Virus record (IMG/VR): IMGVR_UViG_3300042564_002756 | Span: 1-64,000 of that record | Source of the DNA: a virus | Direction: 5' to 3' (one strand) | Length of the DNA: 64,000 nt | In this document: in pieces, positions 1 to 64,000 of the stretch | How positions within the stretch are numbered: the stretch's first letter is position 1 | How the letters are laid out: the number at the start of each line of letters is the position of its first letter | The notes under the pieces: model-generated | Told to the model about the DNA's origin: nothing | The model's input: only the letters and a program-made list of their open reading frames with translations | The model's database searches: none | Program-made: the position numbers and the translations under genes

Positions 1-1
1 C

Positions 2-4974
<4,973 letters not shown>

Positions 4975-4978
<4 letters not shown>

Positions 4979-5379
4979 CAACGGTTAATTTAAGTGCGCT
5001 TTTAGATGGGAATTATCTAGGATTTACTGGTTCCATAGGCTTTACTGGGTCAGTCGGGTTTACTGGATCTATAGGTCCTACTAATATTCCAGTAAATTCG
5101 CAAGCAGCTGGATATACACTCCAAGCTTCAGATGTGGGTAAATACATTAATATAACAAGTGGAAATGTTACAGTTCCGTCTGGAATATTTTCAAACGGTG
5201 ATGTTGTAACTGTATTTAATAATAAAGGTAGTACAATGTCCATTTTGGCAAGCGGTGTCACCCAATACTTTGCAGGAACAAACATTACAGGAACTTTAAC
5301 ATTGTCTCAAAGAGGTCTTGCAACTATTTTATGTGTAGGAACTAATATATTTGTAATATCCGGTGCAGGATTGTTTTGA
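4975..5379 (+). CDS. Short GFTGS adhesin, paralogue A
   Basis: 134 residues, overlapping the giant fibre stop by ATGA, so probably translationally coupled. The N-terminus ([16 protein letters not shown]) leads into a mini collagen stretch of four triplets, then an ~85-residue beta-rich domain ([14 protein letters not shown] to VISGAGLF). That domain is paralogous to the C-terminus of the protein at 6047: both share a DxGK start, a mid GVT-x(4)-AGT segment and an SGAG end. Likely a small fibre or tip protein of the virion. No enzyme motif is seen. Confidence 0.7.
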
Positions 5380-5380
5380 T

Positions 5381-6022
5381 ATGGTATCAGTAGTTTCACA
5401 AGCCATAAGTATGAATAGAGTACCTGAAATTTCTGCAGTTGGTTATGATGCAGCATTTAGTTATTCTGCTGCAAGCTTTTCATTTACAGCCGGTGCAGCT
5501 GGTTCGTTCACATTAACACAAGCATCGGAACCATATCAAAAATTTATAGTTTTAACAAGAATTGTAAAGGCATCTGGTCTAACTATAAGTAATTTAGCAT
5601 TATCAGTGCAAGGTTCTGCTGGATTGAATATAGCAACAATTTCAAATAGTACTAATACTCTCTATATGCACTATATAAATCACCCAAGAACTAATGGTGC
5701 ATTTTCCTCATATAGTATGTCTTTAACGGGACTCTCAGGACAAACACCTGGATCTATAAGTTTAGTAAGTAGAGTGTATATTTTAGATGGAGGGTCTGGT
5801 CCACAAGATGTGCAAACTAATACAGATAGTGCCTCACATGTTTTAGGTGCAGGAGATTTTATAAACAGCAAAGCTGCTATTTTTGCAATTACATCTGGTA
5901 CATCAATCACTGGTATTACAACACAGGCATCTAATCCGACCACAGGTGCTGAAGTATTTACATCTGGCTCTACAGTTAATTTATCTACAACCGGCATAAT
6001 GATATCCGGAGTTTTTAAATAA
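5381..6022 (+). CDS. Predicted virion surface/fibre-associated protein
   Basis: 213 residues from ATG 5381, two bases after the previous stop (TGATATG arrangement). A GTG at 5363 would add six residues inside the preceding gene and is less likely. The sequence is Ser/Thr/Gly-rich and beta-strand-like (FSFTAGAAGSFTLTQASEPY near residue 35), with no signal peptide, membrane segment or catalytic motif. No family recognised. Its place between two paralogous adhesins suggests it is the exchangeable partner or tip of paralogue A. Confidence 0.6.
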   Translation: MVSVVSQAISMNRVPEISAVGYDAAFSYSAASFSFTAGAAGSFTLTQASEPYQKFIVLTRIVKASGLTISNLALSVQGSAGLNIATISNSTNTLYMHYINHPRTNGAFSSYSMSLTGLSGQTPGSISLVSRVYILDGGSGPQDVQTNTDSASHVLGAGDFINSKAAIFAITSGTSITGITTQASNPTTGAEVFTSGSTVNLSTTGIMISGVFK

Positions 6023-6046
6023 ATAATCATATACATGGAGATATGA

Positions 6047-6718
6047 ATGACTACTAATTTATCAGATTTTTTAAGTAGTGGGTATGCAGGTTTTACTGGG
6101 TCAATTGGTTTAATTGGTGTTAGTGGTTCTTACGCAGCAGTGGGGTTTACGGGATCGGCAGGTTTCTTGGCAGATACATCAAACACCGCACCTTTTACTA
6201 CTACAGATGGTCATATGTGGTTTGATACCACCGATCTTTCTCTTTCAGTACTATACAACGATGGTGATAGTCTGCAATGGATTACTGTTACTGGCGCAAG
6301 AGGATTGACTGGGTATACTGGATCACTTGGTTTTACTGGAAGTAAGGGTGACATAGGATTTGTAGGTAGCCAAGGGCCAGCTGGTGGTTTTACAGGTAGC
6401 CAAGGATTTACTGGCAGTGCAGCACCAACAGGCATACCACAAAGCAACAACGTCGTTGTACTATCTTCTGATGCCGGAAAACACGTAAACACTACTGCAA
6501 ATGTAACAATAAACACGTCAACATCGTTTTCAATCGGGGATATGGTTTCTTTTTATAACTCGTCTAATACTGCTATAACTATTGTCTCTACTGGAGTTAC
6601 TCTACGTCTAGCAGGAACTTCAACTACTGGAAATAGAACATTATCTAAATTTGGGTTGGCTACTGCTTTATGTGTTAATGCCAATGACTACGCAATTTCT
6701 GGTGCCGGTATATCATGA
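6047..6718 (+). CDS. Short GFTGS adhesin, paralogue B
   Basis: 223 residues. Ribosome-binding site GGAG at 6037, and a weak late-promoter-like AATAAATA at 6018-6025 just upstream. N-terminus NLSDFLSSGYAGFTGS mirrors paralogue A. A middle module (DGHMWFDTTDLSLSVLYNDG) resembles the small 'HMWFDTT' modules found in phage fibres; then a second short Gly-X-Y stretch and a C-terminal domain homologous to that of paralogue A. Likely a structural adhesin. Confidence 0.7.
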   Translation: MTTNLSDFLSSGYAGFTGSIGLIGVSGSYAAVGFTGSAGFLADTSNTAPFTTTDGHMWFDTTDLSLSVLYNDGDSLQWITVTGARGLTGYTGSLGFTGSKGDIGFVGSQGPAGGFTGSQGFTGSAAPTGIPQSNNVVVLSSDAGKHVNTTANVTINTSTSFSIGDMVSFYNSSNTAITIVSTGVTLRLAGTSTTGNRTLSKFGLATALCVNANDYAISGAGIS

Positions 6719-7431
6719 CAATACAACAAATGCTCCTATGCATAGGTAGCCTAGTAACTGATGGTTTGCTAGTTTATTTAGACGGTAGTACTAGTAGTTA
6801 TCCTGGGAGTGGTACTGTTTGGAATGATATTTCAGGTAATGGAAGAAATTTTAATCTGTTAAATGCTCCTACATTTACAAGTGACTATTTTACAATGAAT
6901 GGAACTACTCAAGGTTTTGATATTGGTTCTGCAATTACTACAGTAACAGATTCTTTTACTTATTCTATGATAGCAATGCCAACAGCAACTCATGGCATAG
7001 ACGCAGAAAGCACCAGCGGTGTTACTGGAACCTCAGGTCAAAGATATTTAGTAGGTGCTAATCAAGGTGGCGCCAGTGCAGCAGGTGCTGGTATATCTTG
7101 TGGAACAAACGGTGTGTCTGTTTATGAGCATGCTGATGGTTATATGCCGCCTTTGCTTGTACACAGCGCCACAATATCTAGCACAACACCTACTCTTATA
7201 ACTGTTGTTTATTTAAATAAGAGACCTTATTTGTATTTAAACGATGTATTTGCTAGACAAGGGCTAACTAGTCCTAGGACAGCAGTAAACATGAGAGGAG
7301 ATACTCTTGGATACGGGCCTTATGGATACTTTCAAGGTAGAATTTATACCTGTCAAATGTATAGTAAAGCACTTTCTATTTCTGAAATTTCACAAAACTA
7401 TGAGTTTTTTAAAACAAGGTATGCGATATAA
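6715..7431 (+). CDS. LamG/concanavalin-like adhesin domain protein
   Basis: 238 residues, ATGA overlap with the previous gene. The opening motif GLLVYLDGSTSSYPGSGTVW followed by NDISGNGRNF is characteristic of phage LamG-like (concanavalin A-type) jelly-roll proteins that bind glycans. No transmembrane or catalytic motif. Probably a receptor-recognition module used with paralogue B. Confidence 0.7.
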   Translation: MTIQQMLLCIGSLVTDGLLVYLDGSTSSYPGSGTVWNDISGNGRNFNLLNAPTFTSDYFTMNGTTQGFDIGSAITTVTDSFTYSMIAMPTATHGIDAESTSGVTGTSGQRYLVGANQGGASAAGAGISCGTNGVSVYEHADGYMPPLLVHSATISSTTPTLITVVYLNKRPYLYLNDVFARQGLTSPRTAVNMRGDTLGYGPYGYFQGRIYTCQMYSKALSISEISQNYEFFKTRYAI

Positions 7432-7600
7432 TGGGCATTTGGAGTTTACAGGCACAATATCTTTATAAAGTACCAACAACCGTTTTTTCTGATAAGAATC
7501 TACATCAATACAGGTTATATAGAAGTTTCTGAAAAGCCACCAATTACGAATAATCAAATTCTATATAGGAACCCAAACAGATCCGTATAACGCAATTTGA
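7431..7600 (+). pseudogene. Possible frameshifted remnant of a small fibre-locus gene
   Basis: A 33-codon frame starts at 7431, overlapping the previous stop as TAATG, and ends at 7532. Coding-like peptide then continues in a second frame (INTGYIEVSEKPPITNNQ) and a third (KFYIGTQTDPYNAI, stop 7598-7600). Read together they look like one ~55-residue protein broken by two small indels. Alternatively only the 33-residue peptide is made, or the region is noncoding. Confidence 0.3.
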
Positions 7601-7617
7601 CCATAATAAAAGGATAA

Positions 7618-8697
7618 ATGATGTCAATAAACTTTCCCAACAGCCCCAGTGTAAACGACACATATCAGTTTAATAATCTAGTTTTTGTCTTTGACGGAAC
7701 TAAATGGAAAGTTGATGGGCAACTATCGTATATACAAGATGCAATACAATATATTCGTTCTGGAACACAAGCAGAGCGACCTACCGTGTCTGCAGCTACA
7801 ATTTACTATAACACTGATCTTGAAGGGTTAGAATTTTATTATCCTGATATTGATACATGGGAAGTAGTTTCTACATTTGCAAAACAAGTTGATCTAACTG
7901 CTGACAGCGGTCAGCTTGCTTATACCAGCCCAGGTACATATTCTTTTGTGTGTCCCGCAAACGTATACCAAGTTTACGTTGTTTGTGTTGGCGGCGGGGG
8001 TGGCGGATATCTTTCTGCTTCTGGAGGTTCCGGCGGTGGCGGCGGCGGTTTGGCCTGGTTAAATAATATACCAGTAACACCTGGGAGTAGTTACACTGTT
8101 GTTGTAGGTTTGGCGGGGCAATCGGGCGGAACACCCCAAGCGGGCGGAACCAGCTATTTTATTTCAGCATTAACTGTAGCAGGTGGCGGCGGCGCAGTCG
8201 CCGCCGTTGGCTTTTCCGGCGCGAGCGGATCAGGTGGCAGCTTTACTACTACTATTGGCCCCGGCGGCGGTGGGTTTGGCGGTATCGGAGGACAAAATAC
8301 AATCGGCAACTACTGCGGCGGCGGCGGGGGTGCAGGCGGCTATACTAGCAATGGAGGCGCAGGAAGCGGCTATAACACTGCAGGATTAAATGGAAATGGC
8401 GGTGGTGGTGGCGGCGGTGGGGGAACCAGCGCCATCTCCGGCCTTGGTGGTTCGGGCGGTGGCGTTGGAATTTTAGGTGCTGGAATTAGTGGCACCGGCG
8501 GCATGGCCGGCAACAACGGGTCGCGCGGTGGCGGCGGGTCTGGAGGGGTTGGTGGCGGTACACTCAACACGGGCGGTGCATATGGCGGCGGCGGCCCCGG
8601 TTCAGACGGCACAGCTTCCGGCGGGGGCACCGGCGCCGTTCGTATCATATGGGGTCCAGGTCGCTCGTTTCCCTCTACTAGTACAGGAGATGTATAA
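7618..8697 (+). CDS. Glycine-rich adhesin (Gly_rich_2-type)
   Basis: 359 residues. AAAAGGA precedes ATG 7618; the adjacent ATG 7621 is an equal candidate. The N-terminus (FPNSPSVNDTYQFNNLVFVF) is the widespread phage fibre module describing a window of 'SPSVNDTY...FDGTKW'. From residue ~115 a beta strand (YQVYVVCVGGGGGGY) enters a long poly-glycine sandwich (GGSGGGGGGLAW, SYTVVVGLAGQSG) ending in AVRIIWGPG, as in glycine-rich tip proteins functionally like T-even gp38 adhesins. The 8,000-8,650 stretch is visibly GC-richer than its surroundings because of GGC/GGT codons. Confidence 0.75.
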   Translation: MMSINFPNSPSVNDTYQFNNLVFVFDGTKWKVDGQLSYIQDAIQYIRSGTQAERPTVSAATIYYNTDLEGLEFYYPDIDTWEVVSTFAKQVDLTADSGQLAYTSPGTYSFVCPANVYQVYVVCVGGGGGGYLSASGGSGGGGGGLAWLNNIPVTPGSSYTVVVGLAGQSGGTPQAGGTSYFISALTVAGGGGAVAAVGFSGASGSGGSFTTTIGPGGGGFGGIGGQNTIGNYCGGGGGAGGYTSNGGAGSGYNTAGLNGNGGGGGGGGGTSAISGLGGSGGGVGILGAGISGTGGMAGNNGSRGGGGSGGVGGGTLNTGGAYGGGGPGSDGTASGGGTGAVRIIWGPGRSFPSTSTGDV

Positions 8698-8699
8698 TA

Positions 8700-9080
8700 A
8701 TGCTAGTTTCATATAAAACTGCACAACCACAAAAATTACCTATTGAGCATGTCGGAAAAAGTGAGCAAGAACTGAATGTTCTTGGATTTGTCATTTGTAC
8801 TGTAAAACCATCATACATTCCAGGACAAAAATTGTGGTGGGAAAATAATCAATGGACTATACAAGATCCAAATGAATCTGAACTTGCGATTCAATGGCAA
8901 AAAATAAAAACTGAATCTGAAAAACACTTGGCTGAAACTGATTATAAGGTGATCAAAGCATACGAGTTACAAGTACCAGTTAGCCCTGAATGGGTCGAGT
9001 ATAGACAAGCTCTTCGCGACATTTACAATAACGTGGCGGGCCTGAACCCGTTTGCGGTCGATTGGCCACAAAAACCATGA
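8700..9080 (+). CDS. Tail-fibre assembly chaperone-like protein
   Basis: 126 residues, starting two bases after the adhesin stop. The C-terminal part LAETDYKVIKAYE followed by PEWVEYRQALRDIYNNVAG and a final DWP is the signature of Tfa/phage tail assembly chaperone (APC) proteins, where the ETD(W/Y) and YRQALR motifs are conserved. It sits directly after the adhesin gene, as fibre chaperones usually do. Substrate is inferred. Confidence 0.65.
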   Translation: MLVSYKTAQPQKLPIEHVGKSEQELNVLGFVICTVKPSYIPGQKLWWENNQWTIQDPNESELAIQWQKIKTESEKHLAETDYKVIKAYELQVPVSPEWVEYRQALRDIYNNVAGLNPFAVDWPQKP

Positions 9081-9095
9081 GCTCTTATAGATAAA

Positions 9096-9103
9096 TATAA
9101 ATA
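9096..9103 (+). promoter_or_regulatory. T4-type late promoter TATAAATA
   Basis: Exact match to the T4 late -10 consensus, 35 bp before the start codon of the large glycosyltransferase gene. It implies late transcription of the glycan island. Confidence 0.65.
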
Positions 9104-9137
9104 CCATTGATTAACTTTTACGTGATGAGGATATATT

Positions 9138-12100
9138 ATGAAACTTGCAATAATAGACAAAATAGGTTTATGCTATGATGGAGATACTCTTTCTAAACAA
9201 GGACTCGGAGGCTCTGAATCCGCAGTCATCCTTATTTCAAAAGAACTTTCAAAAATCGGATTTGAGGTCACCGTATATAATAACTGCAAGGACGGCTCGA
9301 ACTCAAAACCAGGACTTTATGATGGAGTCCGATATGTCGATAACTCCGATGCTAAATTTGATGAAACAGACTACGAAGCCGTAATTGTTTCTAGAACTGT
9401 AGTACCATTTATTTCTAATGATTGGCCGTTTATACACAAAGCAAAGAAACGTATTCTTTGGTTACATGATACATTTATAGAAGGTGATAATCTATTAGAA
9501 GATCTTGTTGTCTCTGGAAAAATAGATCACGTATTCACACTTTCTGACTGGCACACGTCATATATACTTACCTGTCAACACGGCAAGAAACGAAACCACG
9601 AAGTACTTAAGAAATCAATATTTCAAACTCGTAATGGCGCCGTTTGCCATATTCCAGAAGTAGATCTATCAAAGAAAGATCCAAATCAATTTGTCTATAA
9701 TGCATCGGCAACAAAAGGTATGTTGCCTCTAGTAGAACATATTTGGCCAGAGATAAAGAAAAGAATCCCAGAAGCAAAACTTTCTATTATTGGTGGTTAC
9801 TATCGGTTTCGTGATGGAGCTGAACCTGATGCTCAAGAAAATACAGTTTCACAACTTGCCGCAAGAGAAGACTTAAAAAACCTCGGAATTACATTTACTG
9901 GAGTAATTCCACAGCATGAAATAGCAGAGATACTTGCAAAATCTTGGATGATGCTTTATCCAGGTGCATTTCCAGAAACATTCGGAATTTCATCCCTTGA
10001 ATCACTTCTATACAAGACACCTCTTGTCACCACAAGATTTGGTGCACTCGAAGAAACAGCAATAGATCTTGCCTGTTATCATATTGACTATGCAATTGAA
10101 CCGAATGTTTTATTTCCACATATTGATAAAAAAATTCAGGTGCAAAAGTTCTTAGAAACTTTCTTTGCTGCATATAATAACCCATATCTACACCAACAAA
10201 AACAAAATTACTGCGATATTGTCAAAGATGTTACAGGCTGGAATACAGTTGCACTACAATGGAAACAGTTTCTTTATTCGATACTTGGGAATTTTCTTTC
10301 AGTAGATGATTATAGAAAAGTCACTCGAATCAACCAAAAAGTAGCTCGTGTCTTTGGAAGAACAGGAAATATGCCTGCTAATAAACAGTATAGTTCATCT
10401 GAAGATCAGAAACGAATTGTAGTTATATCACCTTTTTGGAATGCAGAAAACTATATTCGAAAGAATATATTATCAATTGCTACGCAAGATTATAATAACT
10501 ACGTGCATATTCTAATAGATGATAATTCAGATGATAAGTCCTTTCAAGTAGCAAAAGAGACTATTAATAGTTTACCAGAAAAACTTCAGAGTAAATTTAG
10601 ATTAATTCAAAATTTAGAAAATATCGGTGCTATTGCAAATCAAATAGCTGGTATTAGTCATTGCACCATGGATGATATTGTTATGTTATTAGATGGTGAT
10701 GATTGGTTAATAAACAATAACACACTATTTCACTATTATAATGATCTATATGCACAAGGTTACGAATTTACATATGGATCTATGTGGTCTCTAACAGATA
10801 ATATCCCATTAATAGCTCAAGAATATCCAATTGATGTTAAAAAGAATAAAAAATATAGAACACATCAGTTTAATTGGAAAATTCCATATACACATTTAAG
10901 AACATGTCTTAGCAAACATTTCTTTTCACTTGATATTGAAAAATTCAAAGTAGATGGAAAATGGATGAAATCAGGTCACGATAATCCGCTATTCTATGAA
11001 TTAATCGAGAAGATAGAGCCAGAGAAAATATACTGTAATAGAGAAATAGTTTGCAATTACAATGATTTAAACCCATTAAATGATTACAAGATAAATGGTG
11101 TTGAGCAAAATAGAAATGCAAATATGTCATATAGTAAAAAATTCTCAGTCATAGTTCCGACAATGTGGCGGTCTAAACCACTATTCAATAAATCACTTGA
11201 AAGATTGGTCCAGCAAGATTTAGTCGGTGAAATTATAGTAATAAATAATGATGTAATCCACACACCTGATTGGATTGTACTACAAAATCCAAAAATAAAA
11301 ATGCTAAATCAAGAGGCTAACATAAAAGTTAACCCTGCATGGAATTTAGGTGCAAAAGAAAGTTCTTATGATATAATATGTATAATAAATGATGATCTTT
11401 CATTTGATCCAATGTTATTTAATAAAATTTCTAATCACATCAATGACAAGATAGGTGTGTATGGATTTATAGTCGGTGGTCATAAATATAATCAACCAGA
11501 ATTAACAGATGGTTCAATAGATCTAATAGAATGGTCACAAGATAAATCTGCTTATGGGTTTGGTCAACTCATTATAATGAATAAAAATGATTGGGTTCCA
11601 ATACCTGAAGGTTTGGACGTATATTTCGGTGATGATTTTATCTTACATAATACTATAAACTCTGGAAAGAGTGTATATCTAATATCAAATATAAATTACG
11701 AGGAAGATTTTGGTGCAACATCAAGAGATCTTGACATATGGAAAGAATCCCATGATAAAGAAAAGCCAATCTTTGAAAAATGGTTAAAGGGTGATAAACA
11801 CAAAATGAATAAAAAAATTCTTATTGCAATACCAACAAATAAGTATATTGAAGTAGAAACATTCAAAAGTATTTGGGATTTAGAAATACCAACTGGTTAT
11901 GAAGTTGAGTTTCAGTACTTTTTCGGGTATCAAGTAGATCAAATACGAAATCTAATTGGAGAATGGGCTAAAAGATATGATTATCTATTGTCCATAGATT
12001 CAGATATTATAATTCCAAAAGATGCACTTAAGAAAATGATTGCTGCTGACAAAGACATAGTTACTGGAATGTATATTCAACGAATACCAGATACTCATAC

Positions 12101-12509
12101 TCTTGAGATATACATGGTAGATCCAACCGGTGGCATTATTAATATCCCTCATAATTTAATTAAGATACATAATGGTTTGGTTGAAATAGCAGCCTGTGGA
12201 TTTGGTTGCTGTTTAGTAAAAAGTGATGTATTCAGAAAAATGGAATACCCACATTTCTATTATCAATCTGCAATAAATCATAAAGATACAGTATCAGAAG
12301 ATATCTATTTCTGCAAGAAAGCAAGAGATAATGGATTTAAAGTTTGGGTAGATACAACTATTACATGCGATCATAAAGGTTCAACTTTCTTTAAAGTTAA
12401 AAGTGAAGTTAAACCAATAGAAATTCCAAAACAAGTAGAAGTTAAAAAAGATGAAACTGGTGTGACTGTAATACCTGATAGTTATAGAAAAGAGAGAATC
12501 TTTAAATGA
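9138..12509 (+). CDS. Four-domain glycosyltransferase (GT4 + three GT2-like domains)
   Basis: 1,123 residues. Residues ~1-390 form a GT-B/GT4 enzyme: GGSE near residue 23, a domain-2 strand AKLSIIGGYY, and FPETFGISSLESL with the acidic E-x7-E sugar-nucleotide signature. Residues ~425-650 are a GT-A/GT2 domain (VVISPFWNAENYIRKNILSI, LLDGDDW as the DxD). Residues ~662-880 are a second GT2-like domain (FSVIVPTMWRSK, CIINDD). Residues ~889-1090 are a third (KKILIAIPTNKY, LLSIDSDIIIP). No membrane segment, so it probably acts in the cytoplasm. Such chaining suggests sequential assembly of an oligosaccharide. ATGA overlap with the next methyltransferase gene. Acceptor unknown. Confidence 0.8.
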   Translation: MKLAIIDKIGLCYDGDTLSKQGLGGSESAVILISKELSKIGFEVTVYNNCKDGSNSKPGLYDGVRYVDNSDAKFDETDYEAVIVSRTVVPFISNDWPFIHKAKKRILWLHDTFIEGDNLLEDLVVSGKIDHVFTLSDWHTSYILTCQHGKKRNHEVLKKSIFQTRNGAVCHIPEVDLSKKDPNQFVYNASATKGMLPLVEHIWPEIKKRIPEAKLSIIGGYYRFRDGAEPDAQENTVSQLAAREDLKNLGITFTGVIPQHEIAEILAKSWMMLYPGAFPETFGISSLESLLYKTPLVTTRFGALEETAIDLACYHIDYAIEPNVLFPHIDKKIQVQKFLETFFAAYNNPYLHQQKQNYCDIVKDVTGWNTVALQWKQFLYSILGNFLSVDDYRKVTRINQKVARVFGRTGNMPANKQYSSSEDQKRIVVISPFWNAENYIRKNILSIATQDYNNYVHILIDDNSDDKSFQVAKETINSLPEKLQSKFRLIQNLENIGAIANQIAGISHCTMDDIVMLLDGDDWLINNNTLFHYYNDLYAQGYEFTYGSMWSLTDNIPLIAQEYPIDVKKNKKYRTHQFNWKIPYTHLRTCLSKHFFSLDIEKFKVDGKWMKSGHDNPLFYELIEKIEPEKIYCNREIVCNYNDLNPLNDYKINGVEQNRNANMSYSKKFSVIVPTMWRSKPLFNKSLERLVQQDLVGEIIVINNDVIHTPDWIVLQNPKIKMLNQEANIKVNPAWNLGAKESSYDIICIINDDLSFDPMLFNKISNHINDKIGVYGFIVGGHKYNQPELTDGSIDLIEWSQDKSAYGFGQLIIMNKNDWVPIPEGLDVYFGDDFILHNTINSGKSVYLISNINYEEDFGATSRDLDIWKESHDKEKPIFEKWLKGDKHKMNKKILIAIPTNKYIEVETFKSIWDLEIPTGYEVEFQYFFGYQVDQIRNLIGEWAKRYDYLLSIDSDIIIPKDALKKMIAADKDIVTGMYIQRIPDTHTLEIYMVDPTGGIINIPHNLIKIHNGLVEIAACGFGCCLVKSDVFRKMEYPHFYYQSAINHKDTVSEDIYFCKKARDNGFKVWVDTTITCDHKGSTFFKVKSEVKPIEIPKQVEVKKDETGVTVIPDSYRKERIFK

Positions 12510-13210
12510 GTGAATACAATCGTGAATATGCAATGAGTGAGTTTCAACAGCATGGTGAAACTTGGATCCAAAATAGATTTAATGGGCAGTTTAAAACAAT
12601 ATTTGATGTTGGATCTAATATCGGTGAATGGACAAGAATGACTCGATCATTTCAACCAAATGCTGATATACACATGTTTGAAATAGTTCCTGATACTTAC
12701 AGTAAAATGCTTAGAAATATTGAACTAGACAATAAAATGATTCCGAATAGTTTCGGTTTACTAGATAAATCTGGCCCTGTGCCAATGAAGCATAAAACCG
12801 AATATGATTCACTCAGTACAATAGTTACAGATTTAAGATTAGATGATAGTATTCCGATAAATGGTCTTGCATTTACAGGTGACGATTATGTTGATAGTCG
12901 TAGACTTGAAATGATAGATTATCTAAAAATAGATACCGAAGGTGCAGAAGGAAAGGTATTTAAAGGGTTTGAAAAGACGCTCAAAGAAGGTAAGGTTAGA
13001 ATTATTCAATTTGAATATAGTTTCATATGTGTGCTTACCAAATGGATGTTAATAGATAGTTACAATTTCTTGGAACCACTAGGATTTAAATTGGGTAAGT
13101 TAAAACAAGACAGCATAGAGTTTCATGACTATACTCTGATAGATGAAGATTTTAAAGGTCCAGAATATGTAGCAGTTCATCAAAATTCTTGGCACCTGTT
13201 TGGGTTATAA
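12506..13210 (+). CDS. FkbM-family SAM-dependent methyltransferase
   Basis: 234 residues. SAM motif I is FDVGSNIGEW (residues ~33-42), followed by the acidic strand MFEIVP, DYLKIDTEGAE (the FkbM hallmark) and IIQFEY. FkbM enzymes usually O-methylate sugars. The start overlaps the preceding glycosyltransferase by ATGA, supporting a role in modifying the same glycan. Confidence 0.82.
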   Translation: MSEYNREYAMSEFQQHGETWIQNRFNGQFKTIFDVGSNIGEWTRMTRSFQPNADIHMFEIVPDTYSKMLRNIELDNKMIPNSFGLLDKSGPVPMKHKTEYDSLSTIVTDLRLDDSIPINGLAFTGDDYVDSRRLEMIDYLKIDTEGAEGKVFKGFEKTLKEGKVRIIQFEYSFICVLTKWMLIDSYNFLEPLGFKLGKLKQDSIEFHDYTLIDEDFKGPEYVAVHQNSWHLFGL

Positions 13211-13213
13211 ATA
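13206..13213 (+). promoter_or_regulatory. T4-type late promoter TATAAATA
   Basis: Exact late consensus overlapping the stop codon of the FkbM gene, 32 bp before ATG 13246. It gives the second half of the glycan island its own late start. Confidence 0.6.
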
Positions 13214-13245
13214 TCACAATATAATTGAATAGAGGTGACTATACT

Positions 13246-14292
13246 ATGGAAATCAAAAAAGGTTTTAACGAAGTAGAATCAAAGTATAAGTTCGGTAATA
13301 ATGAATCATTTACCAAATATGTACTTGAACGAGGTGGCAAGATAAAGCCTCTCATTATCCCATCAGAACTAACTAATGGAACTGGATTAATGAATCCGAC
13401 CATTTATAGATTGCCTGATGGTAGATTAATTGTCAATATCCGACACGTAAATTATACATTCTATCATTCCGAACGAAAACTATTGCAGCACCAATGGGGG
13501 CCACTTACTTATTTACACCCTGAAAATGATATGCATTTACGAACAACTAATTATTACTGTGAATTGGATAATGATCTTAATATCACTGGATTCTGTAAAA
13601 TAGATACATCAAAATTTGACACATATGAGCCAATGTGGGATTTTGTTGGTCTCGAAGATGTCCGTCTTGTACTTTGGAATGAAAAACTTTATGCAACAGG
13701 TGTTCGTAGAGATACAACTACAAATGGTCAGGGTAGAATGGAGTTATCAGAACTTCAATACATTGAAGGTAAAATGACTGAAGTTTCTAGAGTCAGAATA
13801 CCACCGCCAAAAGATCCAAATTCATATTGTGAAAAGAATTGGATGCCAGTTATTGATGAAGACTATACGTATGTAAAATGGTCTAATCCAACAGAGGTAG
13901 TCAAAGTAGATCCTATTGATGCTAAATCAACTACAATAAAATTAAGTGAATACTTTCCAGCACCAAACGATTTTAGAGGTGGAACACAAGTAATTCCACT
14001 TGGTATTGATGGGCAAAGAATAGCTCTTGTTCATGAAGTTGATTTATTTAGAAGTGAACACGATAGAAAAGATGCAGTTTATAGACATCGCTTTATAGTC
14101 TGGGATAAAGATTGGAATATTGTAAAGTATACAAATGATTTTTCAATGATGAATGGACACGTAGAATTTGCAGTTGGAATGTGTCATCATAATAATGGTG
14201 AAGTTTTAATTACATTTGGTTTTCAAGATAATGCTGCATATATTTTGCAAACTAATATTCAGGACATAATTGATTTTATAAATGATAATTGA
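13246..14292 (+). CDS. GH130/GH43-like beta-propeller glycosidase or glycan phosphorylase
   Basis: 348 residues from ATG 13246, chosen because AGAGGTG sits eight bases upstream; a TTG at 13225 would add seven residues. Motifs GLMNPTIYRLPDGRLIVNIR and GLEDVRLVLWNEKLYATGVR match the blade pattern of five-bladed propeller enzymes (GH130, GH43/32-like; the 'EDxRL' strand carries an acidic residue). Context suggests trimming or rearranging a glycan made by neighbouring glycosyltransferases. Activity is inferred; a lectin-like inactive propeller is possible. Confidence 0.6.
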   Translation: MEIKKGFNEVESKYKFGNNESFTKYVLERGGKIKPLIIPSELTNGTGLMNPTIYRLPDGRLIVNIRHVNYTFYHSERKLLQHQWGPLTYLHPENDMHLRTTNYYCELDNDLNITGFCKIDTSKFDTYEPMWDFVGLEDVRLVLWNEKLYATGVRRDTTTNGQGRMELSELQYIEGKMTEVSRVRIPPPKDPNSYCEKNWMPVIDEDYTYVKWSNPTEVVKVDPIDAKSTTIKLSEYFPAPNDFRGGTQVIPLGIDGQRIALVHEVDLFRSEHDRKDAVYRHRFIVWDKDWNIVKYTNDFSMMNGHVEFAVGMCHHNNGEVLITFGFQDNAAYILQTNIQDIIDFINDN

Positions 14293-15109
14293 TTGCTTTT
14301 CTTATTTTAATGAGGAAGAACTTCTAGAATTAAGATTAAGACTACTATATAATAAAGTAGATAAATTCATAATTACAGAAGCAGACCACACTCATAGCGG
14401 TTTACCGAAACAAATGACACTTTTAAACACTCTCAAGAGAATGGATATTTCTCTTGAGAAAATCTGGTATGTTCCAGTTATGTTGCCTTCACTTGCACAA
14501 GAACCGAATAATTGGGTACGTGAGCGTATGCAAAGAGATGCAGCTACATCATATATTAGAGAAACAGACATTGCATTTATTGGTGATTGTGATGAGATTT
14601 TAAATCCGGCACATATAGAATATATGAAATACATCAAAGAAAATCACCCAAATGAGATTTTGAGAACACCACTTGCATATTTGTGTGGTAGAGCAGATTT
14701 AAGAGTTTATAATCAAAATGAAGAACAGATGCAATGGAATACCCCATTTTTAGTTTCTGGACAACAATTAAAACATTATACACTTTCAGAAATTCGTGAA
14801 GATCATGCTTGGGGTTTTCATAGATTGCAAGATATTTTTATAACAGAAGATGGTTATTTAAAAGAACTTGGTTGGCATTTTACTTGGATGGGAAATCAAG
14901 AAAGATTAAAAACAAAAATTAAAAATTATAGCCACGCTGGTGAACATACTCTAGATGAAAACTTTAGTGCATCAGAAAATTCATTTGATCCACTCGGAAG
15001 AAAAGATCATATATTAAAAAGATATAATATAAACAATTTACCGAACTTGATATTAGAAAATAACAGAATTAGAAAGTATCTATTACCAGATGAAAATACT
15101 TTTTCATGA
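14282..15109 (+). CDS. GT17-family glycosyltransferase
   Basis: 275 residues, overlapping the propeller gene by 11 bp. The opening IIDCFSYFNEEELLELRL, FIITEADHTHSG, the run RERMQRDAA and FIGDCDEILNP (acidic DxDE) match GT17, the family of beta-1,4-N-acetylglucosaminyltransferase III and many bacterial or phage relatives. A GlcNAc donor is a family-level guess. No membrane segment. Confidence 0.72.
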   Translation: MIIDCFSYFNEEELLELRLRLLYNKVDKFIITEADHTHSGLPKQMTLLNTLKRMDISLEKIWYVPVMLPSLAQEPNNWVRERMQRDAATSYIRETDIAFIGDCDEILNPAHIEYMKYIKENHPNEILRTPLAYLCGRADLRVYNQNEEQMQWNTPFLVSGQQLKHYTLSEIREDHAWGFHRLQDIFITEDGYLKELGWHFTWMGNQERLKTKIKNYSHAGEHTLDENFSASENSFDPLGRKDHILKRYNINNLPNLILENNRIRKYLLPDENTFS

Positions 15110-16049
15110 AAATCAATTAACAGAAAGAGGCACTTCTGTTGCAATGTTTGATTATGCATATTATGCAAGAGAACTATTAGATATAGAACCAATAATTACT
15201 TATAGAAATGAAAATAGTAAACCACAAGCAATTCAAAGGTTTAAAAATAATTTTGAAGTATTTTCATATGACACATTTGATGATGTAGAAACTTACATAT
15301 CTAAAAATTCAATAGATGCTTTCTATGCTATTAAATATGGATATCATGATGGAATAGTTTCTTCTAATACTAAAAATTTAATTCATTCTGTATTCTGCAA
15401 ACATAGAGAATATATGCACGGTGAAAGATATGCTGTAGTTTCTGAATGGCAATCACATTTTAATGACATACCTTATGTACCACATATTTTAAATCTTTAT
15501 GATACCACCGAAACTTTGAGAGATAATCTTAATATACCAAAAGATGCACTGGTAATAGGACGTCATGGTGGTTTTGATACATTTAATATTGATTTTGTAA
15601 TTGATAGCATTAAAGAGATATTAGATAAAAGATCAGATATTTGGTTTTTATTCTTAAATACCGAAAAGAAATTAGAGCATCAAAGAGTCATATATCTAGA
15701 TGCAACAGTAGATTTAAAAGAAAAAACAAAATTTATTAACACATGTGACGCAATGATACATGCCAGAGATTACGGTGAGACCTTCGGTCTTTCAGTTTTA
15801 GAATTTGCGGCAAAAGATAAACCTATTATCTCATATGATAATGAATATCTACAGACAAATCACCAATTAGGCGGAAGAAACCATTTTCTATTTTTACAAG
15901 ATCATTGTTATAAATATTCACACAAAGGAGATTTAGATAACATATTTCTTAATATTGAAAGAAATACTTCGTTTAATACGAGTTATCTATTGGATAAATT
16001 TTCTCCGCAATCTGTAATGAAATTATTTGAAGAAAGATTTTTAGTATGA
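15090..16049 (+). CDS. GT4-like (GT-B) glycosyltransferase
   Basis: 319 residues. N-terminal Rossmann half starts KILFHENQLTERGTSVAMFD; C-terminal half has ALVIGRHGGFDTFN and DYGETFGLSVLEFAAKDKP, which holds the conserved GT4 Glu pair that binds the nucleotide-sugar. Overlaps the GT17 gene by 20 bp and the next gene by ATGA. Most similar in architecture to GT-B enzymes of LPS or capsule loci. Confidence 0.72.
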   Translation: MKILFHENQLTERGTSVAMFDYAYYARELLDIEPIITYRNENSKPQAIQRFKNNFEVFSYDTFDDVETYISKNSIDAFYAIKYGYHDGIVSSNTKNLIHSVFCKHREYMHGERYAVVSEWQSHFNDIPYVPHILNLYDTTETLRDNLNIPKDALVIGRHGGFDTFNIDFVIDSIKEILDKRSDIWFLFLNTEKKLEHQRVIYLDATVDLKEKTKFINTCDAMIHARDYGETFGLSVLEFAAKDKPIISYDNEYLQTNHQLGGRNHFLFLQDHCYKYSHKGDLDNIFLNIERNTSFNTSYLLDKFSPQSVMKLFEERFLV

Positions 16050-16666
16050 GTCAATATCCAAATTTACAAATAGATAGCCCTATTGAGACATATGAAATTA
16101 TGACTCAACACATAAAGACACTGAAAGGTGTTGAGGGACTAAGCTGTGAAGTAGGACTTCGCCGAGGCGGGGGAACTAAAGTAATACTCGATTCATTTAT
16201 GGAAAATGAAGATAAACGTGTTCATATCTGCATGGACCCATATGGAAATATTATTTACAATGATATAGTAGGTCCACATCGAAGTGACTATACAGATGAT
16301 ATGAAAAATGAGACACTTGCAGAACTATACCGATATGCATTTGATAATAGAATTAATATTCTTTTCTTTAATATGGAAGACTCTGAATTTTATAGAAGAT
16401 TTACAGATGGTGTTCCTGTTTACGATCAAGAAAAGAAAATGCTGAATACATATTGTTTTGTCCATATTGACGGTCAGCATGATATAGAATCAGTCAGATT
16501 AGCCGCAAATTTCTTTATTCCAAGAATGTCAATTAGAGGGCTTCTTGTTTTTGATAACACTGATCATTATGATCATTCACCTATACACAATTTAATGCTT
16601 AATAACAAGTTTATTATGGTTGACGATGTATTGAATAGAAAACTATATAAGAGAGTTTTGATATGA
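16046..16666 (+). CDS. Class I methyltransferase (family 24 / cephalosporin-hydroxylase-like)
   Basis: 206 residues. Motif SCEVGLRRGGGTKVILDSF replaces the usual E-x-G-x-G SAM loop; CMDPYGN and FVHIDGQHDIESV then LLVFDNTDHYDH are typical of Methyltransf_24 proteins, where the DGxH and DN residues bind metal. Probably modifies a sugar. ATGA overlaps on both sides place it in one translational unit. Confidence 0.65.
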   Translation: MSQYPNLQIDSPIETYEIMTQHIKTLKGVEGLSCEVGLRRGGGTKVILDSFMENEDKRVHICMDPYGNIIYNDIVGPHRSDYTDDMKNETLAELYRYAFDNRINILFFNMEDSEFYRRFTDGVPVYDQEKKMLNTYCFVHIDGQHDIESVRLAANFFIPRMSIRGLLVFDNTDHYDHSPIHNLMLNNKFIMVDDVLNRKLYKRVLI

Positions 16667-17916
16667 TAGAAGATTTACTTAATCAATTTGCTTTAAATCC
16701 AAATGATCCAGAGATTAATTTTAAAATGGCAAGATACTATGATGAAATAGGTCAGACTGCATCTGCTGTTTCCTATTATATTAGAACAGCTGAAAGAACA
16801 GAAGATCTTCTTCTGCGATATGAATGTCTATTGCATGGTGCAAATTGCTTTGAGCGACAAGGTACTCGTAGATTTACTGTAAAAGGTATGCTTCAACAGG
16901 CAATTACTATTTTACCGAAAAGACCTGAGGCATATTATATATTAAGTAGACTATATGAATACAATGATACAAATGAGGGTAGATACTTAGACTCATATAC
17001 AATGTGTTCTATAGCACTTCAAGTTTGTGATTTTAATAATAAAGAATTGAGAGTACCAGTAAATTATCCAGGTAAATATGCTCTATTATTTCAAAAGGGC
17101 GTAATGGGTTGGTGGAATGGTTTACAAGAAGAAACAAAATCAATTCTTTTGGATCTTCATATGAATTGGGACATGAATGATGAATTTGCAAATTCAGTTA
17201 AGAATAATTTAGTAAATATGAATGCATTTGCTTCCAAATCATTGACAACATACTCTAAATCTAAATTATATAAATTGCGCTGGAAATTTGAAAGTCTTGA
17301 AGATATAGAACAGAATTATTCTGAAGCATATCAAGATATGTTTGTTCTTACTGTATTAAATGGTAAAAAGAATGGAACATATGTAGAAATTGGATCAGGT
17401 CATCCTACATATGGAAATAATAGTTATCTATTGGAAAAAGATTTTGGCTGGACTGGAATGTCAGTTGATATAAGTGAAGAATTTATAGCAAAACATAATG
17501 CAGAAAGAAAACATACAGCAATATTAAAAGATGCAACAACAATAAATTATGGTACTTATTTTAAGTCACTCGGTTTTGGTACTGAAATAGATTACTTACA
17601 GATTGATGTTGATCCAGCTGAAATATCACTGAAAGTTCTTTACACAATCCCGTTTGAAACTTACAAGTTTTCAGTAATTACGTTCGAACACGACCATTAC
17701 GCAGACCCAAAAAGTAATGTCAGAGAAAAGGCAAGACAATTCTTAGAATCATTTGGTTATGTTCTTGCGGTGTCAAATATCTCACCAGATGAAAATAGAC
17801 CATATGAAGATTGGTTTGTACATAGAGATGAATATGAAAAAGTAAAACATCTAGTTGATACTTCAGATAAAACAAAATGTGCAGAAAACTTTATGTTTGG
17901 TGCCTATAATGAATAA
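16663..17916 (+). CDS. TPR + FkbM-like methyltransferase fusion
   Basis: 417 residues. Residues ~1-190 are helical repeats resembling TPRs (NPNDPEINFKMARYYDEIGQ; KRPEAYYILSRLYEY), as found in glycan enzymes. Residues ~220-400 form an FkbM-type methyltransferase: YVEIGSGHPTYGNNSYLLE, VDISEEF, DYLQIDVDP, ITFEHDHYAD. The usual FkbM 'DTEG' is DVDP here, so the active-site loop is altered. ATGA overlap with the upstream gene; its last codons overlap the next gene start. Confidence 0.65.
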   Translation: MIEDLLNQFALNPNDPEINFKMARYYDEIGQTASAVSYYIRTAERTEDLLLRYECLLHGANCFERQGTRRFTVKGMLQQAITILPKRPEAYYILSRLYEYNDTNEGRYLDSYTMCSIALQVCDFNNKELRVPVNYPGKYALLFQKGVMGWWNGLQEETKSILLDLHMNWDMNDEFANSVKNNLVNMNAFASKSLTTYSKSKLYKLRWKFESLEDIEQNYSEAYQDMFVLTVLNGKKNGTYVEIGSGHPTYGNNSYLLEKDFGWTGMSVDISEEFIAKHNAERKHTAILKDATTINYGTYFKSLGFGTEIDYLQIDVDPAEISLKVLYTIPFETYKFSVITFEHDHYADPKSNVREKARQFLESFGYVLAVSNISPDENRPYEDWFVHRDEYEKVKHLVDTSDKTKCAENFMFGAYNE

Positions 17917-18694
17917 GATACCTGTGATAGGAGCTGCTGTTGTAAATAGCAGTTTCTGGGTTTCAAGATTACTTTTAAGTGTTGACTATCCAGTGGAAAA
18001 TTTTGTAATTATAAACAATAATGGACGTGGTATTATTGATGAAGAATTAAACAATATAGTCAAGTTAAAGCACCGCTATATAGATAAAATAAAAGTAGTT
18101 CATATGCCTGCTAATATAGGATGTGCAGGTGCTTGGAATTTAATTATTAAGTGTTATATGAATGCAGCATATTGGATAATTGCTAATGATGATGTTGCTT
18201 TTAAACCAGGATTATTAAAAGAATTTAATGATATCATGATAAATGATTCAGAAATTGGAACAATACATCCAAACCCTGGTGATTTTGAAATTGGTGCGTG
18301 GGATTTATTTGCAATACACGAAAGAGCAGTTAAGAAACTAGGGTTATTTGACGAAAATACATATCCCGCATATTGTGAAGATGCAGATTATATTATGAAA
18401 ATGGTGAACAAAGGTGTCAAGAAAATTGTAGGATTACAATCAGGTTATTTACATGGTACTGGAGATGCCGAAGCATACTATGAACATGGAAGACAAACTG
18501 AAAAATCTGACGAGAATTTAGCACAAATATTACAAATTTCTAATGCACTTAATATAGAATATCTTACCCGCAAATGGGGTCCTGGTTGGAGAACTGTATG
18601 TCCACATGTACTACCCTTTGCTGGAGAAGAACGAGATATTAGTTATTCACTATATGATCTCGAATTTGTCAGAAGAAAACATACAGGATTTTAA
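17909..18694 (+). CDS. GT2-like glycosyltransferase
   Basis: 261 residues from ATG 17909 (MNKIPVIGAAVVN), which overlaps the previous gene by 8 bp; a TTG at 17855 would only add a tail read inside that gene. GT-A motifs: VIINNNGRG, PANIGCAGAWN, IIANDDVAF (DxD equivalent NDD), ENTYPAYCEDADY. These are the standard rhamnosyltransferase-like GT2 pattern. Donor and acceptor unknown. Confidence 0.72.
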   Translation: MNKIPVIGAAVVNSSFWVSRLLLSVDYPVENFVIINNNGRGIIDEELNNIVKLKHRYIDKIKVVHMPANIGCAGAWNLIIKCYMNAAYWIIANDDVAFKPGLLKEFNDIMINDSEIGTIHPNPGDFEIGAWDLFAIHERAVKKLGLFDENTYPAYCEDADYIMKMVNKGVKKIVGLQSGYLHGTGDAEAYYEHGRQTEKSDENLAQILQISNALNIEYLTRKWGPGWRTVCPHVLPFAGEERDISYSLYDLEFVRRKHTGF

Positions 18695-18695
18695 A

Positions 18696-19433
18696 ATGTT
18701 ACCAATTTCAGTAGGAATACTTTCGTGGAACTCACCTGAAGTTCTAGAAGAGACAATAAAAACTTATATAATGAATGGACTTTTTAATCTAGTTTCAGAT
18801 ATAACAATTCTATTTCAAGAAGTTACTAAAGAGGATAAAGCACTTGCTAAAAAATATGGCATTCCTTTCATTGGTTTAGATACAAATGTAGGCATTGGTA
18901 AAGCAATGCAAATACTAGCCGAACAAGCAACAGAAGAATATTTTCTATTTCTTGAAAATGATTGGCAATTAATTGAAACTAAAGAAACTACAAAGAAAAG
19001 ATTAATTGGATCCATAGATCTTTTAGAAGAAGATTATCAGTGCATAAGACTAAGATCTAGACGAACACCTGGATATCCTTTATTTTCAGAAGTTTATAGG
19101 GATAATGAATTAAATCATTACGATGAAAATACTGGTTTAATTTCTCCGCATCTCTTTGATTGTATTCATTGGATTGAAGAACCTGATCTAAAATTTGAGC
19201 AAATTAGAAAGCATAAATATCACTACATTACAACATCGCGTTGGTCTAATTGGACCAATAATCCGTGTTTATTCAAGACAGAATTTATTCCAGATATTAT
19301 TGATCCATTTATCCAAGATAATCTTCTTGAACCATCAATTTCAAGATGGTGGGCAGAACAGAATTTTAATGTTGCATGGGGTGAAGGTTTATTTAAACAT
19401 GTTGATTTTAAGAAATATGGAGATATATATTAA
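18696..19433 (+). CDS. GT-A glycosyltransferase-like protein
   Basis: 245 residues from ATG 18696, one base after the previous stop; in-frame starts further upstream lie inside the preceding gene. Strand SVGILSWNSPEVLEETI opens the GT-A fold; TNVGIGKAMQIL and YFLFLENDW (END as DxD equivalent) follow. The C-terminal half, about residues 105-245, has no recognisable family and many aromatic residues. Divergent GT2 is the best call. Confidence 0.6.
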   Translation: MLPISVGILSWNSPEVLEETIKTYIMNGLFNLVSDITILFQEVTKEDKALAKKYGIPFIGLDTNVGIGKAMQILAEQATEEYFLFLENDWQLIETKETTKKRLIGSIDLLEEDYQCIRLRSRRTPGYPLFSEVYRDNELNHYDENTGLISPHLFDCIHWIEEPDLKFEQIRKHKYHYITTSRWSNWTNNPCLFKTEFIPDIIDPFIQDNLLEPSISRWWAEQNFNVAWGEGLFKHVDFKKYGDIY

Positions 19434-20209
19434 TGCATAAAGTAATTCTTGTAACTGGTGGTTTCGATCCTCTACATAGTGGACATATTGCATATTTTGA
19501 AGAAGCAAAGAAATTAGGTAATACATTGGTAGTCGGTGTCAATAGCGATGAATGGTTATCTCGTAAAAAAGGCCAACCATTTATGGATGTGAATGAGAGA
19601 ATGTCAATCATAAAACATCTATCCATGGTAGACGCTGCTATTATATTTGATGATTCTGATGGGACTGCAAAAGCAGCAATAAGATATTGTTTAAATGCAT
19701 ATCCAGAGTCCGAAATTATCTTTGCAAATGGTGGTGATAGAACAAAAGCAAATATACCTGAAATGGAACTTGTTTGTGATGATTCCGAAACAAAGAGACT
19801 AAAATATGTTTTTGGTATCGGTGGAACACATAAAATGAATTCCAGTAGTAAAATACTGACCGAATGGAAGACACCAAAAACAGAACGAAAGTGGGGTTAT
19901 TATAGAGTATTACACTCTGATGGACCATCACTCAAAGTCAAAGAGTTAGTTGTGGAACCCGGGAAATCATTGAGTGTTCAGAAACACAATCTAAGAAGTG
20001 AACATTGGATAGTTTCTGAAGGTATTGCGACAGTAAATTATGGTGACCATCCCGCCGCTCTTTCAACTACAAAATTGGAAAAACACGATGAGATTCATAT
20101 CTCAGTTGGCAAATGGCATCAACTTGTAAATGAGACGAACAATGAAGTCCGAATTGTTGAAATCCAATTCGGAGTTAATTGTATCGAGGAAGATATTATT
20201 CGGATTTGA
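19433..20209 (+). CDS. Cytidylyltransferase-cupin fusion (nucleotide-sugar enzyme)
   Basis: 258 residues. Residues 1-145 are an RfaE/TagD-type nucleotidyltransferase: GGFDPLHSGH with the HxGH site at 15-18, SDEWLSRKKG and a late MNSSSKI loop. Residues ~152-250 are a type II mannose-6-phosphate isomerase-like cupin, with WGYYRVLHSDG, QKHNLRSEHWIVSEG (metal His/Glu cluster) and KWHQLVNE. The cupin half normally follows a GDP-mannose pyrophosphorylase, so this pairing with a CTP-type enzyme is unusual. It would supply an activated sugar or polyol for the island. It ends the island. Confidence 0.75.
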   Translation: MHKVILVTGGFDPLHSGHIAYFEEAKKLGNTLVVGVNSDEWLSRKKGQPFMDVNERMSIIKHLSMVDAAIIFDDSDGTAKAAIRYCLNAYPESEIIFANGGDRTKANIPEMELVCDDSETKRLKYVFGIGGTHKMNSSSKILTEWKTPKTERKWGYYRVLHSDGPSLKVKELVVEPGKSLSVQKHNLRSEHWIVSEGIATVNYGDHPAALSTTKLEKHDEIHISVGKWHQLVNETNNEVRIVEIQFGVNCIEEDIIRI

Positions 20210-20239
20210 TTCTGTTTTATTTTCATGGATGATAATCCA

Positions 20240-20267
20240 ATTATACCATACATGTAGAACCTGTCAA
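20240..20267 (-). promoter_or_regulatory. Consensus sigma70-like promoter facing the glycan island
   Basis: On the minus strand TTGACA (20267-20262), 16 bp spacer, TATAAT (20245-20240). Both hexamers are perfect. It points left, antisense to the fusion gene and the glycan island; no minus-strand gene lies downstream nearby. Confidence 0.55.
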
Positions 20268-20288
20268 CCAAAAGTGTCGTTCATTAAG

Positions 20289-20296
20289 TATAAATA
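20289..20296 (+). promoter_or_regulatory. T4-type late promoter TATAAATA
   Basis: Exact late consensus, 31 bp upstream of gp13; it starts the neck-packaging-tail transcription unit. Confidence 0.7.
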
Positions 20297-20326
20297 GAAA
20301 AAACTTACACATCATTAGGTGATAAA

Positions 20327-21079
20327 ATGGCTCAACCAAGAACTAGAAGAGATTTTAAAGAGTATTGCCTAAGAAAATTAGGCCACCCGGTTATTCAGAT
20401 AAATGTGTCAGATGAACAAATTGATGATCGTGTAGAAGAAGCATTATCGTTCTGGCAAGATTATCACTACAATGGTTCCGATCTTGTTTACCTTAGACAC
20501 ATGTTGACTCAAGGAGAAATAGATCAAGGTTATGTGGATTTAAATAACACTGAATATGCTAATTTACTTGGTGTTGTTCGCATTTTTGATCTATATTCAT
20601 CTATTTCAACTGGTACTGGCATGTTTAACGTGCAATACCAATTTGTTCTAAATAACTTGCAGGATCTTACAGGTTACTCTATTCAAAACTATTATATGAC
20701 TATGCAGCATATCCGTTTTATCCAAGAATGGCTTGTTGGTTTACCTTTAATTAGATATAACAAGCATACTAATAAACTTTACATTGATCAGAGTAAAGCA
20801 AAATTAACCCCTGGCTATTATGTTATTATTGAAGCGTATGCACCTATTGATGATGCAAATCCAGATATTTGGAGTGATAGGTTTCTTCAAAATTATACAA
20901 CTGCACTTATTAAAGAACAGTGGGGTTCAAATCTTACCAAGTTCGTGAATATGCAACTTGTTGGTGGCATCCAATTCAACGGCGAACAAATACTTGCTGA
21001 TGGAAGAGATGAACGCAAGGCTATGGAAGAAGAAGCAAAAAGTTCTCTACAACCACTTACTTACAATTTCTCTGGATAA
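20327..21079 (+). CDS. 13: gp13-like neck protein
   Basis: 250 residues (T4 gp13: 309). The N-terminus QPRTRRDFKEYCLRKLGHPV and INVSDEQIDDRVEEALSFWQ is the conserved head-closure helix region of T4-like gp13. It forms the head-completion/neck ring with gp14. Gene order (13, 14, 15, 16, 17) supports the call; a homing endonuclease separates it from gp14. Confidence 0.88.
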   Translation: MAQPRTRRDFKEYCLRKLGHPVIQINVSDEQIDDRVEEALSFWQDYHYNGSDLVYLRHMLTQGEIDQGYVDLNNTEYANLLGVVRIFDLYSSISTGTGMFNVQYQFVLNNLQDLTGYSIQNYYMTMQHIRFIQEWLVGLPLIRYNKHTNKLYIDQSKAKLTPGYYVIIEAYAPIDDANPDIWSDRFLQNYTTALIKEQWGSNLTKFVNMQLVGGIQFNGEQILADGRDERKAMEEEAKSSLQPLTYNFSG

Positions 21080-21082
21080 TAA

Positions 21083-21763
21083 ATGGCAAACTATAGTCAC
21101 ATACCATATACTTACATGATAGGTTGGTCCAAACAAAAAAAATATTATTACGGTGTGCAATTCGGTAAAAATGCAAACCCAAATAATTTATGGAAAACTT
21201 ATTTTACATCTTCTAACAATGTAAAAAAGTTTATAGAAAATTATGGTGATCCAGATATAATAGAAATACGAAAAACTTTTTTGACCCCGTGCAAAGCTAG
21301 AGCATGGGAAACTAAAGTGATTCAACGAATGAATTTAGTTGAAAATCAAAATTGGTTAAATAAAACAGATAACACATCAAAATTTTATTTTGAAGGTCCT
21401 CGAGGCCCCAGAAGTAAAGAGCACACTGAAAAACTTAGAAAATCTCATATTGGTAAAAAAATAACAGCCGAACACAAAGAAAAGCTTCATACTGGAAGAA
21501 GAAATTCAAAAAACACTCCAGAACACACTGCAGCTATACTTAAAGCAGTTAAAGGGAAGAAACATACCGAAAAATCCAGAAAAAATATGGCTGATGCTTA
21601 TGCAAAAAGAGATATCGAAGAAGTTAAAAATAATGCTAGTAATGCTGGAAAGAAAAGTGCCGCGTTATACAAGAATGATCCAGAAAGACAAGCTGCACAT
21701 AGTGAAAGAATGAAAATGTGGTGGGCAGCGCGCGGACAACTTCTATCTATGGAAGGACAATAA
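21083..21763 (+). CDS. Homing endonuclease (GIY-YIG-like with NUMOD3 repeats)
   Basis: 226 residues. N-terminal YTYMIGWSKQKKYYYGVQFG resembles the degenerate GIY-YIG start seen in phage homing endonucleases, followed by a CKARAWETKVIQRMN helix and WLNKTDN. From residue ~110 there are NUMOD3-type DNA-binding motifs (SKEHTEKLRKSHIGKK; TAEHKEKL; NTPEHTAAILKAVKGKKHTE). It sits free-standing between gp13 and gp14, starting 3 bases after gp13. Likely a selfish mobile gene. Its stop lies one base before the inferred gp14 start, so it may have replaced the gp14 leader. Confidence 0.8.
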   Translation: MANYSHIPYTYMIGWSKQKKYYYGVQFGKNANPNNLWKTYFTSSNNVKKFIENYGDPDIIEIRKTFLTPCKARAWETKVIQRMNLVENQNWLNKTDNTSKFYFEGPRGPRSKEHTEKLRKSHIGKKITAEHKEKLHTGRRNSKNTPEHTAAILKAVKGKKHTEKSRKNMADAYAKRDIEEVKNNASNAGKKSAALYKNDPERQAAHSERMKMWWAARGQLLSMEGQ

Positions 21764-21764
21764 A

Positions 21765-22505
21765 ATTTCTACAAATGTATTTTTCCAGAACTATAACTAT
21801 TTCAATGAGCAACAACTCATTGATGATCTAGTTATAGAGTCAATCCAGATCTTTGGCGTTGATACATATTATGTGTCAAGAACGTCATCAGCGTTTGATC
21901 ATATAATGAATGAAGATAGGCTTACAGTTTTTGATGCTGCATATCAAATGGATATGTATGTTAAGACAGTTGATGGATTCCAAGGTCAAGGTGACTTCCT
22001 TTCTAAATTTGGTCTGGAAATTCGTGACCAGGTTACATTCACTGTTGCATATAGAACATTCGAGAGATTTGCAACAAAAGATAATCCTGCATTAATAAGA
22101 CCAAAAGAAGGCGATTTGGTCTACATGCCTATGAACAATAAGTTCTTTAAGGTTATGTTTGTAGAACACGAATCAGTATTCTATCAGGCTGGAGCATTAC
22201 AGGTTTATGATCTTAAATGTGAACTATTTGAATATTCCAATGAGAGATTTGAAACTGGTGTTGATGATGTTGATAAACATTATGTTGATTTTAAAACAAC
22301 CGAAATTAACAATCTTGAAGATATGTTTGCAGCAGACCCAATTGCTAAAAATATCTTCTATGAAGAAAAAGGTAATGATATTATAGACTTTACCGAAATT
22401 GATCCATTCAGCGAGACAATATTCCCACCATCGAACTATTTTGTAACAGCAGATTCAACTAAGGTAACCGCCGACGACGGTGGCATTACTGCAGATACTA
22501 TATAA
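21765..22505 (+). CDS. 14: gp14-like neck protein with a non-standard ATT start
   Basis: 246 residues if read from ATT 21765 (T4 gp14: 256). The frame has no in-frame ATG upstream of the conserved core; GTG 21873 would delete 36 residues including NVFFQNYNYFNEQQLIDDLV, which is the conserved gp14 N-terminus. GGAAGGAC (21751-21757) is well placed as ribosome-binding site for ATT 21765, immediately after the endonuclease stop. The frame is closed by TGA at 21711. Core motifs VFDAAYQMDMYVK and FLSKFGLEIRDQVTF support gp14, the neck ring protein. Confidence 0.75.
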   Translation: MSTNVFFQNYNYFNEQQLIDDLVIESIQIFGVDTYYVSRTSSAFDHIMNEDRLTVFDAAYQMDMYVKTVDGFQGQGDFLSKFGLEIRDQVTFTVAYRTFERFATKDNPALIRPKEGDLVYMPMNNKFFKVMFVEHESVFYQAGALQVYDLKCELFEYSNERFETGVDDVDKHYVDFKTTEINNLEDMFAADPIAKNIFYEEKGNDIIDFTEIDPFSETIFPPSNYFVTADSTKVTADDGGITADTI

Positions 22506-22514
22506 GAGGAACAA

Positions 22515-23867
22515 ATGGCTAAACAAACCATCAATATAGGAACTACGGCCAATGACCGTACCGGTGATCCTTTAAGAACCGCATTTACTAAAACAAATAG
22601 TAACTTTACTGAACTATATGCAAATGTCGCAACATTGAATAGTTCTGTAGTCACTGATGTTTCGGATTTAACTGATACTGAAGGATTATTTTTCTCTGGT
22701 GATTATAGAGATCTTTCCAATACCCCATTTATCGGTACAGATGTTTCAGATTTAACTGATACTGAAGGGTTACTTTTCTCCGGCGACTATGATGATCTTT
22801 TCAATACTCCATTTATTGCAACTGATATATTAGATTTAACAGATAATAATAATCTATTAACTGTAAAAGATCATATTGAGTTAACTGGTATATATCAAAC
22901 ATCCAATAACATCATTTCATTTACAAAAGCACCAAATACAGATTCAAATACAGTCTTTGATACGATATCTGAATATGTAATTCTTACAAGAGATGCATCT
23001 GGTATTGGTGGTCTGGGCGGCGGCATCTATAATAGTGCATTCGAAGTAGCCTATGATGTTGCCATAAGCCCAATATCAACAATATGGAATGCAGATGGCT
23101 GGGATGATGTATCAGATATTGAAACAAGATATTATCAAACTTTCAGACAGGCACTTCGCAATAGCGTAGGTGCAAATATTGTTGGTGCTGAACTTATTAT
23201 GAAGGATACAGCAAGTAACGAATATTACAAGATTAAATTTTCTCAATGGGCACAGGGTGCTAGTCACGACGGCAGTTTTGCATATACAAGAGAGAAAATA
23301 GATACTACTACACCTATCGGAATTACATTCTATGATGGATCTACATTACCGAAAGCACCAAATACAAAACCAAAATTTGAACAATCATATGTAGGTGATT
23401 TTGGAGGATATGGCCTAACTATTTCACAAGCTGGTAGACAAGTTTATATTTATGATAATATTGTAGAAATTCCTAGTTACAATGAGCAAAACTTTAAAAT
23501 TGGTGATGTAATTCAAATTATTACTGGTGGCTTTGCATCAACTATAAGACCTAAAGTAAATGACGATATCGAATTACCAGATGCTACTCTCTATATTCAA
23601 GGTGAAACAAATTCTGTAGCATCTTTTGATATACCAGCAAGATCTATGGCTTTTCTTAGTAAAATTGCTCAAAATATTTGGCAACTTTCTATAAGTAATT
23701 CTTCAGTTATAAAAAATGATTTAGCACCAAACACAAGCATAGGTGATAGCACAGATGTAGAAGGTATAGTTGCGTTTGATTCTACTTATTTCTATTACTG
23801 TACTTCAGACTATACCGGATCTGATAATATTTGGAAACGAATTGCTTGGAGCAATGATACCTGGTAA
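22515..23867 (+). CDS. Virion structural protein (neck/whisker position)
   Basis: 450 residues. N-terminal INIGTTANDRTGDPLRTAFT and NSNFTELYAN is a very common phage structural module. Residues ~48-110 hold three repeats of DVSDLTDTEGLFFSGDY-type, ending SNTPF. The remainder is beta-rich. Sits between gp14 and gp15, where T4-like marine phages often carry an accessory neck or fibre protein. Function as a whisker/fibritin analogue is inferred from position only. Confidence 0.6.
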   Translation: MAKQTINIGTTANDRTGDPLRTAFTKTNSNFTELYANVATLNSSVVTDVSDLTDTEGLFFSGDYRDLSNTPFIGTDVSDLTDTEGLLFSGDYDDLFNTPFIATDILDLTDNNNLLTVKDHIELTGIYQTSNNIISFTKAPNTDSNTVFDTISEYVILTRDASGIGGLGGGIYNSAFEVAYDVAISPISTIWNADGWDDVSDIETRYYQTFRQALRNSVGANIVGAELIMKDTASNEYYKIKFSQWAQGASHDGSFAYTREKIDTTTPIGITFYDGSTLPKAPNTKPKFEQSYVGDFGGYGLTISQAGRQVYIYDNIVEIPSYNEQNFKIGDVIQIITGGFASTIRPKVNDDIELPDATLYIQGETNSVASFDIPARSMAFLSKIAQNIWQLSISNSSVIKNDLAPNTSIGDSTDVEGIVAFDSTYFYYCTSDYTGSDNIWKRIAWSNDTW

Positions 23868-23877
23868 GGAACTTTAA

Positions 23878-24693
23878 ATGGCTTTTGTAAATTATTTTTA
23901 TAATGCAACTACTAAAAAATACATAGCTCTTTTCGGAACTATGTTTAATAAAATTTCTATTGCACGTGATGATCCAAATACTGGTGATGAAGTACAGCGT
24001 ATGGTTGTGCCTATTTCATATGGCCCTTATCAAAAATTTCTTGCAAGAGTAAATCAAGATCCAGACTTAAATAGAAAAACTGCCATCACACTTCCTAGAA
24101 TGGCTTTCGAGATAACAGGAATGGAATATGATGGTTCAAGGAAAGTTAATTCTGTAAGAAGAATTTCTGGTCAAACACACAGTGATGATAAAAAAACATT
24201 TCAGTATGTTGGAACACCTTATAATCTGAATTTTACGCTTAGTATTATGACTAAGTATGCTGAAGATGGAACACAAATATTAGAACAAATAATCCCTTTC
24301 TTTAAACCCGAATGGACTTACACTGTAAAGTTAATTGATAATCTTGATCCAATAGATATTCCACTAATTCTAAATTCCGTGAACATGGAAGATCTGTATG
24401 AGGCAGACTTTGAAACTAGAAGAAGTCTCTTATGGACTATTACATTTACAATGAAGGCTTGGTATTTTGGTCCACAGAGAGAAGGTAGTGTAATAAAGTT
24501 TATTGATATCAGATCGCACACCAAAATTGACACAACCGCAACACCAGAAGGTCAAATTACAATACAGCCTGGTTTAACTGCAAATGGGCAACCAACAACA
24601 TCACTTGATGAAACACTTGATTATGAACTTATTAATATTGATGATGATTGGGGAATAATTACAATTTTTAGAGATGAGATTGAGGTAACATAA
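23878..24693 (+). CDS. 15: gp15-like tail sheath stabiliser / tail terminator
   Basis: 271 residues (T4 gp15: 272). N-terminus FVNYFYNATTKKYIALFGTM matches the 'YFYN...RY..L.G..F' start of gp15; PRMAFEITGMEYD and ILEQIIPFFKPEW are conserved core strands. gp15 caps the sheath and joins it to the neck. Preceded by AAGGAAC. Confidence 0.85.
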   Translation: MAFVNYFYNATTKKYIALFGTMFNKISIARDDPNTGDEVQRMVVPISYGPYQKFLARVNQDPDLNRKTAITLPRMAFEITGMEYDGSRKVNSVRRISGQTHSDDKKTFQYVGTPYNLNFTLSIMTKYAEDGTQILEQIIPFFKPEWTYTVKLIDNLDPIDIPLILNSVNMEDLYEADFETRRSLLWTITFTMKAWYFGPQREGSVIKFIDIRSHTKIDTTATPEGQITIQPGLTANGQPTTSLDETLDYELINIDDDWGIITIFRDEIEVT

Positions 24694-25136
24694 TGAGTGA
24701 TGATAAGATTGCAAATGCACTGGGTTTGAAGCCTCTAGCTGAAGTTTTAGATGCGACTGTAGAACCTTCAACTGAACTTGCATTAGCAGATCCGGTTGAA
24801 ATTGTCACTGTCATTGCAGAAGATAATGAAACTGTGAGAGATATTGAACAGGCAAGAGGTAATATAAAGAATATCATTGAGCAAGGTGATGATGCACTTA
24901 AGGAAATGATGTCTCTTGCAAAACAATCCGAGAGTCCAAGGGCATTTGAAGTTGCTTCAACTTTGATGAAAACACTTTTGGATGCAAACAAAGACTTTGT
25001 TGAAATGTCTATGAAGAAAAAGTATGCAGTGGATGAAGTCAATGGACCAAAAGAAGCTGCTCAGACTAATGTGACAAATAATAACTTGATTGTATCCACT
25101 GCGGATCTATTGAAAATGCTCAAAGGAGAAACTTGA
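24693..25136 (+). CDS. 16: gp16-like terminase small subunit
   Basis: 147 residues (T4 gp16: 164). Acidic N-terminus, then the coiled-coil core ARGNIKNIIEQGDDALKEMM and AFEVASTLMKTLLDANKDFV typical of T4-type small terminases. Overlaps gp15 by one base (TAATG) and is followed by the terminase ATPase genes. Confidence 0.82.
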   Translation: MSDDKIANALGLKPLAEVLDATVEPSTELALADPVEIVTVIAEDNETVRDIEQARGNIKNIIEQGDDALKEMMSLAKQSESPRAFEVASTLMKTLLDANKDFVEMSMKKKYAVDEVNGPKEAAQTNVTNNNLIVSTADLLKMLKGET

Positions 25137-25138
25137 TA

Positions 25139-25732
25139 ATGACACCTGAAATGATTGAAGATTATAAAAGATGTATGGGTGATATTGAATACTTTGCTGA
25201 AAAACATATTAAAGTAAGACATGTAGAATTAGGTTTAGTACCTCTGAAATTAAACGAATTTCAAAGACAAGCTATTAAAGATTATAGCGAAAAGAATGTT
25301 TTTGCAAAATACGCAAATAGAATGGAAGGTAAAACTACTATTGCCGCTATTATTCTTTTACACCATGCAATCTTTAATCAATATAGAGTAAGTCTTATTA
25401 TGGGTCCAAAGATGCAATCAAGTAATGAAGTGTTGGATCTAATTTATGATATGCACCAAAATCTTCCAGAACACATCCAAGCAAAAATTGTTACACATAA
25501 TAAAACAAAACTAGAATTTGATAATATGTGTGCTATTATAAGTGGAGGCAGCAATACTCATCAAGGTAGAGGTAGAACACTATCAAATATCTATATTGAT
25601 GAAAGTGAATTTATGAATACTCTTGATGAAGTTTTTACTAATTTATATCCTTGTATCTCAACAGCAAATAAAGGTAAACTTTTTGCATTCACTTCAACTA
25701 GAACTTCAGAATATTTTAGAGATCATAAATGA
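25139..25732 (+). CDS. Truncated paralogue of terminase ATPase domain
   Basis: 197 residues from ATG 25139 (AAAGGAGA ten bases upstream; TTG 25133 is possible). It aligns by eye with the first ~215 residues of gp17 next door: TPEMIEDYKRCMGDIEYFAE versus TPEMLKEYMKCAEDPIYFAE; Walker A RMEGKT (61-66) versus RQAGKT; Walker B IYIDE (151-155) versus LYIDE; coupling motif TSTRTS (185-190) versus TSTPNS. It stops just before the gp17 linker and has no nuclease domain. ATGA overlap with gp17 suggests coupled translation. It could regulate or mix with the gp17 motor, or be a decaying duplicate; the intact motifs argue for function. Confidence 0.75.
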   Translation: MTPEMIEDYKRCMGDIEYFAEKHIKVRHVELGLVPLKLNEFQRQAIKDYSEKNVFAKYANRMEGKTTIAAIILLHHAIFNQYRVSLIMGPKMQSSNEVLDLIYDMHQNLPEHIQAKIVTHNKTKLEFDNMCAIISGGSNTHQGRGRTLSNIYIDESEFMNTLDEVFTNLYPCISTANKGKLFAFTSTRTSEYFRDHK

Positions 25733-27354
25733 CAGATTCTGGCGGCTACTTAGGTAATTCACTTCTTAAAAAATCTGGTACTCCAATTGAATGGACTCCA
25801 GAAATGCTCAAGGAGTATATGAAATGTGCGGAAGATCCGATCTATTTTGCTGAACGGTATATTAAAATTGTTCACGTTGATCACGGGTTTATTCCAATTA
25901 AGTTATATGATTATCAAAAAGACATTATCAATGCAATTAGTAATAATAGACGAGTTGTAGCAAATACTTCTCGTCAGGCAGGTAAAACAACTACCGCTAT
26001 GGCTATTATTTTGCACTATATATTGTTTAACGAATATAAAACTGTTGCACTTCTCGCCAATAAAGCAGCATCTGCTCTTGAAATTCTTAATCGCATCCAG
26101 ATGGCATTCGAAGCATTACCTGGTTGGTTACAGCAAGGTGTTATCACTTGGAATAAAGGTTCTATGGAATTAGAAAATGGTTGTAAGGTTATTGCCGCTG
26201 CATCATCTTCAAGTTCCATTCGTGGTAAATCTATCGCATTCCTATATATCGACGAAACTGCCTTCTTAAATAATTGGGAAGAGTTTTTTGCGTCCGTTTA
26301 TCCTACCATTTCATCTGGTAAAGAAACAAAAATTCTATTGACATCCACTCCGAACTCTTTGAATCACTTCTGGAAAATCTGTAAAGAGGCACAAGAAGAA
26401 ATTGATGAAAGAGGCAGGGGCAAAAACGGTTATATCTATATTGAAGTTACTTGGGATAAAGTTCCAGGCAGAGATGAAGCATGGAAAGAAGATACACTTG
26501 CTTCTATTAGTTGGAATATGGAACAGTTTCAACAAGAATTTTGTGGATCATTCATCGGAAGTTCCAGCACTCTTATCTCCGGAAGTAAACTGAAAGAACT
26601 TTCATTCTCCACACCTTTGCATGAAGGTGAGGGAATTAAACAATATGCAACAGCAGTCAAGGGACATGCATATGCCATGGTTGTTGACGTTTCAAGAGGC
26701 AAGGGCCTTGACTATTCTACATTCTCTGTTCTTGATATTACAACAATGCCGTATCAACAGGTTTGTACATTCAGAGATAACTACATTGGCCCCGTAGATT
26801 ACGCCAGCATTATCTACAGAATAGCAAAATTGTATAATGAGTCATCCGTATTAATTGAAATAAATGATATTGGTGGTCAAGTAGCTGACGTTCTCTACTT
26901 TGATTATGGTTACGAAAATATGCTATTTACTGAAAGTGCTGGTAGATCCGGAAAACGAATTTCAGGCGGTTTTGGTAAAAATATTGATAGAGGTATTAGA
27001 ACAACAAAAACTGTAAAATCAATTGGTTGTTCCATATTGAAATTACTAGTAGAACAAAATCAAATACTGCTTAATGACTTTGAAACTATACAAGAATTGG
27101 CCAGATTTGCTCGTAGAGGTCCTTCATACGAGGCAGAATCTGGCGCACATGATGATATGGTTATGACATTGGTACTTTTTGCTTGGTTAACTGACCAAAC
27201 ATTCTTTAAAGACATGACAGACATAAATACACTTGCAAAACTTCGTGAAAGAACAGAAGAAGAAATAGATGATTTTCTATTACCTTTTGGTTTTTATGAT
27301 AATGGAAGTGATGACATTGAGCAGCCTATTTACATGAATCCAAATAATTGGTAA
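25729..27354 (+). CDS. 17: gp17-like terminase large subunit
   Basis: 541 residues (T4 gp17: 610). ATPase domain: Walker A SRQAGKT (81-87), Walker B FLYIDE (171-176), TSTPNS (205-210). RNase H-fold nuclease: VVD with Asp 320, LIE with Glu 377, and HDDMVM with Asp 475/476. This is the packaging motor and headful nuclease. All catalytic residues are present. Confidence 0.93.
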   Translation: MTDSGGYLGNSLLKKSGTPIEWTPEMLKEYMKCAEDPIYFAERYIKIVHVDHGFIPIKLYDYQKDIINAISNNRRVVANTSRQAGKTTTAMAIILHYILFNEYKTVALLANKAASALEILNRIQMAFEALPGWLQQGVITWNKGSMELENGCKVIAAASSSSSIRGKSIAFLYIDETAFLNNWEEFFASVYPTISSGKETKILLTSTPNSLNHFWKICKEAQEEIDERGRGKNGYIYIEVTWDKVPGRDEAWKEDTLASISWNMEQFQQEFCGSFIGSSSTLISGSKLKELSFSTPLHEGEGIKQYATAVKGHAYAMVVDVSRGKGLDYSTFSVLDITTMPYQQVCTFRDNYIGPVDYASIIYRIAKLYNESSVLIEINDIGGQVADVLYFDYGYENMLFTESAGRSGKRISGGFGKNIDRGIRTTKTVKSIGCSILKLLVEQNQILLNDFETIQELARFARRGPSYEAESGAHDDMVMTLVLFAWLTDQTFFKDMTDINTLAKLRERTEEEIDDFLLPFGFYDNGSDDIEQPIYMNPNNW

Positions 27355-27368
27355 CAAAACATCAAGTT

Positions 27369-27376
27369 TATAAATA
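27369..27376 (+). promoter_or_regulatory. T4-type late promoter TATAAATA
   Basis: Exact late consensus, 53 bp before gp18, in the 74-bp gap after gp17. Expected to drive the abundant sheath and tube proteins. Confidence 0.7.
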
Positions 27377-27428
27377 GAATTGAGATTTGAATTAAGAATA
27401 ATCTTATTTTATAACAAAGGAGAAAAAT

Positions 27429-29297
27429 ATGGTTTTTTCTGTAAGCCCATCCGTAACAGTCCGTGAGGTTGATGCTACAGCAACAATTCCAGCGATCGCA
27501 ACTCCTCCTGCTGCAATCGCTGGTGTTTTTAGCTGGGGACCAACTAACGAAAGAATTCTAGTAACTTCTGAAAACGAGTTAGTTTCTCGTTTTGGGAAAC
27601 CTACGGATTCTAACTTTGAAACATTCTTTACTGCAGCCGACTTTTTGTCGTATTCAAATGCACTATACGTTACTCGTGTAACAAGTGATGATGCTGCAAT
27701 CGCGTCCGGCACATATTTTAATGCAAAACACCCAGGTGCATTAGGTAATTCCGTTGAAGTAGCATATGTAACAAGTTCCAGTGCATATGGCAATACTGCA
27801 TTATTTGATACAGACCTAATTGAAAATGTAGATAATTCTGATATTATTGCTATTGGCACAAATACATTACAAATTATCACAACAGAAAATGTTTCTGGTA
27901 TTCTTTCTAATGGTGATATTATTGTAGTAGGTAATAATGATGTTGGTTATCAAAACCTAATAGTTAATACGTATACTGTTGCATCAGTAGTAGATACAGC
28001 AAACACAGCAAACACAGCAGACGATATTACAACATATACTTATACTATAAATCTAAAAAATAGATATTCACTACCAGTAACATCTTATCTTGATCTAACA
28101 TATAAGAGATATTGGGGTCTTTCATATTTATTTAGTAATGCACCAACATCAGGTAATATGCACATTGTGGTTACAGATAGAGATGGTGATATTACTGGTG
28201 TGGCAGATACTATTCTTGAAGTATATGAAAACATGTCAAAGACACCATCTGCAAAACTTCAGGATGGGACAACAAATTATTATGCAACAGTAATTGAAAA
28301 CAAATCTGCTTGGATTATTGCTGATAGTACCGATAAATTAGATGGATCTGGAAATCTTTCTGGATATGAAAATCTGGCTGGAGGTCTCAATGGATCTAAT
28401 GAGGCATCAATACCGTTTGGTAAAGTTGCACTTGGTTATGATCTTTATAAAGACTCTGCAGATGTTGATATTGCTTTTGTTCTTCAAGGTAAAGCAGTAA
28501 ATGCAAATATTTCAAACTATATTGTTCAAAATATTGCCGAAAGAAGAAAAGATTGTGTTGCATTCATTTCACCTACTGCTGCAGCTGCCGTAGCACCATC
28601 TAATCCGATAGATAAGATGAATGCAGTTATTGCATTCAGATCACTTGTTCAAAATTCATCTTACTTCTTCATGGACTCCGGCTATAAATACCGTTATGAT
28701 AAGTATAATGACGTATATCGTTGGGTACCATTAAATGGAGATATGGCAGGTCTTTGCTCTCGTATCACTCCATGGGAATCACCAGCTGGTTATAAGCGTG
28801 GTATCATCAAGAATGTTGTAAAACTTGCTTTTAATCCAAATAAAGAACAACGTGATCAACTATACGGAAATGATATCAATCCAGTTGTTTCTCAAGTAGG
28901 TCAAGGTATCCTTCTATTCGGTGATAAGACTGGTCTTGGAACTGCTACAGGTAGTGCATTCACTCGTATTAACGTGCGCCGTCTATTCATTACAGTCGAA
29001 AAGGCAATTGCAACAACTGCTGCTTCATTCCTATTCGACTTCAATGATGAGTTCACTCAGACACAGTTTAGAAACTCAGTAGAACCATTCCTAAGAGATA
29101 TCCAGGGAAGAAGAGGTATCATAGACTTTAGAGTAATTTCCGATTCTACTGTAAATACTCCTGATGTTATTGATAGAAATACATTTAGAGGAAATATTTT
29201 CATCAAACCTAGTAGAACCATTAACTTTATCGAACTTACATTTGTCGCTACTAGAACAGGTGTTGAATTTGATGAAATTATCGGCCAGGCTCTTTAA
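27429..29297 (+). CDS. 18: gp18-like tail sheath protein
   Basis: 622 residues (T4 gp18: 659). N-terminus VSPSVTVREVDATATIPAIA and the TPPAAIAGVFSWGP strand are typical of contractile sheath proteins; the C-terminus (FRGNIFIKPSRTINFIELTF) is the conserved sheath core. AAAGGAGAAA ribosome-binding site. Contracts during DNA injection. Confidence 0.92.
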   Translation: MVFSVSPSVTVREVDATATIPAIATPPAAIAGVFSWGPTNERILVTSENELVSRFGKPTDSNFETFFTAADFLSYSNALYVTRVTSDDAAIASGTYFNAKHPGALGNSVEVAYVTSSSAYGNTALFDTDLIENVDNSDIIAIGTNTLQIITTENVSGILSNGDIIVVGNNDVGYQNLIVNTYTVASVVDTANTANTADDITTYTYTINLKNRYSLPVTSYLDLTYKRYWGLSYLFSNAPTSGNMHIVVTDRDGDITGVADTILEVYENMSKTPSAKLQDGTTNYYATVIENKSAWIIADSTDKLDGSGNLSGYENLAGGLNGSNEASIPFGKVALGYDLYKDSADVDIAFVLQGKAVNANISNYIVQNIAERRKDCVAFISPTAAAAVAPSNPIDKMNAVIAFRSLVQNSSYFFMDSGYKYRYDKYNDVYRWVPLNGDMAGLCSRITPWESPAGYKRGIIKNVVKLAFNPNKEQRDQLYGNDINPVVSQVGQGILLFGDKTGLGTATGSAFTRINVRRLFITVEKAIATTAASFLFDFNDEFTQTQFRNSVEPFLRDIQGRRGIIDFRVISDSTVNTPDVIDRNTFRGNIFIKPSRTINFIELTFVATRTGVEFDEIIGQAL

Positions 29298-29303
29298 TAA
29301 ATA
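29296..29303 (+). promoter_or_regulatory. Weak late-promoter candidate AATAAATA
   Basis: One mismatch to TATAAATA, overlapping the gp18 stop and 24 bp before gp19; would give extra transcripts for the tube protein. Confidence 0.35.
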
Positions 29304-29327
29304 AAGACATAACAAGGAGTTTCAAAA

Positions 29328-29864
29328 ATGGCATTTTCAATAAATGAATTCAAATCACAATTAGTAGGAGGGGGTGCTCGCAGCACCCTCTTCCAAGTAC
29401 AAATAACAAATCCAATTCTTGGTATTGCAGACTTTAAAATACCTTTCATGGTAAAAACAGCAGCTATTCCAGAATCTTCAACTGGTATTATACCAGTTCC
29501 ATATTTTGGAAGAATAATTAAATATGGCGGTGATAGAACATTCGGACCATGGCCTGTTACTATTATCAATGATGAAGACTTTGCTGTTCGCAATGCAATG
29601 GAAGCTTGGTCAAATGCTATCAACTCGCATATTACTAACTTCAGAGCAGCACCATTTGACTATAAGGCACAAGCTCAAGTCACTCAGTATGGTAAAGATG
29701 GGAGTGTATTAAGAGAATATACATTTGAAGGTTTGTTCCCAACTTCAATTTCAACTATTGATCTTTCATGGCAAGCACAAGACCAAATTGAAGAATTTAG
29801 TGTAACATTTGAATATGATCTTTGGAGAGTATCCGGCGGAGTTACTGGTAATTCTACCACGTAA
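29328..29864 (+). CDS. 19: gp19-like tail tube protein
   Basis: 178 residues (T4 gp19: 163). IKYGGDRTFGPWPVTIINDED and EEFSVTFEYDLWRV are conserved gp19 strands. AAGGAG ribosome-binding site. A strong 12-bp hairpin lies in codons 14-22. Forms the inner tube inside the gp18 sheath. Confidence 0.9.
   Translation: MAFSINEFKSQLVGGGARSTLFQVQITNPILGIADFKIPFMVKTAAIPESSTGIIPVPYFGRIIKYGGDRTFGPWPVTIINDEDFAVRNAMEAWSNAINSHITNFRAAPFDYKAQAQVTQYGKDGSVLREYTFEGLFPTSISTIDLSWQAQDQIEEFSVTFEYDLWRVSGGVTGNSTT
29367..29393 (+). other. 12-bp hairpin inside the start of gp19
   Basis: Stem 29367-29378 with 29382-29393 (core GGGTGCT/AGCACCC, two G-U pairs) and a three-base loop. No U-tract follows, so it is not a standard terminator. 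Confidence 0.6.
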
Positions 29865-29884
29865 TTTATTAGAAGGAATATAAT

Positions 29885-31516
29885 ATGAGATTATTTGGAT
29901 TCGAGATCAAGCGACCAGATGATGATGTAAAAAATCAGCCAGTATCTTTTGCTGAGCCTTTAAATGATGATGGAGCTTTAACCGTAGGAGGTGCCGTTGG
30001 TGGCTCCTACGGTATGCTTTTGGATTTGGAAGGAACTGCAAAATCTGAAGCTGAACTTGTGACTCGCTATAGAGCTTTGACTATAAATCCAGAAATACAG
30101 CAAGCTATTGATGAAATTGTAAATGAATCTATCAGTGTTGATTCTCATGATAAGGTTGTCAACATAATTCTTGATGAAACAAATCTTCCGGATAAAGTCA
30201 AAGAAAAAATAAGTGAAGAATTTCAGAATATTTTACAACTTCTAGATTTTTCTAATAGTGCATATGAGATATTCACTAAATTCTATGTAGATGGCAGATT
30301 AAATTATCACGTTATTATAGATGAGAAAAATTTAAAAGAAGGTATCAAAGAACTTAGATATCTTGATCCAAGAAAAATTAGACTCATTCGTGAAATGCAA
30401 AATGAACAAATAAAAGATCAAGCTAGCAATGCATTGGTAAAGAAGATCAAAAAGGAGTACTATATGTATTCTGAAAGTGGATTTGGTGCTAGTAAAGTAT
30501 CAAATTATTCTTCATCAATACAAGGGCTAAAGATTGCTAAAGACGCAATTGTTAGAGTTACATCCGGTCTGCTAAACGAGAATAATTCAGTAGTTCTTTC
30601 ACACTTGCATAAGTCTATCAAGTCTCTCAACCAATTGAGAATATTGGAAGATGCTACTATTATCTATACAATGACAAGAGCACCAGAACGCAGAATTTTT
30701 TATGTTGACGTTGGTAACTTGCCAAAAGCAAAAGCTGAACAGTATCTACATGATATGATGGCTCGTCACAAGAATAGAGTGACGTATGATCCATCATCTG
30801 GTGAAATTAAAGATGATAGAAAAATGATGACTATGACCGAGGATTATTGGTTTCCAAGAAGAGAAGGCAATAATGCGACCGAAGTGACTACACTAAATGG
30901 TGGATCTGGTTTAGGTGAAGATAAAAACCTTCCGTATTTTCAATCTAAACTATATAAATCGCTAAATGTCCCAGTTGCAAGGCTTCAACCGGAAACTATG
31001 TATTCATTCGGTCGAATGTCAGAAGTGACTCGCGAAGAATTAAAATTTGCTAAATTTATTAAAAGACTTCGCACAAGATTTTCAATTCTATTTGATAGAT
31101 GCCTTGAACGACAATTGGTTTTAAAGGGTGTTATTTCACCTGACGAATGGAAAGAAATTCAAAATAAAATCCGTTATGACTTCATGAAGGATAACTATTT
31201 TGAAGAGTTGAAAGAAGCTGAAATACTTCGCGAAAAGCTTGAAACACTTCGCCAGATTGAGGAACAAATTGGTAAATACTTCTCTCGTGAATGGGTTGTC
31301 AAGAATGTTCTTTACATGCCAGAAGATGAATGGAAAGACATGAAGAAGCAAATTGATAAAGAAGCAAAAGAAGAGCCTCCTATTGACGATATGCCTCAAG
31401 ATAGTCAAGGTGCAGCTCCACCACAGCCGCCACAAGATGATCAACCTACAGAAGAAGGTTTGACCGTTATAAATAGAAAAAATCTTACTAATTTTTCAAA
31501 AAGGGCTCAAAAATGA
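29885..31516 (+). CDS. 20: gp20-like portal protein
   Basis: 543 residues (T4 gp20: 524). Motifs: LVTRYRALTINPEIQQAIDE, LNQLRILEDATIIYTMTRAP and PERRIFYVDVGNLPKAKAEQ are highly conserved in T4-like portals. The C-terminus is Pro/Gln/Asp-rich. The dodecameric portal is the DNA channel and the docking site for gp17 and the neck. Confidence 0.93.
   Translation: MRLFGFEIKRPDDDVKNQPVSFAEPLNDDGALTVGGAVGGSYGMLLDLEGTAKSEAELVTRYRALTINPEIQQAIDEIVNESISVDSHDKVVNIILDETNLPDKVKEKISEEFQNILQLLDFSNSAYEIFTKFYVDGRLNYHVIIDEKNLKEGIKELRYLDPRKIRLIREMQNEQIKDQASNALVKKIKKEYYMYSESGFGASKVSNYSSSIQGLKIAKDAIVRVTSGLLNENNSVVLSHLHKSIKSLNQLRILEDATIIYTMTRAPERRIFYVDVGNLPKAKAEQYLHDMMARHKNRVTYDPSSGEIKDDRKMMTMTEDYWFPRREGNNATEVTTLNGGSGLGEDKNLPYFQSKLYKSLNVPVARLQPETMYSFGRMSEVTREELKFAKFIKRLRTRFSILFDRCLERQLVLKGVISPDEWKEIQNKIRYDFMKDNYFEELKEAEILREKLETLRQIEEQIGKYFSREWVVKNVLYMPEDEWKDMKKQIDKEAKEEPPIDDMPQDSQGAAPPQPPQDDQPTEEGLTVINRKNLTNFSKRAQK
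29981..30013 (+). other. 10-bp hairpin inside the start of gp20
   Basis: ACCGTAGGAG (29981-29990) pairs perfectly with CTCCTACGGT (30004-30013) across a 13-base loop, about 100 bases after the gp20 start. Not followed by a U-tract. Confidence 0.55.
31468..31475 (+). promoter_or_regulatory. T4-type late promoter TATAAATA inside gp20 end
   Basis: Exact late consensus in the last codons of gp20, 38 bp before the core-protein gene. Would uncouple core-protein synthesis from the portal. Confidence 0.55.
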
Positions 31517-33642
31517 AAACTTTCAGTAGAATCTTATCAGAGGTTGCTCAACCAAACTCAGAAGATGAACTAAACTTTAAACAAAAACACATAATAGATC
31601 CTATTGACCACACTGTTGCACCAGAGAGCACATTTTCTGGTGCAGTAGATAAAGATGATATTGATGGTATGAAAAGATACCGCAAGAATAAGCGCCTTGC
31701 TGATTATCAAAGACCAGATGATGAAGATGTTTATGAAGCTGTTACTCTCAAAAGAGATCTTTCAGGTCAAGAAGATTCTGATGTAGATAATGATGATGAT
31801 AGTGATATGACAGATGCTCAATACAAATATCGTAAACACGCGCAAATTAAAATGCACAAAATTGATGAAACTGTATATGTCATTCCAGAAGAAATTCTTG
31901 CAACTGAAAAGAATGCTTTCCATACCGCGGCCGCTAATGCTCATGCTACAGGTAAAAAACACTTTGCATTTGCCGGAAAGAAATACCCAGTCACAATGTC
32001 AAAAGATGCTGCTAAGACATTTGCTGGCAAGGGTGATATGTCCGAAGCAATGGATCCAGTTGGCAAAGAAGATGATGACATCAATAATGATGATAAAGTA
32101 AATAAGAGTGACAAGTATCTTCATGCTCGCCGCAAAGCAATTTCCGCATCTATTCGTACCAAAATCAAAGAAGGTTTTGGTGCTGTAGCTGCTGCTGGCG
32201 GTGACTATGATGAAGAACCATCACACCAACGCTACAAGAAGTCAAATTCCACAAAGAAAGAAGATGCGGCGCTTGGCGGCGGCAAAGGTTCTAAGATCTA
32301 TGCTGGTAAAACCAGAGAGTCACAGATTGATGAAGTACAAATCAAAAAACCAACCAAATCCGAACGTGAAATTGCTTATGCAGATGGTTCATCAAATTCT
32401 TCTGCAAACATGAAAGTTAATAGATTGGCCTATGCTTTGGATAAAGAACCAAAGAAAAAAGTAAGTCTCCCAAAAACTCCTTGGAATGAGGAACTTGAAG
32501 AAGCGATGTCTTTAGATAAAGTCAATAAGGTTCATGCTGAAAGCGGTGCCGAAGGTTTTGCTAAAGACTATGTCAAAGGTAACAAAGGTGATTACATTTC
32601 TGGTGGTCCTACTGAAAAGCATGAAAAAGATTCAGAAAAGTTCCATACAACATATAAGCGTGTAGGTGGAAAATCAGGTTTCGGTGGTTCAGGACATGAC
32701 ATTTATCAACACAATACAACTGGTGAGAAGTTCCGTATTGACCGCACTCCAAATGGTAAAGGTTTCCATGGTACCGATCATGCAGTTTCAAAAATCAATG
32801 AAGAAGTTGAACTTGATGAAGTATCAAAGAAGACTCTTGGTTCATATATTAAGAAAGCATCTCACGATGTTGCTACTAACTCTGCAGCAACCGCCCGTTA
32901 TTCTGAAAGAGCTAATAAGGCGCTTGATAAAATGAAAACAGGTGATTATTCTGGTGATGGACAAAGAAGAAAAGATACTGCAGTTGCTGATAAAGCTTTT
33001 AACAAATCATGGAAGCGCCGTCAAGGTATTGCTATGGCAGCTGATAAACTTACAAAAGAAGAAGTAGAACTTGATGAACTCAAGAAATCAACTCTTGCTT
33101 CTTATGTGACTAAGGCAGCATATGATACAGCCGCACATGCTGCTAGATTTGGTGCAGACCAAAAAACTAAAAAAGGTGGCTCTTCGTTTGTAAAAGCGCA
33201 TCAAAGACTTTCTGGCATTAAAAAAGCAAGTGATAAACTCGCTAAGGAAGAAGTTGAGCTAGATGAAGTTTCAAAGGCTTTGCTTGGAAGATACATCAAA
33301 AAAGCAAAAACTGATGTTGCTGGTAAGGCATATCAACTAGGCGCTAAAGATCCACTTAAGCCACAAGCAAGCTGGTCAAAGACTTTGGGCAGAGAAAAGC
33401 GTATTGATAAAGCAGTCGACAGACTTACTAAAGAAGAAGTTGAGCTTGATGAAGCATTCAACGCAGGTTTGCTCAAACTGAATGATGGTTCATCTATTTC
33501 AGTAAATTCGCAGGATGCAAAACTTCTTAATCAACTCATCAATGGTCTCCGCCAAGAAAATGCAAAGAAAATGATGAAAGTTGCAATGACTGATAAAGAC
33601 GGCTTTAAAGAAATTTTAGGTTTTGCAAGAGAGGCACTCTAA
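31513..33642 (+). CDS. Large prohead core / internal virion protein with LDE repeats
   Basis: 709 residues, in the T4 gp67-gp68 position between gp20 and gp21, with ATGA overlap to gp20. Highly charged. Residues ~430-650 contain repeats starting EEVELDE at about 430, 516, 579 and 641, each followed by (V/L)xKxxLxxYxxKAxxD and ending in a K-x-DKLxKEEVELDE link. The sequence L-D-E fits the T4 prohead protease rule (Leu/Ile-x-Glu), so gp21 may cut this protein into basic peptides of ~63-86 residues. No catalytic motif. Probably fills the prohead core and leaves internal peptides. Confidence 0.6.
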   Translation: MKTFSRILSEVAQPNSEDELNFKQKHIIDPIDHTVAPESTFSGAVDKDDIDGMKRYRKNKRLADYQRPDDEDVYEAVTLKRDLSGQEDSDVDNDDDSDMTDAQYKYRKHAQIKMHKIDETVYVIPEEILATEKNAFHTAAANAHATGKKHFAFAGKKYPVTMSKDAAKTFAGKGDMSEAMDPVGKEDDDINNDDKVNKSDKYLHARRKAISASIRTKIKEGFGAVAAAGGDYDEEPSHQRYKKSNSTKKEDAALGGGKGSKIYAGKTRESQIDEVQIKKPTKSEREIAYADGSSNSSANMKVNRLAYALDKEPKKKVSLPKTPWNEELEEAMSLDKVNKVHAESGAEGFAKDYVKGNKGDYISGGPTEKHEKDSEKFHTTYKRVGGKSGFGGSGHDIYQHNTTGEKFRIDRTPNGKGFHGTDHAVSKINEEVELDEVSKKTLGSYIKKASHDVATNSAATARYSERANKALDKMKTGDYSGDGQRRKDTAVADKAFNKSWKRRQGIAMAADKLTKEEVELDELKKSTLASYVTKAAYDTAAHAARFGADQKTKKGGSSFVKAHQRLSGIKKASDKLAKEEVELDEVSKALLGRYIKKAKTDVAGKAYQLGAKDPLKPQASWSKTLGREKRIDKAVDRLTKEEVELDEAFNAGLLKLNDGSSISVNSQDAKLLNQLINGLRQENAKKMMKVAMTDKDGFKEILGFAREAL

Positions 33643-33643
33643 T

Positions 33644-33901
33644 ATGGTAGATATAGTTCTTAAACTAACGGGAGAAGAAGTTTCAGTTTCATCGACACCA
33701 GATACAGTTAACGATGCAGTTCTTTTCAGAGTATATACTCCAACTGGTGGAGATTCATTTGTAATAGTAAGAGACTCTGCTAATAATGTAATAGGGTCAA
33801 TGTCTCAACCTGCCGGTTTTGTAGAAATAATGGAAAAGCGAGCGACCGATACAGTTGAAGCAAATACTGCTATTAAATGTACCCCGGTTGCTTACAAATG
33901 A
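33644..33901 (+). CDS. Small conserved head-cluster protein
   Basis: 85 residues from ATG 33644 (MVDIVLKLTGEEVSV), one base after the previous stop; the in-frame start at 33623 falls inside the core-protein gene. Beta-rich, no cysteine pair or membrane segment. Not recognised beyond its position between the core protein and gp21, where it may correspond to gp68. Confidence 0.55.
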   Translation: MVDIVLKLTGEEVSVSSTPDTVNDAVLFRVYTPTGGDSFVIVRDSANNVIGSMSQPAGFVEIMEKRATDTVEANTAIKCTPVAYK

Positions 33902-33917
33902 TTCAGGTTCATAATCT

Positions 33918-33925
33918 TATAAATA
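33918..33925 (+). promoter_or_regulatory. T4-type late promoter TATAAATA
   Basis: Exact late consensus, 23 bp before gp21 with AAAAAAGGAA as ribosome-binding site between. Confidence 0.68.
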
Positions 33926-33947
33926 AAAATAAAAAAGGAAACAAGTT

Positions 33948-34622
33948 ATGAAACTAATAACAGAAGTATATGATGACGATTGCATGGTGATTACTGAAGC
34001 TTCAGAAGATGGCAAAAAAGGCTATTTTATAGAAGGTATCTTCATGCAGGGAGATATTCAAAATCGTAATGGTAGAATTTATCCTTCTACAATACTTGAA
34101 AATGAAATGAATCGCTATAATGATCAATATATCAAAACAAAGAGAGCATTAGGTGAACTTGGTCATCCAAATGGTCCACAAATTAATGGTGATAGAGTTT
34201 CTCACCTAATCACTGAAATGAAAAGAGATGGGTCAAATTTCATTGGTAAGGCAAAGATCCTTTCAACACCAATGGGTCAAATTGTAAAGACTTTCATTGA
34301 TGAGGGTGTTAAAGTTGGAGTATCTACTAGAGGTCTTGGTTCTGTAAAGGCAACAAAGCAAGGCATAATGGAAGTACAAGATGATTTTCACCTTGCAACT
34401 GTTGATATTGTTACAGACCCTTCAGGTCCTAATTGCTTTGTAAAAGGTATCATGGAAAATACTGAATATTACTATGATATAGCATCAGGTAATTGGAGAG
34501 TAATGGAACAATTAGAAGAAACAGTTAAGGAACTTAAGAAAGAAGTTGCCACTCGTAATCCCATTAGTGAATCAAAAGCTCTTAGAATATTTGAAAACTT
34601 TATAGGTTCTTTAAAAGGATAA
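33948..34622 (+). CDS. 21: gp21-like prohead core protease
   Basis: 224 residues (T4 gp21: 212). Conserved NRNGRIYP, GELGHPNGPQIN with candidate catalytic His 73, and GVSTRGLGS with candidate Ser 126, as in T4-type (U9, herpes-like fold) prohead proteases. It processes head proteins at Leu/Ile-x-Glu sites and then itself. Confidence 0.9.
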   Translation: MKLITEVYDDDCMVITEASEDGKKGYFIEGIFMQGDIQNRNGRIYPSTILENEMNRYNDQYIKTKRALGELGHPNGPQINGDRVSHLITEMKRDGSNFIGKAKILSTPMGQIVKTFIDEGVKVGVSTRGLGSVKATKQGIMEVQDDFHLATVDIVTDPSGPNCFVKGIMENTEYYYDIASGNWRVMEQLEETVKELKKEVATRNPISESKALRIFENFIGSLKG

Positions 34623-34637
34623 ATAAATTTACTTTTT

Positions 34638-34645
34638 TATAAATA
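34638..34645 (+). promoter_or_regulatory. T4-type late promoter TATAAATA
   Basis: Exact late consensus, 40 bp before gp22. Confidence 0.68.
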
Positions 34646-34685
34646 AACTATGAGATTAAATTAAATCCATAAGAAGGAGAACAAA

Positions 34686-35639
34686 ATGTCAGAACACAAT
34701 TTACAAGAGTTTAAGGCGGATCACAGCGGTGGTGATGTTGTCAAAGGTGCAGAAGTTCCTGATCCAGTAACACCAGCGGGTGGTGCTATCAAACCTAAGT
34801 TGGCAGATGTTAAAAAGAAAGTTGATCCAACTGCTGATAAACTTGGTGCTGCTTCAGGCGTTACACCTGAAGTGAAAGAAGACGTAGATGCTTCAGAATC
34901 ATTTGATTCATTATTTGAAGGTCTTGATCTTTCTGAAGACTTTAAAGGTAAACTTTCACTAGTATTTGAAGCTGCTGTCAATGAAGCTTCCACTGCAAAA
35001 GCCAATGAAATTGCTGCTTCACTAGAAGAAGAATTTGCTGTACAGTTAGAAGAATCTGTTAACGAAGCAATGGAAGAGATTGTTGAAAATCTTGACAATT
35101 ATCTTGACTATATTGTTTCTGAATGGATGGAAGAAAATACCGTTGCAATCGAATCTGGTATTAAGGTCCAAATGGCAGAATCATTCATGGATGGCCTTAA
35201 AGAACTATTTTACGAGCACAATGTAGAAATTGATGAATCAACAATTGATATTGTTGCTGATTTAGAAGAAGAAATTGCTTCACTTAAAGAAGAAGTTAAT
35301 AAAACAATCAATGCAAACATCGAACTTTCTGAAGCAGTTGAAATGCTACAGGCAGAAAAAATCTTCGAAGAACTTTCTGAAGGTCTAACAACTTCACAAA
35401 AAGAACGCTTCCGTATTCTTTCTGAAAAGTTAGATGTAGATAATCTTGATTCTTATTCATCAGATCTTTCTACTCTTAAAGAGTCATTCTTTAAATCAAA
35501 GTCACCAGTAATCACTGAGTCTGCTGTTGATGATGAAGAAAATGAAATTATGCTTGAAGAAACCGCCCCAAAGAAAGTTTCTGCATATGACTCTGTAAAT
35601 GCAATTGTTAATGCTCTAAATTCAAAACAGTTTAAGTGA
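34686..35639 (+). CDS. 22: gp22-like scaffold (prohead core) protein
   Basis: 317 residues (T4 gp22: 269). Glu-rich and helical, with coiled-coil stretches (EEEIASLKEEVNKTINANIEL) and LTTSQKERFRILSEKL near the C-terminus, conserved in gp22. AAGGAG ribosome-binding site. The main scaffold, degraded by gp21. Confidence 0.82.
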   Translation: MSEHNLQEFKADHSGGDVVKGAEVPDPVTPAGGAIKPKLADVKKKVDPTADKLGAASGVTPEVKEDVDASESFDSLFEGLDLSEDFKGKLSLVFEAAVNEASTAKANEIAASLEEEFAVQLEESVNEAMEEIVENLDNYLDYIVSEWMEENTVAIESGIKVQMAESFMDGLKELFYEHNVEIDESTIDIVADLEEEIASLKEEVNKTINANIELSEAVEMLQAEKIFEELSEGLTTSQKERFRILSEKLDVDNLDSYSSDLSTLKESFFKSKSPVITESAVDDEENEIMLEETAPKKVSAYDSVNAIVNALNSKQFK

Positions 35640-35651
35640 AAATAATAAAAT

Positions 35652-35659
35652 TATAAATA
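35652..35659 (+). promoter_or_regulatory. T4-type late promoter TATAAATA
   Basis: Exact late consensus, 35 bp before gp23, with AAGGAGAG as ribosome-binding site. Confidence 0.72.
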
Positions 35660-35694
35660 AATCTATAAGATAACAACAATAAGGAGAGACAAAA

Positions 35695-37035
35695 ATGAGT
35701 CTATCAAATCGCGATTTAGTTGCAAAGTGGGGCCCAATTCTTGAGCACGCAAACTTCGCACCTATCCAAGATGCCCAAAGAAGATCAACTACTGCAACTA
35801 TCCTCGAGAATACCGAACGCTCTATGCGTGAAGATAGAACATCTGTTTCTATGTCTTCACTTCTAATGGAAACACCAACAATGAATGCTGGTGGTTACGG
35901 TTCAACAGGTTTCAGCTCAGGCGCTGATGCCGGTGGTCCTGTAGCTGGTTATGACCCAGTTCTTATCAGCCTTGTTCGCCGTTCCATGCCAAACCTTATC
36001 GCATACGATATTGCTGGTGTTCAGCCAATGACTGGTCCAACCGGACTTATCTTCGCTATGCGCTCTAAGTATGGCACTGCAAACAGCAACAACGAAGCTT
36101 TCTATAATGAAGCTGATACCGATTATTCAGGTGCTGGTACACATACTACAGACGGCACTGGTTCAGGTTCAACAAATACCGTTGGTTCACCTGCAAGTGC
36201 AAATACTGGTACTGCAATGTCAACCACAACCGCTGAAGCACTTGGTACAACCGGTGGTCAGTTTGCTGAAATGGCTTTCTCAATTGAAAAAGTTGCTGTA
36301 GAAGCTAAGAGCCGTGCGCTTAAAGCAGAATACACCACTGAACTTGCACAAGACTTGAAAGCAGTTCATGGTCTAGACGCTGAAACAGAACTTGCAAACA
36401 TCCTTTCTTCTGAAATCCTTGTTGAAATCAACAGAGAAGTTGTTCGCACAATCTATAACTCAGCAGTTTCAGGTGCTGCAAACACTTCAGCTGTCGGTGT
36501 ATTCGACCTTGACGTAGATGCTAACGGCCGTTGGTCAGTTGAAAAGTTCAAGGGACTTATGTTCCAGATCGAACGTGAAGCTAACCAGATCGCAAAAGAC
36601 ACCAGACGTGGTAAGGGTAACATTGTTATCTGTTCCTCAGACGTTGCTTCTGCTCTTCAGATGGCAGGTGTTCTTGATTATACACCAGCACTTAACTCAA
36701 ATGCACTCAATGTTGACGACACCGGCAACACCTTCGCAGGTGTTCTAAATGGTCGCTTCCGCGTTTACATTGACCCATATGCTGCTAATAACTACCTAGT
36801 TGTTGGTTATAAAGGTTCCTCATCCTTCGACGCAGGTATCTTCTATTGCCCATACGTTCCACTACAGATGGTTCGCGCTATCGGTGAGGACAGCTTCCAG
36901 CCAAAAATCGGCTTCAAAACCCGTTACGGTATGGTTGCTAACCCATTCGCTCAAGGTTCTAGCCAGGGTCTTGGCGCTCTTACCGCAAATACCAACAAGT
37001 ACTACAGAAGAGTTCTTGTTCGCAACCTTCTCTAA
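35695..37035 (+). CDS. 23: gp23-like major capsid protein
   Basis: 446 residues, short compared with T4 (521) but like cyanophage-type relatives. Conserved: RRSMPNLIAYDIAGVQPMTG, GLIFAMRSKYG, AEYTTELAQDLKAVHGLDAE and GFKTRYGMVANPF. The coding DNA is clearly richer in C-ending codons than its neighbours, consistent with very high expression. Followed by a UUCG terminator. Confidence 0.95.
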   Translation: MSLSNRDLVAKWGPILEHANFAPIQDAQRRSTTATILENTERSMREDRTSVSMSSLLMETPTMNAGGYGSTGFSSGADAGGPVAGYDPVLISLVRRSMPNLIAYDIAGVQPMTGPTGLIFAMRSKYGTANSNNEAFYNEADTDYSGAGTHTTDGTGSGSTNTVGSPASANTGTAMSTTTAEALGTTGGQFAEMAFSIEKVAVEAKSRALKAEYTTELAQDLKAVHGLDAETELANILSSEILVEINREVVRTIYNSAVSGAANTSAVGVFDLDVDANGRWSVEKFKGLMFQIEREANQIAKDTRRGKGNIVICSSDVASALQMAGVLDYTPALNSNALNVDDTGNTFAGVLNGRFRVYIDPYAANNYLVVGYKGSSSFDAGIFYCPYVPLQMVRAIGEDSFQPKIGFKTRYGMVANPFAQGSSQGLGALTANTNKYYRRVLVRNLL

Positions 37036-37046
37036 TAAAAATAAAA

Positions 37047-37068
37047 GGTCCCGGAAACAACCGGGACC
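37047..37068 (-). terminator. Minus-strand terminator between convergent units
   Basis: Perfect 8-bp stem GGTCCCGG/CCGGGACC. Read leftwards it is followed by a T-rich run (TTTTATTTTTATT), so it should stop transcripts arriving from 37108; read rightwards it lacks a U-tract. Confidence 0.65.
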
Positions 37069-37080
37069 ATCCAATAACTT

Positions 37081-37106
37081 GGCGGATCTTCGGATCCGCC
37101 TTTTTT
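37081..37106 (+). terminator. gp23 terminator with UUCG tetraloop
   Basis: GGCGGATC-TTCG-GATCCGCC followed by TTTTTT: 8-bp GC-rich stem, stable UUCG loop and U-tract, 45 bp after the capsid stop. Classic intrinsic terminator on the plus strand. Confidence 0.9.
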
Positions 37107-37107
37107 A

Positions 37108-37710
37108 TTATGAAATCAATTCTGCGTTCCAGTGTGAATGATTATGACTAACGGACTTAAAAAATCTGTATGAAGCACCGGAAATTGAAATCCCATAATC
37201 TTCTGCTACATCTGCAATAGACTTATATTCGGTAGATCCGATAAAATATGCATATCGCTTGCCATTTTTAGTATTGATATCTTGTTTCAACAGATCAATT
37301 CCACAGTCTTTATATGCCTTGCGCCAGTGAATACCAGGATTCTTTTTGTTATATTGTTTGAGAAGATTATTTTGTTTTGCCGTGACTTTATGAACTCTTG
37401 AACGACTTTTCAGGAATAAGATAAGAGCTTTTTCACTCCTTTTGGGGTTGGTTTTAATTTCATGGACCAACCTTTTTGCACTTTCAGTTCTTCCATAGAA
37501 GTGTTCTTTTGTTCTTTTATCATATGGTAGTTCAAGTGCTTCTTCTGAAATTAAACCAGTATATACTGAAGGCAGAGAAAAAATAGCATTGCGGATCATT
37601 ATGATCATGTATTTTTCATCGGTTTTATTTTTTGTTTTCTTTGCAAGAAGTTTTGCAAGTTTCACAACAGAATGGAACTCTTGATCTTTTTTGTCGTTTG
37701 ATTTGGTCAT
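37108..37710 (-). CDS. Phage protein with NUMOD1-like helix-turn-helix
   Basis: 200 residues. The C-terminal SIADVAEDYGISISGASYRF resembles the NUMOD1-type DNA-binding helix-turn-helix of homing endonucleases; no nuclease motif is seen. The middle has EALELPYDKRTKEHFYGRTE and SRSRVHKVT, basic and conserved-looking. Begins the minus-strand array's leftmost unit with its own promoter. DNA-binding is inferred. Confidence 0.5.
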   Translation of the reverse strand: MTKSNDKKDQEFHSVVKLAKLLAKKTKNKTDEKYMIIMIRNAIFSLPSVYTGLISEEALELPYDKRTKEHFYGRTESAKRLVHEIKTNPKRSEKALILFLKSRSRVHKVTAKQNNLLKQYNKKNPGIHWRKAYKDCGIDLLKQDINTKNGKRYAYFIGSTEYKSIADVAEDYGISISGASYRFFKSVSHNHSHWNAELIS

Positions 37711-37732
37711 GGTAATTCTCCTCTATAGAATC

Positions 37733-37761
37733 AATATAAACCAACTGTATTCATTTGTAAA
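37733..37761 (-). promoter_or_regulatory. Early promoter (TTTACA-17-TATATT)
   Basis: Serves the gene at 37108. -35 TTTACA, -10 TATATT with downstream ATTGATTCTATAGAGG, a variant of the shared early promoter element. Confidence 0.6.
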
Positions 37762-37772
37762 CAAAAGATTTG

Positions 37773-38300
37773 TCAAGTTGAAAGTAATGTCATGGTCATG
37801 TATCTTGAAAACTCTTCATAACCATGATAGAAATTAAAGATGGGTATGTTACGATCTTTGGCAATCCGAAGAGCTTGTCCAGTTCCACCCCTAGCTTTAC
37901 CATCACGTGTCCAGCATAGAACGAATTCCACGGGTGTTTTCAAATCTTTTCCAAGTACCTGATATGAGTTTCTAGACATAAATTTCCACCCCTCATCTGA
38001 CAAAGCGCTTGGTTTTGGATGGTATTTTTCAACAAGATCGGCATTAAATGATGGTACTATATAACTACCTTCACCATGTAGTTTAGTCAGTGTGTCAATA
38101 TATCTTTTGTTAAATCCATCCCAAGGAAGAAAGATTTGTCTGTTAATAACTGCGCCTCTTTCGAATGCAGTATCAGCGCCATCAGCACCACCAGAGTTAC
38201 AGGTATAGCCAAGAGACGCTAATCTCTTGGCTATTGCAGTCATATACAGGCATATATCTTTGGGTGTTTCCCTAGAACCTATCCCTGCATAGTATTTCAT
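37773..38300 (-). CDS. SLOG/DprA-like Rossmann protein
   Basis: 175 residues. YYAGIGSRETP, GYTCNSGGADGADTAFERGA and TRDGKARGGTGQALRIA form the glycine-rich nucleotide-binding loops of the SLOG superfamily (LOG/DprA-like), here the short phage-type group. Such proteins sense or process nucleotide-like ligands; the ligand is unknown. Overlaps the GapR-like gene by ATGA. Confidence 0.65.
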   Translation of the reverse strand: MKYYAGIGSRETPKDICLYMTAIAKRLASLGYTCNSGGADGADTAFERGAVINRQIFLPWDGFNKRYIDTLTKLHGEGSYIVPSFNADLVEKYHPKPSALSDEGWKFMSRNSYQVLGKDLKTPVEFVLCWTRDGKARGGTGQALRIAKDRNIPIFNFYHGYEEFSRYMTMTLLST

Positions 38301-38551
38301 TGCATCCCTAGCGCAGACTTGTACATTTCTAGAACGGCTTCTTCTTCGGCGATAGAATCTGCATCACGCTTTCGAAGAGCAATCAGCTTTTTCATTACTT
38401 TCGTATCATAGCCCCGACCTTTGGCCTCCTGCATTAGTTCTTTCTTTTGATTTTTAATTTCTTTTTCTTCTGAGTCAAATTGCTCGTGGCGCTCAATAAA
38501 CTGGCGAAGTTCATCTGCTGTTACATTATATGCACTGTTAGTGTCGTTCAT
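38297..38551 (-). CDS. GapR-family (DUF2312) nucleoid-associated protein
   Basis: 84 residues from ATG 38551 (AAGGAGAC just upstream; an upstream in-frame start at 38629 falls in the guaC gene). ELRQFIERHEQFDSEEKEIK, KGRGYDTKVMKKLIALRKRD and the end MYKSALGM match DUF2312/GapR closely, including its two helical segments and final short helix. GapR of alphaproteobacteria binds overtwisted DNA ahead of polymerases. The phage copy may manage topology during replication or transcription, or interfere with the host nucleoid. Confidence 0.8.
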   Translation of the reverse strand: MNDTNSAYNVTADELRQFIERHEQFDSEEKEIKNQKKELMQEAKGRGYDTKVMKKLIALRKRDADSIAEEEAVLEMYKSALGMQ

Positions 38552-38561
38552 GTTAGTCTCC

Positions 38562-39725
38562 TTAATTTCCAATTGTAGATGATTCATAAATTCGATTATG
38601 AGTTTCAGTGCAACGGATAAATGTTGCACATTTTGAAAGATATTTCAGTTTTGATGCTCCTGCATATGTGCATGTTGACCGGACTCCACCAAGAATATCC
38701 TGTATGGTTATATTAACATCACCTTTGTATTTTGTCAATACAGTCCTACCTTCAGATGAACGATAATCTTTCAGTCCGCCAAAGTGTTTATCATTGGCGG
38801 ATTTTGAACTCATCCCGTAAAACTTAACAAACTGTTTTTCTTCAATTTTATAATCTTGTATCAAAAACCCTGCATCATCTTTTGCATATGAGTTTATCTC
38901 ATTTGTTTTATAGTATTTGGTAATTACTTCTCCGCCGCCCTGATCATGACCTGCAAGCATCCCACCGAGCATTACAAAATCTGCACCAGCAGCAAATGCT
39001 TTGGCTACATCCCCAGGTGTAGAACACCCACCATCAGCGATAATGTGACCGCCGAGACCATGAGCAGCATCAGCACACTCGATGACTGCGGATAGTTGCG
39101 GAAAACCCACGCCGGTCTGGATACGAGTCGTACAAACCGACCCAGGGCCAATCCCAACTTTAATGATGTCTGCTCCAGCAAGAATAAGTTCCTCCGTCAT
39201 TTCTCCAGTAACAACATTACCAGCGATGATTACAAGTTCGGGATATCTTTCACGAATGTTACGAACATGTGTTACAAATGTTTCTGTATAACCATTTGCA
39301 ACATCAATACATAGATACTTCAGTCTTTCACTTAGTGAAAGATATACTTTGCAAAATTTATCATAATCTGAATTACTGATACCGATACTCATTGCAACAT
39401 GATCAGTACGGTAGCGATCACCTGTGTCATAGTTAAAGTAGGTAATCAGCTCCTCTACGGGATATGTCTTGACCAAACAGGTGAATAGCCCCTGACGTGC
39501 CAGCGTATCAGCCATCTCAAAAGTTCCAACACCATCCATATTGGCAGCCATAATAGGAACACCACGGTAATGCCAATCTTCAAAACTATCAGAAAAATTG
39601 GGTTTATAATTACGGAATGTAAATTTGCGTTCTAAATCTACTTCTGCTCGACTACCAAGAGTACTTCGCTTTGGCCGAATAAGTACTGAATTATAATCCA
39701 ATTTAATTTCATTATCAATTCTCAT
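38562..39725 (-). CDS. guaC: GMP reductase
   Basis: 387 residues (E. coli GuaC: 347). IMPDH/GMPR barrel: [29 protein letters not shown], the catalytic loop [15 protein letters not shown] with Cys 198, [14 protein letters not shown] and FYGMSSKSA. No CBS domains, and SVCTTR as in GMPR. Reduces GMP to IMP with NADPH, shifting the guanine pool towards adenine nucleotides. Last of a chain of overlapping genes; starts within the preceding small gene by 11 bp. Confidence 0.85.
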
Positions 39726-39891
39726 TATTGTTCGAGAGCTCCTTTAATCTAATTGTGGCAGATATTGCAGCGTCTAATTCACCTGGTGTCTCTGACATAA
39801 AGACACAATCCCAGAGTTCATTAAATGAAACACCGCTGAAGTATGCATTTCCGATTGCACTACCAATATAATTATAATCAGTAATCTTCAC
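39715..39891 (-). CDS. Small overlapping protein upstream of guaC
   Basis: 58 residues, GTG start at 39891 with AGAGGAAC upstream. Sequence begins [19 protein letters not shown] and ends KELSNNNEN. Overlaps guaC by 11 bp and the upstream small gene by 4 bp (GTGA), a sign of real translational coupling. No family recognised. Confidence 0.55.
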
Positions 39892-40040
39892 TTTCGTTCC
39901 TCTGCAATTCGGATCAATTCGGCGAGTAATAGCAATCCTGCAGTTATATGTGCTGCAATAAAACCAAATGCAAGACCACCAAATGCAATCACTCTAAGTG
40001 TACTTTTAGTGTAAGATAGATATAATCTATAATCTTTCAT
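39888..40040 (-). CDS. Small single-span membrane protein
   Basis: 50 residues, ATG 40040 overlapping the PTH2-like stop as ATGA. Basic N-terminus (MKDYRLYLSYTKSTLR), one hydrophobic helix (VIAFGGLAFGFIAAHITAGL) and a charged tail ending EERK. Probably an inner-membrane protein; unknown role. Confidence 0.6.
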   Translation of the reverse strand: MKDYRLYLSYTKSTLRVIAFGGLAFGFIAAHITAGLLLLAELIRIAEERK

Positions 40041-40480
40041 CTGTGTAGCGGAAACCTTTTCAGCAGAACAGTTGCAATCTCGTCCTTTTCCTTATTTGGA
40101 ACAAAGATATATGCACAGGTATCCAGCGGAATGTGATGGACTACTTCACCATCAACAATTGGATATGTAGGATCGTGCACGACACCAGCCACATAGCCCA
40201 TAGCATTAAAAATGGAGACTACAGGGATAATATCAGCCATTCTGGCTTCGAGGGCCAGGACGGTTCCGAACCCCTGAGTGGTTGACTGTTCCCACTCGTT
40301 GAACCCGTTCATGGTAGCCGTTTGAATACTTTCATGAACTGATTTGGAATTGTATTCTTGTGCATAACCATTGAAATGATAAACAAATGCATTTGCAGCA
40401 TGTGAACCTTGTGCAATTGCTTTGCCTGAATTAAGAGAGTTCAAGTCATTTCTCATCATGATGTACAGAACTGCTGTCAT
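40037..40480 (-). CDS. Peptidyl-tRNA hydrolase 2-like protein
   Basis: 147 residues. LYIMMRNDLNSLNSGKAIAQ with GSHAANAF matches the PTH2 start (basic Lys then AQ-x-SHAA), and the fold length is correct. PTH2 releases stalled peptides from tRNA; the middle region is divergent, so activity is uncertain. Overlaps the upstream membrane-protein gene by 35 bp. Confidence 0.65.
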   Translation of the reverse strand: MTAVLYIMMRNDLNSLNSGKAIAQGSHAANAFVYHFNGYAQEYNSKSVHESIQTATMNGFNEWEQSTTQGFGTVLALEARMADIIPVVSIFNAMGYVAGVVHDPTYPIVDGEVVHHIPLDTCAYIFVPNKEKDEIATVLLKRFPLHR

Positions 40481-40844
40481 TTTTACTTGCTCCCATTAAA
40501 TTAGTAAGAAGGTGAATTACCGAATGTGTTGCTGCAACCCACGCAAACCCCACAAAACCGATAAGATAGATATGGTAAGATGATACCATGTAAAGGAGTG
40601 AAATTAAAACATTAATTCCGGCTGTATTTGCAACGATTACTTTTGACGCTGGCGGTGTTAATCCAAAACCAGAAAATGCAACACTAGCTCCTAGTGTTTG
40701 AATTGCAATTACTATACAGATCATTGCCATTACAATATAGAAAGGCCAAATAACTGCAAGTTGTTGAAATGCAAACACTGCACATAATTGAATAGTAGCA
40801 TTCAGATAAAAGAATACCTGTGAGTTTTGTTTTTGTTCTTCCAT
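40446..40844 (-). CDS. Four-span membrane protein
   Basis: 132 residues with about four hydrophobic segments (LNATIQLCAVFAFQQLAVIW; PFYIVMAMICIVIAI; VIVANTAGINVLISLLYMV; IYLIGFVGFAWVAATHSVI). Ends in an acidic/histidine tail. No family recognised. Confidence 0.6.
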   Translation of the reverse strand: MEEQKQNSQVFFYLNATIQLCAVFAFQQLAVIWPFYIVMAMICIVIAIQTLGASVAFSGFGLTPPASKVIVANTAGINVLISLLYMVSSYHIYLIGFVGFAWVAATHSVIHLLTNLMGASKNDSSSVHHDEK

Positions 40845-40872
40845 TTATTTTCTTTCTGGTAGAGAAGCGGCA

Positions 40873-41829
40873 TCAAGCCGCTTCTGCCATATCAACTGCA
40901 AGTTTCAGGGCATTGACCTTACGCTTTGCGTTACCACCGAACCAAGCGGAAGTCAGACGAGTATCTGCGGACCGACCAAGTTCGTGGTCCGTCATATAAG
41001 TTACGGCATTGAACATATTCCAGAAGGTGCCGGGACGAAACTCTGCGCCGGGCTGGTTTTCAACAAGTGCCAGAGCTTCCTCTGCGGTCCGAGAAAGTTC
41101 CTTGTCGTCCTTAGTCGACCGACCGAACACCTCACCGAAGTAAGTTTCCAGATCGGACTTCATGTAGGTCTTGGAACCAAGGAACTCTGCAGCATCCTTG
41201 AACTTTTCAACCTTGCGGTGAGACAAACCGAGAATTTCTTTGACACGTTCGGCATCAAACTGCGACCGGTGGTTGACACGAACCGATGGTTGGCCTTTTT
41301 CATTCAATGCAACAGCAATGGTGTTATTGCAGACCACCCGAGTCAAAACAAACTTCACGTCAATCGAGTTGCCGTAGAGGTGTGGGTTGGAGAACAACAG
41401 GTAACCTTTGACTTCATCACCACCAAAGAGAGTGAAACCATCACGGACATCAGCAAGAGCCCAGACAATTTTTCCGCCTTTCAGTGAACCGGCAGTATCC
41501 ATTGCCATGTCACCTTTATGAACAAAATCAGTAAAGAAGTCAAAAGCATCTTTGTTTTGGACGGGGTTCCAACCCTTGCCGACTTGTGTCAGGATCTTTC
41601 CGTCAGAGTCACGAATAAGTGCCTGCATACCGGTTTTGACTTTCTTGTCATTAAACTCGAAGAAAGTGTCGACCTTGCTGACGGTCCAGTCCAGACCAGC
41701 AGCTTTCATCATTTCGTCGGGGGTCATGTCATCGCCGACGGCGACACCCAGTCCGTGCCAGGGGAGACCTGCGGACTTGCGGTATGCCATTTGAGCTTGA
41801 CCGTTGATCATTTCGAGTTCGTGTGCCAT
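40873..41829 (-). CDS. DUF932 phage/plasmid-like protein
   Basis: 318 residues. AYRKSAGLPWHGLGVAVGDD, KVDTFFEFNDKKVKT, LLFSNPHLYGNSIDVKFVLT and RVVCNNTIAVAL are signature segments of DUF932 (TIGR03299), common in large phages and plasmids and sometimes linked to anti-restriction or recombination; function not established. Own early promoter at 41874-41902. The coding DNA is GC-richer than its flanks. Confidence 0.8.
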   Translation of the reverse strand: MAHELEMINGQAQMAYRKSAGLPWHGLGVAVGDDMTPDEMMKAAGLDWTVSKVDTFFEFNDKKVKTGMQALIRDSDGKILTQVGKGWNPVQNKDAFDFFTDFVHKGDMAMDTAGSLKGGKIVWALADVRDGFTLFGGDEVKGYLLFSNPHLYGNSIDVKFVLTRVVCNNTIAVALNEKGQPSVRVNHRSQFDAERVKEILGLSHRKVEKFKDAAEFLGSKTYMKSDLETYFGEVFGRSTKDDKELSRTAEEALALVENQPGAEFRPGTFWNMFNAVTYMTDHELGRSADTRLTSAWFGGNAKRKVNALKLAVDMAEAA

Positions 41830-41873
41830 GGTATAGTTCCTTTCGGTGTGTGTCTGTATCGGTTTATAGTTTG

Positions 41874-41902
41874 AATATAAACCGATTCTCCTGATATGTC
41901 AA
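41874..41902 (-). promoter_or_regulatory. Early promoter, upstream-half-site class
   Basis: TTGACA-17-TATATT with GAATCGGT inside the spacer next to TTTAT. Drives the DUF932 gene and possibly genes to its left. Confidence 0.68.
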
Positions 41903-41919
41903 CCATTATTTTGAAAAGA

Positions 41920-42480
41920 TTAATTACCTAGTTTCATAGGTTCTTCAAGTCCAGTCTCGAATGCGCCGTCTGCCCGCGCAGTTGAAACAATTTTATATTC
42001 TGCAAGATCAATACGAGGATAACCAGCCACCCCTAACCAAGTCCCTTGCCAGAAACTACCTAGGGATGTCTCATATACCCTTTTCTGGTCTGTGAGTTTG
42101 GTCTGTGCTGTCGTGAACTCGTTGCGTCCAGCTTCAATCATTCGCTGTAGTTGAACATATACAGTCGAGTCAATGGTTGGATTTTGTTCTTGAATCCACT
42201 GGAATACAGCCTGTGAACCATTTTCACCATATCGGCCCTCAAGAGCAGCGGTAACCACAGCAGATAGATCATCTCGCTGCATTGCAGGAACTTGAGCAGC
42301 TTCAGCGATCTTGTTGCCGTATTGCGCAAGAATATTTCTGTTATTCTCATACGTTGCTTTGATACTTTGTTCAAGACGGTTACCAGTGTTATATGCACTA
42401 ATGTAACTTCCGACACCAAGTGTAACTGCACCGCCGACGGTGACGGCAAGCACAACAGCGATAATAGTTCCAGTATTCAT
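41920..42480 (-). CDS. LemA-family protein
   Basis: 186 residues. One N-terminal membrane anchor (IIAVVLAVTVGGAVTLGVG), then YNTGNRLEQSIKATYENNRN, a Q-rich helix region and YETSLGSFWQGTWLGVAGYP typical of LemA helical-bundle proteins. Adjacent to a TPM-like membrane protein, the usual bacterial partner pairing (LemA with YgcG-like). Confidence 0.72.
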   Translation of the reverse strand: MNTGTIIAVVLAVTVGGAVTLGVGSYISAYNTGNRLEQSIKATYENNRNILAQYGNKIAEAAQVPAMQRDDLSAVVTAALEGRYGENGSQAVFQWIQEQNPTIDSTVYVQLQRMIEAGRNEFTTAQTKLTDQKRVYETSLGSFWQGTWLGVAGYPRIDLAEYKIVSTARADGAFETGLEEPMKLGN

Positions 42481-42494
42481 TTTCAGTTTTCTCC

Positions 42495-43595
42495 TTAAAA
42501 CCTGTTAGTTGGACGTGAGAAGTAATATGTAACCAATGGACTGATTACCAAGAGGATAATTGCAGCAATGATATACAGCCATGTTGGAGGTGGGATATCT
42601 TCTGCTAGATACTCGAAGTTGTCCATTGATTCTTCATCATAGTATTCCATTACTGAGAATTTGATAATATCATTGATTCGAGTTTTGTCAATAGTTTTTA
42701 AGTTCATAACTTCATCACGGATTGTAATATTCACCAGATCATTTTTGCTCCAGCTACGAACATCAACCCATTTAATGTTTTCACCATCAGCACCAATTAC
42801 AACAATCAAGTCATTAATATTATGTGCATCCCATGCTTGTGCTAGTCTTTCCGCCCAATCTGGATTTTGATTAGTAACAGCAATAATTGCGTTTGCTCCA
42901 GTTTTCCGAATGTCAGAGTTCACCTTTGCAAGTTCTTCATTCCATTTGTTTACAAAATCTGCGCTTGCGGGAATACCGAAATAGATTACTCTCCGAGCGT
43001 TATAGTAATCATAGATATCAGGATATGCAATTGGTGGCACATCTTCATACTTCTGGTTAAAGAGAGTACTCGACGCACCTTTAATGTAATTGGTATATGA
43101 TACGGATTGTGTTACTGGATCACCTACTTTAATTGAAGAAAATCGGGGCGGTGCTGTAGCGCCCTGTCGATCAACTCTACTAATTTCGTGTTCGGAAATT
43201 TCAGTTTTTACAAAATATTTAATTTCCCACGGATAAATTGAACGATATTGTGTCTTGTACTTTGGTGCACAGGTCCGGATTTTATTCACAGTAGTACACG
43301 TTTGTCCATTTCGAACTGATCTAGTGGTTTCATTTGTGCAGAAACTATCGGAATAGTCGCTCCAATTCTGATTACAAGATTCTTTTCTTGCATTCAATTT
43401 TGTCACAACACCATTAACCAATTTTTCGTCGACTGTCTGATAGTGACTTGATGCCATGACAAGAATACTCAATACCCCTGCAGTAATAGCAGCTTGAATA
43501 CCCATTTCAGACCATGAAAATTCATGTCGGAAAATAATCTTTCCAATAATAATCCAAGCAATTAAAGGGATGATAAAAAGAAATGTAATATACAT
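42495..43595 (-). CDS. Membrane protein with TPM/YgcG-like domain
   Basis: 366 residues. Two N-terminal spans (residues ~2-20 and ~30-47) and one near the C-terminus (~338-356). The middle segment NAIIAVTNQNPDWAERLAQA followed by DLIVVIGADGENIKW resembles the TPM (YgcG-type) domain, with a cysteine-containing loop before it (SFCTNET, QTCTTVNKIRTCAPK). The pairing with LemA supports the call. The domain would face the periplasm or the cytoplasm depending on topology. Confidence 0.5.
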   Translation of the reverse strand: MYITFLFIIPLIAWIIIGKIIFRHEFSWSEMGIQAAITAGVLSILVMASSHYQTVDEKLVNGVVTKLNARKESCNQNWSDYSDSFCTNETTRSVRNGQTCTTVNKIRTCAPKYKTQYRSIYPWEIKYFVKTEISEHEISRVDRQGATAPPRFSSIKVGDPVTQSVSYTNYIKGASSTLFNQKYEDVPPIAYPDIYDYYNARRVIYFGIPASADFVNKWNEELAKVNSDIRKTGANAIIAVTNQNPDWAERLAQAWDAHNINDLIVVIGADGENIKWVDVRSWSKNDLVNITIRDEVMNLKTIDKTRINDIIKFSVMEYYDEESMDNFEYLAEDIPPPTWLYIIAAIILLVISPLVTYYFSRPTNRF

Positions 43596-43894
43596 CAGTG
43601 AATGGCCTCCGAGATCATTGGTATAAGGTCAATTAGTTCATGAATATATTCTTTATAACCAGATTTAATTACATCCACGATATTTACATATTTGGTGTTT
43701 GTTTCGATGCAAATCACACCATATGTTTTATCTTTTTTTGGAAAATATTTTTCGATATAGTATTCTGCATCTTCTTCAGAATCAAAACCAGGTGCTTTGA
43801 TGATCGGAAAAACATTATGTTTAGCAAAGATAAAAATACCCTGGTAAACACCAAGAAATAGACCGAGTTCTTTTTCTACTACAAGATATCTCAT
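43595..43894 (-). CDS. Conserved T4-like small protein
   Basis: 99 residues. Begins RYLVVEKELGLFLGVYQGIF with a DSEEDAEYYIEKYFP helix typical of small phage proteins of unknown role. Overlaps the DUF2786 gene by ATGA and the membrane-protein gene by one base, so co-translated. Confidence 0.6.
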   Translation of the reverse strand: MRYLVVEKELGLFLGVYQGIFIFAKHNVFPIIKAPGFDSEEDAEYYIEKYFPKKDKTYGVICIETNTKYVNIVDVIKSGYKEYIHELIDLIPMISEAIH

Positions 43895-44649
43895 GCGAGA
43901 AGTTTTACACCTCCCTGAGGCCCATCGTGAACTTCGCGGTTAAACCGAACAGATTCTGCAGCCTTTTTACCAGCTTCAAAGGCAGAACCTCTACGGAAGG
44001 TCACACCTCCGCCACCACCTTTTCCAAGATTAGCAGTCACATCATTCTTGAAGGAAGTTTCAACAAGTTGCTTTTTCAAAACAACAAGCGATTTCCCGTT
44101 TGACTCGTCAATGTTTACCTTTTTCATATCAATCAGTCGATCACGGAGACGAATTGACATGCCGAGCTGAAATGTCGTCCGAGCTTTTGCCCGAGCACCT
44201 GCCGGCACAGTCCTAGAAAACTTTTTCCATTCCAATTCAACTGCAGCATCACAGATCTTGTAGATATATTCCGCAAGTTCAACATCGACTGAGTAACCGT
44301 AGAACATGATGTTTGATGTATACTTAGGTTTGGTATTTTTCTTGCCCATCTTGAAACCGTCGAACCCCTTCGAGTTCCAGACTTTGGTATCGGTGTAGGC
44401 TGCAATAGCAGAAGCAACAAATTTGTCAACCACCGAAAGGTTCTTTGAACCTTCATTGACATGTCGTTTGGAAAAATCACGAGCCGCTGCATTATTCTCT
44501 TTGATGTCTGCAAGTGTGACACCGTGTTCAGCCATAAGTTTGGATGCAATCGTCATTGCCGAAGCAGCTTCTGCTTCAGATGCACCGTTTGCCTCGGTCT
44601 TTTTCATGAGAGCAGAGATTTTGGCGCGAATCTTATCAACGTTAGACAT
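43891..44649 (-). CDS. DUF2786 protein
   Basis: 252 residues from ATG 44649. GAAAGGAAC lies just upstream of this ATG; the ATG at 44664 would place that ribosome-binding site inside coding sequence. NVDKIRAKISALMKKTEANG and SAMTIASKLMAEHGVTLADI are the DUF2786 signature, followed by the DUF7168-like metal-free domain. Glycine-rich segment GKGGGGGVTFRRGSAFEAGK near the end. Function unknown; common in large phages. Confidence 0.75.
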   Translation of the reverse strand: MSNVDKIRAKISALMKKTEANGASEAEAASAMTIASKLMAEHGVTLADIKENNAAARDFSKRHVNEGSKNLSVVDKFVASAIAAYTDTKVWNSKGFDGFKMGKKNTKPKYTSNIMFYGYSVDVELAEYIYKICDAAVELEWKKFSRTVPAGARAKARTTFQLGMSIRLRDRLIDMKKVNIDESNGKSLVVLKKQLVETSFKNDVTANLGKGGGGGVTFRRGSAFEAGKKAAESVRFNREVHDGPQGGVKLLA

Positions 44650-44677
44650 GTCAGTTCCTTTCATACCTTATATTTTG

Positions 44678-44706
44678 AGTATAAACTGATTCTATTGTCG
44701 TGTCAA
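44678..44706 (-). promoter_or_regulatory. Early promoter, upstream-half-site class
   Basis: TTGACA-17-TATACT with GAATCAGT in the spacer. The TGA inside TTGACA is the stop of the gene at 44703. Confidence 0.72.
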
Positions 44707-45098
44707 CTAGAAAAAAGTGAAAGTACACCAAGAATTACAAATATCCAAAAAAACCACACCCACATTGGAGTTTTTCCATGGACATTTGGAATTACAGTAT
44801 TTGTCACTTTTGTAACTACAGTTAAATTTGGATTCACTGTACTTTGTATACTATAACAGTTTTTACATGACCAAACTGTCTTTTTTCTGCTATATGTTCT
44901 TTGTCCGCTATTAAAACCTGCTCTATTTATTGCTCGTTGCGATGCTTTATCACCAAGTCCAGAACCTAAATATGTCCAGCCAGATACTGTTGCCTGGCTT
45001 TTACCTGTTTCTTCGTAGATTTCTTCTTTATTCATTAGTGGTTGTGCTCTCTTAGCGCCACACTTATGACAAGTTTTATTTGCATATTTTACTGTCAT
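44703..45098 (-). CDS. Zinc-ribbon membrane protein
   Basis: 131 residues from ATG 45098 (GGAAG eight bases upstream). Residues with CHKC and CKNC form a two-knuckle zinc ribbon, followed by a C-terminal membrane span (MWVWFFWIFVILGVLSLF). Probably cytoplasmic ribbon with a membrane tail. Its TGA stop lies in the -35 of the next promoter. Confidence 0.65.
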   Translation of the reverse strand: MTVKYANKTCHKCGAKRAQPLMNKEEIYEETGKSQATVSGWTYLGSGLGDKASQRAINRAGFNSGQRTYSRKKTVWSCKNCYSIQSTVNPNLTVVTKVTNTVIPNVHGKTPMWVWFFWIFVILGVLSLFSS

Positions 45099-45667
45099 TA
45101 TACAGCTTCCTTTACTTTGAACCAATCGGGAATTGGCCGCTTGGTCCAAGCCATTCGGAACCGTTCTTGTTTCGTTTGATAGAATGCACGATAAGAACCA
45201 ACAACATCATTTGGATTCATACATTCTGGATTTGATTTCATTGCAAGCGGTTTGTTTGTAAGATATCCAACGGGAATATTCCGAGGAAGTTGCTTCAATC
45301 TATCACGGAGAAGTTTATCGGTGGAATGAATTTTACCATACCTATAAGTATATTCATCACAGAGAGCAGTAAAATGAATCCAATGCCATGTGTAATTATT
45401 ATTGGACTTCATGGTCCACACCGTGCAGGGATGATAAATATGCACAGCTTTGTAAAGAACTTGTTCCATATCTGAATCAGGATGGATCCATTTCTTTGAA
45501 ATACGTTTTCCAGAATTTGAAGGCCCAGTAGTTGCAGTACCATCCAGCATTCTATGTGCGGTGGAAAGCATTTGTGCGCTTTCCACTACCATTTTGCCAC
45601 CAGCATGCTTGTTACAAAGCAGCTGAGCAGCTTTTACAGGATCTTTATCCAACACAAAGATATTCAT
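45098..45667 (-). CDS. Conserved phage protein (pyrimidine-dimer-glycosylase-like)
   Basis: 189 residues. NIFVLDKDPVKAAQLLCNKH and MVVESAQMLSTAHRMLDG, PCTVW and a C-terminal KRPIPDWF form a widely conserved phage family annotated as pyrimidine dimer DNA glycosylase-like. Catalysis was not established by me. The ATG overlaps the next small gene's stop (ATGA). Confidence 0.55.
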   Translation of the reverse strand: MNIFVLDKDPVKAAQLLCNKHAGGKMVVESAQMLSTAHRMLDGTATTGPSNSGKRISKKWIHPDSDMEQVLYKAVHIYHPCTVWTMKSNNNYTWHWIHFTALCDEYTYRYGKIHSTDKLLRDRLKQLPRNIPVGYLTNKPLAMKSNPECMNPNDVVGSYRAFYQTKQERFRMAWTKRPIPDWFKVKEAV

Positions 45668-45822
45668 TTCTTCAGTTTTCCCAGCAGTTCCAATTCATAT
45701 TCTTTGGCAAGTTGACTGGCAAGAAAAAGAAGTTCTCCGGAGACTTCGTGAATTGAAAGTTCCTCGTGAAAAATTTTATGAACGATTTTTTTTAATTCTT
45801 CTGAAATTGTATACTTATCCAT
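45664..45822 (-). CDS. Small charged protein
   Basis: 52 residues (MDKYTISEELKKIVHKIFHE to LLGKLKK). Two amphipathic helices, no recognised family. Two bases after the upstream gene stop and ATGA overlap with the downstream start. Confidence 0.55.
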   Translation of the reverse strand: MDKYTISEELKKIVHKIFHEELSIHEVSGELLFLASQLAKEYELELLGKLKK

Positions 45823-45824
45823 GG

Positions 45825-46232
45825 TCAGTCCATCCGCGAGCCAGAGTAAGATTTCAGTCCGTTTGCACGGAGAACCTCTGCAAATGCACGAGCATAGGTT
45901 TCTTTTTTCTGCATGGACTGATTGAACTCCGAGATCCAGAGTTGATAACTTTTCTCGTAATCATTTTTACGGAAACCGAAGCGTTCGAGGATCTTACGCT
46001 CCTCTTTACCGGCACGAGTGTTACCTTTATTGACAGGATACACGTCAACCCAAGCAAATCCACAAACCCCGTCAGCAACATAATGCATCGGTTTGGTGCG
46101 GTCAATCACATTCGAGAACAGAGAGGTCTCTTGACCGACAATCATCGGGACAACATTGAGTTTTTCAACGGCCGCCATACCTGCGGCATTTGCTTTTTTG
46201 CAGATCAGTTCGAAAGTTTCGAGGTCAAGCAT
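45825..46232 (-). CDS. Conserved hypothetical phage protein
   Basis: 135 residues. DGVCGFAWVDVYPVNKGNTR followed by an Arg/Lys-rich helical tail (KEERKILERFGF). Own early promoter (46261-46289). Not recognised. Confidence 0.6.
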   Translation of the reverse strand: MLDLETFELICKKANAAGMAAVEKLNVVPMIVGQETSLFSNVIDRTKPMHYVADGVCGFAWVDVYPVNKGNTRAGKEERKILERFGFRKNDYEKSYQLWISEFNQSMQKKETYARAFAEVLRANGLKSYSGSRMD

Positions 46233-46260
46233 GATAGTTCCTTTGTTACCTTATAGAATC

Positions 46261-46289
46261 AGTATAAACTAGTTGAAAACATTTGTCAA
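46261..46289 (-). promoter_or_regulatory. Early promoter, standard cassette
   Basis: TTGACA-17-TATACTGATTCTATAAGG, upstream of the 45825 gene. Its TGA serves as stop for the gene at 46286. Confidence 0.75.
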
Positions 46290-46537
46290 CCAAGAGATAC
46301 GCGCCGCTTATAAGTTTTCCGTTGATGTTTAGGAGAACTTACATTAGCTTGAGCATTTTGGATTGCATGACGGATGATCCGAATTTCAAGATCACTCAAT
46401 TTATATTCTCTCTTCGCTACTTCGAGCCGAACTGCAAGCGCAGATGCTGCATTTGCAATTATGTCATTTGCATCTTTCTCTGCAATATTATAAAGAGGAA
46501 TGAGAATTTTACGAGCTTGGATATCATTGATGCGCAT
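46286..46537 (-). CDS. Small hypothetical protein
   Basis: 83 residues, helical (NDIQARKILIPLYNIAEKDA; ASALAVRLEVAKREYKLSDL) with a basic tail (KHQRKTYKRRVSLG). No family seen. Confidence 0.55.
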   Translation of the reverse strand: MRINDIQARKILIPLYNIAEKDANDIIANAASALAVRLEVAKREYKLSDLEIRIIRHAIQNAQANVSSPKHQRKTYKRRVSLG

Positions 46538-46569
46538 CAGGTGTCCTTTCAGGTTAACCTTATAGAATC

Positions 46570-46598
46570 AGTATAAACCATTTGAAAGCAAATGTCAA
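46570..46598 (-). promoter_or_regulatory. Early promoter, standard cassette
   Basis: TTGACA-17-TATACTGATTCTATAAGG upstream of the 46286 gene. Confidence 0.75.
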
Positions 46599-46601
46599 CA
46601 A

Positions 46602-46913
46602 TTATGTGTGTTCTACAAACTTAATTCCAGCAGCCTCGATTGCACTTCGGCAAACAGGGCAAGGTTTTGCATTCTTCTCCTCGCCTTCTTTATCAAACCG
46701 CATCACGACAATCTTATGTGCACTATCCAGCTTTCTGCAGAGTGCAATTGCGTGAATTTCGGCATGTAGAAATTGCTTGTCAGGAAGACCGACTTTGCAT
46801 GCATGATGATTTTGGAGCGGGTGAGTTTTCACATAACTGTTCTTTCCAATCGAAAGAACTTTACCACGTTTATCATAGATAATGGCAGTAATATCGAATC
46901 GGGCTTTAGTCAT
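46602..46913 (-). CDS. Cytidine/dCMP deaminase-fold protein
   Basis: 103 residues. HAEIHA (His 50, Glu 52) and PCPVC (Cys 85 and Cys 88) form a zinc deaminase active site, with the usual spacing. Short compared with typical dCMP deaminases, and no nucleotide-binding loop recognised, so it may be a minimal cytidine deaminase or a relative acting on a modified base. Overlaps the next gene by 8 bp. Confidence 0.65.
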   Translation of the reverse strand: MTKARFDITAIIYDKRGKVLSIGKNSYVKTHPLQNHHACKVGLPDKQFLHAEIHAIALCRKLDSAHKIVVMRFDKEGEEKNAKPCPVCRSAIEAAGIKFVEHT

Positions 46914-47181
46914 TGATCAGCAGGGCCTTCAGTTGCTTCAGGCCAGGAGTAACACAGTCAAAGCGGAGACCGGCGACTTCTTCAGCACAACGGTCAAACC
47001 CAACAAAAGCAAAAACAGCAGGTTTGCCGGTTTTCTGAGAAATGACAGTAAAACCGTAATCGGCTGCATCGTCATAAACACGCTCTAGTTTGGGATCACC
47101 AAGACATGAAAGTTCAGCAACAAACACGTTATTCTTGAACGAAAACTTCGAGGACGAGATCGGAGTGGGGTTCAGTAGCAT
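46906..47181 (-). CDS. Small hypothetical protein
   Basis: 91 residues (LLNPTPISSSKFSFKNNVFV). Alternating strands and helices; a Cys at 26, 70 and 76. Overlaps the deaminase-like gene start by 8 bp. No family seen. Confidence 0.55.
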   Translation of the reverse strand: MLLNPTPISSSKFSFKNNVFVAELSCLGDPKLERVYDDAADYGFTVISQKTGKPAVFAFVGFDRCAEEVAGLRFDCVTPGLKQLKALLIND

Positions 47182-47209
47182 TGTATTTCCTTTGTTACCT
47201 TATAGAATC

Positions 47210-47238
47210 AGTATAAACTATTCACAGGTTACTGTCAA
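47210..47238 (-). promoter_or_regulatory. Early promoter, standard cassette
   Basis: TTGACA-17-TATACTGATTCTATAAGG; TGA in the -35 is the stop of the gene at 47235. Confidence 0.75.
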
Positions 47239-47618
47239 CACACAAGTTCGTCAAAGGTTTCCTTCATGTCGTAAGGTAGACCCAGTTCAAAGCAAATATA
47301 TGAACCACCATACCACTTGTCATTTTCAGAAAGGTCCATGGATTCGACAAGCCAACGGATCGCAGTCTCACGACTCGAAGCTCCCATATTCATAAGGAGT
47401 TCGATCCGACCTTCGAACCGCTTGACTGCGGCTGCCTGTTCACTCCGCTCACGTGCGGCTTCCCACTCAAGTTCAACGAGCAGAGAATCCCATGTAGACT
47501 GCTTATCTGCATCGGAAGATGCAGTCCACATTTCCCACCACACAGAATAAGGGCGATAACCGCGAGCATCTTTGTGGAGATCAGAGACAATGGATTCGTC
47601 GAAGGTATATACAGTCAT
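47235..47618 (-). CDS. Hypothetical protein, acidic helical
   Basis: 127 residues, many Trp and Glu (SVWWEMWTASSDADKQSTWD; LLVELEWEAARERSEQAA). No recognised domain. Confidence 0.55.
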   Translation of the reverse strand: MTVYTFDESIVSDLHKDARGYRPYSVWWEMWTASSDADKQSTWDSLLVELEWEAARERSEQAAAVKRFEGRIELLMNMGASSRETAIRWLVESMDLSENDKWYGGSYICFELGLPYDMKETFDELVC

Positions 47619-47647
47619 GATCGGTTCCTTTGTTACCGTATAGAATC

Positions 47648-47676
47648 AGTATAAACTATTTGAAAACATTTGTCAA
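47648..47676 (-). promoter_or_regulatory. Early promoter, standard cassette
   Basis: TTGACA-17-TATACTGATTCTATACGG; drives the 47235 gene; its TGA is the stop of the HD gene. Confidence 0.75.
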
Positions 47677-48119
47677 CCGTTAAGTTTTGCTTTAATTTCA
47701 AGGAAGAACGTGTGGTACTTTGTCATTCGTTCAATGTCCTTAGGTGTCACACCCTTGAGTCGGCGGATATCAGTATTATGAGTCAAGTCTGCCATCTTGA
47801 CAATCATTGCATCTTTGCTCGAGAATACACCTTCTTTGTATTCTTCGTAGGATTGACCACGTTGTTTGGTGAGCAGTCGGACCGCATCAATGATTCGATC
47901 ATTCATACCTGCTTCACGCAATTCAATGTATGTGATCCTTGTATCTTCCACAACGTCGTGAAGAAGTGCAACACACTGAAGTTCTTCTTCAGCACTTTCA
48001 AGGAGACCCATTACAGCGAACGGGTGTAGAATGTAAGGATTACCACCTTTGTCGAATTGCCCGTGATGGGCATTTGTTGCAATGTGGATGGCGGCGGAGA
48101 GCATTTCACCACGTTTCAT
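47673..48119 (-). CDS. HD-domain (p)ppGpp hydrolase-like protein
   Basis: 148 residues. HGQFDKGGNPYILHP (His 19, His 32), ALLHDVVEDT with the HDxxED metal residues (His 54, Asp 55, Glu 58, Asp 59) and IVKMADLTHN (Asp 111) match the SpoT/MESH1-type small hydrolases. All metal residues are present. It would degrade ppGpp or a related NTP derivative, countering the stringent response or a toxic alarmone. Confidence 0.75.
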   Translation of the reverse strand: MKRGEMLSAAIHIATNAHHGQFDKGGNPYILHPFAVMGLLESAEEELQCVALLHDVVEDTRITYIELREAGMNDRIIDAVRLLTKQRGQSYEEYKEGVFSSKDAMIVKMADLTHNTDIRRLKGVTPKDIERMTKYHTFFLEIKAKLNG

Positions 48120-48155
48120 GATTTAGCCTTTCAGTTGAAGTTACCTTATAGAATC

Positions 48156-48184
48156 AGTATAAACTATACAAAGGATAATGTCAA
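48156..48184 (-). promoter_or_regulatory. Early promoter, standard cassette
   Basis: TTGACA-17-TATACTGATTCTATAAGG upstream of the HD hydrolase gene. Confidence 0.75.
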
Positions 48185-48187
48185 CCA

Positions 48188-48391
48188 TTACCACCTCTTT
48201 GTGATAACATTGTCACCACAATTTCCACAAGTAAAGCCCTCTGCACCGTCTGGACCATCTGGCCCGCCACCATAGTCCGTCCCAGACCAAAGTGTTCGGA
48301 CTTCATTCGGTGTATATTCATTGATAGCACTGCATTTCTGGCATGTTGCTTGTTTTAGTACCTTGGGATTAAATCCAACTACTTTTGCCAT
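48188..48391 (-). CDS. Small zinc-ribbon protein
   Basis: 67 residues. CQKC and CGNC separated by ~35 residues form a zinc ribbon; ends in KRW. Possibly nucleic acid- or protein-binding; function unknown. Confidence 0.6.
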   Translation of the reverse strand: MAKVVGFNPKVLKQATCQKCSAINEYTPNEVRTLWSGTDYGGGPDGPDGAEGFTCGNCGDNVITKRW

Positions 48392-48402
48392 TATTTTATC
48401 CT

Positions 48403-48789
48403 TTATGCCATAATATTATCAAGGTTCATTTCAACTTCCTCAAAGCGAGGCCGAGATTGCCGACCTGCAGCATAGAACCAAACTGCACCATCAAAAAGAT
48501 AGAGATAATCAGCTCCAGCGTGATTATAACCACACTTCATGTAGACCTTTACCGAAGCATAAACAACAGGTTTTTCATTTTTGTGAACGGAAGATTCAAT
48601 CGAGGCATTGAGATTTTCATTCAGCGCGGACAAGTAACCTGATTCGGCAACTGCACGAGCCCGATTGGGACTGTTATAATTGTCAACGAGTGTGCGCCCG
48701 TTACCTTCAAGATAGCCATCATAGTGGCAATATGTTGCGGTCACCGAGCCGTCTTCATTCACAATACCGATCATCGAGGGAGTACCCAT
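48403..48789 (-). CDS. Conserved hypothetical phage protein
   Basis: 128 residues. MIGIVNEDGSVTATYCHYDG and LEGNGRTLVDNYNSP; the phage family with 'YCHYDGY' recurs in large phages. Beta-rich; no motif for a reaction. Own early promoter (48823-48851). Confidence 0.6.
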   Translation of the reverse strand: MGTPSMIGIVNEDGSVTATYCHYDGYLEGNGRTLVDNYNSPNRARAVAESGYLSALNENLNASIESSVHKNEKPVVYASVKVYMKCGYNHAGADYLYLFDGAVWFYAAGRQSRPRFEEVEMNLDNIMA

Positions 48790-48822
48790 AGTATAGTTCC
48801 TTTCAAGTTACCTTATAGAATC

Positions 48823-48851
48823 AGTATAAACTATTTGAAAGCAGTTGTCAA
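48823..48851 (-). promoter_or_regulatory. Early promoter, standard cassette
   Basis: TTGACA-17-TATACTGATTCTATAAGG upstream of the 48403 gene. Confidence 0.75.
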
Positions 48852-48854
48852 CCA

Positions 48855-49025
48855 TTAATCGAAGAAGTTACCTTCAATCCACTTAAATTCTTTATGAGTG
48901 CAGTGCATCCAAGCACCTGGATGGTTCACTTCCAAATTACGATTGGCCTCGGCCATCGCTTTGAGATGAGTTTCTGCTTCAGTGACGAATTTCTGGTTGC
49001 CGGCGTAGAATATAAAAGTTGTCAT
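48855..49025 (-). CDS. Small protein
   Basis: 56 residues (MTTFIFYAGNQKFVTEAETH to FKWIEGNFFD), ending TAA four bases before the next promoter's -35. Beta-alpha pattern; no family. ATG 49025 has a weak ribosome-binding site. Confidence 0.55.
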   Translation of the reverse strand: MTTFIFYAGNQKFVTEAETHLKAMAEANRNLEVNHPGAWMHCTHKEFKWIEGNFFD

Positions 49026-49037
49026 CGTGTTTTCCTA

Positions 49038-49232
49038 TTACCAGTGATGTTGAGCAGCAGCGCCGAGTTGAATTTCACGAATCTCAAACGACTCAGAACC
49101 GCGCAACTCGGGGTAGTGAGCGGTCTCGAACACTTCTGAAGCGGCAGTCGCAGCATCGGCGGACGAATAGACTCCGAGGATCATCTCGCCTTCGTAGGCA
49201 GTTGAGAGCATAAGTGCATATACAGTCGTCAT
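49038..49232 (-). CDS. Small conserved-looking protein
   Basis: 64 residues (TTVYALMLSTAYEGEMILGV). Resembles the small 'xVYxLx...YEGxxxxGVYS' phage proteins, which are usually uncharacterised. Own early promoter (49265-49293). Confidence 0.55.
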   Translation of the reverse strand: MTTVYALMLSTAYEGEMILGVYSSADAATAASEVFETAHYPELRGSESFEIREIQLGAAAQHHW

Positions 49233-49264
49233 ATCGTGTTCTCTTTCAGTTACCTTATAGAATC

Positions 49265-49293
49265 AGTATAAACTATTTGAAAGCATTTGTCAA
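49265..49293 (-). promoter_or_regulatory. Early promoter, standard cassette
   Basis: TTGACA-17-TATACTGATTCTATAAGG; TGA of the -35 is the stop of the gene at 49290. Confidence 0.75.
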
Positions 49294-49499
49294 CCACAAA
49301 GTTTAGCTTCAACTTCTTTAATATGCTTACAACGTTTGAAAGACACGCAATCACAAGTAAAACCATGCGATCCCATGATTACCTTGTATGTCTTGTCACC
49401 CTTTGACGAAAGGATATTCCAGCACATTCCGATAGCAAAGTGACATTTGGTGGCAATTTCAGTTGACGGCCAAGACTTCGGACCAGTTTTATATGCCAT
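49290..49499 (-). CDS. SWIM-type zinc finger protein
   Basis: 69 residues. FTCDCVSFKRCKHIKEVEA has the CxC-xn-CxH pattern of SWIM zinc fingers, which bind DNA or proteins and occur in transposases, MULE and RecX-related proteins. No further domain. Function unknown. Confidence 0.65.
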   Translation of the reverse strand: MAYKTGPKSWPSTEIATKCHFAIGMCWNILSSKGDKTYKVIMGSHGFTCDCVSFKRCKHIKEVEAKLCG

Positions 49500-49519
49500 A
49501 GTAAAACCTCAGTTAACTA

Positions 49520-49873
49520 TCAGATACCAAGAACTTCTCGTTCTTCAACTGTTAGTTTTGAAATAGCTGATGCTTTGAGTTCTGCTTTGCGGTGTAGTGC
49601 AGCTTCTAGCTTTAGTCGAGTTTCATCTGCAGCTTTATGCTTTTTCCACCATGTTTCGACCTTTTTTCGTGTAACTCCAGCTTCTTTCCAATCGACATTA
49701 GAAAGCCAGAGTGGCAACATGTCACTGATTTGGTCTTTACCTTCAAGTGCGGTGAATAGACCGCACAGAACTGCTTCAAAATCAGAAAGTTCCATTCCAT
49801 GACGATTTTCACGAGGAGTGGTAAGATTACGAGTACGAGTATCAGTCGGACCCCAGCCGTCTCTGCAAGGCAT
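49520..49873 (-). CDS. Conserved hypothetical phage protein
   Basis: 117 residues. Begins MPCRDGWGPTDTRTRNL, a pattern seen in large phages, then helical, charged C-terminus (LKLEAALHRKAELKA). No domain recognised. Promoter at 49909 lacks a -35. Confidence 0.6.
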   Translation of the reverse strand: MPCRDGWGPTDTRTRNLTTPRENRHGMELSDFEAVLCGLFTALEGKDQISDMLPLWLSNVDWKEAGVTRKKVETWWKKHKAADETRLKLEAALHRKAELKASAISKLTVEEREVLGI

Positions 49874-49908
49874 TTGATTTCTCCTTTATTGGTTACCTTA
49901 TAGAATCA

Positions 49909-49914
49909 GTATAA
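49909..49914 (-). promoter_or_regulatory. Degenerate copy of the early promoter
   Basis: TATACTGATTCTATAAGG is present but the -35 position (49932-49937) reads TCATGT, because the 3' end of the 49920 gene occupies it. Probably weak or inactive; read-through from 50314 could serve 49520. Confidence 0.4.
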
Positions 49915-49919
49915 ATTAT

Positions 49920-50282
49920 TTAAGCTGCAAACATGAATTTTGCCATGTCTTCGGCACACTTGTAGCGCTTGCCGTCAGCAGCTTTGAGATATATGAAAGG
50001 CATTTTGTGTGCACGAGTGTTATAACCAACAAGTTCATCACCTTTGGTATTTTTCAGTTTCAAACCTTTGAGTTTAATCATGGTTTCAAGCATCGAATCG
50101 GCTCGAGTCTTAGCACCGAGAACTTTAGCGGTCACTTTAATCTCAACTTCAGCTTCGGTGAACTTCATATTGCCGACAGCAATTTCAAGATTTGAGTCGA
50201 TACCATATTTGCTCAGGAGTGTGGACATCTCAGCGCGAAGGTTGTTGAGGTTTTTGCGGTCGAATTTTGCGAACTTGGTCAT
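49920..50282 (-). CDS. Conserved hypothetical phage protein
   Basis: 120 residues. Basic and mixed alpha/beta (KFAKFDRKNLNNLRAEMSTL; GKRYKCAEDMAKFM). No motif of known function. Own early promoter (50314-50342). Confidence 0.6.
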   Translation of the reverse strand: MTKFAKFDRKNLNNLRAEMSTLLSKYGIDSNLEIAVGNMKFTEAEVEIKVTAKVLGAKTRADSMLETMIKLKGLKLKNTKGDELVGYNTRAHKMPFIYLKAADGKRYKCAEDMAKFMFAA

Positions 50283-50313
50283 TTTGATTCTCTCTGTGTT
50301 ACCTTATAGAATC

Positions 50314-50342
50314 AGTATAAACTATTTGTAAGCAAATGTCAA
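50314..50342 (-). promoter_or_regulatory. Early promoter, standard cassette
   Basis: TTGACA-17-TATACTGATTCTATAAGG upstream of the 49920 gene. Confidence 0.75.
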
Positions 50343-50345
50343 CAA

Positions 50346-51002
50346 TCAGAGTGAAACTTTTTCACGAAGTTCGATAAATTTTGGTAACCAGTCACGTGCT
50401 TTCTCCACAAAGATCTGAGCAGGTGCATCATCTACTGTCATAACAATGACAATGTTCTTTGGCAGAATACCAAGCCGCTCATAGACCATATAAGAATAAC
50501 ATGACGCTTGCATAAAGTATCCATGGATCGAGTCTCGGTCTTTTGCTCGTTTGGATGTTTTGAAGTCGATAATTGCATACTCACCATCCCATTTTGCAAG
50601 ACAATCAACCCGTCCTGCAACTCTTAATTTGTCAGAATACAGTGGAAGTTCTAATCCACCGACAATTGTAATGTGCTTATCTAGATATGGCTTGATGTAA
50701 TTAAAGCTTGCAATATTTGCAGGCATGTGACCTTTCTTGTAGTCAGGCCGATTCTTTAGGTAATGTTCCGCAATTTCATGGACTGCAGTCCCTCGGCGGG
50801 ATGCTTGACCTGAAACTTTGGCTACTTGTTCTTCACCAACTCTGGCTTTCCAATCTTCCATCCACGATTTATCAGAACCAGCACCTAAAATTGTAGTTAC
50901 GGATGGATACTTATTTCCTTCAGGTGTTGTGTAGAAACGGCCATTTTCAGTTGTTTCTGCACTCAATTCTGGTAATTCAATACCAGACATATGTTCAAAC
51001 AT
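50346..51002 (-). CDS. PD-(D/E)XK exonuclease (Cas4/RecB-like)
   Basis: 218 residues. RGTAVHEIAEHYL (His 75), GGLELPL (Glu 118), VAGRVDCLAKW (Asp 133), AIIDFKTSKR (Asp 146, Lys 148) and YFMQASCYSYM form a complete PD-(D/E)XK active site of the RecB/Cas4-like exonuclease class. Probably acts in DNA recombination or host DNA degradation. Two bases separate it from the Acb1-like gene. Confidence 0.75.
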   Translation of the reverse strand: MFEHMSGIELPELSAETTENGRFYTTPEGNKYPSVTTILGAGSDKSWMEDWKARVGEEQVAKVSGQASRRGTAVHEIAEHYLKNRPDYKKGHMPANIASFNYIKPYLDKHITIVGGLELPLYSDKLRVAGRVDCLAKWDGEYAIIDFKTSKRAKDRDSIHGYFMQASCYSYMVYERLGILPKNIVIVMTVDDAPAQIFVEKARDWLPKFIELREKVSL

Positions 51003-51003
51003 G

Positions 51004-51483
51004 TTATTCCTCTATGTCTTCAATTATCAATTTATCATATTTTGGTTTGAAGTCGGGTAGTTCTATATCACTTACATCTCTTTGTTCTTTTGCATATGAA
51101 AGTGAAATATGTGGCTGATATGAAGGCCACTTATCTTCCAAACCGAGACTTTCATACTGTTCTCTTAGATCTTTGATACCGCCTGAAAGTTCTATTGAAA
51201 ATACTGGAATATCTTTATCATCACCAAGAAACTTGATCCCAGTGATTATGACTTCAGTTGGAGTAATATTCTGTTCTTTATTACGAATGTTACTCTCATT
51301 AGTACTATAAAACACTGTCGTGTGAAAGTCAAACTCTTTCGGGTCTTGTTTATCACCATTGTATTTGGCAGATAGATCAAATCTATTCTTTGTTGCCCAG
51401 TCTCTTAATTTATCTTGTGACTCTTTATCATATTGAACAGAAACGTATTTCCGTTTTGCCATAAATTCTTTTAATGTTTTCAT
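51004..51483 (-). CDS. 2H phosphoesterase, Acb1-like (T4 57B-like)
   Basis: 159 residues. Two catalytic HxT/S motifs: FHTTVFYS (His 54) and PHISLSY (His 125). The N-terminus TLKEFMAKRKYVSV resembles that of T4 57B, now known as Acb1, which cleaves cyclic nucleotide signals of CBASS immunity. The motif layout and length (T4 57B ~150) fit. A different 2H role (RNA 2',3'-cyclic phosphate) is possible. Confidence 0.65.
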   Translation of the reverse strand: MKTLKEFMAKRKYVSVQYDKESQDKLRDWATKNRFDLSAKYNGDKQDPKEFDFHTTVFYSTNESNIRNKEQNITPTEVIITGIKFLGDDKDIPVFSIELSGGIKDLREQYESLGLEDKWPSYQPHISLSYAKEQRDVSDIELPDFKPKYDKLIIEDIEE

Positions 51484-51876
51484 TTATACCGCCACACTTG
51501 GTCCGCCAATAAACACCTTTGATGATCCAGTACTTATTGTATGGTCAAAAGATGTTCCTGTATTAAATTTACTTCCTATACGAACTGCTTTCTTTCCACC
51601 TATTGATACTTTACCAGCACATAGTGAAGTAGTGGGTGCATGAAATACTGGAGCAGGTACACAGGGTAAGCCATCAGGGTGTGAAGCCATAGCATCACCT
51701 TCTACCGCGACTAATTTGCCCTGTACAAATACTTTTGAATTGCTAGTTGATGCTGTTACTTGTGTACTTGAGACACTCCACGTCCAATATGGAGGTGGAG
51801 CACACTGAGGACCTTTAGTCCCATCAGTACAAGCTATTTGACTCTCACCGAGAGCAAATGCGAAAGATTCTCCCAT
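51484..51876 (-). CDS. 5.4: PAAR-domain spike tip protein (gp5.4-like)
   Basis: 130 residues. Glycine-rich PAAR pattern: SKVFVQGKLVAVEGDAMASH, PHDG-like metal region (SHPDGLPC), then KVSIGGKKAVRIGSKFN and DHTISTGSSKVFIGG. Such proteins cap the tail spike. Unusual here as it sits in the minus-strand array, next to the Acb1-like gene, rather than with tail genes. Confidence 0.75.
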   Translation of the reverse strand: MGESFAFALGESQIACTDGTKGPQCAPPPYWTWSVSSTQVTASTSNSKVFVQGKLVAVEGDAMASHPDGLPCVPAPVFHAPTTSLCAGKVSIGGKKAVRIGSKFNTGTSFDHTISTGSSKVFIGGPSVAV

Positions 51877-51920
51877 ATGTTAATTGGAGAGGCTTTCACC
51901 TCTCCAACTCCTTCTTTAAA

Positions 51921-52664
51921 TTACGCTGCTTCTAGTTGTTCTTCGGCAATAATAAATTCTTTTACTAGTCCACTTCTAACAATATCATCTACAGTAAATT
52001 CAATTGTTTCGAAGCAATCTGTGCTCATTTTGTCAATAACTTTTTTAAAGTGTCTTAGACCTGAAACATCTAGTCTATTTTTTGATGTTGCAAGATCATC
52101 CTGTTTCGTGTCACCGCAAAGAATAATTCTGGAACTTTCTCCGACTCTCGTCATAATTGTTCTAAGTTCATCCCATCTCATATTTTGGCATTCATCAACA
52201 ATAATAAGAGCATTGTCAAATGTCAAACCCCTAATAAAGGATGTACTCATAAATCGAATCATATTTTTCTGCTTCATGATTTGATATGCATCACCTCGTT
52301 CAAACAGATCATTTACAATATCAACATATGGTGCTTCAAAATACGACATCTTTTCCTGTGCACCACCCGGCATGTGACCTTGTTCACGTGATTGAACAGA
52401 TGATCTAACGACTATAATCTCCTTGTATTGTTTTTTTGCCATAACGTCTTTAAGTGCCAAATAGAGAGAAATGTAAGTTTTTCCGGTACCTGCCGAACCT
52501 ACTGCCAAAATATTCTTGCCATTATTATATGCATCAAATAATTTTGTTTGCGTATCTGTAATAGGTTCAATCCGTTTCATGCCAAATTTTGTATCTATCA
52601 GATAATCAGTTTCTCTAACGACTTGGGTTCTTTTTGTTTTTGTCAGACGTTTTCTAGTTGACAT
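51921..52664 (-). CDS. phoH: PhoH-like ATPase
   Basis: 247 residues. Walker A GSAGTGKT (56-63), Walker B LIIVDECQNM and the RSSVQSREQGHMPG motif are PhoH-family hallmarks. Common in marine T4-like phages; exact role unknown (RNA/DNA helicase-like ATPase). Confidence 0.85.
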   Translation of the reverse strand: MSTRKRLTKTKRTQVVRETDYLIDTKFGMKRIEPITDTQTKLFDAYNNGKNILAVGSAGTGKTYISLYLALKDVMAKKQYKEIIVVRSSVQSREQGHMPGGAQEKMSYFEAPYVDIVNDLFERGDAYQIMKQKNMIRFMSTSFIRGLTFDNALIIVDECQNMRWDELRTIMTRVGESSRIILCGDTKQDDLATSKNRLDVSGLRHFKKVIDKMSTDCFETIEFTVDDIVRSGLVKEFIIAEEQLEAA

Positions 52665-52694
52665 GTAAACTCCTGTTATTGATTAAGAGTAAAT

Positions 52695-52931
52695 TTAAAA
52701 CGTATTGATACTATCCTTCTTATGATGGTGTCTTACGTTCCTTAGAACATCACGAAAACCGTCGTCGGGCTTTCTTATCCCAAGACGGACCGGGTCACCG
52801 AATCCCGGAAACTTATTAAAAATTTGTGTGATATGAGAATTGTCTTCTAAATAACCCGCAAGTTCTGAGTATTTCAGAACTACTTCAAACTCTTCTTGAG
52901 TGTTGTCATTTCGCATAGAGTAGATTGGCAT
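52695..52931 (-). CDS. FmdB-like protein without zinc cysteines
   Basis: 78 residues. MPIYSMRNDNTQEEFEVVLK and KKPDxGFRDVLRN-type end (RKPDDGFRDVLRNVRHHHKK) match the T4-like phage group related to FmdB zinc-ribbon proteins, but no cysteine is present. A ribosome-binding site GGAG precedes the ATG. Confidence 0.55.
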   Translation of the reverse strand: MPIYSMRNDNTQEEFEVVLKYSELAGYLEDNSHITQIFNKFPGFGDPVRLGIRKPDDGFRDVLRNVRHHHKKDSINTF

Positions 52932-52943
52932 TTAGTCTCCTAT

Positions 52944-52976
52944 AAAAAAATGGGGTCGGCTTTGTAGACCGACCCC
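52944..52976 (-). terminator. Intrinsic terminator, minus strand
   Basis: GGGGTCGG (52952-52959) pairs with CCGACCCC (52969-52976); read leftwards the stem is followed by ATTTTTTT. Separates the HAD-protein gene at 53012 from the FmdB-like gene. Confidence 0.8.
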
Positions 52977-53011
52977 GTATCAAAATATCATTATTCCTAC
53001 GATCTACAAGT

Positions 53012-53623
53012 TTATTTATACCAATTATGATTTTCCGAACCATCAATTAGTGAATAAATTTGCTTCCAGTTATCAACTCTTTTGATCCTTGAATTAACTG
53101 CATCATTTGCATTATAGTGATGGTTTACTAAAATACAGCGCATGTTATAGTCTAGACCATATTCTGCATTCTTTGTAAGATCTTCCAACCAGAAACAATC
53201 TGTATCTTTGTATTCCTTAAGAAGTTCCTTTTTATTTTTGGATGAACCACAAAGAATTAATTGTTCGAATGTTGTTTTACCAAATAGATTGTGAATATTT
53301 TCCATCCGAGCTTCATACATATCCTGTGTATTAGGGATTGCAGAGATACAATGAAAAACATATCCATGTTCCTCGTGTAGTTTTCGGATATACTTGATTG
53401 CATCTTTGAAAGGTGCTAGTCGTTTAAGTGCAGCACTTTCATTGAAGGCTTGTGTTAGCATTTCAGCTTCACTAGATGAGATACCATACATATCTTCAAT
53501 ATCATAGCAACCCATTTTCAGGATTTTATAACCATTTGCAATCATCCATTTATGGAAACCTGGTTCCCAATATCCGCATACACCATCATAATCTGTGACA
53601 ATTACATTTCCATAAACTTGCAT
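53012..53623 (-). CDS. HAD-superfamily hydrolase
   Basis: 203 residues. Motif I VTDYDGVCGYW with Asp 11 and Asp 13; FHCISAI and FWLEDL as motifs II and IV. Probably a phosphatase of nucleotides or sugar phosphates. One-base overlap with the deoxynucleotidase gene (TAATG). Confidence 0.65.
   Translation of the reverse strand: MQVYGNVIVTDYDGVCGYWEPGFHKWMIANGYKILKMGCYDIEDMYGISSSEAEMLTQAFNESAALKRLAPFKDAIKYIRKLHEEHGYVFHCISAIPNTQDMYEARMENIHNLFGKTTFEQLILCGSSKNKKELLKEYKDTDCFWLEDLTKNAEYGLDYNMRCILVNHHYNANDAVNSRIKRVDNWKQIYSLIDGSENHNWYK
53013..53020 (-). promoter_or_regulatory. TATAAATA on the minus strand at the HAD gene end
   Basis: Exact late-type octamer at the stop of the HAD gene, upstream of the terminator and the FmdB-like gene. 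It may be chance because transcripts would run into the terminator. Confidence 0.3.
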
Positions 53624-54102
53624 TATTTTGATCCTAAACTTAAAGCAATGGCAAGATTGTGATTTGTTGTTTCAAAATCTTTGTGGTGAATTGCAAAACC
53701 ACCATGTTCAGCCCATGGAATACAGTTCTTTTCAAAATCATCAATAAGGACATCGCCGGGTGAATGCATAAACAAGCACTTATTCTTGCCACCCATCATC
53801 GGGATAACTGTGATATCAGGTGAAAGATGTTTATAAACCCACTGACGTTTCTGCACAGCAGCTACTGTATAGTTTGATTTTGGGCATGCAGTCAAAATGG
53901 TTGGATTCATATGCTCAACTGAACGAAAGAACTCAAGAGCACCTGGCATAAGCGGGAGATTACTAAAGAAATTTCCATGCCCGTTAATCCATTTCCAAAG
54001 TGTAGGATCATCAAGTTTATGGCTTTCGATTCCAAATGCTTCAAGAAAGTATTTGTCAAAGTCAGCCATCACACCGTCTAGGTCGATATAAAGCTTAGTC
54101 AT
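53623..54102 (-). CDS. 5'(3')-deoxyribonucleotidase (HAD, NT5C-like)
   Basis: 159 residues. YIDLDGVMADF with Asp 7 and Asp 9, TILTACPK and VLIDDFEKN are the HAD catalytic motifs of phage/bacterial NT5C enzymes that dephosphorylate deoxynucleoside monophosphates. Pairs with the following HAD gene by overlap. Confidence 0.75.
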   Translation of the reverse strand: MTKLYIDLDGVMADFDKYFLEAFGIESHKLDDPTLWKWINGHGNFFSNLPLMPGALEFFRSVEHMNPTILTACPKSNYTVAAVQKRQWVYKHLSPDITVIPMMGGKNKCLFMHSPGDVLIDDFEKNCIPWAEHGGFAIHHKDFETTNHNLAIALSLGSK

Positions 54103-54125
54103 AATATAGTATAACCTTTCAGGAA

Positions 54126-54281
54126 TTATTCATCTTCACGATCTTCAAACCGCGAAAGTTTTTCATTTGTTTTCTTGCGACGATTATCACGGCGTTCACG
54201 CAATTTACGATCCTTCTCGTAATCATCGTTACCCCACTCGTCGTCCCATTCTTCGCGGAACTTCTTGAAGGATTTAGTCAT
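54126..54281 (-). CDS. Small highly charged protein
   Basis: 51 residues (TKSFKKFREEWDDEWGNDDY to RFEDREDE). Alternating Lys/Arg and Asp/Glu, likely one long helix. Promoter with perfect -35 at 54311-54339 lies 30 bp upstream. No family recognised. Confidence 0.6.
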   Translation of the reverse strand: MTKSFKKFREEWDDEWGNDDYEKDRKLRERRDNRRKKTNEKLSRFEDREDE

Positions 54282-54310
54282 TTAGTGATTCCTTTTCCAT
54301 TTATAGATAT

Positions 54311-54339
54311 AATATATTATGATTCTTTTGATTTGTCAA
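54311..54339 (-). promoter_or_regulatory. Early promoter for the small charged gene
   Basis: TTGACA-17-TATATT within the end of the DUF6433 gene; not followed by the ACTGATTC element. Confidence 0.6.
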
Positions 54340-54760
54340 TAGTTTCTAGCGGAAACTCTTGTGGAAATGCAGTAATAACGACATTTTTTGACAAACCTTT
54401 TAGTGGTTTTTGTTCGATCATTTTGCAAAGAAGTTCCGCATCTTCATTATCCACATCTTCCAAAAGTGATATAAAGAGTTGTTCTCTCTTTACACTATTT
54501 AGATTATCATATCCACCACCTTTGACAAATATTCTTAGACGTCTTGCTTCTGCATATAACATACCTTCAACTCCAACATAGGAATTTTTCTTCCATGGTG
54601 GTGCTGTATTAGGAATCAAAAATTCCACATTTTTATCATATGTATATTTCAAAACTGTGCGAAGAGCAGGGTTATCGTGCTTTCTAAGCCAATCCACTTT
54701 TTCTTCCACAGTCTTTAATTCTGTTGCTTTATTTACAATTTCTGCTATTGAAAATCGCAT
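54317..54760 (-). CDS. DUF6433-like conserved T4-like protein
   Basis: 147 residues from ATG 54760, sharing one base with the RNase H stop (TGATG), with GGAGAC upstream. VDWLRKHDNPALRTVLKYTY, PPWKKNSYVGVEGMLYAEAR and LNSVKREQLFISLLEDVDNE are the conserved segments of this cyanophage/T4-like family. Unknown function, linked to RNase H genes. Confidence 0.7.
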   Translation of the reverse strand: MRFSIAEIVNKATELKTVEEKVDWLRKHDNPALRTVLKYTYDKNVEFLIPNTAPPWKKNSYVGVEGMLYAEARRLRIFVKGGGYDNLNSVKREQLFISLLEDVDNEDAELLCKMIEQKPLKGLSKNVVITAFPQEFPLETIDKSKES

Positions 54761-55617
54761 CAAAAGTCTCCAATATCTGTTATAAGGTTCTTTAGTTTAC
54801 GTGTTACAAAATAGTTAAATAGCGATGATCTACCTACTTCTTTCTCTTTTGCAAATTCTGTTAGAATTTGTTCTTTATAGTTGGCAGGAACTTCAGCAAG
54901 ATCAATCATTGTCTTGTTGCGGAAATATCTACTTTTGGTAGTTTCATCCATATGTTCAGGGCCCCTCATCAAGTCTTCCAGTCGCTTCGATGTAACGGCT
55001 TTTTGGCGTTCACCAACTACAATCGAATTGTCTGGAGACAAAATATTAGGAACTCCGTCACTGCCATCACCCCGGATAATGTGTTCAGCTAGATATTTAT
55101 TTGGTTCATTATTTTGAACCCACTTTTTCTGCACTGGATTGTATTGTTTGACATTTGCATATTTTTGCAGCTGGATATAGTCTTTATCTCCGGACAATAC
55201 CAAAATACTTTCAGTACCATTATTCATTTCCACGCCATATTTATGACAGATAGTACCGATAGTATCATCAGCTTCGCAGTGATCAAAGTGTAATACTTTG
55301 TATGGAAAAAACTCGTCTAGTTCTTCACGAATAGTATTGATGATACGGAATAATTCATTCCAATCAAGTTCAGACTCTTCACGAGATTTGCGGCGGCCTG
55401 CCTTGTAGTATGGAAAAATCTGACGGCGCCAAGACTTTTGACCATCTGCACAGATCACGAGTTCACCAAAATTTTCAGTAAACTTTTTTCGATTAGCTCG
55501 TAGGGAATTTAGAAACATATGACGAATTAAATTTTCGTCAATATCAACATTTGTATGATTACCAATACTCATAAAGAGTGAGGCAAGCATGACCTGGTTA
55601 TAGTCTACAAGTATCAT
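54760..55617 (-). CDS. rnh: T4-like RNase H (FEN1-type 5'-3' exonuclease)
   Basis: 285 residues (T4 Rnh: 305). MILVDYNQVMLASLF (Asp 5), YYKAGRRKSREES, HCEADDTIGTI and VLSGDKDYIQL hold the metal-binding acidic clusters of the FEN1 family. It removes RNA primers from Okazaki fragments. Confidence 0.88.
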   Translation of the reverse strand: MILVDYNQVMLASLFMSIGNHTNVDIDENLIRHMFLNSLRANRKKFTENFGELVICADGQKSWRRQIFPYYKAGRRKSREESELDWNELFRIINTIREELDEFFPYKVLHFDHCEADDTIGTICHKYGVEMNNGTESILVLSGDKDYIQLQKYANVKQYNPVQKKWVQNNEPNKYLAEHIIRGDGSDGVPNILSPDNSIVVGERQKAVTSKRLEDLMRGPEHMDETTKSRYFRNKTMIDLAEVPANYKEQILTEFAKEKEVGRSSLFNYFVTRKLKNLITDIGDF

Positions 55618-55651
55618 CCTATTTTATCCTTATTCAATTTTATACATAATA

Positions 55652-55679
55652 ACTATAACATACTTTAAGCAAATGTCAA
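55652..55679 (-). promoter_or_regulatory. Early promoter for rnh
   Basis: TTGACA-16-TATAGT. The TGA in the -35 is the stop of the gene at 55676. Confidence 0.65.
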
Positions 55680-55975
55680 CTATTTTCATCAGTGATAGTG
55701 AATACATTTCTTGCATAGTCCTGTAGAAAATGTTCTTCTTTTCTTAGATTTAATTGTAGTGATGTTATTGCTTCTTTCAATAAAATTATGGATGGCAGTA
55801 TTTCATTAAAATTCTCTTCGAGATTATAACCAAGTCTAACTAATGATTCAAGAGATGAACTTAAGATTGTATCAGTGATTACTTCTACTTCATAGTCCAG
55901 TTTAGGTTCTTGAATAGTTGTTGTGTTTGTTTTACTCAATCGTGATTTAAAATCAATTATTTCAGCCATTTCCAT
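55676..55975 (-). CDS. Small conserved hypothetical protein
   Basis: 99 residues. AEIIDFKSRLSKTNT then a helical C-terminus (LESLVRLGYNLEENFNEILP). Resembles unannotated small T4-like proteins near rnh. Overlaps the glycosyltransferase gene by 14 bp. Confidence 0.55.
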   Translation of the reverse strand: MEMAEIIDFKSRLSKTNTTTIQEPKLDYEVEVITDTILSSSLESLVRLGYNLEENFNEILPSIILLKEAITSLQLNLRKEEHFLQDYARNVFTITDENS

Positions 55976-56918
55976 TTAACTGCTTTAGAAGACTAATCCA
56001 TTTAGATTGAAAATGTGGTATCGAGTTTTTATTAAGTTCTCTGATTGTATCTGCAGAAAGTGCACTAATAAATCCAGGGTTTTTATGTTCTTGCTTTAGA
56101 AGTGACTTTGTCATTATATATGCAACATTTGCATGCATATTATGATTTTCAGTATAGTCATACATGACAGTTGCACCTCCTGCAGTTTCTGGGAGCGCAC
56201 CTAAACTTGGGTGTATTACTGTGCAGCCACACTTAATTGCTTCAATCATAGCAATACAAGATGTTTCAGTCCAAATGCAGGGATACAAAAATACATGTGA
56301 TTGCTTGAGTGCTGCAAGTACTTCTTCGTTTGATTTTGTTCCGTGATATGTAATCTTTGGATGTGTTTTCAAAGCATCAAAAAGTTTTTCATAATGTTTG
56401 TCACGTTCTTTCCAACCATAGATTTCAAAAGATGAGTAGACATCCAAGTGAATATTATCAAATTCTTTTGAAAGTGCATCAAAAATTGGATACAAAAGTT
56501 CCAGCCCGCGATGGGGTGTTGTGTGATATATAAACCGAATAGGACCAATCGGCCTTTCAATATATTCAAACTCAGTTTCAATGGCATTTTCAATTACAGA
56601 ACACATCGAATACGGAATACCATACATAGTAATATATTGATCTCTTTGCCAGTGTGAAACAAACACTAATTTTGAAAATTTATTCCACCCACCATTTAGA
56701 AGGATTTTATTCTCTGGATCGGCTGCCAAATCATGGCAATAAAAGATATTTTTAACATCATCATAAATTTGTCTAGGTCTAGAAAAATGGATGGCAAAAT
56801 TATCTAGTAGAGATGAGGGAACCGCCGCTAAAAGCCGATCCCTCATCATTTCAGTGCCACCTCTAGCGTTTCTAGATAGATCAGTATCTACTATTGCGCC
56901 TCGGTAAATACAACTCAT
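55962..56918 (-). CDS. GT4-like glycosyltransferase in the replication region
   Basis: 318 residues. NARGGTEMMRDRL, IFYCHDLAAD, VSHWQRDQY and TETSCIAMIEAIKCGCTVI followed by HPSLGALPE define a GT-B/GT4 enzyme with the acidic E-x7 signature (TETS...EAIKCG). It is away from the plus-strand glycan island, in a minus-strand block with rnh and dNMP kinase. Might act on DNA, nucleotides or cell surface; no target visible. Confidence 0.7.
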   Translation of the reverse strand: MSCIYRGAIVDTDLSRNARGGTEMMRDRLLAAVPSSLLDNFAIHFSRPRQIYDDVKNIFYCHDLAADPENKILLNGGWNKFSKLVFVSHWQRDQYITMYGIPYSMCSVIENAIETEFEYIERPIGPIRFIYHTTPHRGLELLYPIFDALSKEFDNIHLDVYSSFEIYGWKERDKHYEKLFDALKTHPKITYHGTKSNEEVLAALKQSHVFLYPCIWTETSCIAMIEAIKCGCTVIHPSLGALPETAGGATVMYDYTENHNMHANVAYIMTKSLLKQEHKNPGFISALSADTIRELNKNSIPHFQSKWISLLKQLNGNG

Positions 56919-57181
56919 GCAATAAACTCACTTGTAAAATCTTTGACTGAGTCCCATCTAAAACTGCGCCAGCCAGGTGCATTTACATCATATACTGGCT
57001 GGACGGCGGGATTTTCTGTCTTCGATTTAGTTGTTTCGGACAATACACCATCAGAAGGAATCATTAATTCATTGAGAGTGCAATACATCACTCGCTCTTC
57101 ACCATTAACCTTTGTAAATGTTACTTTACAGATTTTCTCATAAAGGGCATTTTTAATTGTGTCTCTATCTAGCAATTCCAT
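56915..57181 (-). CDS. DUF2693-like phage protein
   Basis: 88 residues from ATG 57181 (TTG 57187 is possible). VTFTKVNGEERVMYCTLNEL and VYDVNAPGWRSFRWDSVK are the two conserved strands of this small SH3-like phage family. Unknown function. Overlaps the glycosyltransferase by ATGA. Confidence 0.65.
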   Translation of the reverse strand: MELLDRDTIKNALYEKICKVTFTKVNGEERVMYCTLNELMIPSDGVLSETTKSKTENPAVQPVYDVNAPGWRSFRWDSVKDFTSEFIA

Positions 57182-57183
57182 TA

Positions 57184-57462
57184 TCAACCCCCAGTCATAC
57201 TGAATGATTTCTTTTCGAGTTCCTTGCGTGATCCGTGCATAAGATCATTGTAGCGAACTCGAATAAATTTCTTATCAGTCTGTTCTTTATTTGGATTTGC
57301 CATAGTAACCCAAGGATTACTACCATTAATCCAAGCACTCTGGCGGTTCAACATATCTTGTCCGGTATCACGATCTGCGCGGATTGCATTACATGTAGCA
57401 TTTGCTACATTCTTGCGTTCGCCTTTTGAGATATATGTCTTACCGCTTGCCTTTTTAGCCAT
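57184..57462 (-). CDS. Small conserved T4-like protein
   Basis: 92 residues. YISKGERKNVANATCNAIR and RYNDLMHGSRKELEKKSFSM; basic and probably nucleic acid-linked. No family with known function. Confidence 0.6.
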   Translation of the reverse strand: MAKKASGKTYISKGERKNVANATCNAIRADRDTGQDMLNRQSAWINGSNPWVTMANPNKEQTDKKFIRVRYNDLMHGSRKELEKKSFSMTGG

Positions 57463-57477
57463 AGTATATTCACTCCT

Positions 57478-57714
57478 TCATTTTTTTGGTAATTTTATTA
57501 GACCTAAGTCCATGAGAATTTTATAATTAATTTCTGTAAGATCACCGAATGGGTTTAATCTTAGGGCCGTAATTAATCTATCTATATAAATTAATTCTTT
57601 TTCATTTTTACTTGCAATACTAAAAGATTCAAAGAAAGTTTCTATGTCATATGGATTTTCACATAATATCCTGGTCGATACCACCTTTTTCTTTTTTATT
57701 GATTTTTCTTCCAT
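57478..57714 (-). CDS. Small hypothetical protein overlapping dNMP kinase
   Basis: 78 residues (EEKSIKKKKVVSTRILCENP to MDLGLIKLPKK). Its first 19 codons overlap the 3' end of the dNMP kinase gene in another frame (56 bp), unusually long, though the ATG 57714 has AAGGAATCCAATG as ribosome-binding site. Confidence 0.5.
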   Translation of the reverse strand: MEEKSIKKKKVVSTRILCENPYDIETFFESFSIASKNEKELIYIDRLITALRLNPFGDLTEINYKILMDLGLIKLPKK

Positions 57715-58339
57715 TGGATTCCTTTTCGTGGATCATTTGAATCGCACTAAAGAACTCTGTCTTAGTGCCGTTATTATGAACACGATAGGTGCGAATATCT
57801 GGTTGTTCAGAAAGAAGATGTGATTTTATAATAGGGGTTTGTTTGCCCAAAACAAGTTCTTCCACAAGGTTTCCATTAAAGTATCTTCTTGAATCCGAAG
57901 AAAAATTGCAACCTTCTCGTGTAAGCTGAATGACTAATATAATTTCAGCTCCAAACTTATTTATAATTGGAGAAAGTTCCTCTTGGAAGCCGCCGTCACT
58001 GACACAGAAATTGCGGTCAGTTGTTATCTGTTCTGATAACTTTTTGCCAAAATATTCTTTACCGTATTTAGGTTTGATATATTGTTCGGAAACATAGATC
58101 ATTGCATCTCTACGACTTAATGACTGTCCGTTTATTTTTAATTGGGGAACAGGTTGCTCTTTTATTGTTCTATCATTATAACCTTTCATAAACCAACCTT
58201 TAGAAACACCAAAGAATTTGAATGTTTCTTTGAATAGTTCTTCTTTGAATGAAAGGTGTTTGTATCCTAGTGTCTCATAAAATAAACAGGCTGCGTCTTT
58301 GCCGCAGCCTGGAGGACCATTAAAAACTATTACTGACAA
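57659..58339 (-). CDS. 1: Deoxynucleoside monophosphate kinase (T4 gp1-like)
   Basis: 226 residues with a TTG start at 58339, needed to include the P-loop GPPGCGKD (8-15); AGAGGT lies upstream. SLSRRDAMIYVSEQYIKPKY and DSRRYFNGNLVEELV are conserved in T4-like dNMP kinases. Phosphorylates dGMP, dTMP or modified dCMP. The coding start contains a terminator-like hairpin. Confidence 0.75.
   Translation of the reverse strand: MSVIVFNGPPGCGKDAACLFYETLGYKHLSFKEELFKETFKFFGVSKGWFMKGYNDRTIKEQPVPQLKINGQSLSRRDAMIYVSEQYIKPKYGKEYFGKKLSEQITTDRNFCVSDGGFQEELSPIINKFGAEIILVIQLTREGCNFSSDSRRYFNGNLVEELVLGKQTPIIKSHLLSEQPDIRTYRVHNNGTKTEFFSAIQMIHEKESNGRKINKKEKGGIDQDIM
58287..58311 (-). other. Terminator-like hairpin inside dNMP kinase coding start
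   Basis: CAGGCTGCG (58287-58295) with CGCAGCCTG (58303-58311), 9-bp GC-rich stem with a 7-base loop, followed leftwards by TTTATTTTAT. It lies in codons 10-18. Confidence 0.55.
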
Positions 58340-58552
58340 TTAAACCTCTGCACCTAGATCTGAAAAGGCGTCATCCCATTCTTCTGCTGTAATACCAGAA
58401 AGAATAAATTCACGGTCGCTGTCAGTAAGATAGGGCATAATGTCGTGGATATTCCCATGACCTGCCTGCCATGCCATGTAATCATCAAGATTAACGGGAA
58501 TGCTACGAGTACGTTCGATGCCAGAGATTACGCTTTTACGTTTGATATACAT
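58340..58552 (-). CDS. Small acidic protein
   Basis: 70 residues. LDDYMAWQAGHGNIHDIMPY and LSGITAEEWDDAFSDLG suggest a helical 'phage small acidic' family seen in T4-like phages. Ends next to the TTG start of the dNMP kinase. Unknown function. Confidence 0.55.
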   Translation of the reverse strand: MYIKRKSVISGIERTRSIPVNLDDYMAWQAGHGNIHDIMPYLTDSDREFILSGITAEEWDDAFSDLGAEV

Positions 58553-58588
58553 GTCGATCCATCCTCATTTATATTTGTCGTATAATTC

Positions 58589-58617
58589 AATATATACTCA
58601 TTCATTTGGTTTGTCAA
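58589..58617 (-). promoter_or_regulatory. Early promoter for 58340-dNMP kinase unit
   Basis: TTGACA-17-TATATT, within the C-terminal end of the RuvC-like gene. Confidence 0.65.
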
Positions 58618-59164
58618 CCATTTTGTTGAACCCAAGTTTTGCTATATAGTAAGCATCAACTATGTCAGAGACTGGGTTCCATATTTTCTCGTTCATTATG
58701 TCGAGTGTCTTTCGAATGTCGACATTTGTTTCTTCTAGAAAACATTCATACAAACGTTCTTTATTTGAATTTCCCTTTCCCGTGGCGTGTTTCTTTATTT
58801 CAGATGGCGCAAAAACAGAAAATGGTATTCCATCTTTCCATAATTTATATTTAAGAAGACCAGTGTTTTCGGCAATCTGAAAGACTCTACCTACTGCATT
58901 ATATGCATAACCTTCAATGAAGCATTTTTCTGCTTTATTTTCCATAATAATACGAGAAGACCAACCTGATATATTATCATATCTGTGAGCATCCGAATCA
59001 TATTTTTCGTATTCAGTCCCAAAGAACTGCCCAGAAAAAACAATCCATTTTGGTTTTGGGGAAAGATAATAAAACTTACAATTCTTGACATCCCACGTGT
59101 CACCATCGTGAACACAAATAGATGGACTTGTTAAACTATAATCAATACCAGCAATAATAGTCAT
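58598..59164 (-). CDS. RuvC-like Holliday junction resolvase
   Basis: 188 residues. RNase H fold: IAGIDYSLTSPS (Asp 8), CFIEGYAYNA (Glu 84), AENTGLLKYKLW, and VSDIVDAYYIAKLG (Asp 167, Asp 170), the full RuvC acidic set. It is predicted to resolve branched recombination/replication DNA before packaging. Its ribosome-binding site and start codon lie in a hairpin (59163-59197). Confidence 0.75.
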   Translation of the reverse strand: MTIIAGIDYSLTSPSICVHDGDTWDVKNCKFYYLSPKPKWIVFSGQFFGTEYEKYDSDAHRYDNISGWSSRIIMENKAEKCFIEGYAYNAVGRVFQIAENTGLLKYKLWKDGIPFSVFAPSEIKKHATGKGNSNKERLYECFLEETNVDIRKTLDIMNEKIWNPVSDIVDAYYIAKLGFNKMVDKPNE

Positions 59165-59197
59165 AAATACCTCTACATTTTCTATAGAGGTATTTAT
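59163..59197 (-). promoter_or_regulatory. RBS-sequestering hairpin at resolvase start, with late-type octamer
   Basis: On the minus strand ATAAATACCTCTA (59197-59185) pairs perfectly with TAGAGGTATTTAT (59175-59163), 13 bp, nine-base loop. The 3' arm contains the AGAGGT ribosome-binding site and the first two bases of the ATG. AATAAATA (59198-59191), one mismatch from the late consensus, lies in the 5' arm. Confidence 0.65.
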
Positions 59198-59205
59198 TTC
59201 ATTAC

Positions 59206-59397
59206 TTACATGTTGTCAGAATACCGCTTCATTTGTTCTCGTGCTTCTTCCAAGTAATTAGAAGCACCACCGACTCCACCAGTTTCATCAAACCAGACAA
59301 AGACACCTTCATCATATTGATAGATATGACTTTCAATTACAATGGGATATTTTGGTTTGGCAAGATATTCGGTATTATCATAATATTCCATAGTCAA
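59206..59397 (-). CDS. Small hypothetical protein
   Basis: 63 residues (TMEYYDNTEYLAKPKYPIVI; VWFDETGGVGGASNYL). Acidic, beta-rich. No family. ATGA overlap with the upstream gene. Confidence 0.55.
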   Translation of the reverse strand: MTMEYYDNTEYLAKPKYPIVIESHIYQYDEGVFVWFDETGGVGGASNYLEEAREQMKRYSDNM

Positions 59398-59696
59398 TTC
59401 CTTCTCATTTGAGCAACATCAATAGCGGCTTCTCTGTTATCACGCCGAATAGGAACAAGATTTGATTTGTGCATTACTGTAATTCCCATAATCTCGTTTC
59501 CGGAATATACATTTTCAAGTTTTTTTGGTGTTTGGCCTGGAATAGTATCTGAAGTTTTTGGAAGTGTTGATTTTACTCTGTAGTCTGGTATTTCATTAAC
59601 GATAATACCCTTATATCTACCAGTAAACCCAACACGAACCAAAAGTAATTCCATTTGTCTTTCAGCTTCAATTAGTGATTTTCTTTTCTTTTTCAT
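59394..59696 (-). CDS. Conserved T4-like small protein
   Basis: 100 residues. YSGNEIMGITVMHKSNLVPI and AAIDVAQMRRN form a conserved C-terminal segment in T4-like phages. Basic N-terminal helix. Function unknown. ATGA overlap on both sides. Confidence 0.6.
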   Translation of the reverse strand: MKKKRKSLIEAERQMELLLVRVGFTGRYKGIIVNEIPDYRVKSTLPKTSDTIPGQTPKKLENVYSGNEIMGITVMHKSNLVPIRRDNREAAIDVAQMRRN

Positions 59697-59992
59697 GTCA
59701 ATGGTTTCAATTTGAAGTCGGGAATTTGATAAGTGTAAATCTGCATTAACATACTGACCTTGTATAGATCTTGATTCAATCTACCTTCTAGATAATCCAC
59801 AAGATCTATAGTTGAGTTTGTATCTACAAGATGCATATCAAAATCAACTTCAAGAGCTTCAGATATTGTACAATCCAAATCAATCATAATTTCTACAATA
59901 CTTTGTTCATATGAACAAATAGTGACGTGAGTTTTATAATAAACCGATTCTAGTAAATTGTCAATAATTGATTTAGAATGGTTGGTCACCAT
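59693..59992 (-). CDS. Small hypothetical protein with internal promoter
   Basis: 99 residues from ATG 59992; GTG 59998 adds two. THVTICSYEQSIVEIMIDLD and a helical C-terminus. A consensus promoter (59937-59965) lies inside its 5' part, so an alternative start at ATG ~59890 (MIDLDCTISEALE) would give a 65-residue product. Confidence 0.5.
   Translation of the reverse strand: MVTNHSKSIIDNLLESVYYKTHVTICSYEQSIVEIMIDLDCTISEALEVDFDMHLVDTNSTIDLVDYLEGRLNQDLYKVSMLMQIYTYQIPDFKLKPLT
59937..59965 (-). promoter_or_regulatory. Early promoter, upstream-half-site class
   Basis: TTGACA-17-TATTAT with GAATCGGT in the spacer, inside the 59693 gene. Drives its 3' part and the genes to the left. Confidence 0.6.
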
Positions 59993-60224
59993 ACCCACCG
60001 ATCGTATTTTCTACTTCTTTTACTAAATCTTCATAACCACCAATGTATCTATCATCCCACCATATCTGCGGTACTGTTTTTACACTAGGTAATTTTACTT
60101 TCATATCGTTCAGATTCTTGTCATCATCTGTGTCTTTCCATTCATATCTGAGACTATATCGTTCCGCAAGTCGTTTTGCTCGGATACACCAACCACATCT
60201 TGAATGGCCATAAATTGTAATCAT
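59973..60224 (-). CDS. Glutaredoxin (NrdC-like)
   Basis: 83 residues from ATG 60224 (ITIYGHSRCGWC); an upstream in-frame start at 60260 would lie inside the preceding gene. Active site CGWC at about residues 10-13, then TVPQIWWDDRYIGGYEDL (the cis-Pro and GGYxD motif). Reductant for ribonucleotide reductase or the phage redox pool. Confidence 0.82.
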   Translation of the reverse strand: MITIYGHSRCGWCIRAKRLAERYSLRYEWKDTDDDKNLNDMKVKLPSVKTVPQIWWDDRYIGGYEDLVKEVENTIGGYGDQPF

Positions 60225-60457
60225 TTCTTTAAATCCTTTCTTGTAAACCAATAACTCCAAGAGTGTAGACAGTGATGTGGATCAAACCAAAATATGGAAT
60301 CAATTAACAATACTAAATTAAACTTACCTTCTCTTTTTCGTTGGTAGTTTCGTGCGCTGAAACTTTGATTGCTATAACCACCAAGAATTACGTTTAATAA
60401 TATCGAAAATGCTATAAATATTCGCTGAAAATATTTCTTTATTTTTATTGGTTCCAT
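60221..60457 (-). CDS. Small membrane protein
   Basis: 78 residues. One hydrophobic span (IFIAFSILLNVILGGY), then basic residues and a Trp/His-rich C-terminus (DPHHCLHSWSYWF). Conserved-looking in T4-like phages. ATGA overlap with glutaredoxin. Confidence 0.6.
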   Translation of the reverse strand: MEPIKIKKYFQRIFIAFSILLNVILGGYSNQSFSARNYQRKREGKFNLVLLIDSIFWFDPHHCLHSWSYWFTRKDLKK

Positions 60458-60495
60458 GGAATAACTCCTTCATAATGCCATGGTGTATTTATTCC
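60458..60495 (-). promoter_or_regulatory. Inverted repeat with late-type octamer before membrane-protein gene
   Basis: GGAATAA (60495-60489) and TTATTCC (60464-60458) flank the ribosome-binding site, seven-base arms; AATAAATA (60493-60486) overlaps the 5' arm. Same layout as at 59163 but weaker. Confidence 0.35.
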
Positions 60496-60517
60496 ATATC
60501 AGATATCTTTTATGTGT

Positions 60518-60979
60518 TCACTCCTTAAACTCAACTGGCACACAAAAGCCATTCTTCCATGACGAATATTTTGCCTTAGCAAGACTAGTTTCAGTTTCTC
60601 CGCTGTACAGAATTTTATTGAGCTTGATTTTTTTACGCTTGTCGAGCCAAGTTCCGAGCATAATAATCCCTATAAAGGAAGCAACAAAAACCGTTAATAC
60701 ACCAGTTGTTACTAAAGCGTCGGCTGTGTGGTAGATAAACCCATATCCAATTGAATATACAAGCCAAATGAAGGCCGCGGCGACAGCAAGTACAAATGTA
60801 GCAACAACAAGAACTTTAAAGATACTATAGAGAGTCAGTTGCCAATATGAACAAAGATTATCTTTACTCTGGACATATCGCTGGGCATAACCTTCACTTT
60901 TTAAAGTACCATTTGTCTGGCACATCTCAAGATTAAGTTTATAATGCCAGGAATTTTTATTTACGGAAAATAGTTTCAT
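60518..60979 (-). CDS. Two-span membrane protein
   Basis: 153 residues. Two hydrophobic helices at about residues 53-76 and 86-110 (VLVVATFVLAVAAAFIWLVY; LVTTGVLTVFVASFIGIIML), then a basic tail. The N-terminal segment has NSWHYKLN, which recurs in large-phage membrane proteins. Overlaps the deoxyribosyltransferase-like gene by ATGA. Confidence 0.6.
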   Translation of the reverse strand: MKLFSVNKNSWHYKLNLEMCQTNGTLKSEGYAQRYVQSKDNLCSYWQLTLYSIFKVLVVATFVLAVAAAFIWLVYSIGYGFIYHTADALVTTGVLTVFVASFIGIIMLGTWLDKRKKIKLNKILYSGETETSLAKAKYSSWKNGFCVPVEFKE

Positions 60980-61455
60980 TTGATACCTTCTTCATCTAGT
61001 GCTTCACGGAGCAGTTTAAGCAATTCATCATATGTCTCTACCATAGGCATAGCATACCGATCACATACCATCTTTACATTACCATACCGATAAAACTCTT
61101 TTGGGCAACAAACAATGACATTATCGCCGTTAAATAGTCCAAGTTCAAGAAGAGTGATTGGTGCTTTTGAATCAGCAGTAAAGTAGTATAAATTTGCATC
61201 TGCTTGCTCTTGACATTCCAGTTCCCATTCTACTTGTTCATAGAATTTTGTTCCTGGTGTTGGATCTTGAATCCAAGATGAATCCCAATCATCGCGGCGG
61301 GGATTTAGAAGGACCAGATCGGTATAATCTGAAAGATCATTTGTTAGGCGTACTTGCCAATTCTCTGCTGCACCCATGTCGATTGATCCGCCGAGGAAAA
61401 TACTCATTGACTCGTCTTGAATGTAGGGTTCTGGTGCTTTAATTACCCGTGCCAT
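60976..61455 (-). CDS. Nucleoside 2-deoxyribosyltransferase-like protein
   Basis: 159 residues from ATG 61455 (GGAG upstream); the start at 61482 would be too early. SIFLGGSIDMGAAENWQVRL, LNPRRDDWDSSW and an acidic strand before TLLELGL are the Nuc_deoxyrib_tr_2 signature (SLOG-like Rossmann). It may exchange or remove bases from deoxynucleosides. Confidence 0.75.
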   Translation of the reverse strand: MARVIKAPEPYIQDESMSIFLGGSIDMGAAENWQVRLTNDLSDYTDLVLLNPRRDDWDSSWIQDPTPGTKFYEQVEWELECQEQADANLYYFTADSKAPITLLELGLFNGDNVIVCCPKEFYRYGNVKMVCDRYAMPMVETYDELLKLLREALDEEGIK

Positions 61456-61456
61456 A

Positions 61457-61897
61457 TTATACTCCGTAAATATCTGTTGCAATTTGACCTGCGCGTTTCA
61501 TGTCAGCAAGTGCGCCAAACTGATCACGGAGTGCTTTCATAATTTCACCTTTCTTAGGTACAGAACTCATTTTACTGTGACCAGTCATGAATACTCTAAG
61601 AAATGTAGTGATTTCTTCATCTGATGCCATTTGTGGTAGAACACCAACCAGAATTTGTTTTTCAAAGTTAAGAGAAATACGACGACCATCATCAATATTC
61701 AACTTAAGATTTTCATCAATCGTAGCAACAAGTTTTTGGATTACTTTAATTGCTTCATCTTCAGTCGTGGCACGATTACCGTTATTTTTACCTACTTTTT
61801 CAATTTCACTAAGAGCAAATAGAATAGCAGGTGCAACGGGGCTTCGTACTTTTCGAAGAGCCATAGACTCGGTTTTTAGTTTTTCTACGATATTCAT
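61457..61897 (-). CDS. GatB/YqeY-like protein
   Basis: 146 residues from ATG 61897, chosen because GGAAAG precedes it and it overlaps the upstream stop as ATGA; ATG 61909 would add four residues. KTESMALRKVRSPVAPAILF and NFEKQILVGVLPQMASDEEI resemble YqeY tail-domain proteins, with a helical C-terminus. A tRNA-linked role is inferred from the family only. Confidence 0.6.
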   Translation of the reverse strand: MNIVEKLKTESMALRKVRSPVAPAILFALSEIEKVGKNNGNRATTEDEAIKVIQKLVATIDENLKLNIDDGRRISLNFEKQILVGVLPQMASDEEITTFLRVFMTGHSKMSSVPKKGEIMKALRDQFGALADMKRAGQIATDIYGV

Positions 61898-62181
61898 TTT
61901 ACTTTCCATTGTTTTTTTACTGATTGAATCGCAGATATCATTGCAACAGAGTTGCCTTGAACATCAACGATTCTTTTCCAATATTTGAGTTTACGTTTTG
62001 CAATTAAAATTTCTGCTTCTGCTTGACGTTTTTCAGCAAAAGTTGATCGAGAGTTTACTGCGATAAAGTCAAGATACATCAAATTCGAAAAGTGTTTTTC
62101 ATATTGTTTAACTCCATCGTAATGATAAGGATCAAACGGACCTTCGAACTTAGAAGAAGCAGTATCGTAGATGATTCCCAT
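61894..62181 (-). CDS. Small hypothetical protein
   Basis: 95 residues. MGIIYDTASSKFEGPFDPYH and a basic C-terminal helix (RQAEAEILIAKRKLKYWKRI). No family. Own early promoter (62208-62236). Confidence 0.55.
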   Translation of the reverse strand: MGIIYDTASSKFEGPFDPYHYDGVKQYEKHFSNLMYLDFIAVNSRSTFAEKRQAEAEILIAKRKLKYWKRIVDVQGNSVAMISAIQSVKKQWKVK

Positions 62182-62207
62182 GACATATTCTCCTGATTTA
62201 TTAATCT

Positions 62208-62236
62208 ATAATAATACAAGTGTTAAGAAATGTCAA
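62208..62236 (-). promoter_or_regulatory. Early promoter (TTGACA-17-TATTAT)
   Basis: Perfect -35 and close -10, 27 bp upstream of the 61894 gene. Lacks the ACTGATTC element. Confidence 0.65.
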
Positions 62237-62272
62237 CTGTATTTTACGACACATAAACAACTTAAACTATCA

Positions 62273-62722
62273 CTATCGAAGTGTTCTTCGATTTTCAACA
62301 ACTGTGACCAAATCAAATCCAATAATCTTGACGGTAACCGATCCTTTATGAATTCCATCTACAGTAATTTCCATGAACCCCTCACCATTACCATATGCTG
62401 TACCCCAAATGTCAAGCATTTCATGCACCATTTCTTCGGAGGCATAACCATCAATACACATACGAAGATTGTTTATAGAAGATGAATCCAGTGCATATGG
62501 CGATGATCCATATTCAGTGTCAAAATTCATAAACTCAATTGGCAATTCGGGATACTCTTCATCCACATCACTGAGAAGTGGTCTAACTTTAGCATCAAAA
62601 ACTTTTCGAGCCTGTTCTGCACCGTATCGTTCTGCACCCCAACCAGTCAACGCAACACAAACAATCTCGTCAACATTGCCAGCATACTGGTCCAGTTTTA
62701 CTACTAGGAATTTATCTTTCAT
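62273..62722 (-). CDS. Conserved-looking phage protein
   Basis: 149 residues. KFLVVKLDQYAGNVDEIVCV and GWGAERYGAEQARKVFD, then EFMNFDTEYGSSPYAL. Acidic, mixed alpha/beta. Overlaps the 56-residue gene by ATGA. No recognised function. Confidence 0.6.
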   Translation of the reverse strand: MKDKFLVVKLDQYAGNVDEIVCVALTGWGAERYGAEQARKVFDAKVRPLLSDVDEEYPELPIEFMNFDTEYGSSPYALDSSSINNLRMCIDGYASEEMVHEMLDIWGTAYGNGEGFMEITVDGIHKGSVTVKIIGFDLVTVVENRRTLR

Positions 62723-62889
62723 TTCAAATCATCCAATTCAGGGTCATACTTCAAAGTTACTTGGTATTCTTTTTGTAGGTGGTCGCGTATCCATTCTGCA
62801 ACACCTGGCACCGCTTCACAGAGCGCCAGGTCTTCTAGTGTTGAATAGACTTCTTGAAGGTCTACTTGAAGGTCTACTTGAATTCCCAT
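62719..62889 (-). CDS. Small acidic protein with tandem duplication
   Basis: 56 residues. The 5' end contains GTAGACCTTCAA twice plus a partial third copy, giving QVDLQVDLQ. Helical, acidic. Overlaps the RNA ligase gene stop and the next start. Confidence 0.55.
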   Translation of the reverse strand: MGIQVDLQVDLQEVYSTLEDLALCEAVPGVAEWIRDHLQKEYQVTLKYDPELDDLK

Positions 62890-64000
62890 CAATCGCCGCC
62901 TTTCAGCAAAAACGAGTTGGAAATGGTTTTGAAGCTGAAGCTCGGGTCTTCATTGCACTTCCACACAAGGCCTTCGCGGATTTTGTGACTGATACTTGGT
63001 CCTTCTGCAAGAGCAAGACCTTCGTCAACGCTGTTAGGCGCTTTCCAGTCAGTGCCAAGAACAGGAACATGATCTAGCTCATGAAAATCGGCAACCCATT
63101 GGCGATTTGCCGGAGTAAGGTATTCGTGCTTTACAATGTCAAAAATGTCGAATACAAAGAAACGATGTTCCTTAAAGTTTTCACGGTTACCTTGGATCGA
63201 AGGCCCGCACATTTCTCCCTGAAATGCTAGACCATCTTTGATCTTATCACCAATCTTGAGAGCCATAGCAACAAAGGTGTTGCCTGCATTTTCTTCATTG
63301 ATCTTGAGCTCAAGGTTACGACTGCAAACACGAAGAACACCTTCCCAGCGGAAGATTGTGCAACTCGAACCGTCCAGTTTCATTGTAACTTCGTAGGTAG
63401 GTTCTTGGAAGTCAGCAGGAACAACGACAGGATGCTCTTGAAGAGTCTGAGTCTCAGCATTCCAGACCTTCTCAGTAGCAAACCTCTTGGCCCGCTTTTG
63501 AATATCACCAAAACAGTTCTGAATACGCTCTTGATCGGTCTTGGGGATCAAGGAAGTCGGAAACATACCCACAGCTTGGCCTTGAAGCTGAGCAGGAATT
63601 GGAGATTCCCACTTTTGGATGCCGAGGTATTCAGTGCAGTCGTATCCTTCAGACAATGATACTGAAGTATCATTTGCACCAAACCAAACTACATCTTTCT
63701 CATCTTCTGGATTTGTTGCTCGTGGGCCAAAGACATCAAGAATGTCGGTATCGAGTAGAAGCCCTTGAGAAACCTGACCACGCAAGCGAATAGTTCGTAG
63801 ACGTTCGCCTTTCACTCCGTTGTATTCGCGCGGTTCATTGCCTTTCGACAAGAAAGGAGCAAGTTCAGTTGGGACCCAAGCGTCAATTTCAATGTAGGCT
63901 GCAAGGTCACCGACCGCAAACTCACTTTTTTTCACTACGACTTTCCAGCCGTCAATAGTTGCTACTTCGATGGCGTCAGCACCTTCGATGGGCTGAATAT
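62889..64000 (-). CDS. RNA ligase, DRB0094/Rnl5-like (5'-partial)
   Basis: The frame continues to the right edge: a GTG at 63935 is internal, and 21 codons upstream still read PIEGADAIEVATIDGWKVVV, the family N-terminus. Motifs: nucleotidyltransferase lysine in YEVTMKLDGSSCTIF (KxDG), FQGEMCGP, FFVFDIFDI and LVWKC; the N-terminal ~150 residues form the OB-fold-like leader typical of DRB0094 ligases. Predicted to seal RNA nicks, countering host anticodon nucleases. Confidence 0.82.
   Translation of the reverse strand, partial: IQPIEGADAIEVATIDGWKVVVKKSEFAVGDLAAYIEIDAWVPTELAPFLSKGNEPREYNGVKGERLRTIRLRGQVSQGLLLDTDILDVFGPRATNPEDEKDVVWFGANDTSVSLSEGYDCTEYLGIQKWESPIPAQLQGQAVGMFPTSLIPKTDQERIQNCFGDIQKRAKRFATEKVWNAETQTLQEHPVVVPADFQEPTYEVTMKLDGSSCTIFRWEGVLRVCSRNLELKINEENAGNTFVAMALKIGDKIKDGLAFQGEMCGPSIQGNRENFKEHRFFVFDIFDIVKHEYLTPANRQWVADFHELDHVPVLGTDWKAPNSVDEGLALAEGPSISHKIREGLVWKCNEDPSFSFKTISNSFLLKGGD

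Follow-up and report, generated by a model that had tools for sequence, protein, structure and literature searches.

Collagen-like fibres are frequent in phages and glycosyltransferase islands beside fibres are already known, though phage glycosyltransferases near fibres have so far been read as host-surface modifiers. A T4-like phage (IMG/VR record IMGVR_UViG_3300042564_002756, of which positions 1 to 64,000 form the 64,000-nucleotide window analysed here) raises the question of what such an island glycosylates. Its fibre genes span 1-9080, gp13 starts at 20327 and gp14 lies at 21873. An earlier note on this DNA placed a ten-gene glycan island between the adhesin locus and gp13, and we indeed find ten contiguous same-strand ORFs, g1 to g10, with recognizable domains at 9138-20209 of the + strand, flanked by the fibre genes and gp13:

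1..4978, + strand: collagen-like tail fibre with G[FY]T-GSx repeats and an S74-type C-terminal chaperone; gene cut by the record start
4975..5379, + strand: small fibre protein with a short GFTGS stretch (7 triplets)
6047..6718, + strand: second fibre protein with a short GFTGS collagen stretch (17 triplets)
7618..8697, + strand: Gly-rich fibre protein with a 76% identical counterpart in L019, where g1 is present at 77%
9096..9103, + strand: T4-type late promoter element TATAAATA, 34 bp upstream of g1
9138..12509, + strand: g1, multidomain glycosyltransferase, Module A (Pfam; conserved catalytic motifs)
12506..13210, + strand: g2, FkbM-type methyltransferase, Module A (Pfam)
13206..13213, + strand: late promoter element TATAAATA, 32 bp upstream of g3
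13246..14292, + strand: g3, five-bladed propeller of predicted GH130/GT108 fold, probable mannosyltransferase, Module B
14282..15109, + strand: g4, GT17 glycosyltransferase (PF04724, E 6e-17)
15090..16049, + strand: g5, GT4-like glycosyltransferase (sub-threshold PF00534/PF13692)
16046..16666, + strand: g6, class I methyltransferase (Methyltransf_24, Pfam)
16663..17916, + strand: g7, TPR domain plus FkbM methyltransferase, Module B
17909..18694, + strand: g8, GT2-like glycosyltransferase (PHROG 29879, E 1e-21; PF00535, E 2e-4)
18696..19433, + strand: g9, GT2 glycosyltransferase (PF00535, E 4e-5)
19433..20209, + strand: g10, RfaE/TagD-like nucleotidyltransferase fused to a mannose-6-phosphate-isomerase-type cupin
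20289..20296, + strand: late promoter element upstream of gp13
20327..21079, + strand: gp13, neck protein, the downstream boundary of the island

The enzyme families named in the earlier note were recovered: GT4 in g1 and g5 (below cut-off in g5), GT2 in g1, g8 and g9 (below cut-off in g8), GT17 in g4, three methyltransferases (FkbM in g2 and g7, Methyltransf_24 in g6) and an activated-sugar enzyme, g10, which combines a cytidylyltransferase with a MannoseP_isomer cupin. Its description of the genes as contiguous stood, but the overlaps shrink mostly to short junctions since the probable starts of g3, g8 and g9 are revised to the ATGs at 13246, 17909 and 18696. No convincing membrane or hydrophobic segment was found among the g1-g10 proteins and no structured RNA family within 8600-20400. 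Because 25 kb searched by megablast found no match among 50,697 phage records, all comparisons were made at the protein level or with environmental contigs. A second sugar-nucleotide island lies at 120.5-127 kb.

Late expression of the island, as the earlier note proposed, is supported by promoter position. Of the 10 TATAAATA elements on the + strand of 1-37100, 8 sit 22-52 bp upstream of a gene start, a placement expected at 4.4% of positions (binomial p about 6e-10), and the - strand of the same interval has none. Correctly placed copies also precede gp13, gp18, gp21, gp22 and gp23, and the spacing upstream of g1 and g3 is the same as before these canonical late genes. This timing bears on the idea that the island enzymes glycosylate phage DNA, like the T4 alpha- and beta-glucosyltransferases. 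The T4-like nature of the phage would suit such a role, but late promoters and fibre linkage fit it poorly, the Pfam and PHROG scans of the island gave no T4 alpha- or beta-glucosyltransferase-type match, and an informal reading of the ORF lists revealed no obvious base-hypermodification pathway. DNA glycosylation was therefore rejected and seems extremely improbable.

The neighbouring fibre has an unusual composition for a collagen. Its reading frame is open from base 2 through 4978 and the full ORF in a near-identical contig (L014) encodes 1628 aa; the record thus begins inside the fibre gene and the ATG at 1190 is internal. About 349 Gly-X-Y triplets contain no Pro at X and a single Pro at Y, so a fibre this close to proline-free has practically no hydroxyproline. 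Thr occupies 43% of Y positions and Lys 14%, which makes the earlier description of Ser/Thr/Lys-rich triplets less apt for Lys than for Thr.

The lead gene of the island, g1, encodes three or four transferase domains rather than one: GT4 (1-380), GT2 (425-668), an extra GT-A (669-890) and a GT21-like GT-A (890-1097). Across 35 relatives, E280/E288, D519/D521, D954/D956 and E1054/D1055 vary little or not at all, and with its EX7E, DxD and ED motifs conserved g1 has intact catalytic motifs. An FkbM-type domain is fused to the C-terminus in 16 of these 35 relatives, so that Module A is in many phages one GT4-GT2-GT-A-FkbM protein, and elsewhere (L020, L024, L025, L027 and L050) a copy 71-77% identical to g2 lies downstream of g1. 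Cultured phages contain no close g1. We considered g1 as a host gene and rejected this: 84,980 bacterial and archaeal genomes gave one full-length relative, on L457, a contig of a T4-like phage whose GYTGS/GFTGS collagen genes are oriented divergently from its g1.

With gp13 as a marker, a survey of the island slot showed that related phages differ strongly in content: g1, g2 and g4-g9 come and go (g4, g5, g6, g8 and g9 being present mainly in close relatives) and g3, g7 and g10 are steadier. The TPR half of g7 is the constant partner of g3, and g10 belongs with them in sister phages. The island is thus a composite of two modules, A (g1 and g2) and B (the g3 propeller, the g7 TPR-FkbM protein and g10). 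A simple test of fibre presence was abandoned: g1-negative sister phages seemed collagen-free within 10 kb, but wider stretches showed collagen of a different, GxQ type, and the test was accordingly recast by repeat type.

For this purpose two sets of 49 viral contigs were chosen solely by the DNA of the G[FY]T-GSx or the GTQ-GxQ repeat. In the GFTGS-selected set g1 is present in 29/49 contigs and g3 in 0/49, whereas GxQ-selected contigs have g1 in 0/49 and the propeller g3 in 17/49. For g1 against repeat type the Fisher p is 9e-12 before allowing for relatedness, a naive value that overstates independence because like labels group together on the gp13 tree (3-4 changes); the sets also differ in phage composition (TerL match in 19 versus 9 of 49). 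Clustering of the 29 g1 sequences leaves 23 groups at 90% identity and 16 at 70%, and most of these genes lie head-to-head with a GFTGS collagen ORF, 46-127 bp apart. Only two cultured phages, the cyanophage DSL-LC02 and S-SCSM2R, carry a close g3 homologue; both have GxQ-type fibres, and in DSL-LC02 the two genes are head-to-head, 113 bp apart. The pairing has exceptions. Twenty of the 49 GFTGS-selected contigs, some of them short, lack g1. In L034 and L035 g1 is close to topoisomerase/helicase genes, and up to 54 kb of sequence contains no collagen; the L021 and L046 contigs likewise show none, and L033 combines g1 with a short GxQ piece. We found no earlier description of such repeat-type/enzyme pairing in the open-licence literature, subscription journals lying outside the search.

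Could g1 and GFTGS fibres simply travel together in recombining fibre cassettes, without a biochemical link? Fibre regions of T4-like phages do recombine modularly, and the clustered gp13-tree labels are in keeping with this. But in the g1 contigs TerL is either undetected or shares 30-65% identity, and linkage alone leaves short head-to-head pairing across such divergence unexplained, as it does the reciprocal association of g3 with GxQ fibres and the conserved catalytic residues. In L036 and L028 g1 is 63-72% identical where gp13 is undetected or poorly matched. As far as these sequences go, the g1-GFTGS pairing is not explained by backbone linkage; nor is it due to linkage with fibre tips, as the end parts of the fibres vary (18 clusters among 38 N-terminal parts, 19 among 60 C-terminal parts). 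Hitch-hiking is thus a very unlikely explanation.

The earlier note left the target as either the fibres or the host surface and proposed comparing island presence with fibre repeat type across relatives. That comparison favours fibres for g1 and g3, each with its own repeat; host-surface action retains a place above all for g4-g9. A late change in LPS or capsule could stop superinfection or keep progeny from sticking to debris, and several features would accord with this. The island position corresponds to the host recognition cluster of pelagimyophages, a hypervariable island in the structural region of T4-like phages, near gp14 and with VrlC as its other boundary, holding fibres and glycosyltransferases that its description reads as O-antigen modification (PMC7029224). 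Like that cluster, the island sits in the structural region beside neck genes, with tail fibres present and content that varies among relatives, though excerpts of that description mention no pairing of a given enzyme with a collagen repeat type. In addition, g10 is RfaE/TagD-like, the phage has the further sugar-nucleotide island, and g1 is in part similar to GtrB-like enzymes of O-antigen conversion (phrog_841). The last is a single-domain similarity, and with no membrane-embedded Gtr/GtrA protein seen in g1-g10, Gtr-type O-antigen conversion was rejected. Nor would host-surface remodelling lead one to expect g1 and g3 each to follow the shaft repeat while fibre end domains vary, and late timing suits early exclusion poorly. 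On balance we regard it as unlikely.

The history of the locus complicates the assignment of g3-g10. On the gp13 tree the window phage nests within a g3/GxQ clade. Its near relatives L075 and L081 share most of g3-g10 and carry a GxQ collagen but no g1. Identity to L019 is 70-76% for the fibre genes f7618 and f8700, 77% for g1 and 65% for gp13. The genome of the window phage yielded no GxQ collagen, and its g3-g10 genes stand without a fibre of that type. From its gp13 placement, the phage seems to have switched fibre type and gained g1. The earlier picture of a single unit made for this fibre consequently does not hold, as g3-g10 come from a GxQ-fibre lineage and g1 and g2 belong with the GFTGS type. 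One could envisage that Module A acts on the fibre and that the glycan made by g3-g10 is a different one, destined for the host envelope or for another protein of the virion, a reading which agrees with ours on g1 and g2 and differs on g3-g10 alone. The persistence of g3-g10 through the apparent fibre change, the restriction of g4, g5, g6, g8 and g9 mainly to close relatives and the missing GxQ collagen of this genome would support it, but in other phages g3 goes with GxQ collagen and so likewise has a collagen-like fibre as its usual partner, and retention may be just recent history. We consider this division of labour possible, if somewhat doubtful.

The GH-like propeller of the earlier note could be specified by structure prediction. 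Sequence searches gave a sub-threshold GH130 match for g3 (PF04041, E 0.028, 13.8 bits, under the cut-off of 26) and no meaningful relative in a PDB sequence-profile search, only fold comparison being informative; a GT108/GH130 literature search gave no match. The AlphaFold model (pLDDT 87) appears to share its five-bladed propeller with GH130 phosphorylases and the GT108 mannosyltransferases MPT-1/2/4 of Leishmania (Foldseek E 8e-9 to 2e-6), at about 10-15% identity and TM-scores near 0.45-0.6, matches equally compatible with protein and with glycan acceptors.

Taken together, the domains, a virus-encoded glycosyltransferase with intact motifs, the late promoters by position, adjacency and the co-occurrence of enzyme genes with a type of putative acceptor protein lead us to conclude that the island probably makes glycans late in infection and attaches them to the collagen-like tail fibres of the phage itself. 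We infer the fibre as protein target, as well as the linkage residue, the sugars and the benefit. Module A would be an enzyme pair dedicated to G[FY]T-GSx collagen, in which the retaining GT4 and the GT-A domains of g1 assemble a short oligosaccharide, most likely as an O-glycan on Thr/Ser of the Gly-X-Y shaft, and g2 caps it with a methyl. The capsid glycan enzymes A064R and A061L of the algal virus PBCV-1 offer a parallel: a GT-GT-MT polypeptide, A064R, makes the methylated tip of a glycan carried by a protein of the virus particle (PMC9614988). The likeness to g1 and g2 is one of architecture; the PBCV-1 product is an N-linked capsid glycan made by other GT families. Mimivirus L230 and R699 glucosylate a collagen-like protein (PMC9546862, PMC9614988) but their acceptor is hydroxylysine, the product of a lysyl hydroxylase; in the window phage Lys is minor, Y-position Thr is the likely acceptor, and no GT25 or lysyl hydroxylase/GLT domain was matched by Pfam among g1-g10. 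Closer to hand, virion proteins of mycobacteriophages Che8 and Rita are glycosylated, with phage-encoded glycosyltransferases implicated (Freeman et al. 2023, as cited in PMC11256854), although those glycans, as cited there, are on siphovirus capsid proteins.

Cellular collagens suggest what such sugars might do. Work cited in PMC9614988, PMC10141479 and PMC6953826 describes glycans on the Gly-X-Y region of Bacillus spore BclA-type proteins and of Riftia cuticle collagen, where Thr glycosylation reportedly acts as a helix stabiliser (cited in PMC10141479, PMC6953826); both are cellular proteins, and the proposed likeness to the phage fibre is a glycan-bearing Gly-X-Y region. By analogy with Riftia, sugars on Y-position Thr could stabilise a hydroxyproline-free triple helix, and they could also shield the fibre. 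Module B may be the equivalent set for GTQ-type collagen, inherited from an ancestor that had such a fibre; today it would serve the present fibre, another virion protein or nothing. More tentatively, it is quite possible that matched pairs of fibre shaft and enzymes (G[FY]T-GSx with GT4-GT2-GT-A-FkbM; GTQ-GxQ with a GH130/GT108-type mannosyltransferase and TPR-FkbM) move together between backbones and that Y-Thr sugars replace hydroxyproline as helix stabiliser.

We know of no explanation for the stability of a nearly proline-free triple helix in phages. That each repeat type has its own enzyme points to the fibre, rather than the host surface, as substrate, a reading that could be tested with two or three genes. 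The pairing of the lead gene with one collagen repeat across widely differing phages suggests, at the level of sequence, that enzymes matched to fibre type glycosylate the phages' own fibres. If true, phage enzymes would join the small set that glycosylate collagen-like protein, and bacterial viruses would possess sugar-stabilised collagen.

The virus record is 137,360 bp long, and its TerL is closest to T4-like Sinorhizobium phages (58% identity). An island of glycosyltransferase and methyltransferase genes had been described in an earlier note at 9138-20209, and the ORF listing bears this out: ten same-strand ORFs (+; g1 to g10), their content confirmed by Pfam, occupy the interval between fibre genes and gp13. 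Better-placed starts are 13246 for g3, 17909 for g8 and 18696 for g9. The collagen fibre ORF upstream of the island has a frame open back to base 2 of the record, and its counterpart in a near-identical contig (L014) is 1628 aa; ATG 1190 is therefore internal, and the 1262 aa counted from there understate the length of the fibre. The ORF lists also contain a homing-endonuclease-like gene between gp13 and gp14 (21083-21763) and, in further parts of the record, ribonucleotide reductase and RecA-like genes seemingly split by inteins or homing endonucleases (L010 15970-18987, L012 13017-15404).

The T4-type late promoter element TATAAATA has ten + strand copies in positions 1-37100 and is absent from the - strand of that interval. 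Eight of these copies precede a gene start by 22-52 bp (4.4% expected; p about 6e-10), and the genes behind them include the canonical late genes gp13, gp18, gp21, gp22 and gp23 together with g1 and g3. Promoter positions support the proposal that the island is transcribed late, with the g1 and g3 elements spaced like those of canonical late genes.

Other sugar genes in the record are as follows.
Record 120,557-127,069 (L011 18557-19617, L012 114-5569), - strand: second sugar island.
55962-56918, - strand: isolated GT4-family glycosyltransferase, apart from both islands.

The second island, flanked on the same strand by TATAAATA at 127761 and 120532, encodes three GT29-like proteins, a GT8-like protein, a DegT aminotransferase, a Gfo/Idh oxidoreductase and a hexapeptide acyltransferase. 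Together these proteins could synthesise an amino sugar nucleotide. Elsewhere in the record (L009 17236-18735, 19300-19980), a nicotinamide phosphoribosyltransferase-like protein and a NUDIX protein, as read from sequence, suggest an NAD salvage pair.

The core of g1 is built from three domains (GT4, GT2 and GT21-like GT-A), to which the window protein adds a GT-A domain (about 669-890) found in few relatives. Its catalytic residues are conserved: E280/E288 in the GT4 EX7E motif, D519xD521, D954xD956 and E1054-D1055. In fold, the GT4 portion of the modelled g1 is similar to many GT4 enzymes, GtfA and SdgB (protein O-GlcNAc transferases) among them, and the model in its entirety to multidomain synthases; these matches bear on enzyme class only. 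Homologues in viral contigs are often placed between fibre genes and gp13, with g2 a frequent companion and g3-g10 rare. An FkbM methyltransferase is joined to the g1 C-terminus in 16 of 35 aligned relatives, which makes g1 and g2 look like one functional unit, divided here. Two contigs carry a 1365 aa g1 with a tandemly duplicated N-terminal GT4 region (L051 6856-10953, L052 7692-11789), and in two others (L034 and L035, both 10001-12628) g1 adjoins topoisomerase-like and helicase-like genes, away from any fibre in the contig.

In sister phages lacking g1, the large collagen-like fibres are of a different kind, with abundant GTQ/GIQ/GLQ, and viral contigs were therefore chosen by repeat DNA alone. 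Among 49 tested contigs of at least 15 kb with the GFTGSx pattern, g1 is present in 29 (nearly all with 48-60% identity across the N-terminal 660 residues; one further contig, G070, with only a weak single-domain match, was left out) and g3 in none. Among 49 contigs of similar sizes with the GTQGxQ pattern, g3 is present in 17 (44-56% identity) and g1 in none, with only weak single-domain matches at or below 34% identity. The Fisher p for g1 between the sets is 9e-12, uncorrected for relatedness; at 90% identity the g1 sequences fall into 23 clusters and the g3 sequences into 16, and at 70% into 16 and 14. The contigs surveyed are partial sequences, and assemblies break at repeats. In the majority of the 29 contigs with g1, that gene stands head-to-head with a GFTGS collagen ORF, 46-127 bp apart. 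The comparison of island presence with fibre repeat type, suggested earlier, thus links g1 to GFTGS (29/49 versus 0/49) and g3 to GxQ (17/49 versus 0/49), and the island proves to be two modules, not one.

In the GFTGS contigs, TerL identity runs from 65% down to about 30%, or no TerL was found; the set includes contigs of 291 and 383 kb. The non-collagen ends of the fibres are diverse (18 clusters among 38 N-terminal parts; 19 among 60 C-terminal parts, the largest an S74-type chaperone), and the shaft repeat is therefore the feature common to g1 loci. Among 84,980 prokaryote species scanned, one full g1 relative was found, on a T4-like phage contig with GFTGS-type collagens divergent from g1. 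Enzyme labels are clustered on the gp13 tree, with 3-4 changes, which limits the independence of cases.

In a survey by gp13, sister phages carry g3-g7-g10 directly ahead of gp13, and g1 occurs in none of 80 loci except the window's own species. The closest relatives, L075 and L081 (gp13 92% and 85%), carry most of g3-g10 but lack g1. By structure model comparison g3 has a GH130/GT108 propeller fold, though it falls under the GH130 Pfam cut-off; its homologue in phage DSL-LC02 is annotated as a beta-mannosyltransferase. The TPR half of g7 accompanies g3 in 16 of the 17 GxQ-selected contigs, usually immediately downstream. Two named phages, DSL-LC02 and S-SCSM2R, encode a close g3 homologue, and both have GxQ fibres; in DSL-LC02 the fibre gene and g3 diverge across 113 bp. 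DSL-LC01 has a distant match to g3 (23.8%). DSL-LC02 also encodes a TPR-FkbM and radical SAM/SPASM fusion beside the propeller gene and GTQ collagen (L150 16965-19115).

The gp13 tree nests the window with high support among g3/GxQ phages, and a compared contig, L019, matches it at 70-76% in fibre genes, 77% in g1 and 65% in gp13. The simplest reading is that the window lineage acquired fibre and g1 together; g3-g10 persist although its fibres are no longer of GxQ type.

The 349 Gly-X-Y triplets of the window fibre contain one proline. Threonine fills 43% of the fibre's Y positions (34% across g1 loci), and FT/YT make up 36% of triplets; across g3 loci, glutamine fills 75% of Y and threonine 28% of X. 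In Riftia cuticle collagen, the reported stabiliser is glycosylated threonine, not hydroxyproline (Mann et al. 1996, Bann et al. 2000; cited in PMC10141479 and PMC6953826). The acceptors of the window enzyme would be the threonines of GFT/GYT, with serine a possible alternative.

Fibre-island glycosyltransferases and viral self-glycosylation are already known. PMC7029224 interprets those of T4-like marine phages as host O-antigen modifiers; chloroviruses self-glycosylate, A064R combining two glycosyltransferases and a methyltransferase (PMC9614988); mimivirus glycosylates its own collagen-like proteins (PMC9546862); and mycobacteriophage capsids are self-glycosylated, according to work cited in PMC11256854. 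The pairing of enzyme with repeat type in phage collagen, of which we found no report in the open-licence literature searched, is seemingly new.

Follow-up and report, generated by a model that had tools for sequence, protein, structure and literature searches.

Gene Order at the Terminase Locus

The window, a 64,000-nucleotide stretch of viral DNA (IMG/VR record IMGVR_UViG_3300042564_002756, positions 1–64,000), contained a T4-type late gene cluster. A head closure gene (21873–22505), a 450-aa fiber-like ORF (22515–23867) and the sheath stabilizer gp15 (23878–24693) preceded the terminase genes, and the sheath, tube and portal genes followed gp17. The terminase small subunit gp16 (147 aa; 24693–25136, plus strand) matched PHROG 445 (2.5e-26) and Pfam DNA_Packaging (1.7e-07), and the complete large subunit (TerL) gp17 (541 aa; 25729–27354, plus strand) matched Terminase_6N (2.9e-24), Terminase_6C (1.9e-05) and T4 gp17 structures (1.4e-107). 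Between them, on the same strand, lay a gene for a shortened TerL ATPase paralog of 197 aa (25139–25732), referred to here as gp17.2, the name under which the copy in phage phiM12 is annotated. The region 25139–27354, singled out in the original prediction, thus covers two genes, gp17.2 and gp17.

The gp17.2 ORF started with ATG at 25139, with an alternative in-frame TTG at 25133 that would add two residues. A Shine-Dalgarno-like stretch (AAAGGAG; 25122–25128, plus strand), with an anti-SD pairing energy of -8.7 kcal/mol, was located within gp16 upstream of this start. The gp17.2 stop and the gp17 start overlapped in ATGA at 25729–25732 (plus strand), as had been predicted.

Two other ORFs of the late cluster were recorded. 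The fiber-like ORF, placed between the gp14-like and gp15-like genes, had a tail-fiber-like N-terminus (PHROG 677, 7e-11), and the ORF preceding the gp14-like gene (21083–21763) resembled a homing endonuclease by eye, with no match at 0.01 in a Pfam search.

Homology, Predicted Fold and Active Site of gp17.2

The 197-residue product had been described as a paralog of the gp17 ATPase domain, and this was borne out by alignment: 69 of 190 residues (36%) were identical to residues 22–210 of the adjacent gp17, a similarity far beyond chance given the BLASTP value of 8e-44 in a single comparison. Its only Pfam match was to Terminase_6N (1e-07; 32.3 bits, cut-off 22), with no match to the Terminase_6C nuclease, and the protein stopped at about gp17 residue 210, well before the nuclease domain. 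It also matched T4 gp17 structures by sequence (1.1e-29). All three motifs named in the original prediction were located in the alignment: Walker A, RMEGKT at residues 61–66 (R61-M-E-G-K65-T-T including the conserved arginine; 25319–25339), Walker B, IYIDE at residues 151–155 (Y152-I-D-E155 including the catalytic glutamate; 25592–25603), and the TST of motif III at residues 185–187 (25691–25699), after which ten residues remained. The Q motif was present as well, so that Q motif, Walker A, Walker B and catalytic glutamate were found as in T4-type gp17. A candidate trans-acting arginine, whose role in T4-type motors we infer, was found in R144-G145 (25568–25573), 11 residues ahead of the catalytic glutamate; all of these motifs are on the plus strand.

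The AlphaFold model of gp17.2 (pLDDT 88.1, pTM 0.88) superposed on the T4 gp17 ATPase (2o0j) with Z 24.2, an rmsd of 2.0 and 31% identity, with 197/197 residues aligned, and covered T4 gp17 residues 102–310 in the numbering of the structure entry. We take the borders of T4 subdomain I to be about 59–313; with the model ending at T4 position 310, gp17.2 as modeled is ATPase subdomain I, without subdomain II/hinge or nuclease. The predicted end before the nuclease domain can therefore be placed more closely, near the close of subdomain I. Fold and motifs are those of T4 gp17 subdomain I, whereas T4 residues 1–101 and all those beyond about 310 (subdomain II and nuclease) are absent. K65 and E155 aligned by sequence to what are presumably T4 K166 and E256. 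For the most divergent relative (L021, see below), the model had a pLDDT of 91.2, and its elements followed in almost the same order.

Among seven aligned gp17.2 sequences, the Q-motif glutamine, the Walker A arginine, glycine and lysine, the Walker B aspartate and the catalytic glutamate were kept in 7/7, and the RG arginine in 6/7, being lost in L057. At columns conserved in at least 90% of 53 gp17/TerL rows, gp17.2 kept 61/68 cells in ten hand-chosen active-site columns vs 89/173 in the 25 others (permutation p 0.0016). The L090 row lacked its first and mostly also its last residue in the comparisons, and the L057 and L021 rows lacked the last residue in the dN/dS, tree, AU and active-site analyses and in the phage-collection searches; in one comparison the L057 gp16 row began a residue early. 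The RG arginine presumably occupies the position of the trans finger R139 of P74-26; a structure entry named R139A appeared among the structure matches. For the T4 motor, the available text of two reviews credits a cis arginine, and every trans arginine candidate in HK97 is reported there as eliminated (PMC7617512, PMC9958956). Subdomain II of T4 gp17 forms part of the ATP cleft (PMC9958956, available text), and ATP hydrolysis by the lone gp17.2 domain is doubtful because subdomain II is absent.

Relatives Carrying gp17.2

Two other IMG/VR metagenomic contigs (L005 and L006) carried gp17.2 with DNA identical to that of the window, which makes an assembly accident unlikely. Four more lineages were found in metagenomic contigs, at 63% (L090), 60% (L007, whose sequence ends inside the gene), 35% (L057) and 32% (L021) identity to the window protein, and parts of the L021 allele were present in L167 and L168. 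With the L090, L057 and L021 proteins as queries, further scans returned just their own contigs, L167/L168 for the L021 allele, and one distant gp17-like ORF (L169). In the phage collection, all 2364 records matching the window gp17.2 were below 60%, the best being gp17s at ∼36%, and the L057 and L021 queries gave no match of at least 60%. With phiM12 gp17.2 as the query, seven records reached at least 80% (phiM12, phiM7, phiM19 and phiN3) and the other 2479 were below 60%.

In these four Sinorhizobium phages of the genus Emdodecavirus, gp17.2 also lies between gp16 and gp17, an order read from annotation in phiM12 and phiN3 and from an identical tblastn match in phiM7 and phiM19. The phiM12 and phiN3 products (196 and 194 aa) end after motif III and keep the catalytic residues, as in the window, but share only 28–29% identity with the window protein. 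The window gene has the same traits, namely a position between gp16 and gp17, a length within 194–203 aa, an end after motif III and intact catalytic residues. A 2017 paper already remarked on this gene order as out of the ordinary, giving it no function (PMC5259590, available text), and the window adds one more gene to the group.

All eight complete records of the phiM12 and window types sat between gp16 and gp17, a count that is not unbiased because this set, like the jumbo phage set below, was partly gathered by position. Reading frames were open in all eight copies; premature stops, which among sister strains would have counted against the original prediction, were found in none. A sequencing error or split gene was disfavored by the two contigs with identical DNA and by the distant lineages with the same layout. 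One further candidate carrier, L058, turned out to be a gp17 spread over two frames (68% to gp17); it was rejected and not counted as an insert.

The gp17 proteins of phiM12 and phiN3 have Walker A RQSAKTT in place of RQAGKTT. This replacement of the glycine before the lysine by alanine occurred in phiM12 and phiN3 (L003:5935-7566, L004:5935-7566; RQSAKTT) and in Cr30 (L164; RQSAKST), i.e., in 3 of 231 gp17 ORFs tallied, with repeats included and eight ORFs without a pattern match.

Presence, Absence and Cargo at the gp16–gp17 Junction

Queries with gp16, gp17 and gp17.2 (best 80 per scan) gave 248 loci, of which 13 repeated a contig, leaving 235 that are distinct as contigs, which is not to say distinct as species. 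Among these matches, which are no survey of junction frequencies, gp16 lay within 100 bases of gp17 in 202; the rest comprised 15 with an insert, 7 ending before gp17 (two of which, L007 and L167, showed the start of gp17.2) and 11 without a visible gp16. This agrees with the earlier view that an extra copy is unusual in T4-like genomes. Among the matches listed, gp17.2 accounted for 8 of the 15 inserts (window, L005, L006, L090, L057, L021, phiM12 and phiN3). Other cargo included a homing endonuclease (L094:4274-5002, with Pfam GIY-YIG and NUMOD3, and L182:476-1204; the gap in L093 was equally long), a Pfam acyltransferase (L011:1733-2473), an ADP-ribosyltransferase-domain protein (L067:1532-2332 by Pfam; L075:4109-4924 alike by eye) and, in Cr30, three hypothetical ORFs. 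Three hypothetical ORFs also occupied the junction of S-PM2 (L249:1353-2424), which is outside the 235.

Three contigs (L087, L088 and L089) encoded a gp17 95% identical in protein to that of the window (85% in DNA for L087), yet gp16 led directly into gp17 with no gp17.2. These are fragments of 6–8 kb, so that the absence applies to the junction, and the genomes may have a copy at another place. Likewise, L181, a fragment from the same metagenome as L057, had no gp17.2 at the junction. The original prediction had named absence from close relatives that grow normally as grounds for refuting it, and this was borne out in part, by absence at the junction in fragments that carry no information on growth. 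The gene looks accessory, at a junction that takes cargo.

Overlap and Translation Signals

The overlap between gp17.2 and gp17 was ATGA in the window and L090, GTGA in phiM12 and a single base in phiN3 and L057, with none in L021. A programmed frameshift fusing the two products was rejected because the frame relation is not conserved, the overlap being 4, 1 or 0 bases among carriers. Pairing energies at the gp17.2 start were -8.4 to -8.7 kcal/mol in the window, L057, L021 and L007 (the L090 value was left out of the comparison), and those at the gp17 start were -2.2 to -2.9 kcal/mol in the window, L090, L057 and L021. As judged from this encoding, gp17.2 is probably co-translated with gp16 and gp17.

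The contrast between strong pairing at gp17.2 and weak pairing at gp17 in the window, L057 and L021 would also be expected if the insert acted in cis, taking over the Shine-Dalgarno sequence embedded in gp16, leaving gp17 dependent on coupling and lowering its dose. In phiM12 and phiN3, however, gp17 paired at -6.1 and -5.0 and their gp17.2 at just -5.4, and 118 distinct stretches upstream of gp17 without gp17.2 had a median of -4.2 (10–90% range -5.8 to -0.84), a spread within which carriers are no outliers. Shine-Dalgarno capture is thus weak as the chief effect of gp17.2 by pairing energies; it would also leave the kept active-site residues unexplained, and we consider it very improbable.

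Evolutionary Rates, Probable Allele Exchange and Origin

TerL is among the most conserved proteins of tailed phages. Rates were computed with a Nei-Gojobori script of our making; several of the dS estimates approached or exceeded 1. Between the window and L090, dS was similar for gp17.2, gp16 and gp17 (0.75, 0.69 and 0.89), while dN was 0.294, 0.093 and 0.048 and dN/dS 0.39, 0.136 and 0.055, respectively; protein identity was 63% for gp17.2 vs 93% for gp17. Between phiM12 and phiN3, gp17.2 had a dS of 0.446, a dN of 0.100 and a dN/dS of 0.225, and it alone stood out, dS being 0.05–0.10 for gp13, gp14, gp15, gp16, gp17 and gp18. The dip in identity between the two phages coincided with the gp17.2 gene, and this island of divergence is best read, from the sequences, as one allele replaced by another. 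The pairs computed, all with dN/dS below 1, support purifying selection on gp17.2 and do not demonstrate positive selection.

Exchange and diversification of alleles would be in keeping with a weapon against co-infecting phages, in which gp17.2 poisons the motor or terminase of relatives and the resident gp17 is insensitive. The homing endonucleases at the same junction (L094, L182) are typical of inter-phage competition. Nevertheless, no immunity partner was recognized, and the gp17s of carriers are not a separate group in the tree described below; such a weapon seems unlikely.

When 50 ATPase cores were placed in a tree, seven gp17.2 rows split from 43 gp17s on a branch with support of 93/97, which was not starred and involved long branches, and the gp17s of gp17.2 carriers formed no group of their own. 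Forcing window-type gp17.2 to group with window-type gp17 was rejected (AU p 0.0118), a test in which the window-type group was named after the tree had been seen and included the long branches L021 and L057; a recent duplication of the resident gp17 is thereby rejected for this type. Forcing phiM12 gp17.2 with phiM12 gp17 was not rejected (AU p 0.298), which leaves room for a separate duplication in phiM12; a common origin is compatible with the tree (93/97). From these sequence comparisons, a single origin of window-type and phiM12-type gp17.2 seems likely.

That gp17.2 is shortened and patchily distributed might suggest a decaying leftover of a gp17 tandem duplication. A decaying gene would hardly show dN/dS of 0.2–0.4, eight complete open copies and intact catalytic residues, and the window-type proteins do not group with their gp17s (AU p 0.0118); we give this explanation very little credence. 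An integral place in a mixed gp17/gp17.2 motor ring, one of the roles originally considered, would account for the kept catalytic motifs and RG arginine, and the overlap of the gp17.2 stop with the gp17 start points the same way. Against it, gp17.2 has neither subdomain II nor a translocation domain, is missing at the junction in contigs with 95% identical gp17, and has a dN six times that of gp17 between the window and L090 (0.294 vs 0.048), and such a ring appears quite improbable. For gp17.2, fast change and exchanged alleles speak against the role of a core motor subunit, which it probably does not have; it is best described as an accessory gene under purifying selection.

Counterparts in Rak2-like Jumbo Phages

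The 2017 report (PMC5259590, available text) described CBB_274 as an incomplete large terminase next to CBB_275, and noted the same in other Rak2-like phages as well as in phiM12 and phiN3. In 10 of 12 jumbo phage records, an ORF of 226–252 aa directly before TerL was a TerL-like or positional paralog (L252:27177-27884, L253:2501-3208, L254:2501-3190, L255:2501-3190, L256:2501-3211, L257:1404-2162, L258:1507-2190, L260:1486-2166, L261:2195-2914 and L263:2201-2911); these ten are nine distinct sequences, BF and SNUABM_47 being 100% identical after rounding. Of the other two, Munch had no annotated ORF directly before TerL, and the ORF before TerL in Phosso had no TerL match. The CBB gene preceding CBB_274 is annotated as hypothetical.

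Like the window gp17.2, the Rak2-like truncated terminases (CBB_274, GAP32_268) lie ahead of TerL and evolve faster than it. TerL was 94–97% identical among CBB, GAP32, Kaldavass and XbC2, whereas the paralogs were 48–57% identical (86% for Kaldavass–XbC2); for CBB and GAP32 the values were 57% for the paralog vs 97% for TerL. In five pairs, dN/dS was 0.18–0.50 for the paralog vs 0.03–0.09 for TerL. CBB_274 belongs to PHROG 5989, which was the best PHROG for the window gp17.2 (3.5e-39) and likewise for the window gp17 (1e-62). Two differences stand out: CBB_274 extends into the region after motif III of TerL, where the window protein stops, and the Walker A lysine and catalytic glutamate, both kept in the window, were lost in 10/10 jumbo paralogs, so that ATPase activity is probably not needed in this branch. 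The RG arginine was kept in 9/10 (lost in RaK2) and the Walker A arginine in 9/10. Across the nine distinct paralogs, 57/90 active-site cells were kept vs 78/206 elsewhere (p 0.035). Profile scores gave no consistent split of the jumbo paralogs between a gp17.2 and a gp17 origin.

Gene 3 of 121Q (L258:1507-2190) and ORF110 of RaK2 (L260:1486-2166) both belong to PHROG 27915, a family annotated as of unknown function. From weak homology (E 4.7e-04 and 1.9e-04 in a 28-sequence search) together with position, they are probably far-diverged TerL ATPase paralogs.

Possible Roles of the TerL-Side Paralog

The analysis established the homology, predicted fold, motifs, position, patchy distribution and pattern of divergence of gp17.2. 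Its location next to TerL, together with the overlap at the gp17 start, suggests that the phage calls for this product alongside gp17. We tentatively put forward, as a reading that falls a little short of probable, that this accessory paralog of the gp17 ATPase core, which evolves fast and can be exchanged, docks on the terminase and modulates it. Carrying a nucleotide site and an RG arginine of its own, the free core would attach to gp16 or to the ATPase face of gp17 and, once docked, might alter initiation, the hydrolysis of ATP or how many motors are active. A modulator is proposed in place of a force-generating ring subunit because gp17.2 lacks subdomain II and a nuclease/translocation domain and is absent from the junction in relatives. 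Coupled translation, binding to gp17 or gp16, ATPase activity and the direction of any effect are putative parts of this proposal.

Active-site retention, the TerL-side position and dN/dS below 1 were counted in favor of modulation. Retention of the RG arginine in the Rak2-like paralogs despite loss of the lysine and glutamate would fit a partner acting on the site of another subunit. T4 motors can accommodate one to three dead gp17 subunits (PMC9958956, available text), so that a foreign ATPase domain might be tolerated. On the other side, divergence as fast as that of gp17.2 is unexpected for a partner of the slowly evolving gp17 (63% vs 93%, window–L090), L057 and RaK2 have no RG arginine, and the arginine that the reviews credit in T4 is a cis one.

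The same rapid divergence and allele exchange bring in a different reading, absent from the original prediction, in which gp17.2 is an anti-defense decoy: a mimic of the TerL core, made with gp17, that would occupy Avs-type sensors without triggering them since the rest of TerL is absent. We know of no Avs-type sensor in the hosts of these phages. Avs systems are known to respond to the large terminase as a trigger (PMC10286901, PMC12931631, available text), and the solved Avs3–terminase complex 8dgc_E ranked sixth by Z for the gp17.2 model (Z 17.5, tied with P74-26 entries), but this match follows from TerL homology alone. The gene has the traits of a conflict gene, with patchy presence, the phiM12–phiN3 dS island and, in the window and Rak2 groups alike, protein change that outpaces TerL. 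A comparable position is known from Pseudomonas phage JBD26, in which the accessory genes Tab and anti-Tab, a defense gene and its antidote, lie at the terS–terL junction, between the terminase genes as gp17.2 does (PMC10884400, available text); they are different proteins, and the defense function was demonstrated for JBD26 (PMC10884400). A decoy would have no need to keep the Walker A lysine and catalytic glutamate, yet 7/7 gp17.2 sequences keep both, and dN/dS below 1 shows no positive selection. We regard the decoy as the chief rival reading, though one that is on the unlikely side.

Sequence evolution favors conflict, and the kept catalytic residues of the window branch favor a nucleotide-dependent partner. 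More broadly, and rather doubtfully, the TerL-side ATPase paralogs may be recurrent conflict proteins of T4-superfamily phages, i.e., allele-swapped terminase mimics shielding TerL from host sensors, with a working nucleotide site in the window/phiM12 branch and a pseudo-ATPase that keeps its arginines in the jumbo branch. Experimental work on the function of such paralogs was not found in the available text of PMC5259590, PMC7760394 and PMC7824862, nor was anything on the paralog in that of PMC10783043. Nor did the parts of the literature searched mention the island of allele exchange, the faster rate than that of TerL in the window and Rak2-like groups, or the catalytic residues consistently lost in jumbo phages.

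If either the regulator or the mimic reading holds, a gp17.2-type ATPase core beside TerL would be either a concealed packaging-motor regulator or a counter-defense mimic, and with phiM12, phiN3, CBB and GAP32 as cultured carriers, both ideas are directly testable.

Follow-up and report, generated by a model that had tools for sequence, protein, structure and literature searches.

A predicted hairpin carrying a late-promoter box at the start site of a RuvC-like resolvase gene in a T4-like phage

The ruvC-like gene and its leader

The window analysed here covers the initial 64 kb of a T4-like virus record of 137,360 bp. The following minus-strand features make up the ruvC-like locus.

59206..59397 (-): upstream co-directional ORF of 63 aa, ending 41 nt before ruvC; putative source of read-through transcripts
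59191..59198 (-): late-promoter box AATAAATA (-13 to -6), with the predicted +1 at 59185 by the T4 rule
59163..59197 (-): RNA hairpin burying the Shine-Dalgarno (SD) sequence and the AU of the AUG; 13 perfect pairs (15 pairs and -18.5 kcal/mol in the minimum free energy fold)
59185..59197 (-): 5' arm AUAAAUACCUCUA, of which a late transcript with its start at 59185 would keep only the last base
59163..59175 (-): 3' arm UAGAGGUAUUUAU, carrying the SD together with the AU of the start codon
59170..59173 (-): SD sequence GAGG, 5 nt upstream of the ATG, read from the sequence
58598..59164 (-): ruvC-like Holliday-junction resolvase gene, 188 aa; phrog_159 (E 5.6e-31), PF02075 above cut-off

The preliminary description of this DNA had named the gene product a RuvC-like resolvase, and the matches to phrog_159 and PF02075 bear this out. 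In an alignment of 16 homologues, the acidic residues E84, D167, and D170 were invariant, and the first Asp lay within a GIDYS motif. On the basis of the profile match and the acidic residues, the 188-aa protein was assigned to the phage RuvC-like resolvases (phrog_159). No match to T4 gp49 or to phrog_423 was obtained in the whole 137-kb record by a search that detected the T4 positive control; judged by homology, endonuclease VII does not appear to be encoded in this record.

The leader hairpin, whose minus-strand sequence is AATAAATACCTCTATAGAAAATGTAGAGGTATTTATG, consists of two arms of 13 nt with 100% complementarity and a loop of 9 nt. Among the short-range repeats listed for the window, no perfect inverted repeat with separate arms is longer. 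The perfect 13-bp stem reported earlier was thus found again, with its coordinates correct to within one base. It had also been claimed that the stem pairs the ribosome-binding site and the start codon. This holds for the SD and for the A and U of the AUG; the G lies just outside the stem (ATG at 59164-59162). In RNA folding, the hairpin had a z score of -8.1 against dinucleotide shuffles, and none of 200 shuffles was as stable. When the transcript was cut at 59185, the remaining fold amounted to only -0.5 kcal/mol.

Late-promoter box and predicted translational switch

In T4, the late box TATAAATA spans -13 to -6 (PMC1524935). The AATAAATA of the ruvC leader sits in the 5' arm of the hairpin, and the predicted +1, 6 nt past the box, falls by the T4 spacing rule exactly on the last base of that arm, at the position near which a late start had been proposed. 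In the same phage, TATAAATA occurs 20-60 nt upstream of the major capsid, scaffold, head protease, and tail sheath genes, and AATAAATA also precedes the tail tube gene. Since structural genes carry such boxes, the one before ruvC resembles the late promoters of the phage, in agreement with the earlier late-promoter-like reading. It is placed such that initiation at the predicted +1 would remove the 5' arm.

To quantify the effect on the start site, we calculated the opening cost, defined as the free energy needed to free positions -18 to +3 around the start codon, at 37 °C and with short leaders. The method recovered the known I-TevII case of T4 (13.0 to 0.4 kcal/mol). The opening cost of the ruvC start site decreased from 19.2 kcal/mol in read-through RNA to 2.5 kcal/mol in RNA beginning at +1, a drop of 16.8 kcal/mol. 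Among 31 late boxes (NATAAATA) with a called gene no more than 90 nt away in the whole record, a drop of more than 10 kcal/mol was observed for only two genes, ruvC and an HNH homing endonuclease gene (17.8 kcal/mol), and the opening cost of structural genes behind late boxes was hardly altered. The same two genes had the most deeply buried starts among the 224 called genes of the record, with the HNH endonuclease first and ruvC second; these 224 are our own gene calls, some of which may be false. In the HNH homing endonuclease gene (99480-100328(-), corresponding to L026:16480-17328), a hairpin with TATAAATA in its loop sequesters the start, and the cost changes from 19.9 to 2.1 kcal/mol. By these predictions, the genome thus has two genes with the device, ruvC and this endonuclease gene. 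Smaller predicted switches were seen behind TATAAATA for 127387-127728(-), encoding a DUF1127 protein (13.0 to 3.2 kcal/mol), and for 131771-132781(-) (11.2 to 3.5 kcal/mol).

In the modelled ruvC read-through RNA, the SD and part of the start codon are predicted to be paired, and the hairpin is very probably a cis-acting translational lock that late transcription opens. Early and middle transcripts that cross the minus-strand nucleotide-metabolism genes would carry both arms, pairing the ruvC SD and start codon and excluding the ribosome. After the onset of replication, T4-type late transcription would let RNA polymerase initiate at the AATAAATA inside the 5' arm, giving an mRNA that begins at about 59185, lacks the 5' arm, and has its SD free. 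The anatomy, the predicted energy switch, the covariation described below, and the matching anatomy at T4 gene 49 are shown here, and from them we infer the late 5' end, the repression before it, and a physiological reason: the resolvase would be made only late, when branched replicating DNA needs resolving for packaging.

Several observations speak against such a lock. Neither gp55 (the late sigma factor) nor gp33 was detected in the 137-kb record, which is a fragment. gp55 was also not found in an overlapping, likewise incomplete contig that extends the record by 16 kb (L126); it is present in another ruvC contig. The ruvC box has A at -13, a base that 9 of 50 listed T4 late promoters share and that is frequent among related phages (PMC2988020, PMC1524935). 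A ribosome finishing the upstream ORF, whose stop is at 59206, could mask part of the 5' arm. Lastly, many ruvC homologues (those of Mosig, pf16, K471, and P10VF, and entire clades) do without a hairpin of this kind, which means that the lock is dispensable.

Conservation of the stem and distribution among RuvC phages

To examine conservation, IMG/VR ruvC loci related to the gene of the window were collected, 70 distinct leaders were kept, and 501 other genes of the same contigs, delimited by simple gene calling, served as controls. An opening cost of at least 12 kcal/mol was observed for 26 of the 70 ruvC leaders and 11 of the 501 controls (Fisher p 6e-18). When the leader also had to contain ATAAATA, 23 ruvC leaders and 3 controls remained. 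Because a MAFFT alignment of the leaders placed the stems of subclades in differing registers, pairs were not counted, and arms were instead swapped by permutation among the 30 leaders with a box 15-36 nt from the start. The leaders' own arms paired at a mean of -11.5 kcal/mol, compared with -7.9 (sd 0.43) for permuted arms, and none of 5000 permutations was as low. When the promoter part was omitted, the values were -7.6 and -5.3 kcal/mol, respectively. The ruvC stem of L058, TAAATAGTACC/GGTACTATTTA, is an example of extreme divergence that retains little beyond the promoter letters. With the stems identified only through Watson-Crick matches, 19 of their 22 non-Watson-Crick positions were G-U, an excess with p 4e-4 even if half of the substitutions were G-U. 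The predominance of G-U points to RNA and argues against a DNA cruciform. Within these sequence comparisons, the covariation and the tolerance of G-U pairs demonstrate that the RNA stem is under selection; in relatives it is maintained by compensatory change. This covariation evidence comes from uncultivated phages; T4 and LIMEstone1 are cultivated examples.

The same data bear on other readings of the inverted repeat. It would be quite improbable that the repeat acts at the DNA level, as a small cruciform or operator that the resolvase binds to regulate itself. The product is by family a junction-cutting enzyme, and I-TevI, which represses its own late promoter (PMC2988022), offers a precedent for self-repression. 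However, the G-U positions are tolerated in RNA and not in DNA, and the same anatomy precedes endolysin and homing endonuclease genes. Slightly less probable still is that the repeat serves the upstream operon as an intrinsic terminator. Although the hairpin was listed by a terminator scan, just three G-C pairs were scored, the tail GACTATTATT lies inside the coding region, the stem ends within the start codon, and the 5' arm has a conserved promoter box. The G-U pattern, the few G-C pairs, and the tail in the coding region thus disfavour the cruciform and terminator readings. Some pairing is to be expected by chance where an A/T-rich late-promoter box forming part of the 5' arm stands opposite an SD and a UAUUU leader. 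Such an origin of the whole stem is nevertheless hardly credible, as permuted arms pair much worse, also without the promoter part, and pairing of this kind is absent from other late genes that have the same box.

The hairpin was mapped onto a quick maximum-likelihood tree built from 84 RuvC proteins. In the clade of the window (30 rows, SH-aLRT 95), 25 rows were scored as hairpin, and 4 rows had the box with weaker scores. The Ackermannviridae phages LIMEstone1, May, and AG3 formed a separate hairpin group with hairpin-free rows in between, and the hairpin label required about 10 changes on the tree. The ruvC leaders of these three phages resemble that of the window in having TAAATA in the 5' arm of a hairpin of about 14 to 15 bp before a homologous ruvC, and differ from it in stem sequence, in a spacing of about 38 nt, and in their separate place in the ruvC tree. 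When 67 LIMEstone1 genes were ranked by start-site cost, ruvC came first (19.7 to 5.2 kcal/mol) and the N-acetylmuramidase endolysin gene second (L039:33452-34246(-); 18.5 to 4.2 kcal/mol), both with TAAATA in the 5' arm; the endolysin hairpin is arranged as described for T4 gene e. In the LIMEstone1 record, the TAAATA upstream of ruvC is annotated as a putative late promoter; a hairpin is not mentioned in the text of the corresponding paper. A search of 14 ruvC records for gp49 (phrog_423) gave no match in any of them and detected the T4 positive control; phrog_423 was used because PF02945 was silent even in controls and hence uninformative.

The ruvC starts of DLP6, TSW001, PhiW-14, and Kuja (L021, L023, L031, and L034) were buried in hairpins of 14-16 kcal/mol, which in DLP6, TSW001, and PhiW-14 directly follow a terminator-like hairpin. 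No TAAATA box was found next to the hairpin in these four phages, and they were not counted as members of the device.

In 12 rows of a neighbouring ruvC clade, TAAATA was located 2-7 nt before the called start, mostly at exactly 5 nt, a spacing that would place +1 on the A of the AUG (L076, L077, L084, L094, L096, and L098). In L082 and L087, it is the second of two ATGs that has the 5-nt spacing. This TAAATA-to-ATG spacing recurs at other genes of these phages, in L127-L132 (G005). The positions of these boxes suggest leaderless late mRNA in the sister ruvC clade as a second route to late-only translation.

T4 gene 49 and the origin of the arrangement

In T4 e, soc, 49, I-TevI, and segB and in Aeh1 mobE, a late promoter lies in a hairpin, and the start is hidden in the longer early or middle RNAs (PMC3014915, PMC2988022). 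Given the precedents of e, soc, 49, and I-TevI, the mechanism itself is already known, and the RuvC-type resolvase is a new member of it; no earlier description of the device for RuvC-type resolvases was found in the open-access literature. The closest parallel, T4 gene 49, had been pointed out in the preliminary description and was confirmed in anatomy: its leader, AATAATAAATACCCTTATCTATTTAAGGTAAGGGTTTATTATG, forms a start-site hairpin whose 5' arm holds AATAAATA and whose 3' arm holds the SD and start region. The distance from box to ATG is 29 nt in T4 gene 49 and 26 nt in the ruvC gene of the window, and the predicted opening costs are 17.0 to 3.4 and 19.2 to 2.5 kcal/mol, respectively. The gene 49 product does the same biochemical job as the RuvC of the window. 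In contrast, gene 49 encodes endonuclease VII instead of RuvC, and its stem sequence is unlike that of the window outside the promoter box and the SD. According to the literature, the regulation by the gene 49 leader has been studied in T4 only. T4 e, soc, I-TevI/II/III, and segB and Aeh1 mobE, several of which were tested experimentally, likewise have the late promoter in a hairpin and serve other gene functions; the HNH endonuclease gene of the present phage is arranged alike.

Endonuclease VII and RuvC are unrelated families, and there was no sequence match between T4 gp49 and this record. The device probably arose more than once. The proposal of convergence made earlier is likely in view of two separated ruvC lineages and T4 gene 49, and the patchy occurrence of the hairpin within RuvC favours repeated origin. 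The alternative is inheritance: an ancestral T4-type leader, older than either enzyme, would have been kept while endonuclease VII and RuvC replaced one another as the coding region behind it. The two leaders share the layout AATAAATACC-stem-GG-ATG, and gp49, present in T4, was not found in the ruvC records searched. In addition, T4 and the window each have a thioredoxin/glutaredoxin gene a few genes ahead of the resolvase gene (NrdC and 59973-60260, respectively; 28% identity, E 8e-6), a shared neighbourhood that would fit an old leader outliving its enzyme. This descent is nonetheless rather unlikely, considering that the stems differ outside the promoter and SD, that the intervening genes have no clear homology between T4 and the window, that LIMEstone1 ruvC adjoins gp33/gp32, and that ruvC homologues of several clades have no hairpin, with its many changes on the tree. 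For the preferred reading of repeated origin, a broader form is about evenly balanced between true and false: selection across T4-like phages would favour late-only resolvase translation regardless of which enzyme is used, endonuclease VII and RuvC (the latter in at least two lineages) would have gained the hairpin independently, and a further RuvC clade would have reached the same end through leaderless late mRNA.

From the few cases in T4, the comparison derives a testable comparative rule on which genes have to stay unexpressed early on. A resolvase, a lysis enzyme, and homing endonucleases recur among them, enzymes that could harm replicating DNA or the cell if made prematurely.

A weaker hairpin was also noted in the window at the following feature.

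60486..60493 (-): AATAAATA upstream of a phrog_3342 gene (60221-60457(-))

The start of this small phrog_3342 protein lies in very strong hairpins in L016:4242-4478 (28 kcal/mol) and L017:2226-2555 (23 kcal/mol), and the L016 hairpin contains ATAAATA. At the end of the record, a uvsX-like gene (134517-136904(-)) is seemingly interrupted by intein-like and endonuclease-like ORFs, as judged by eye from the translations.
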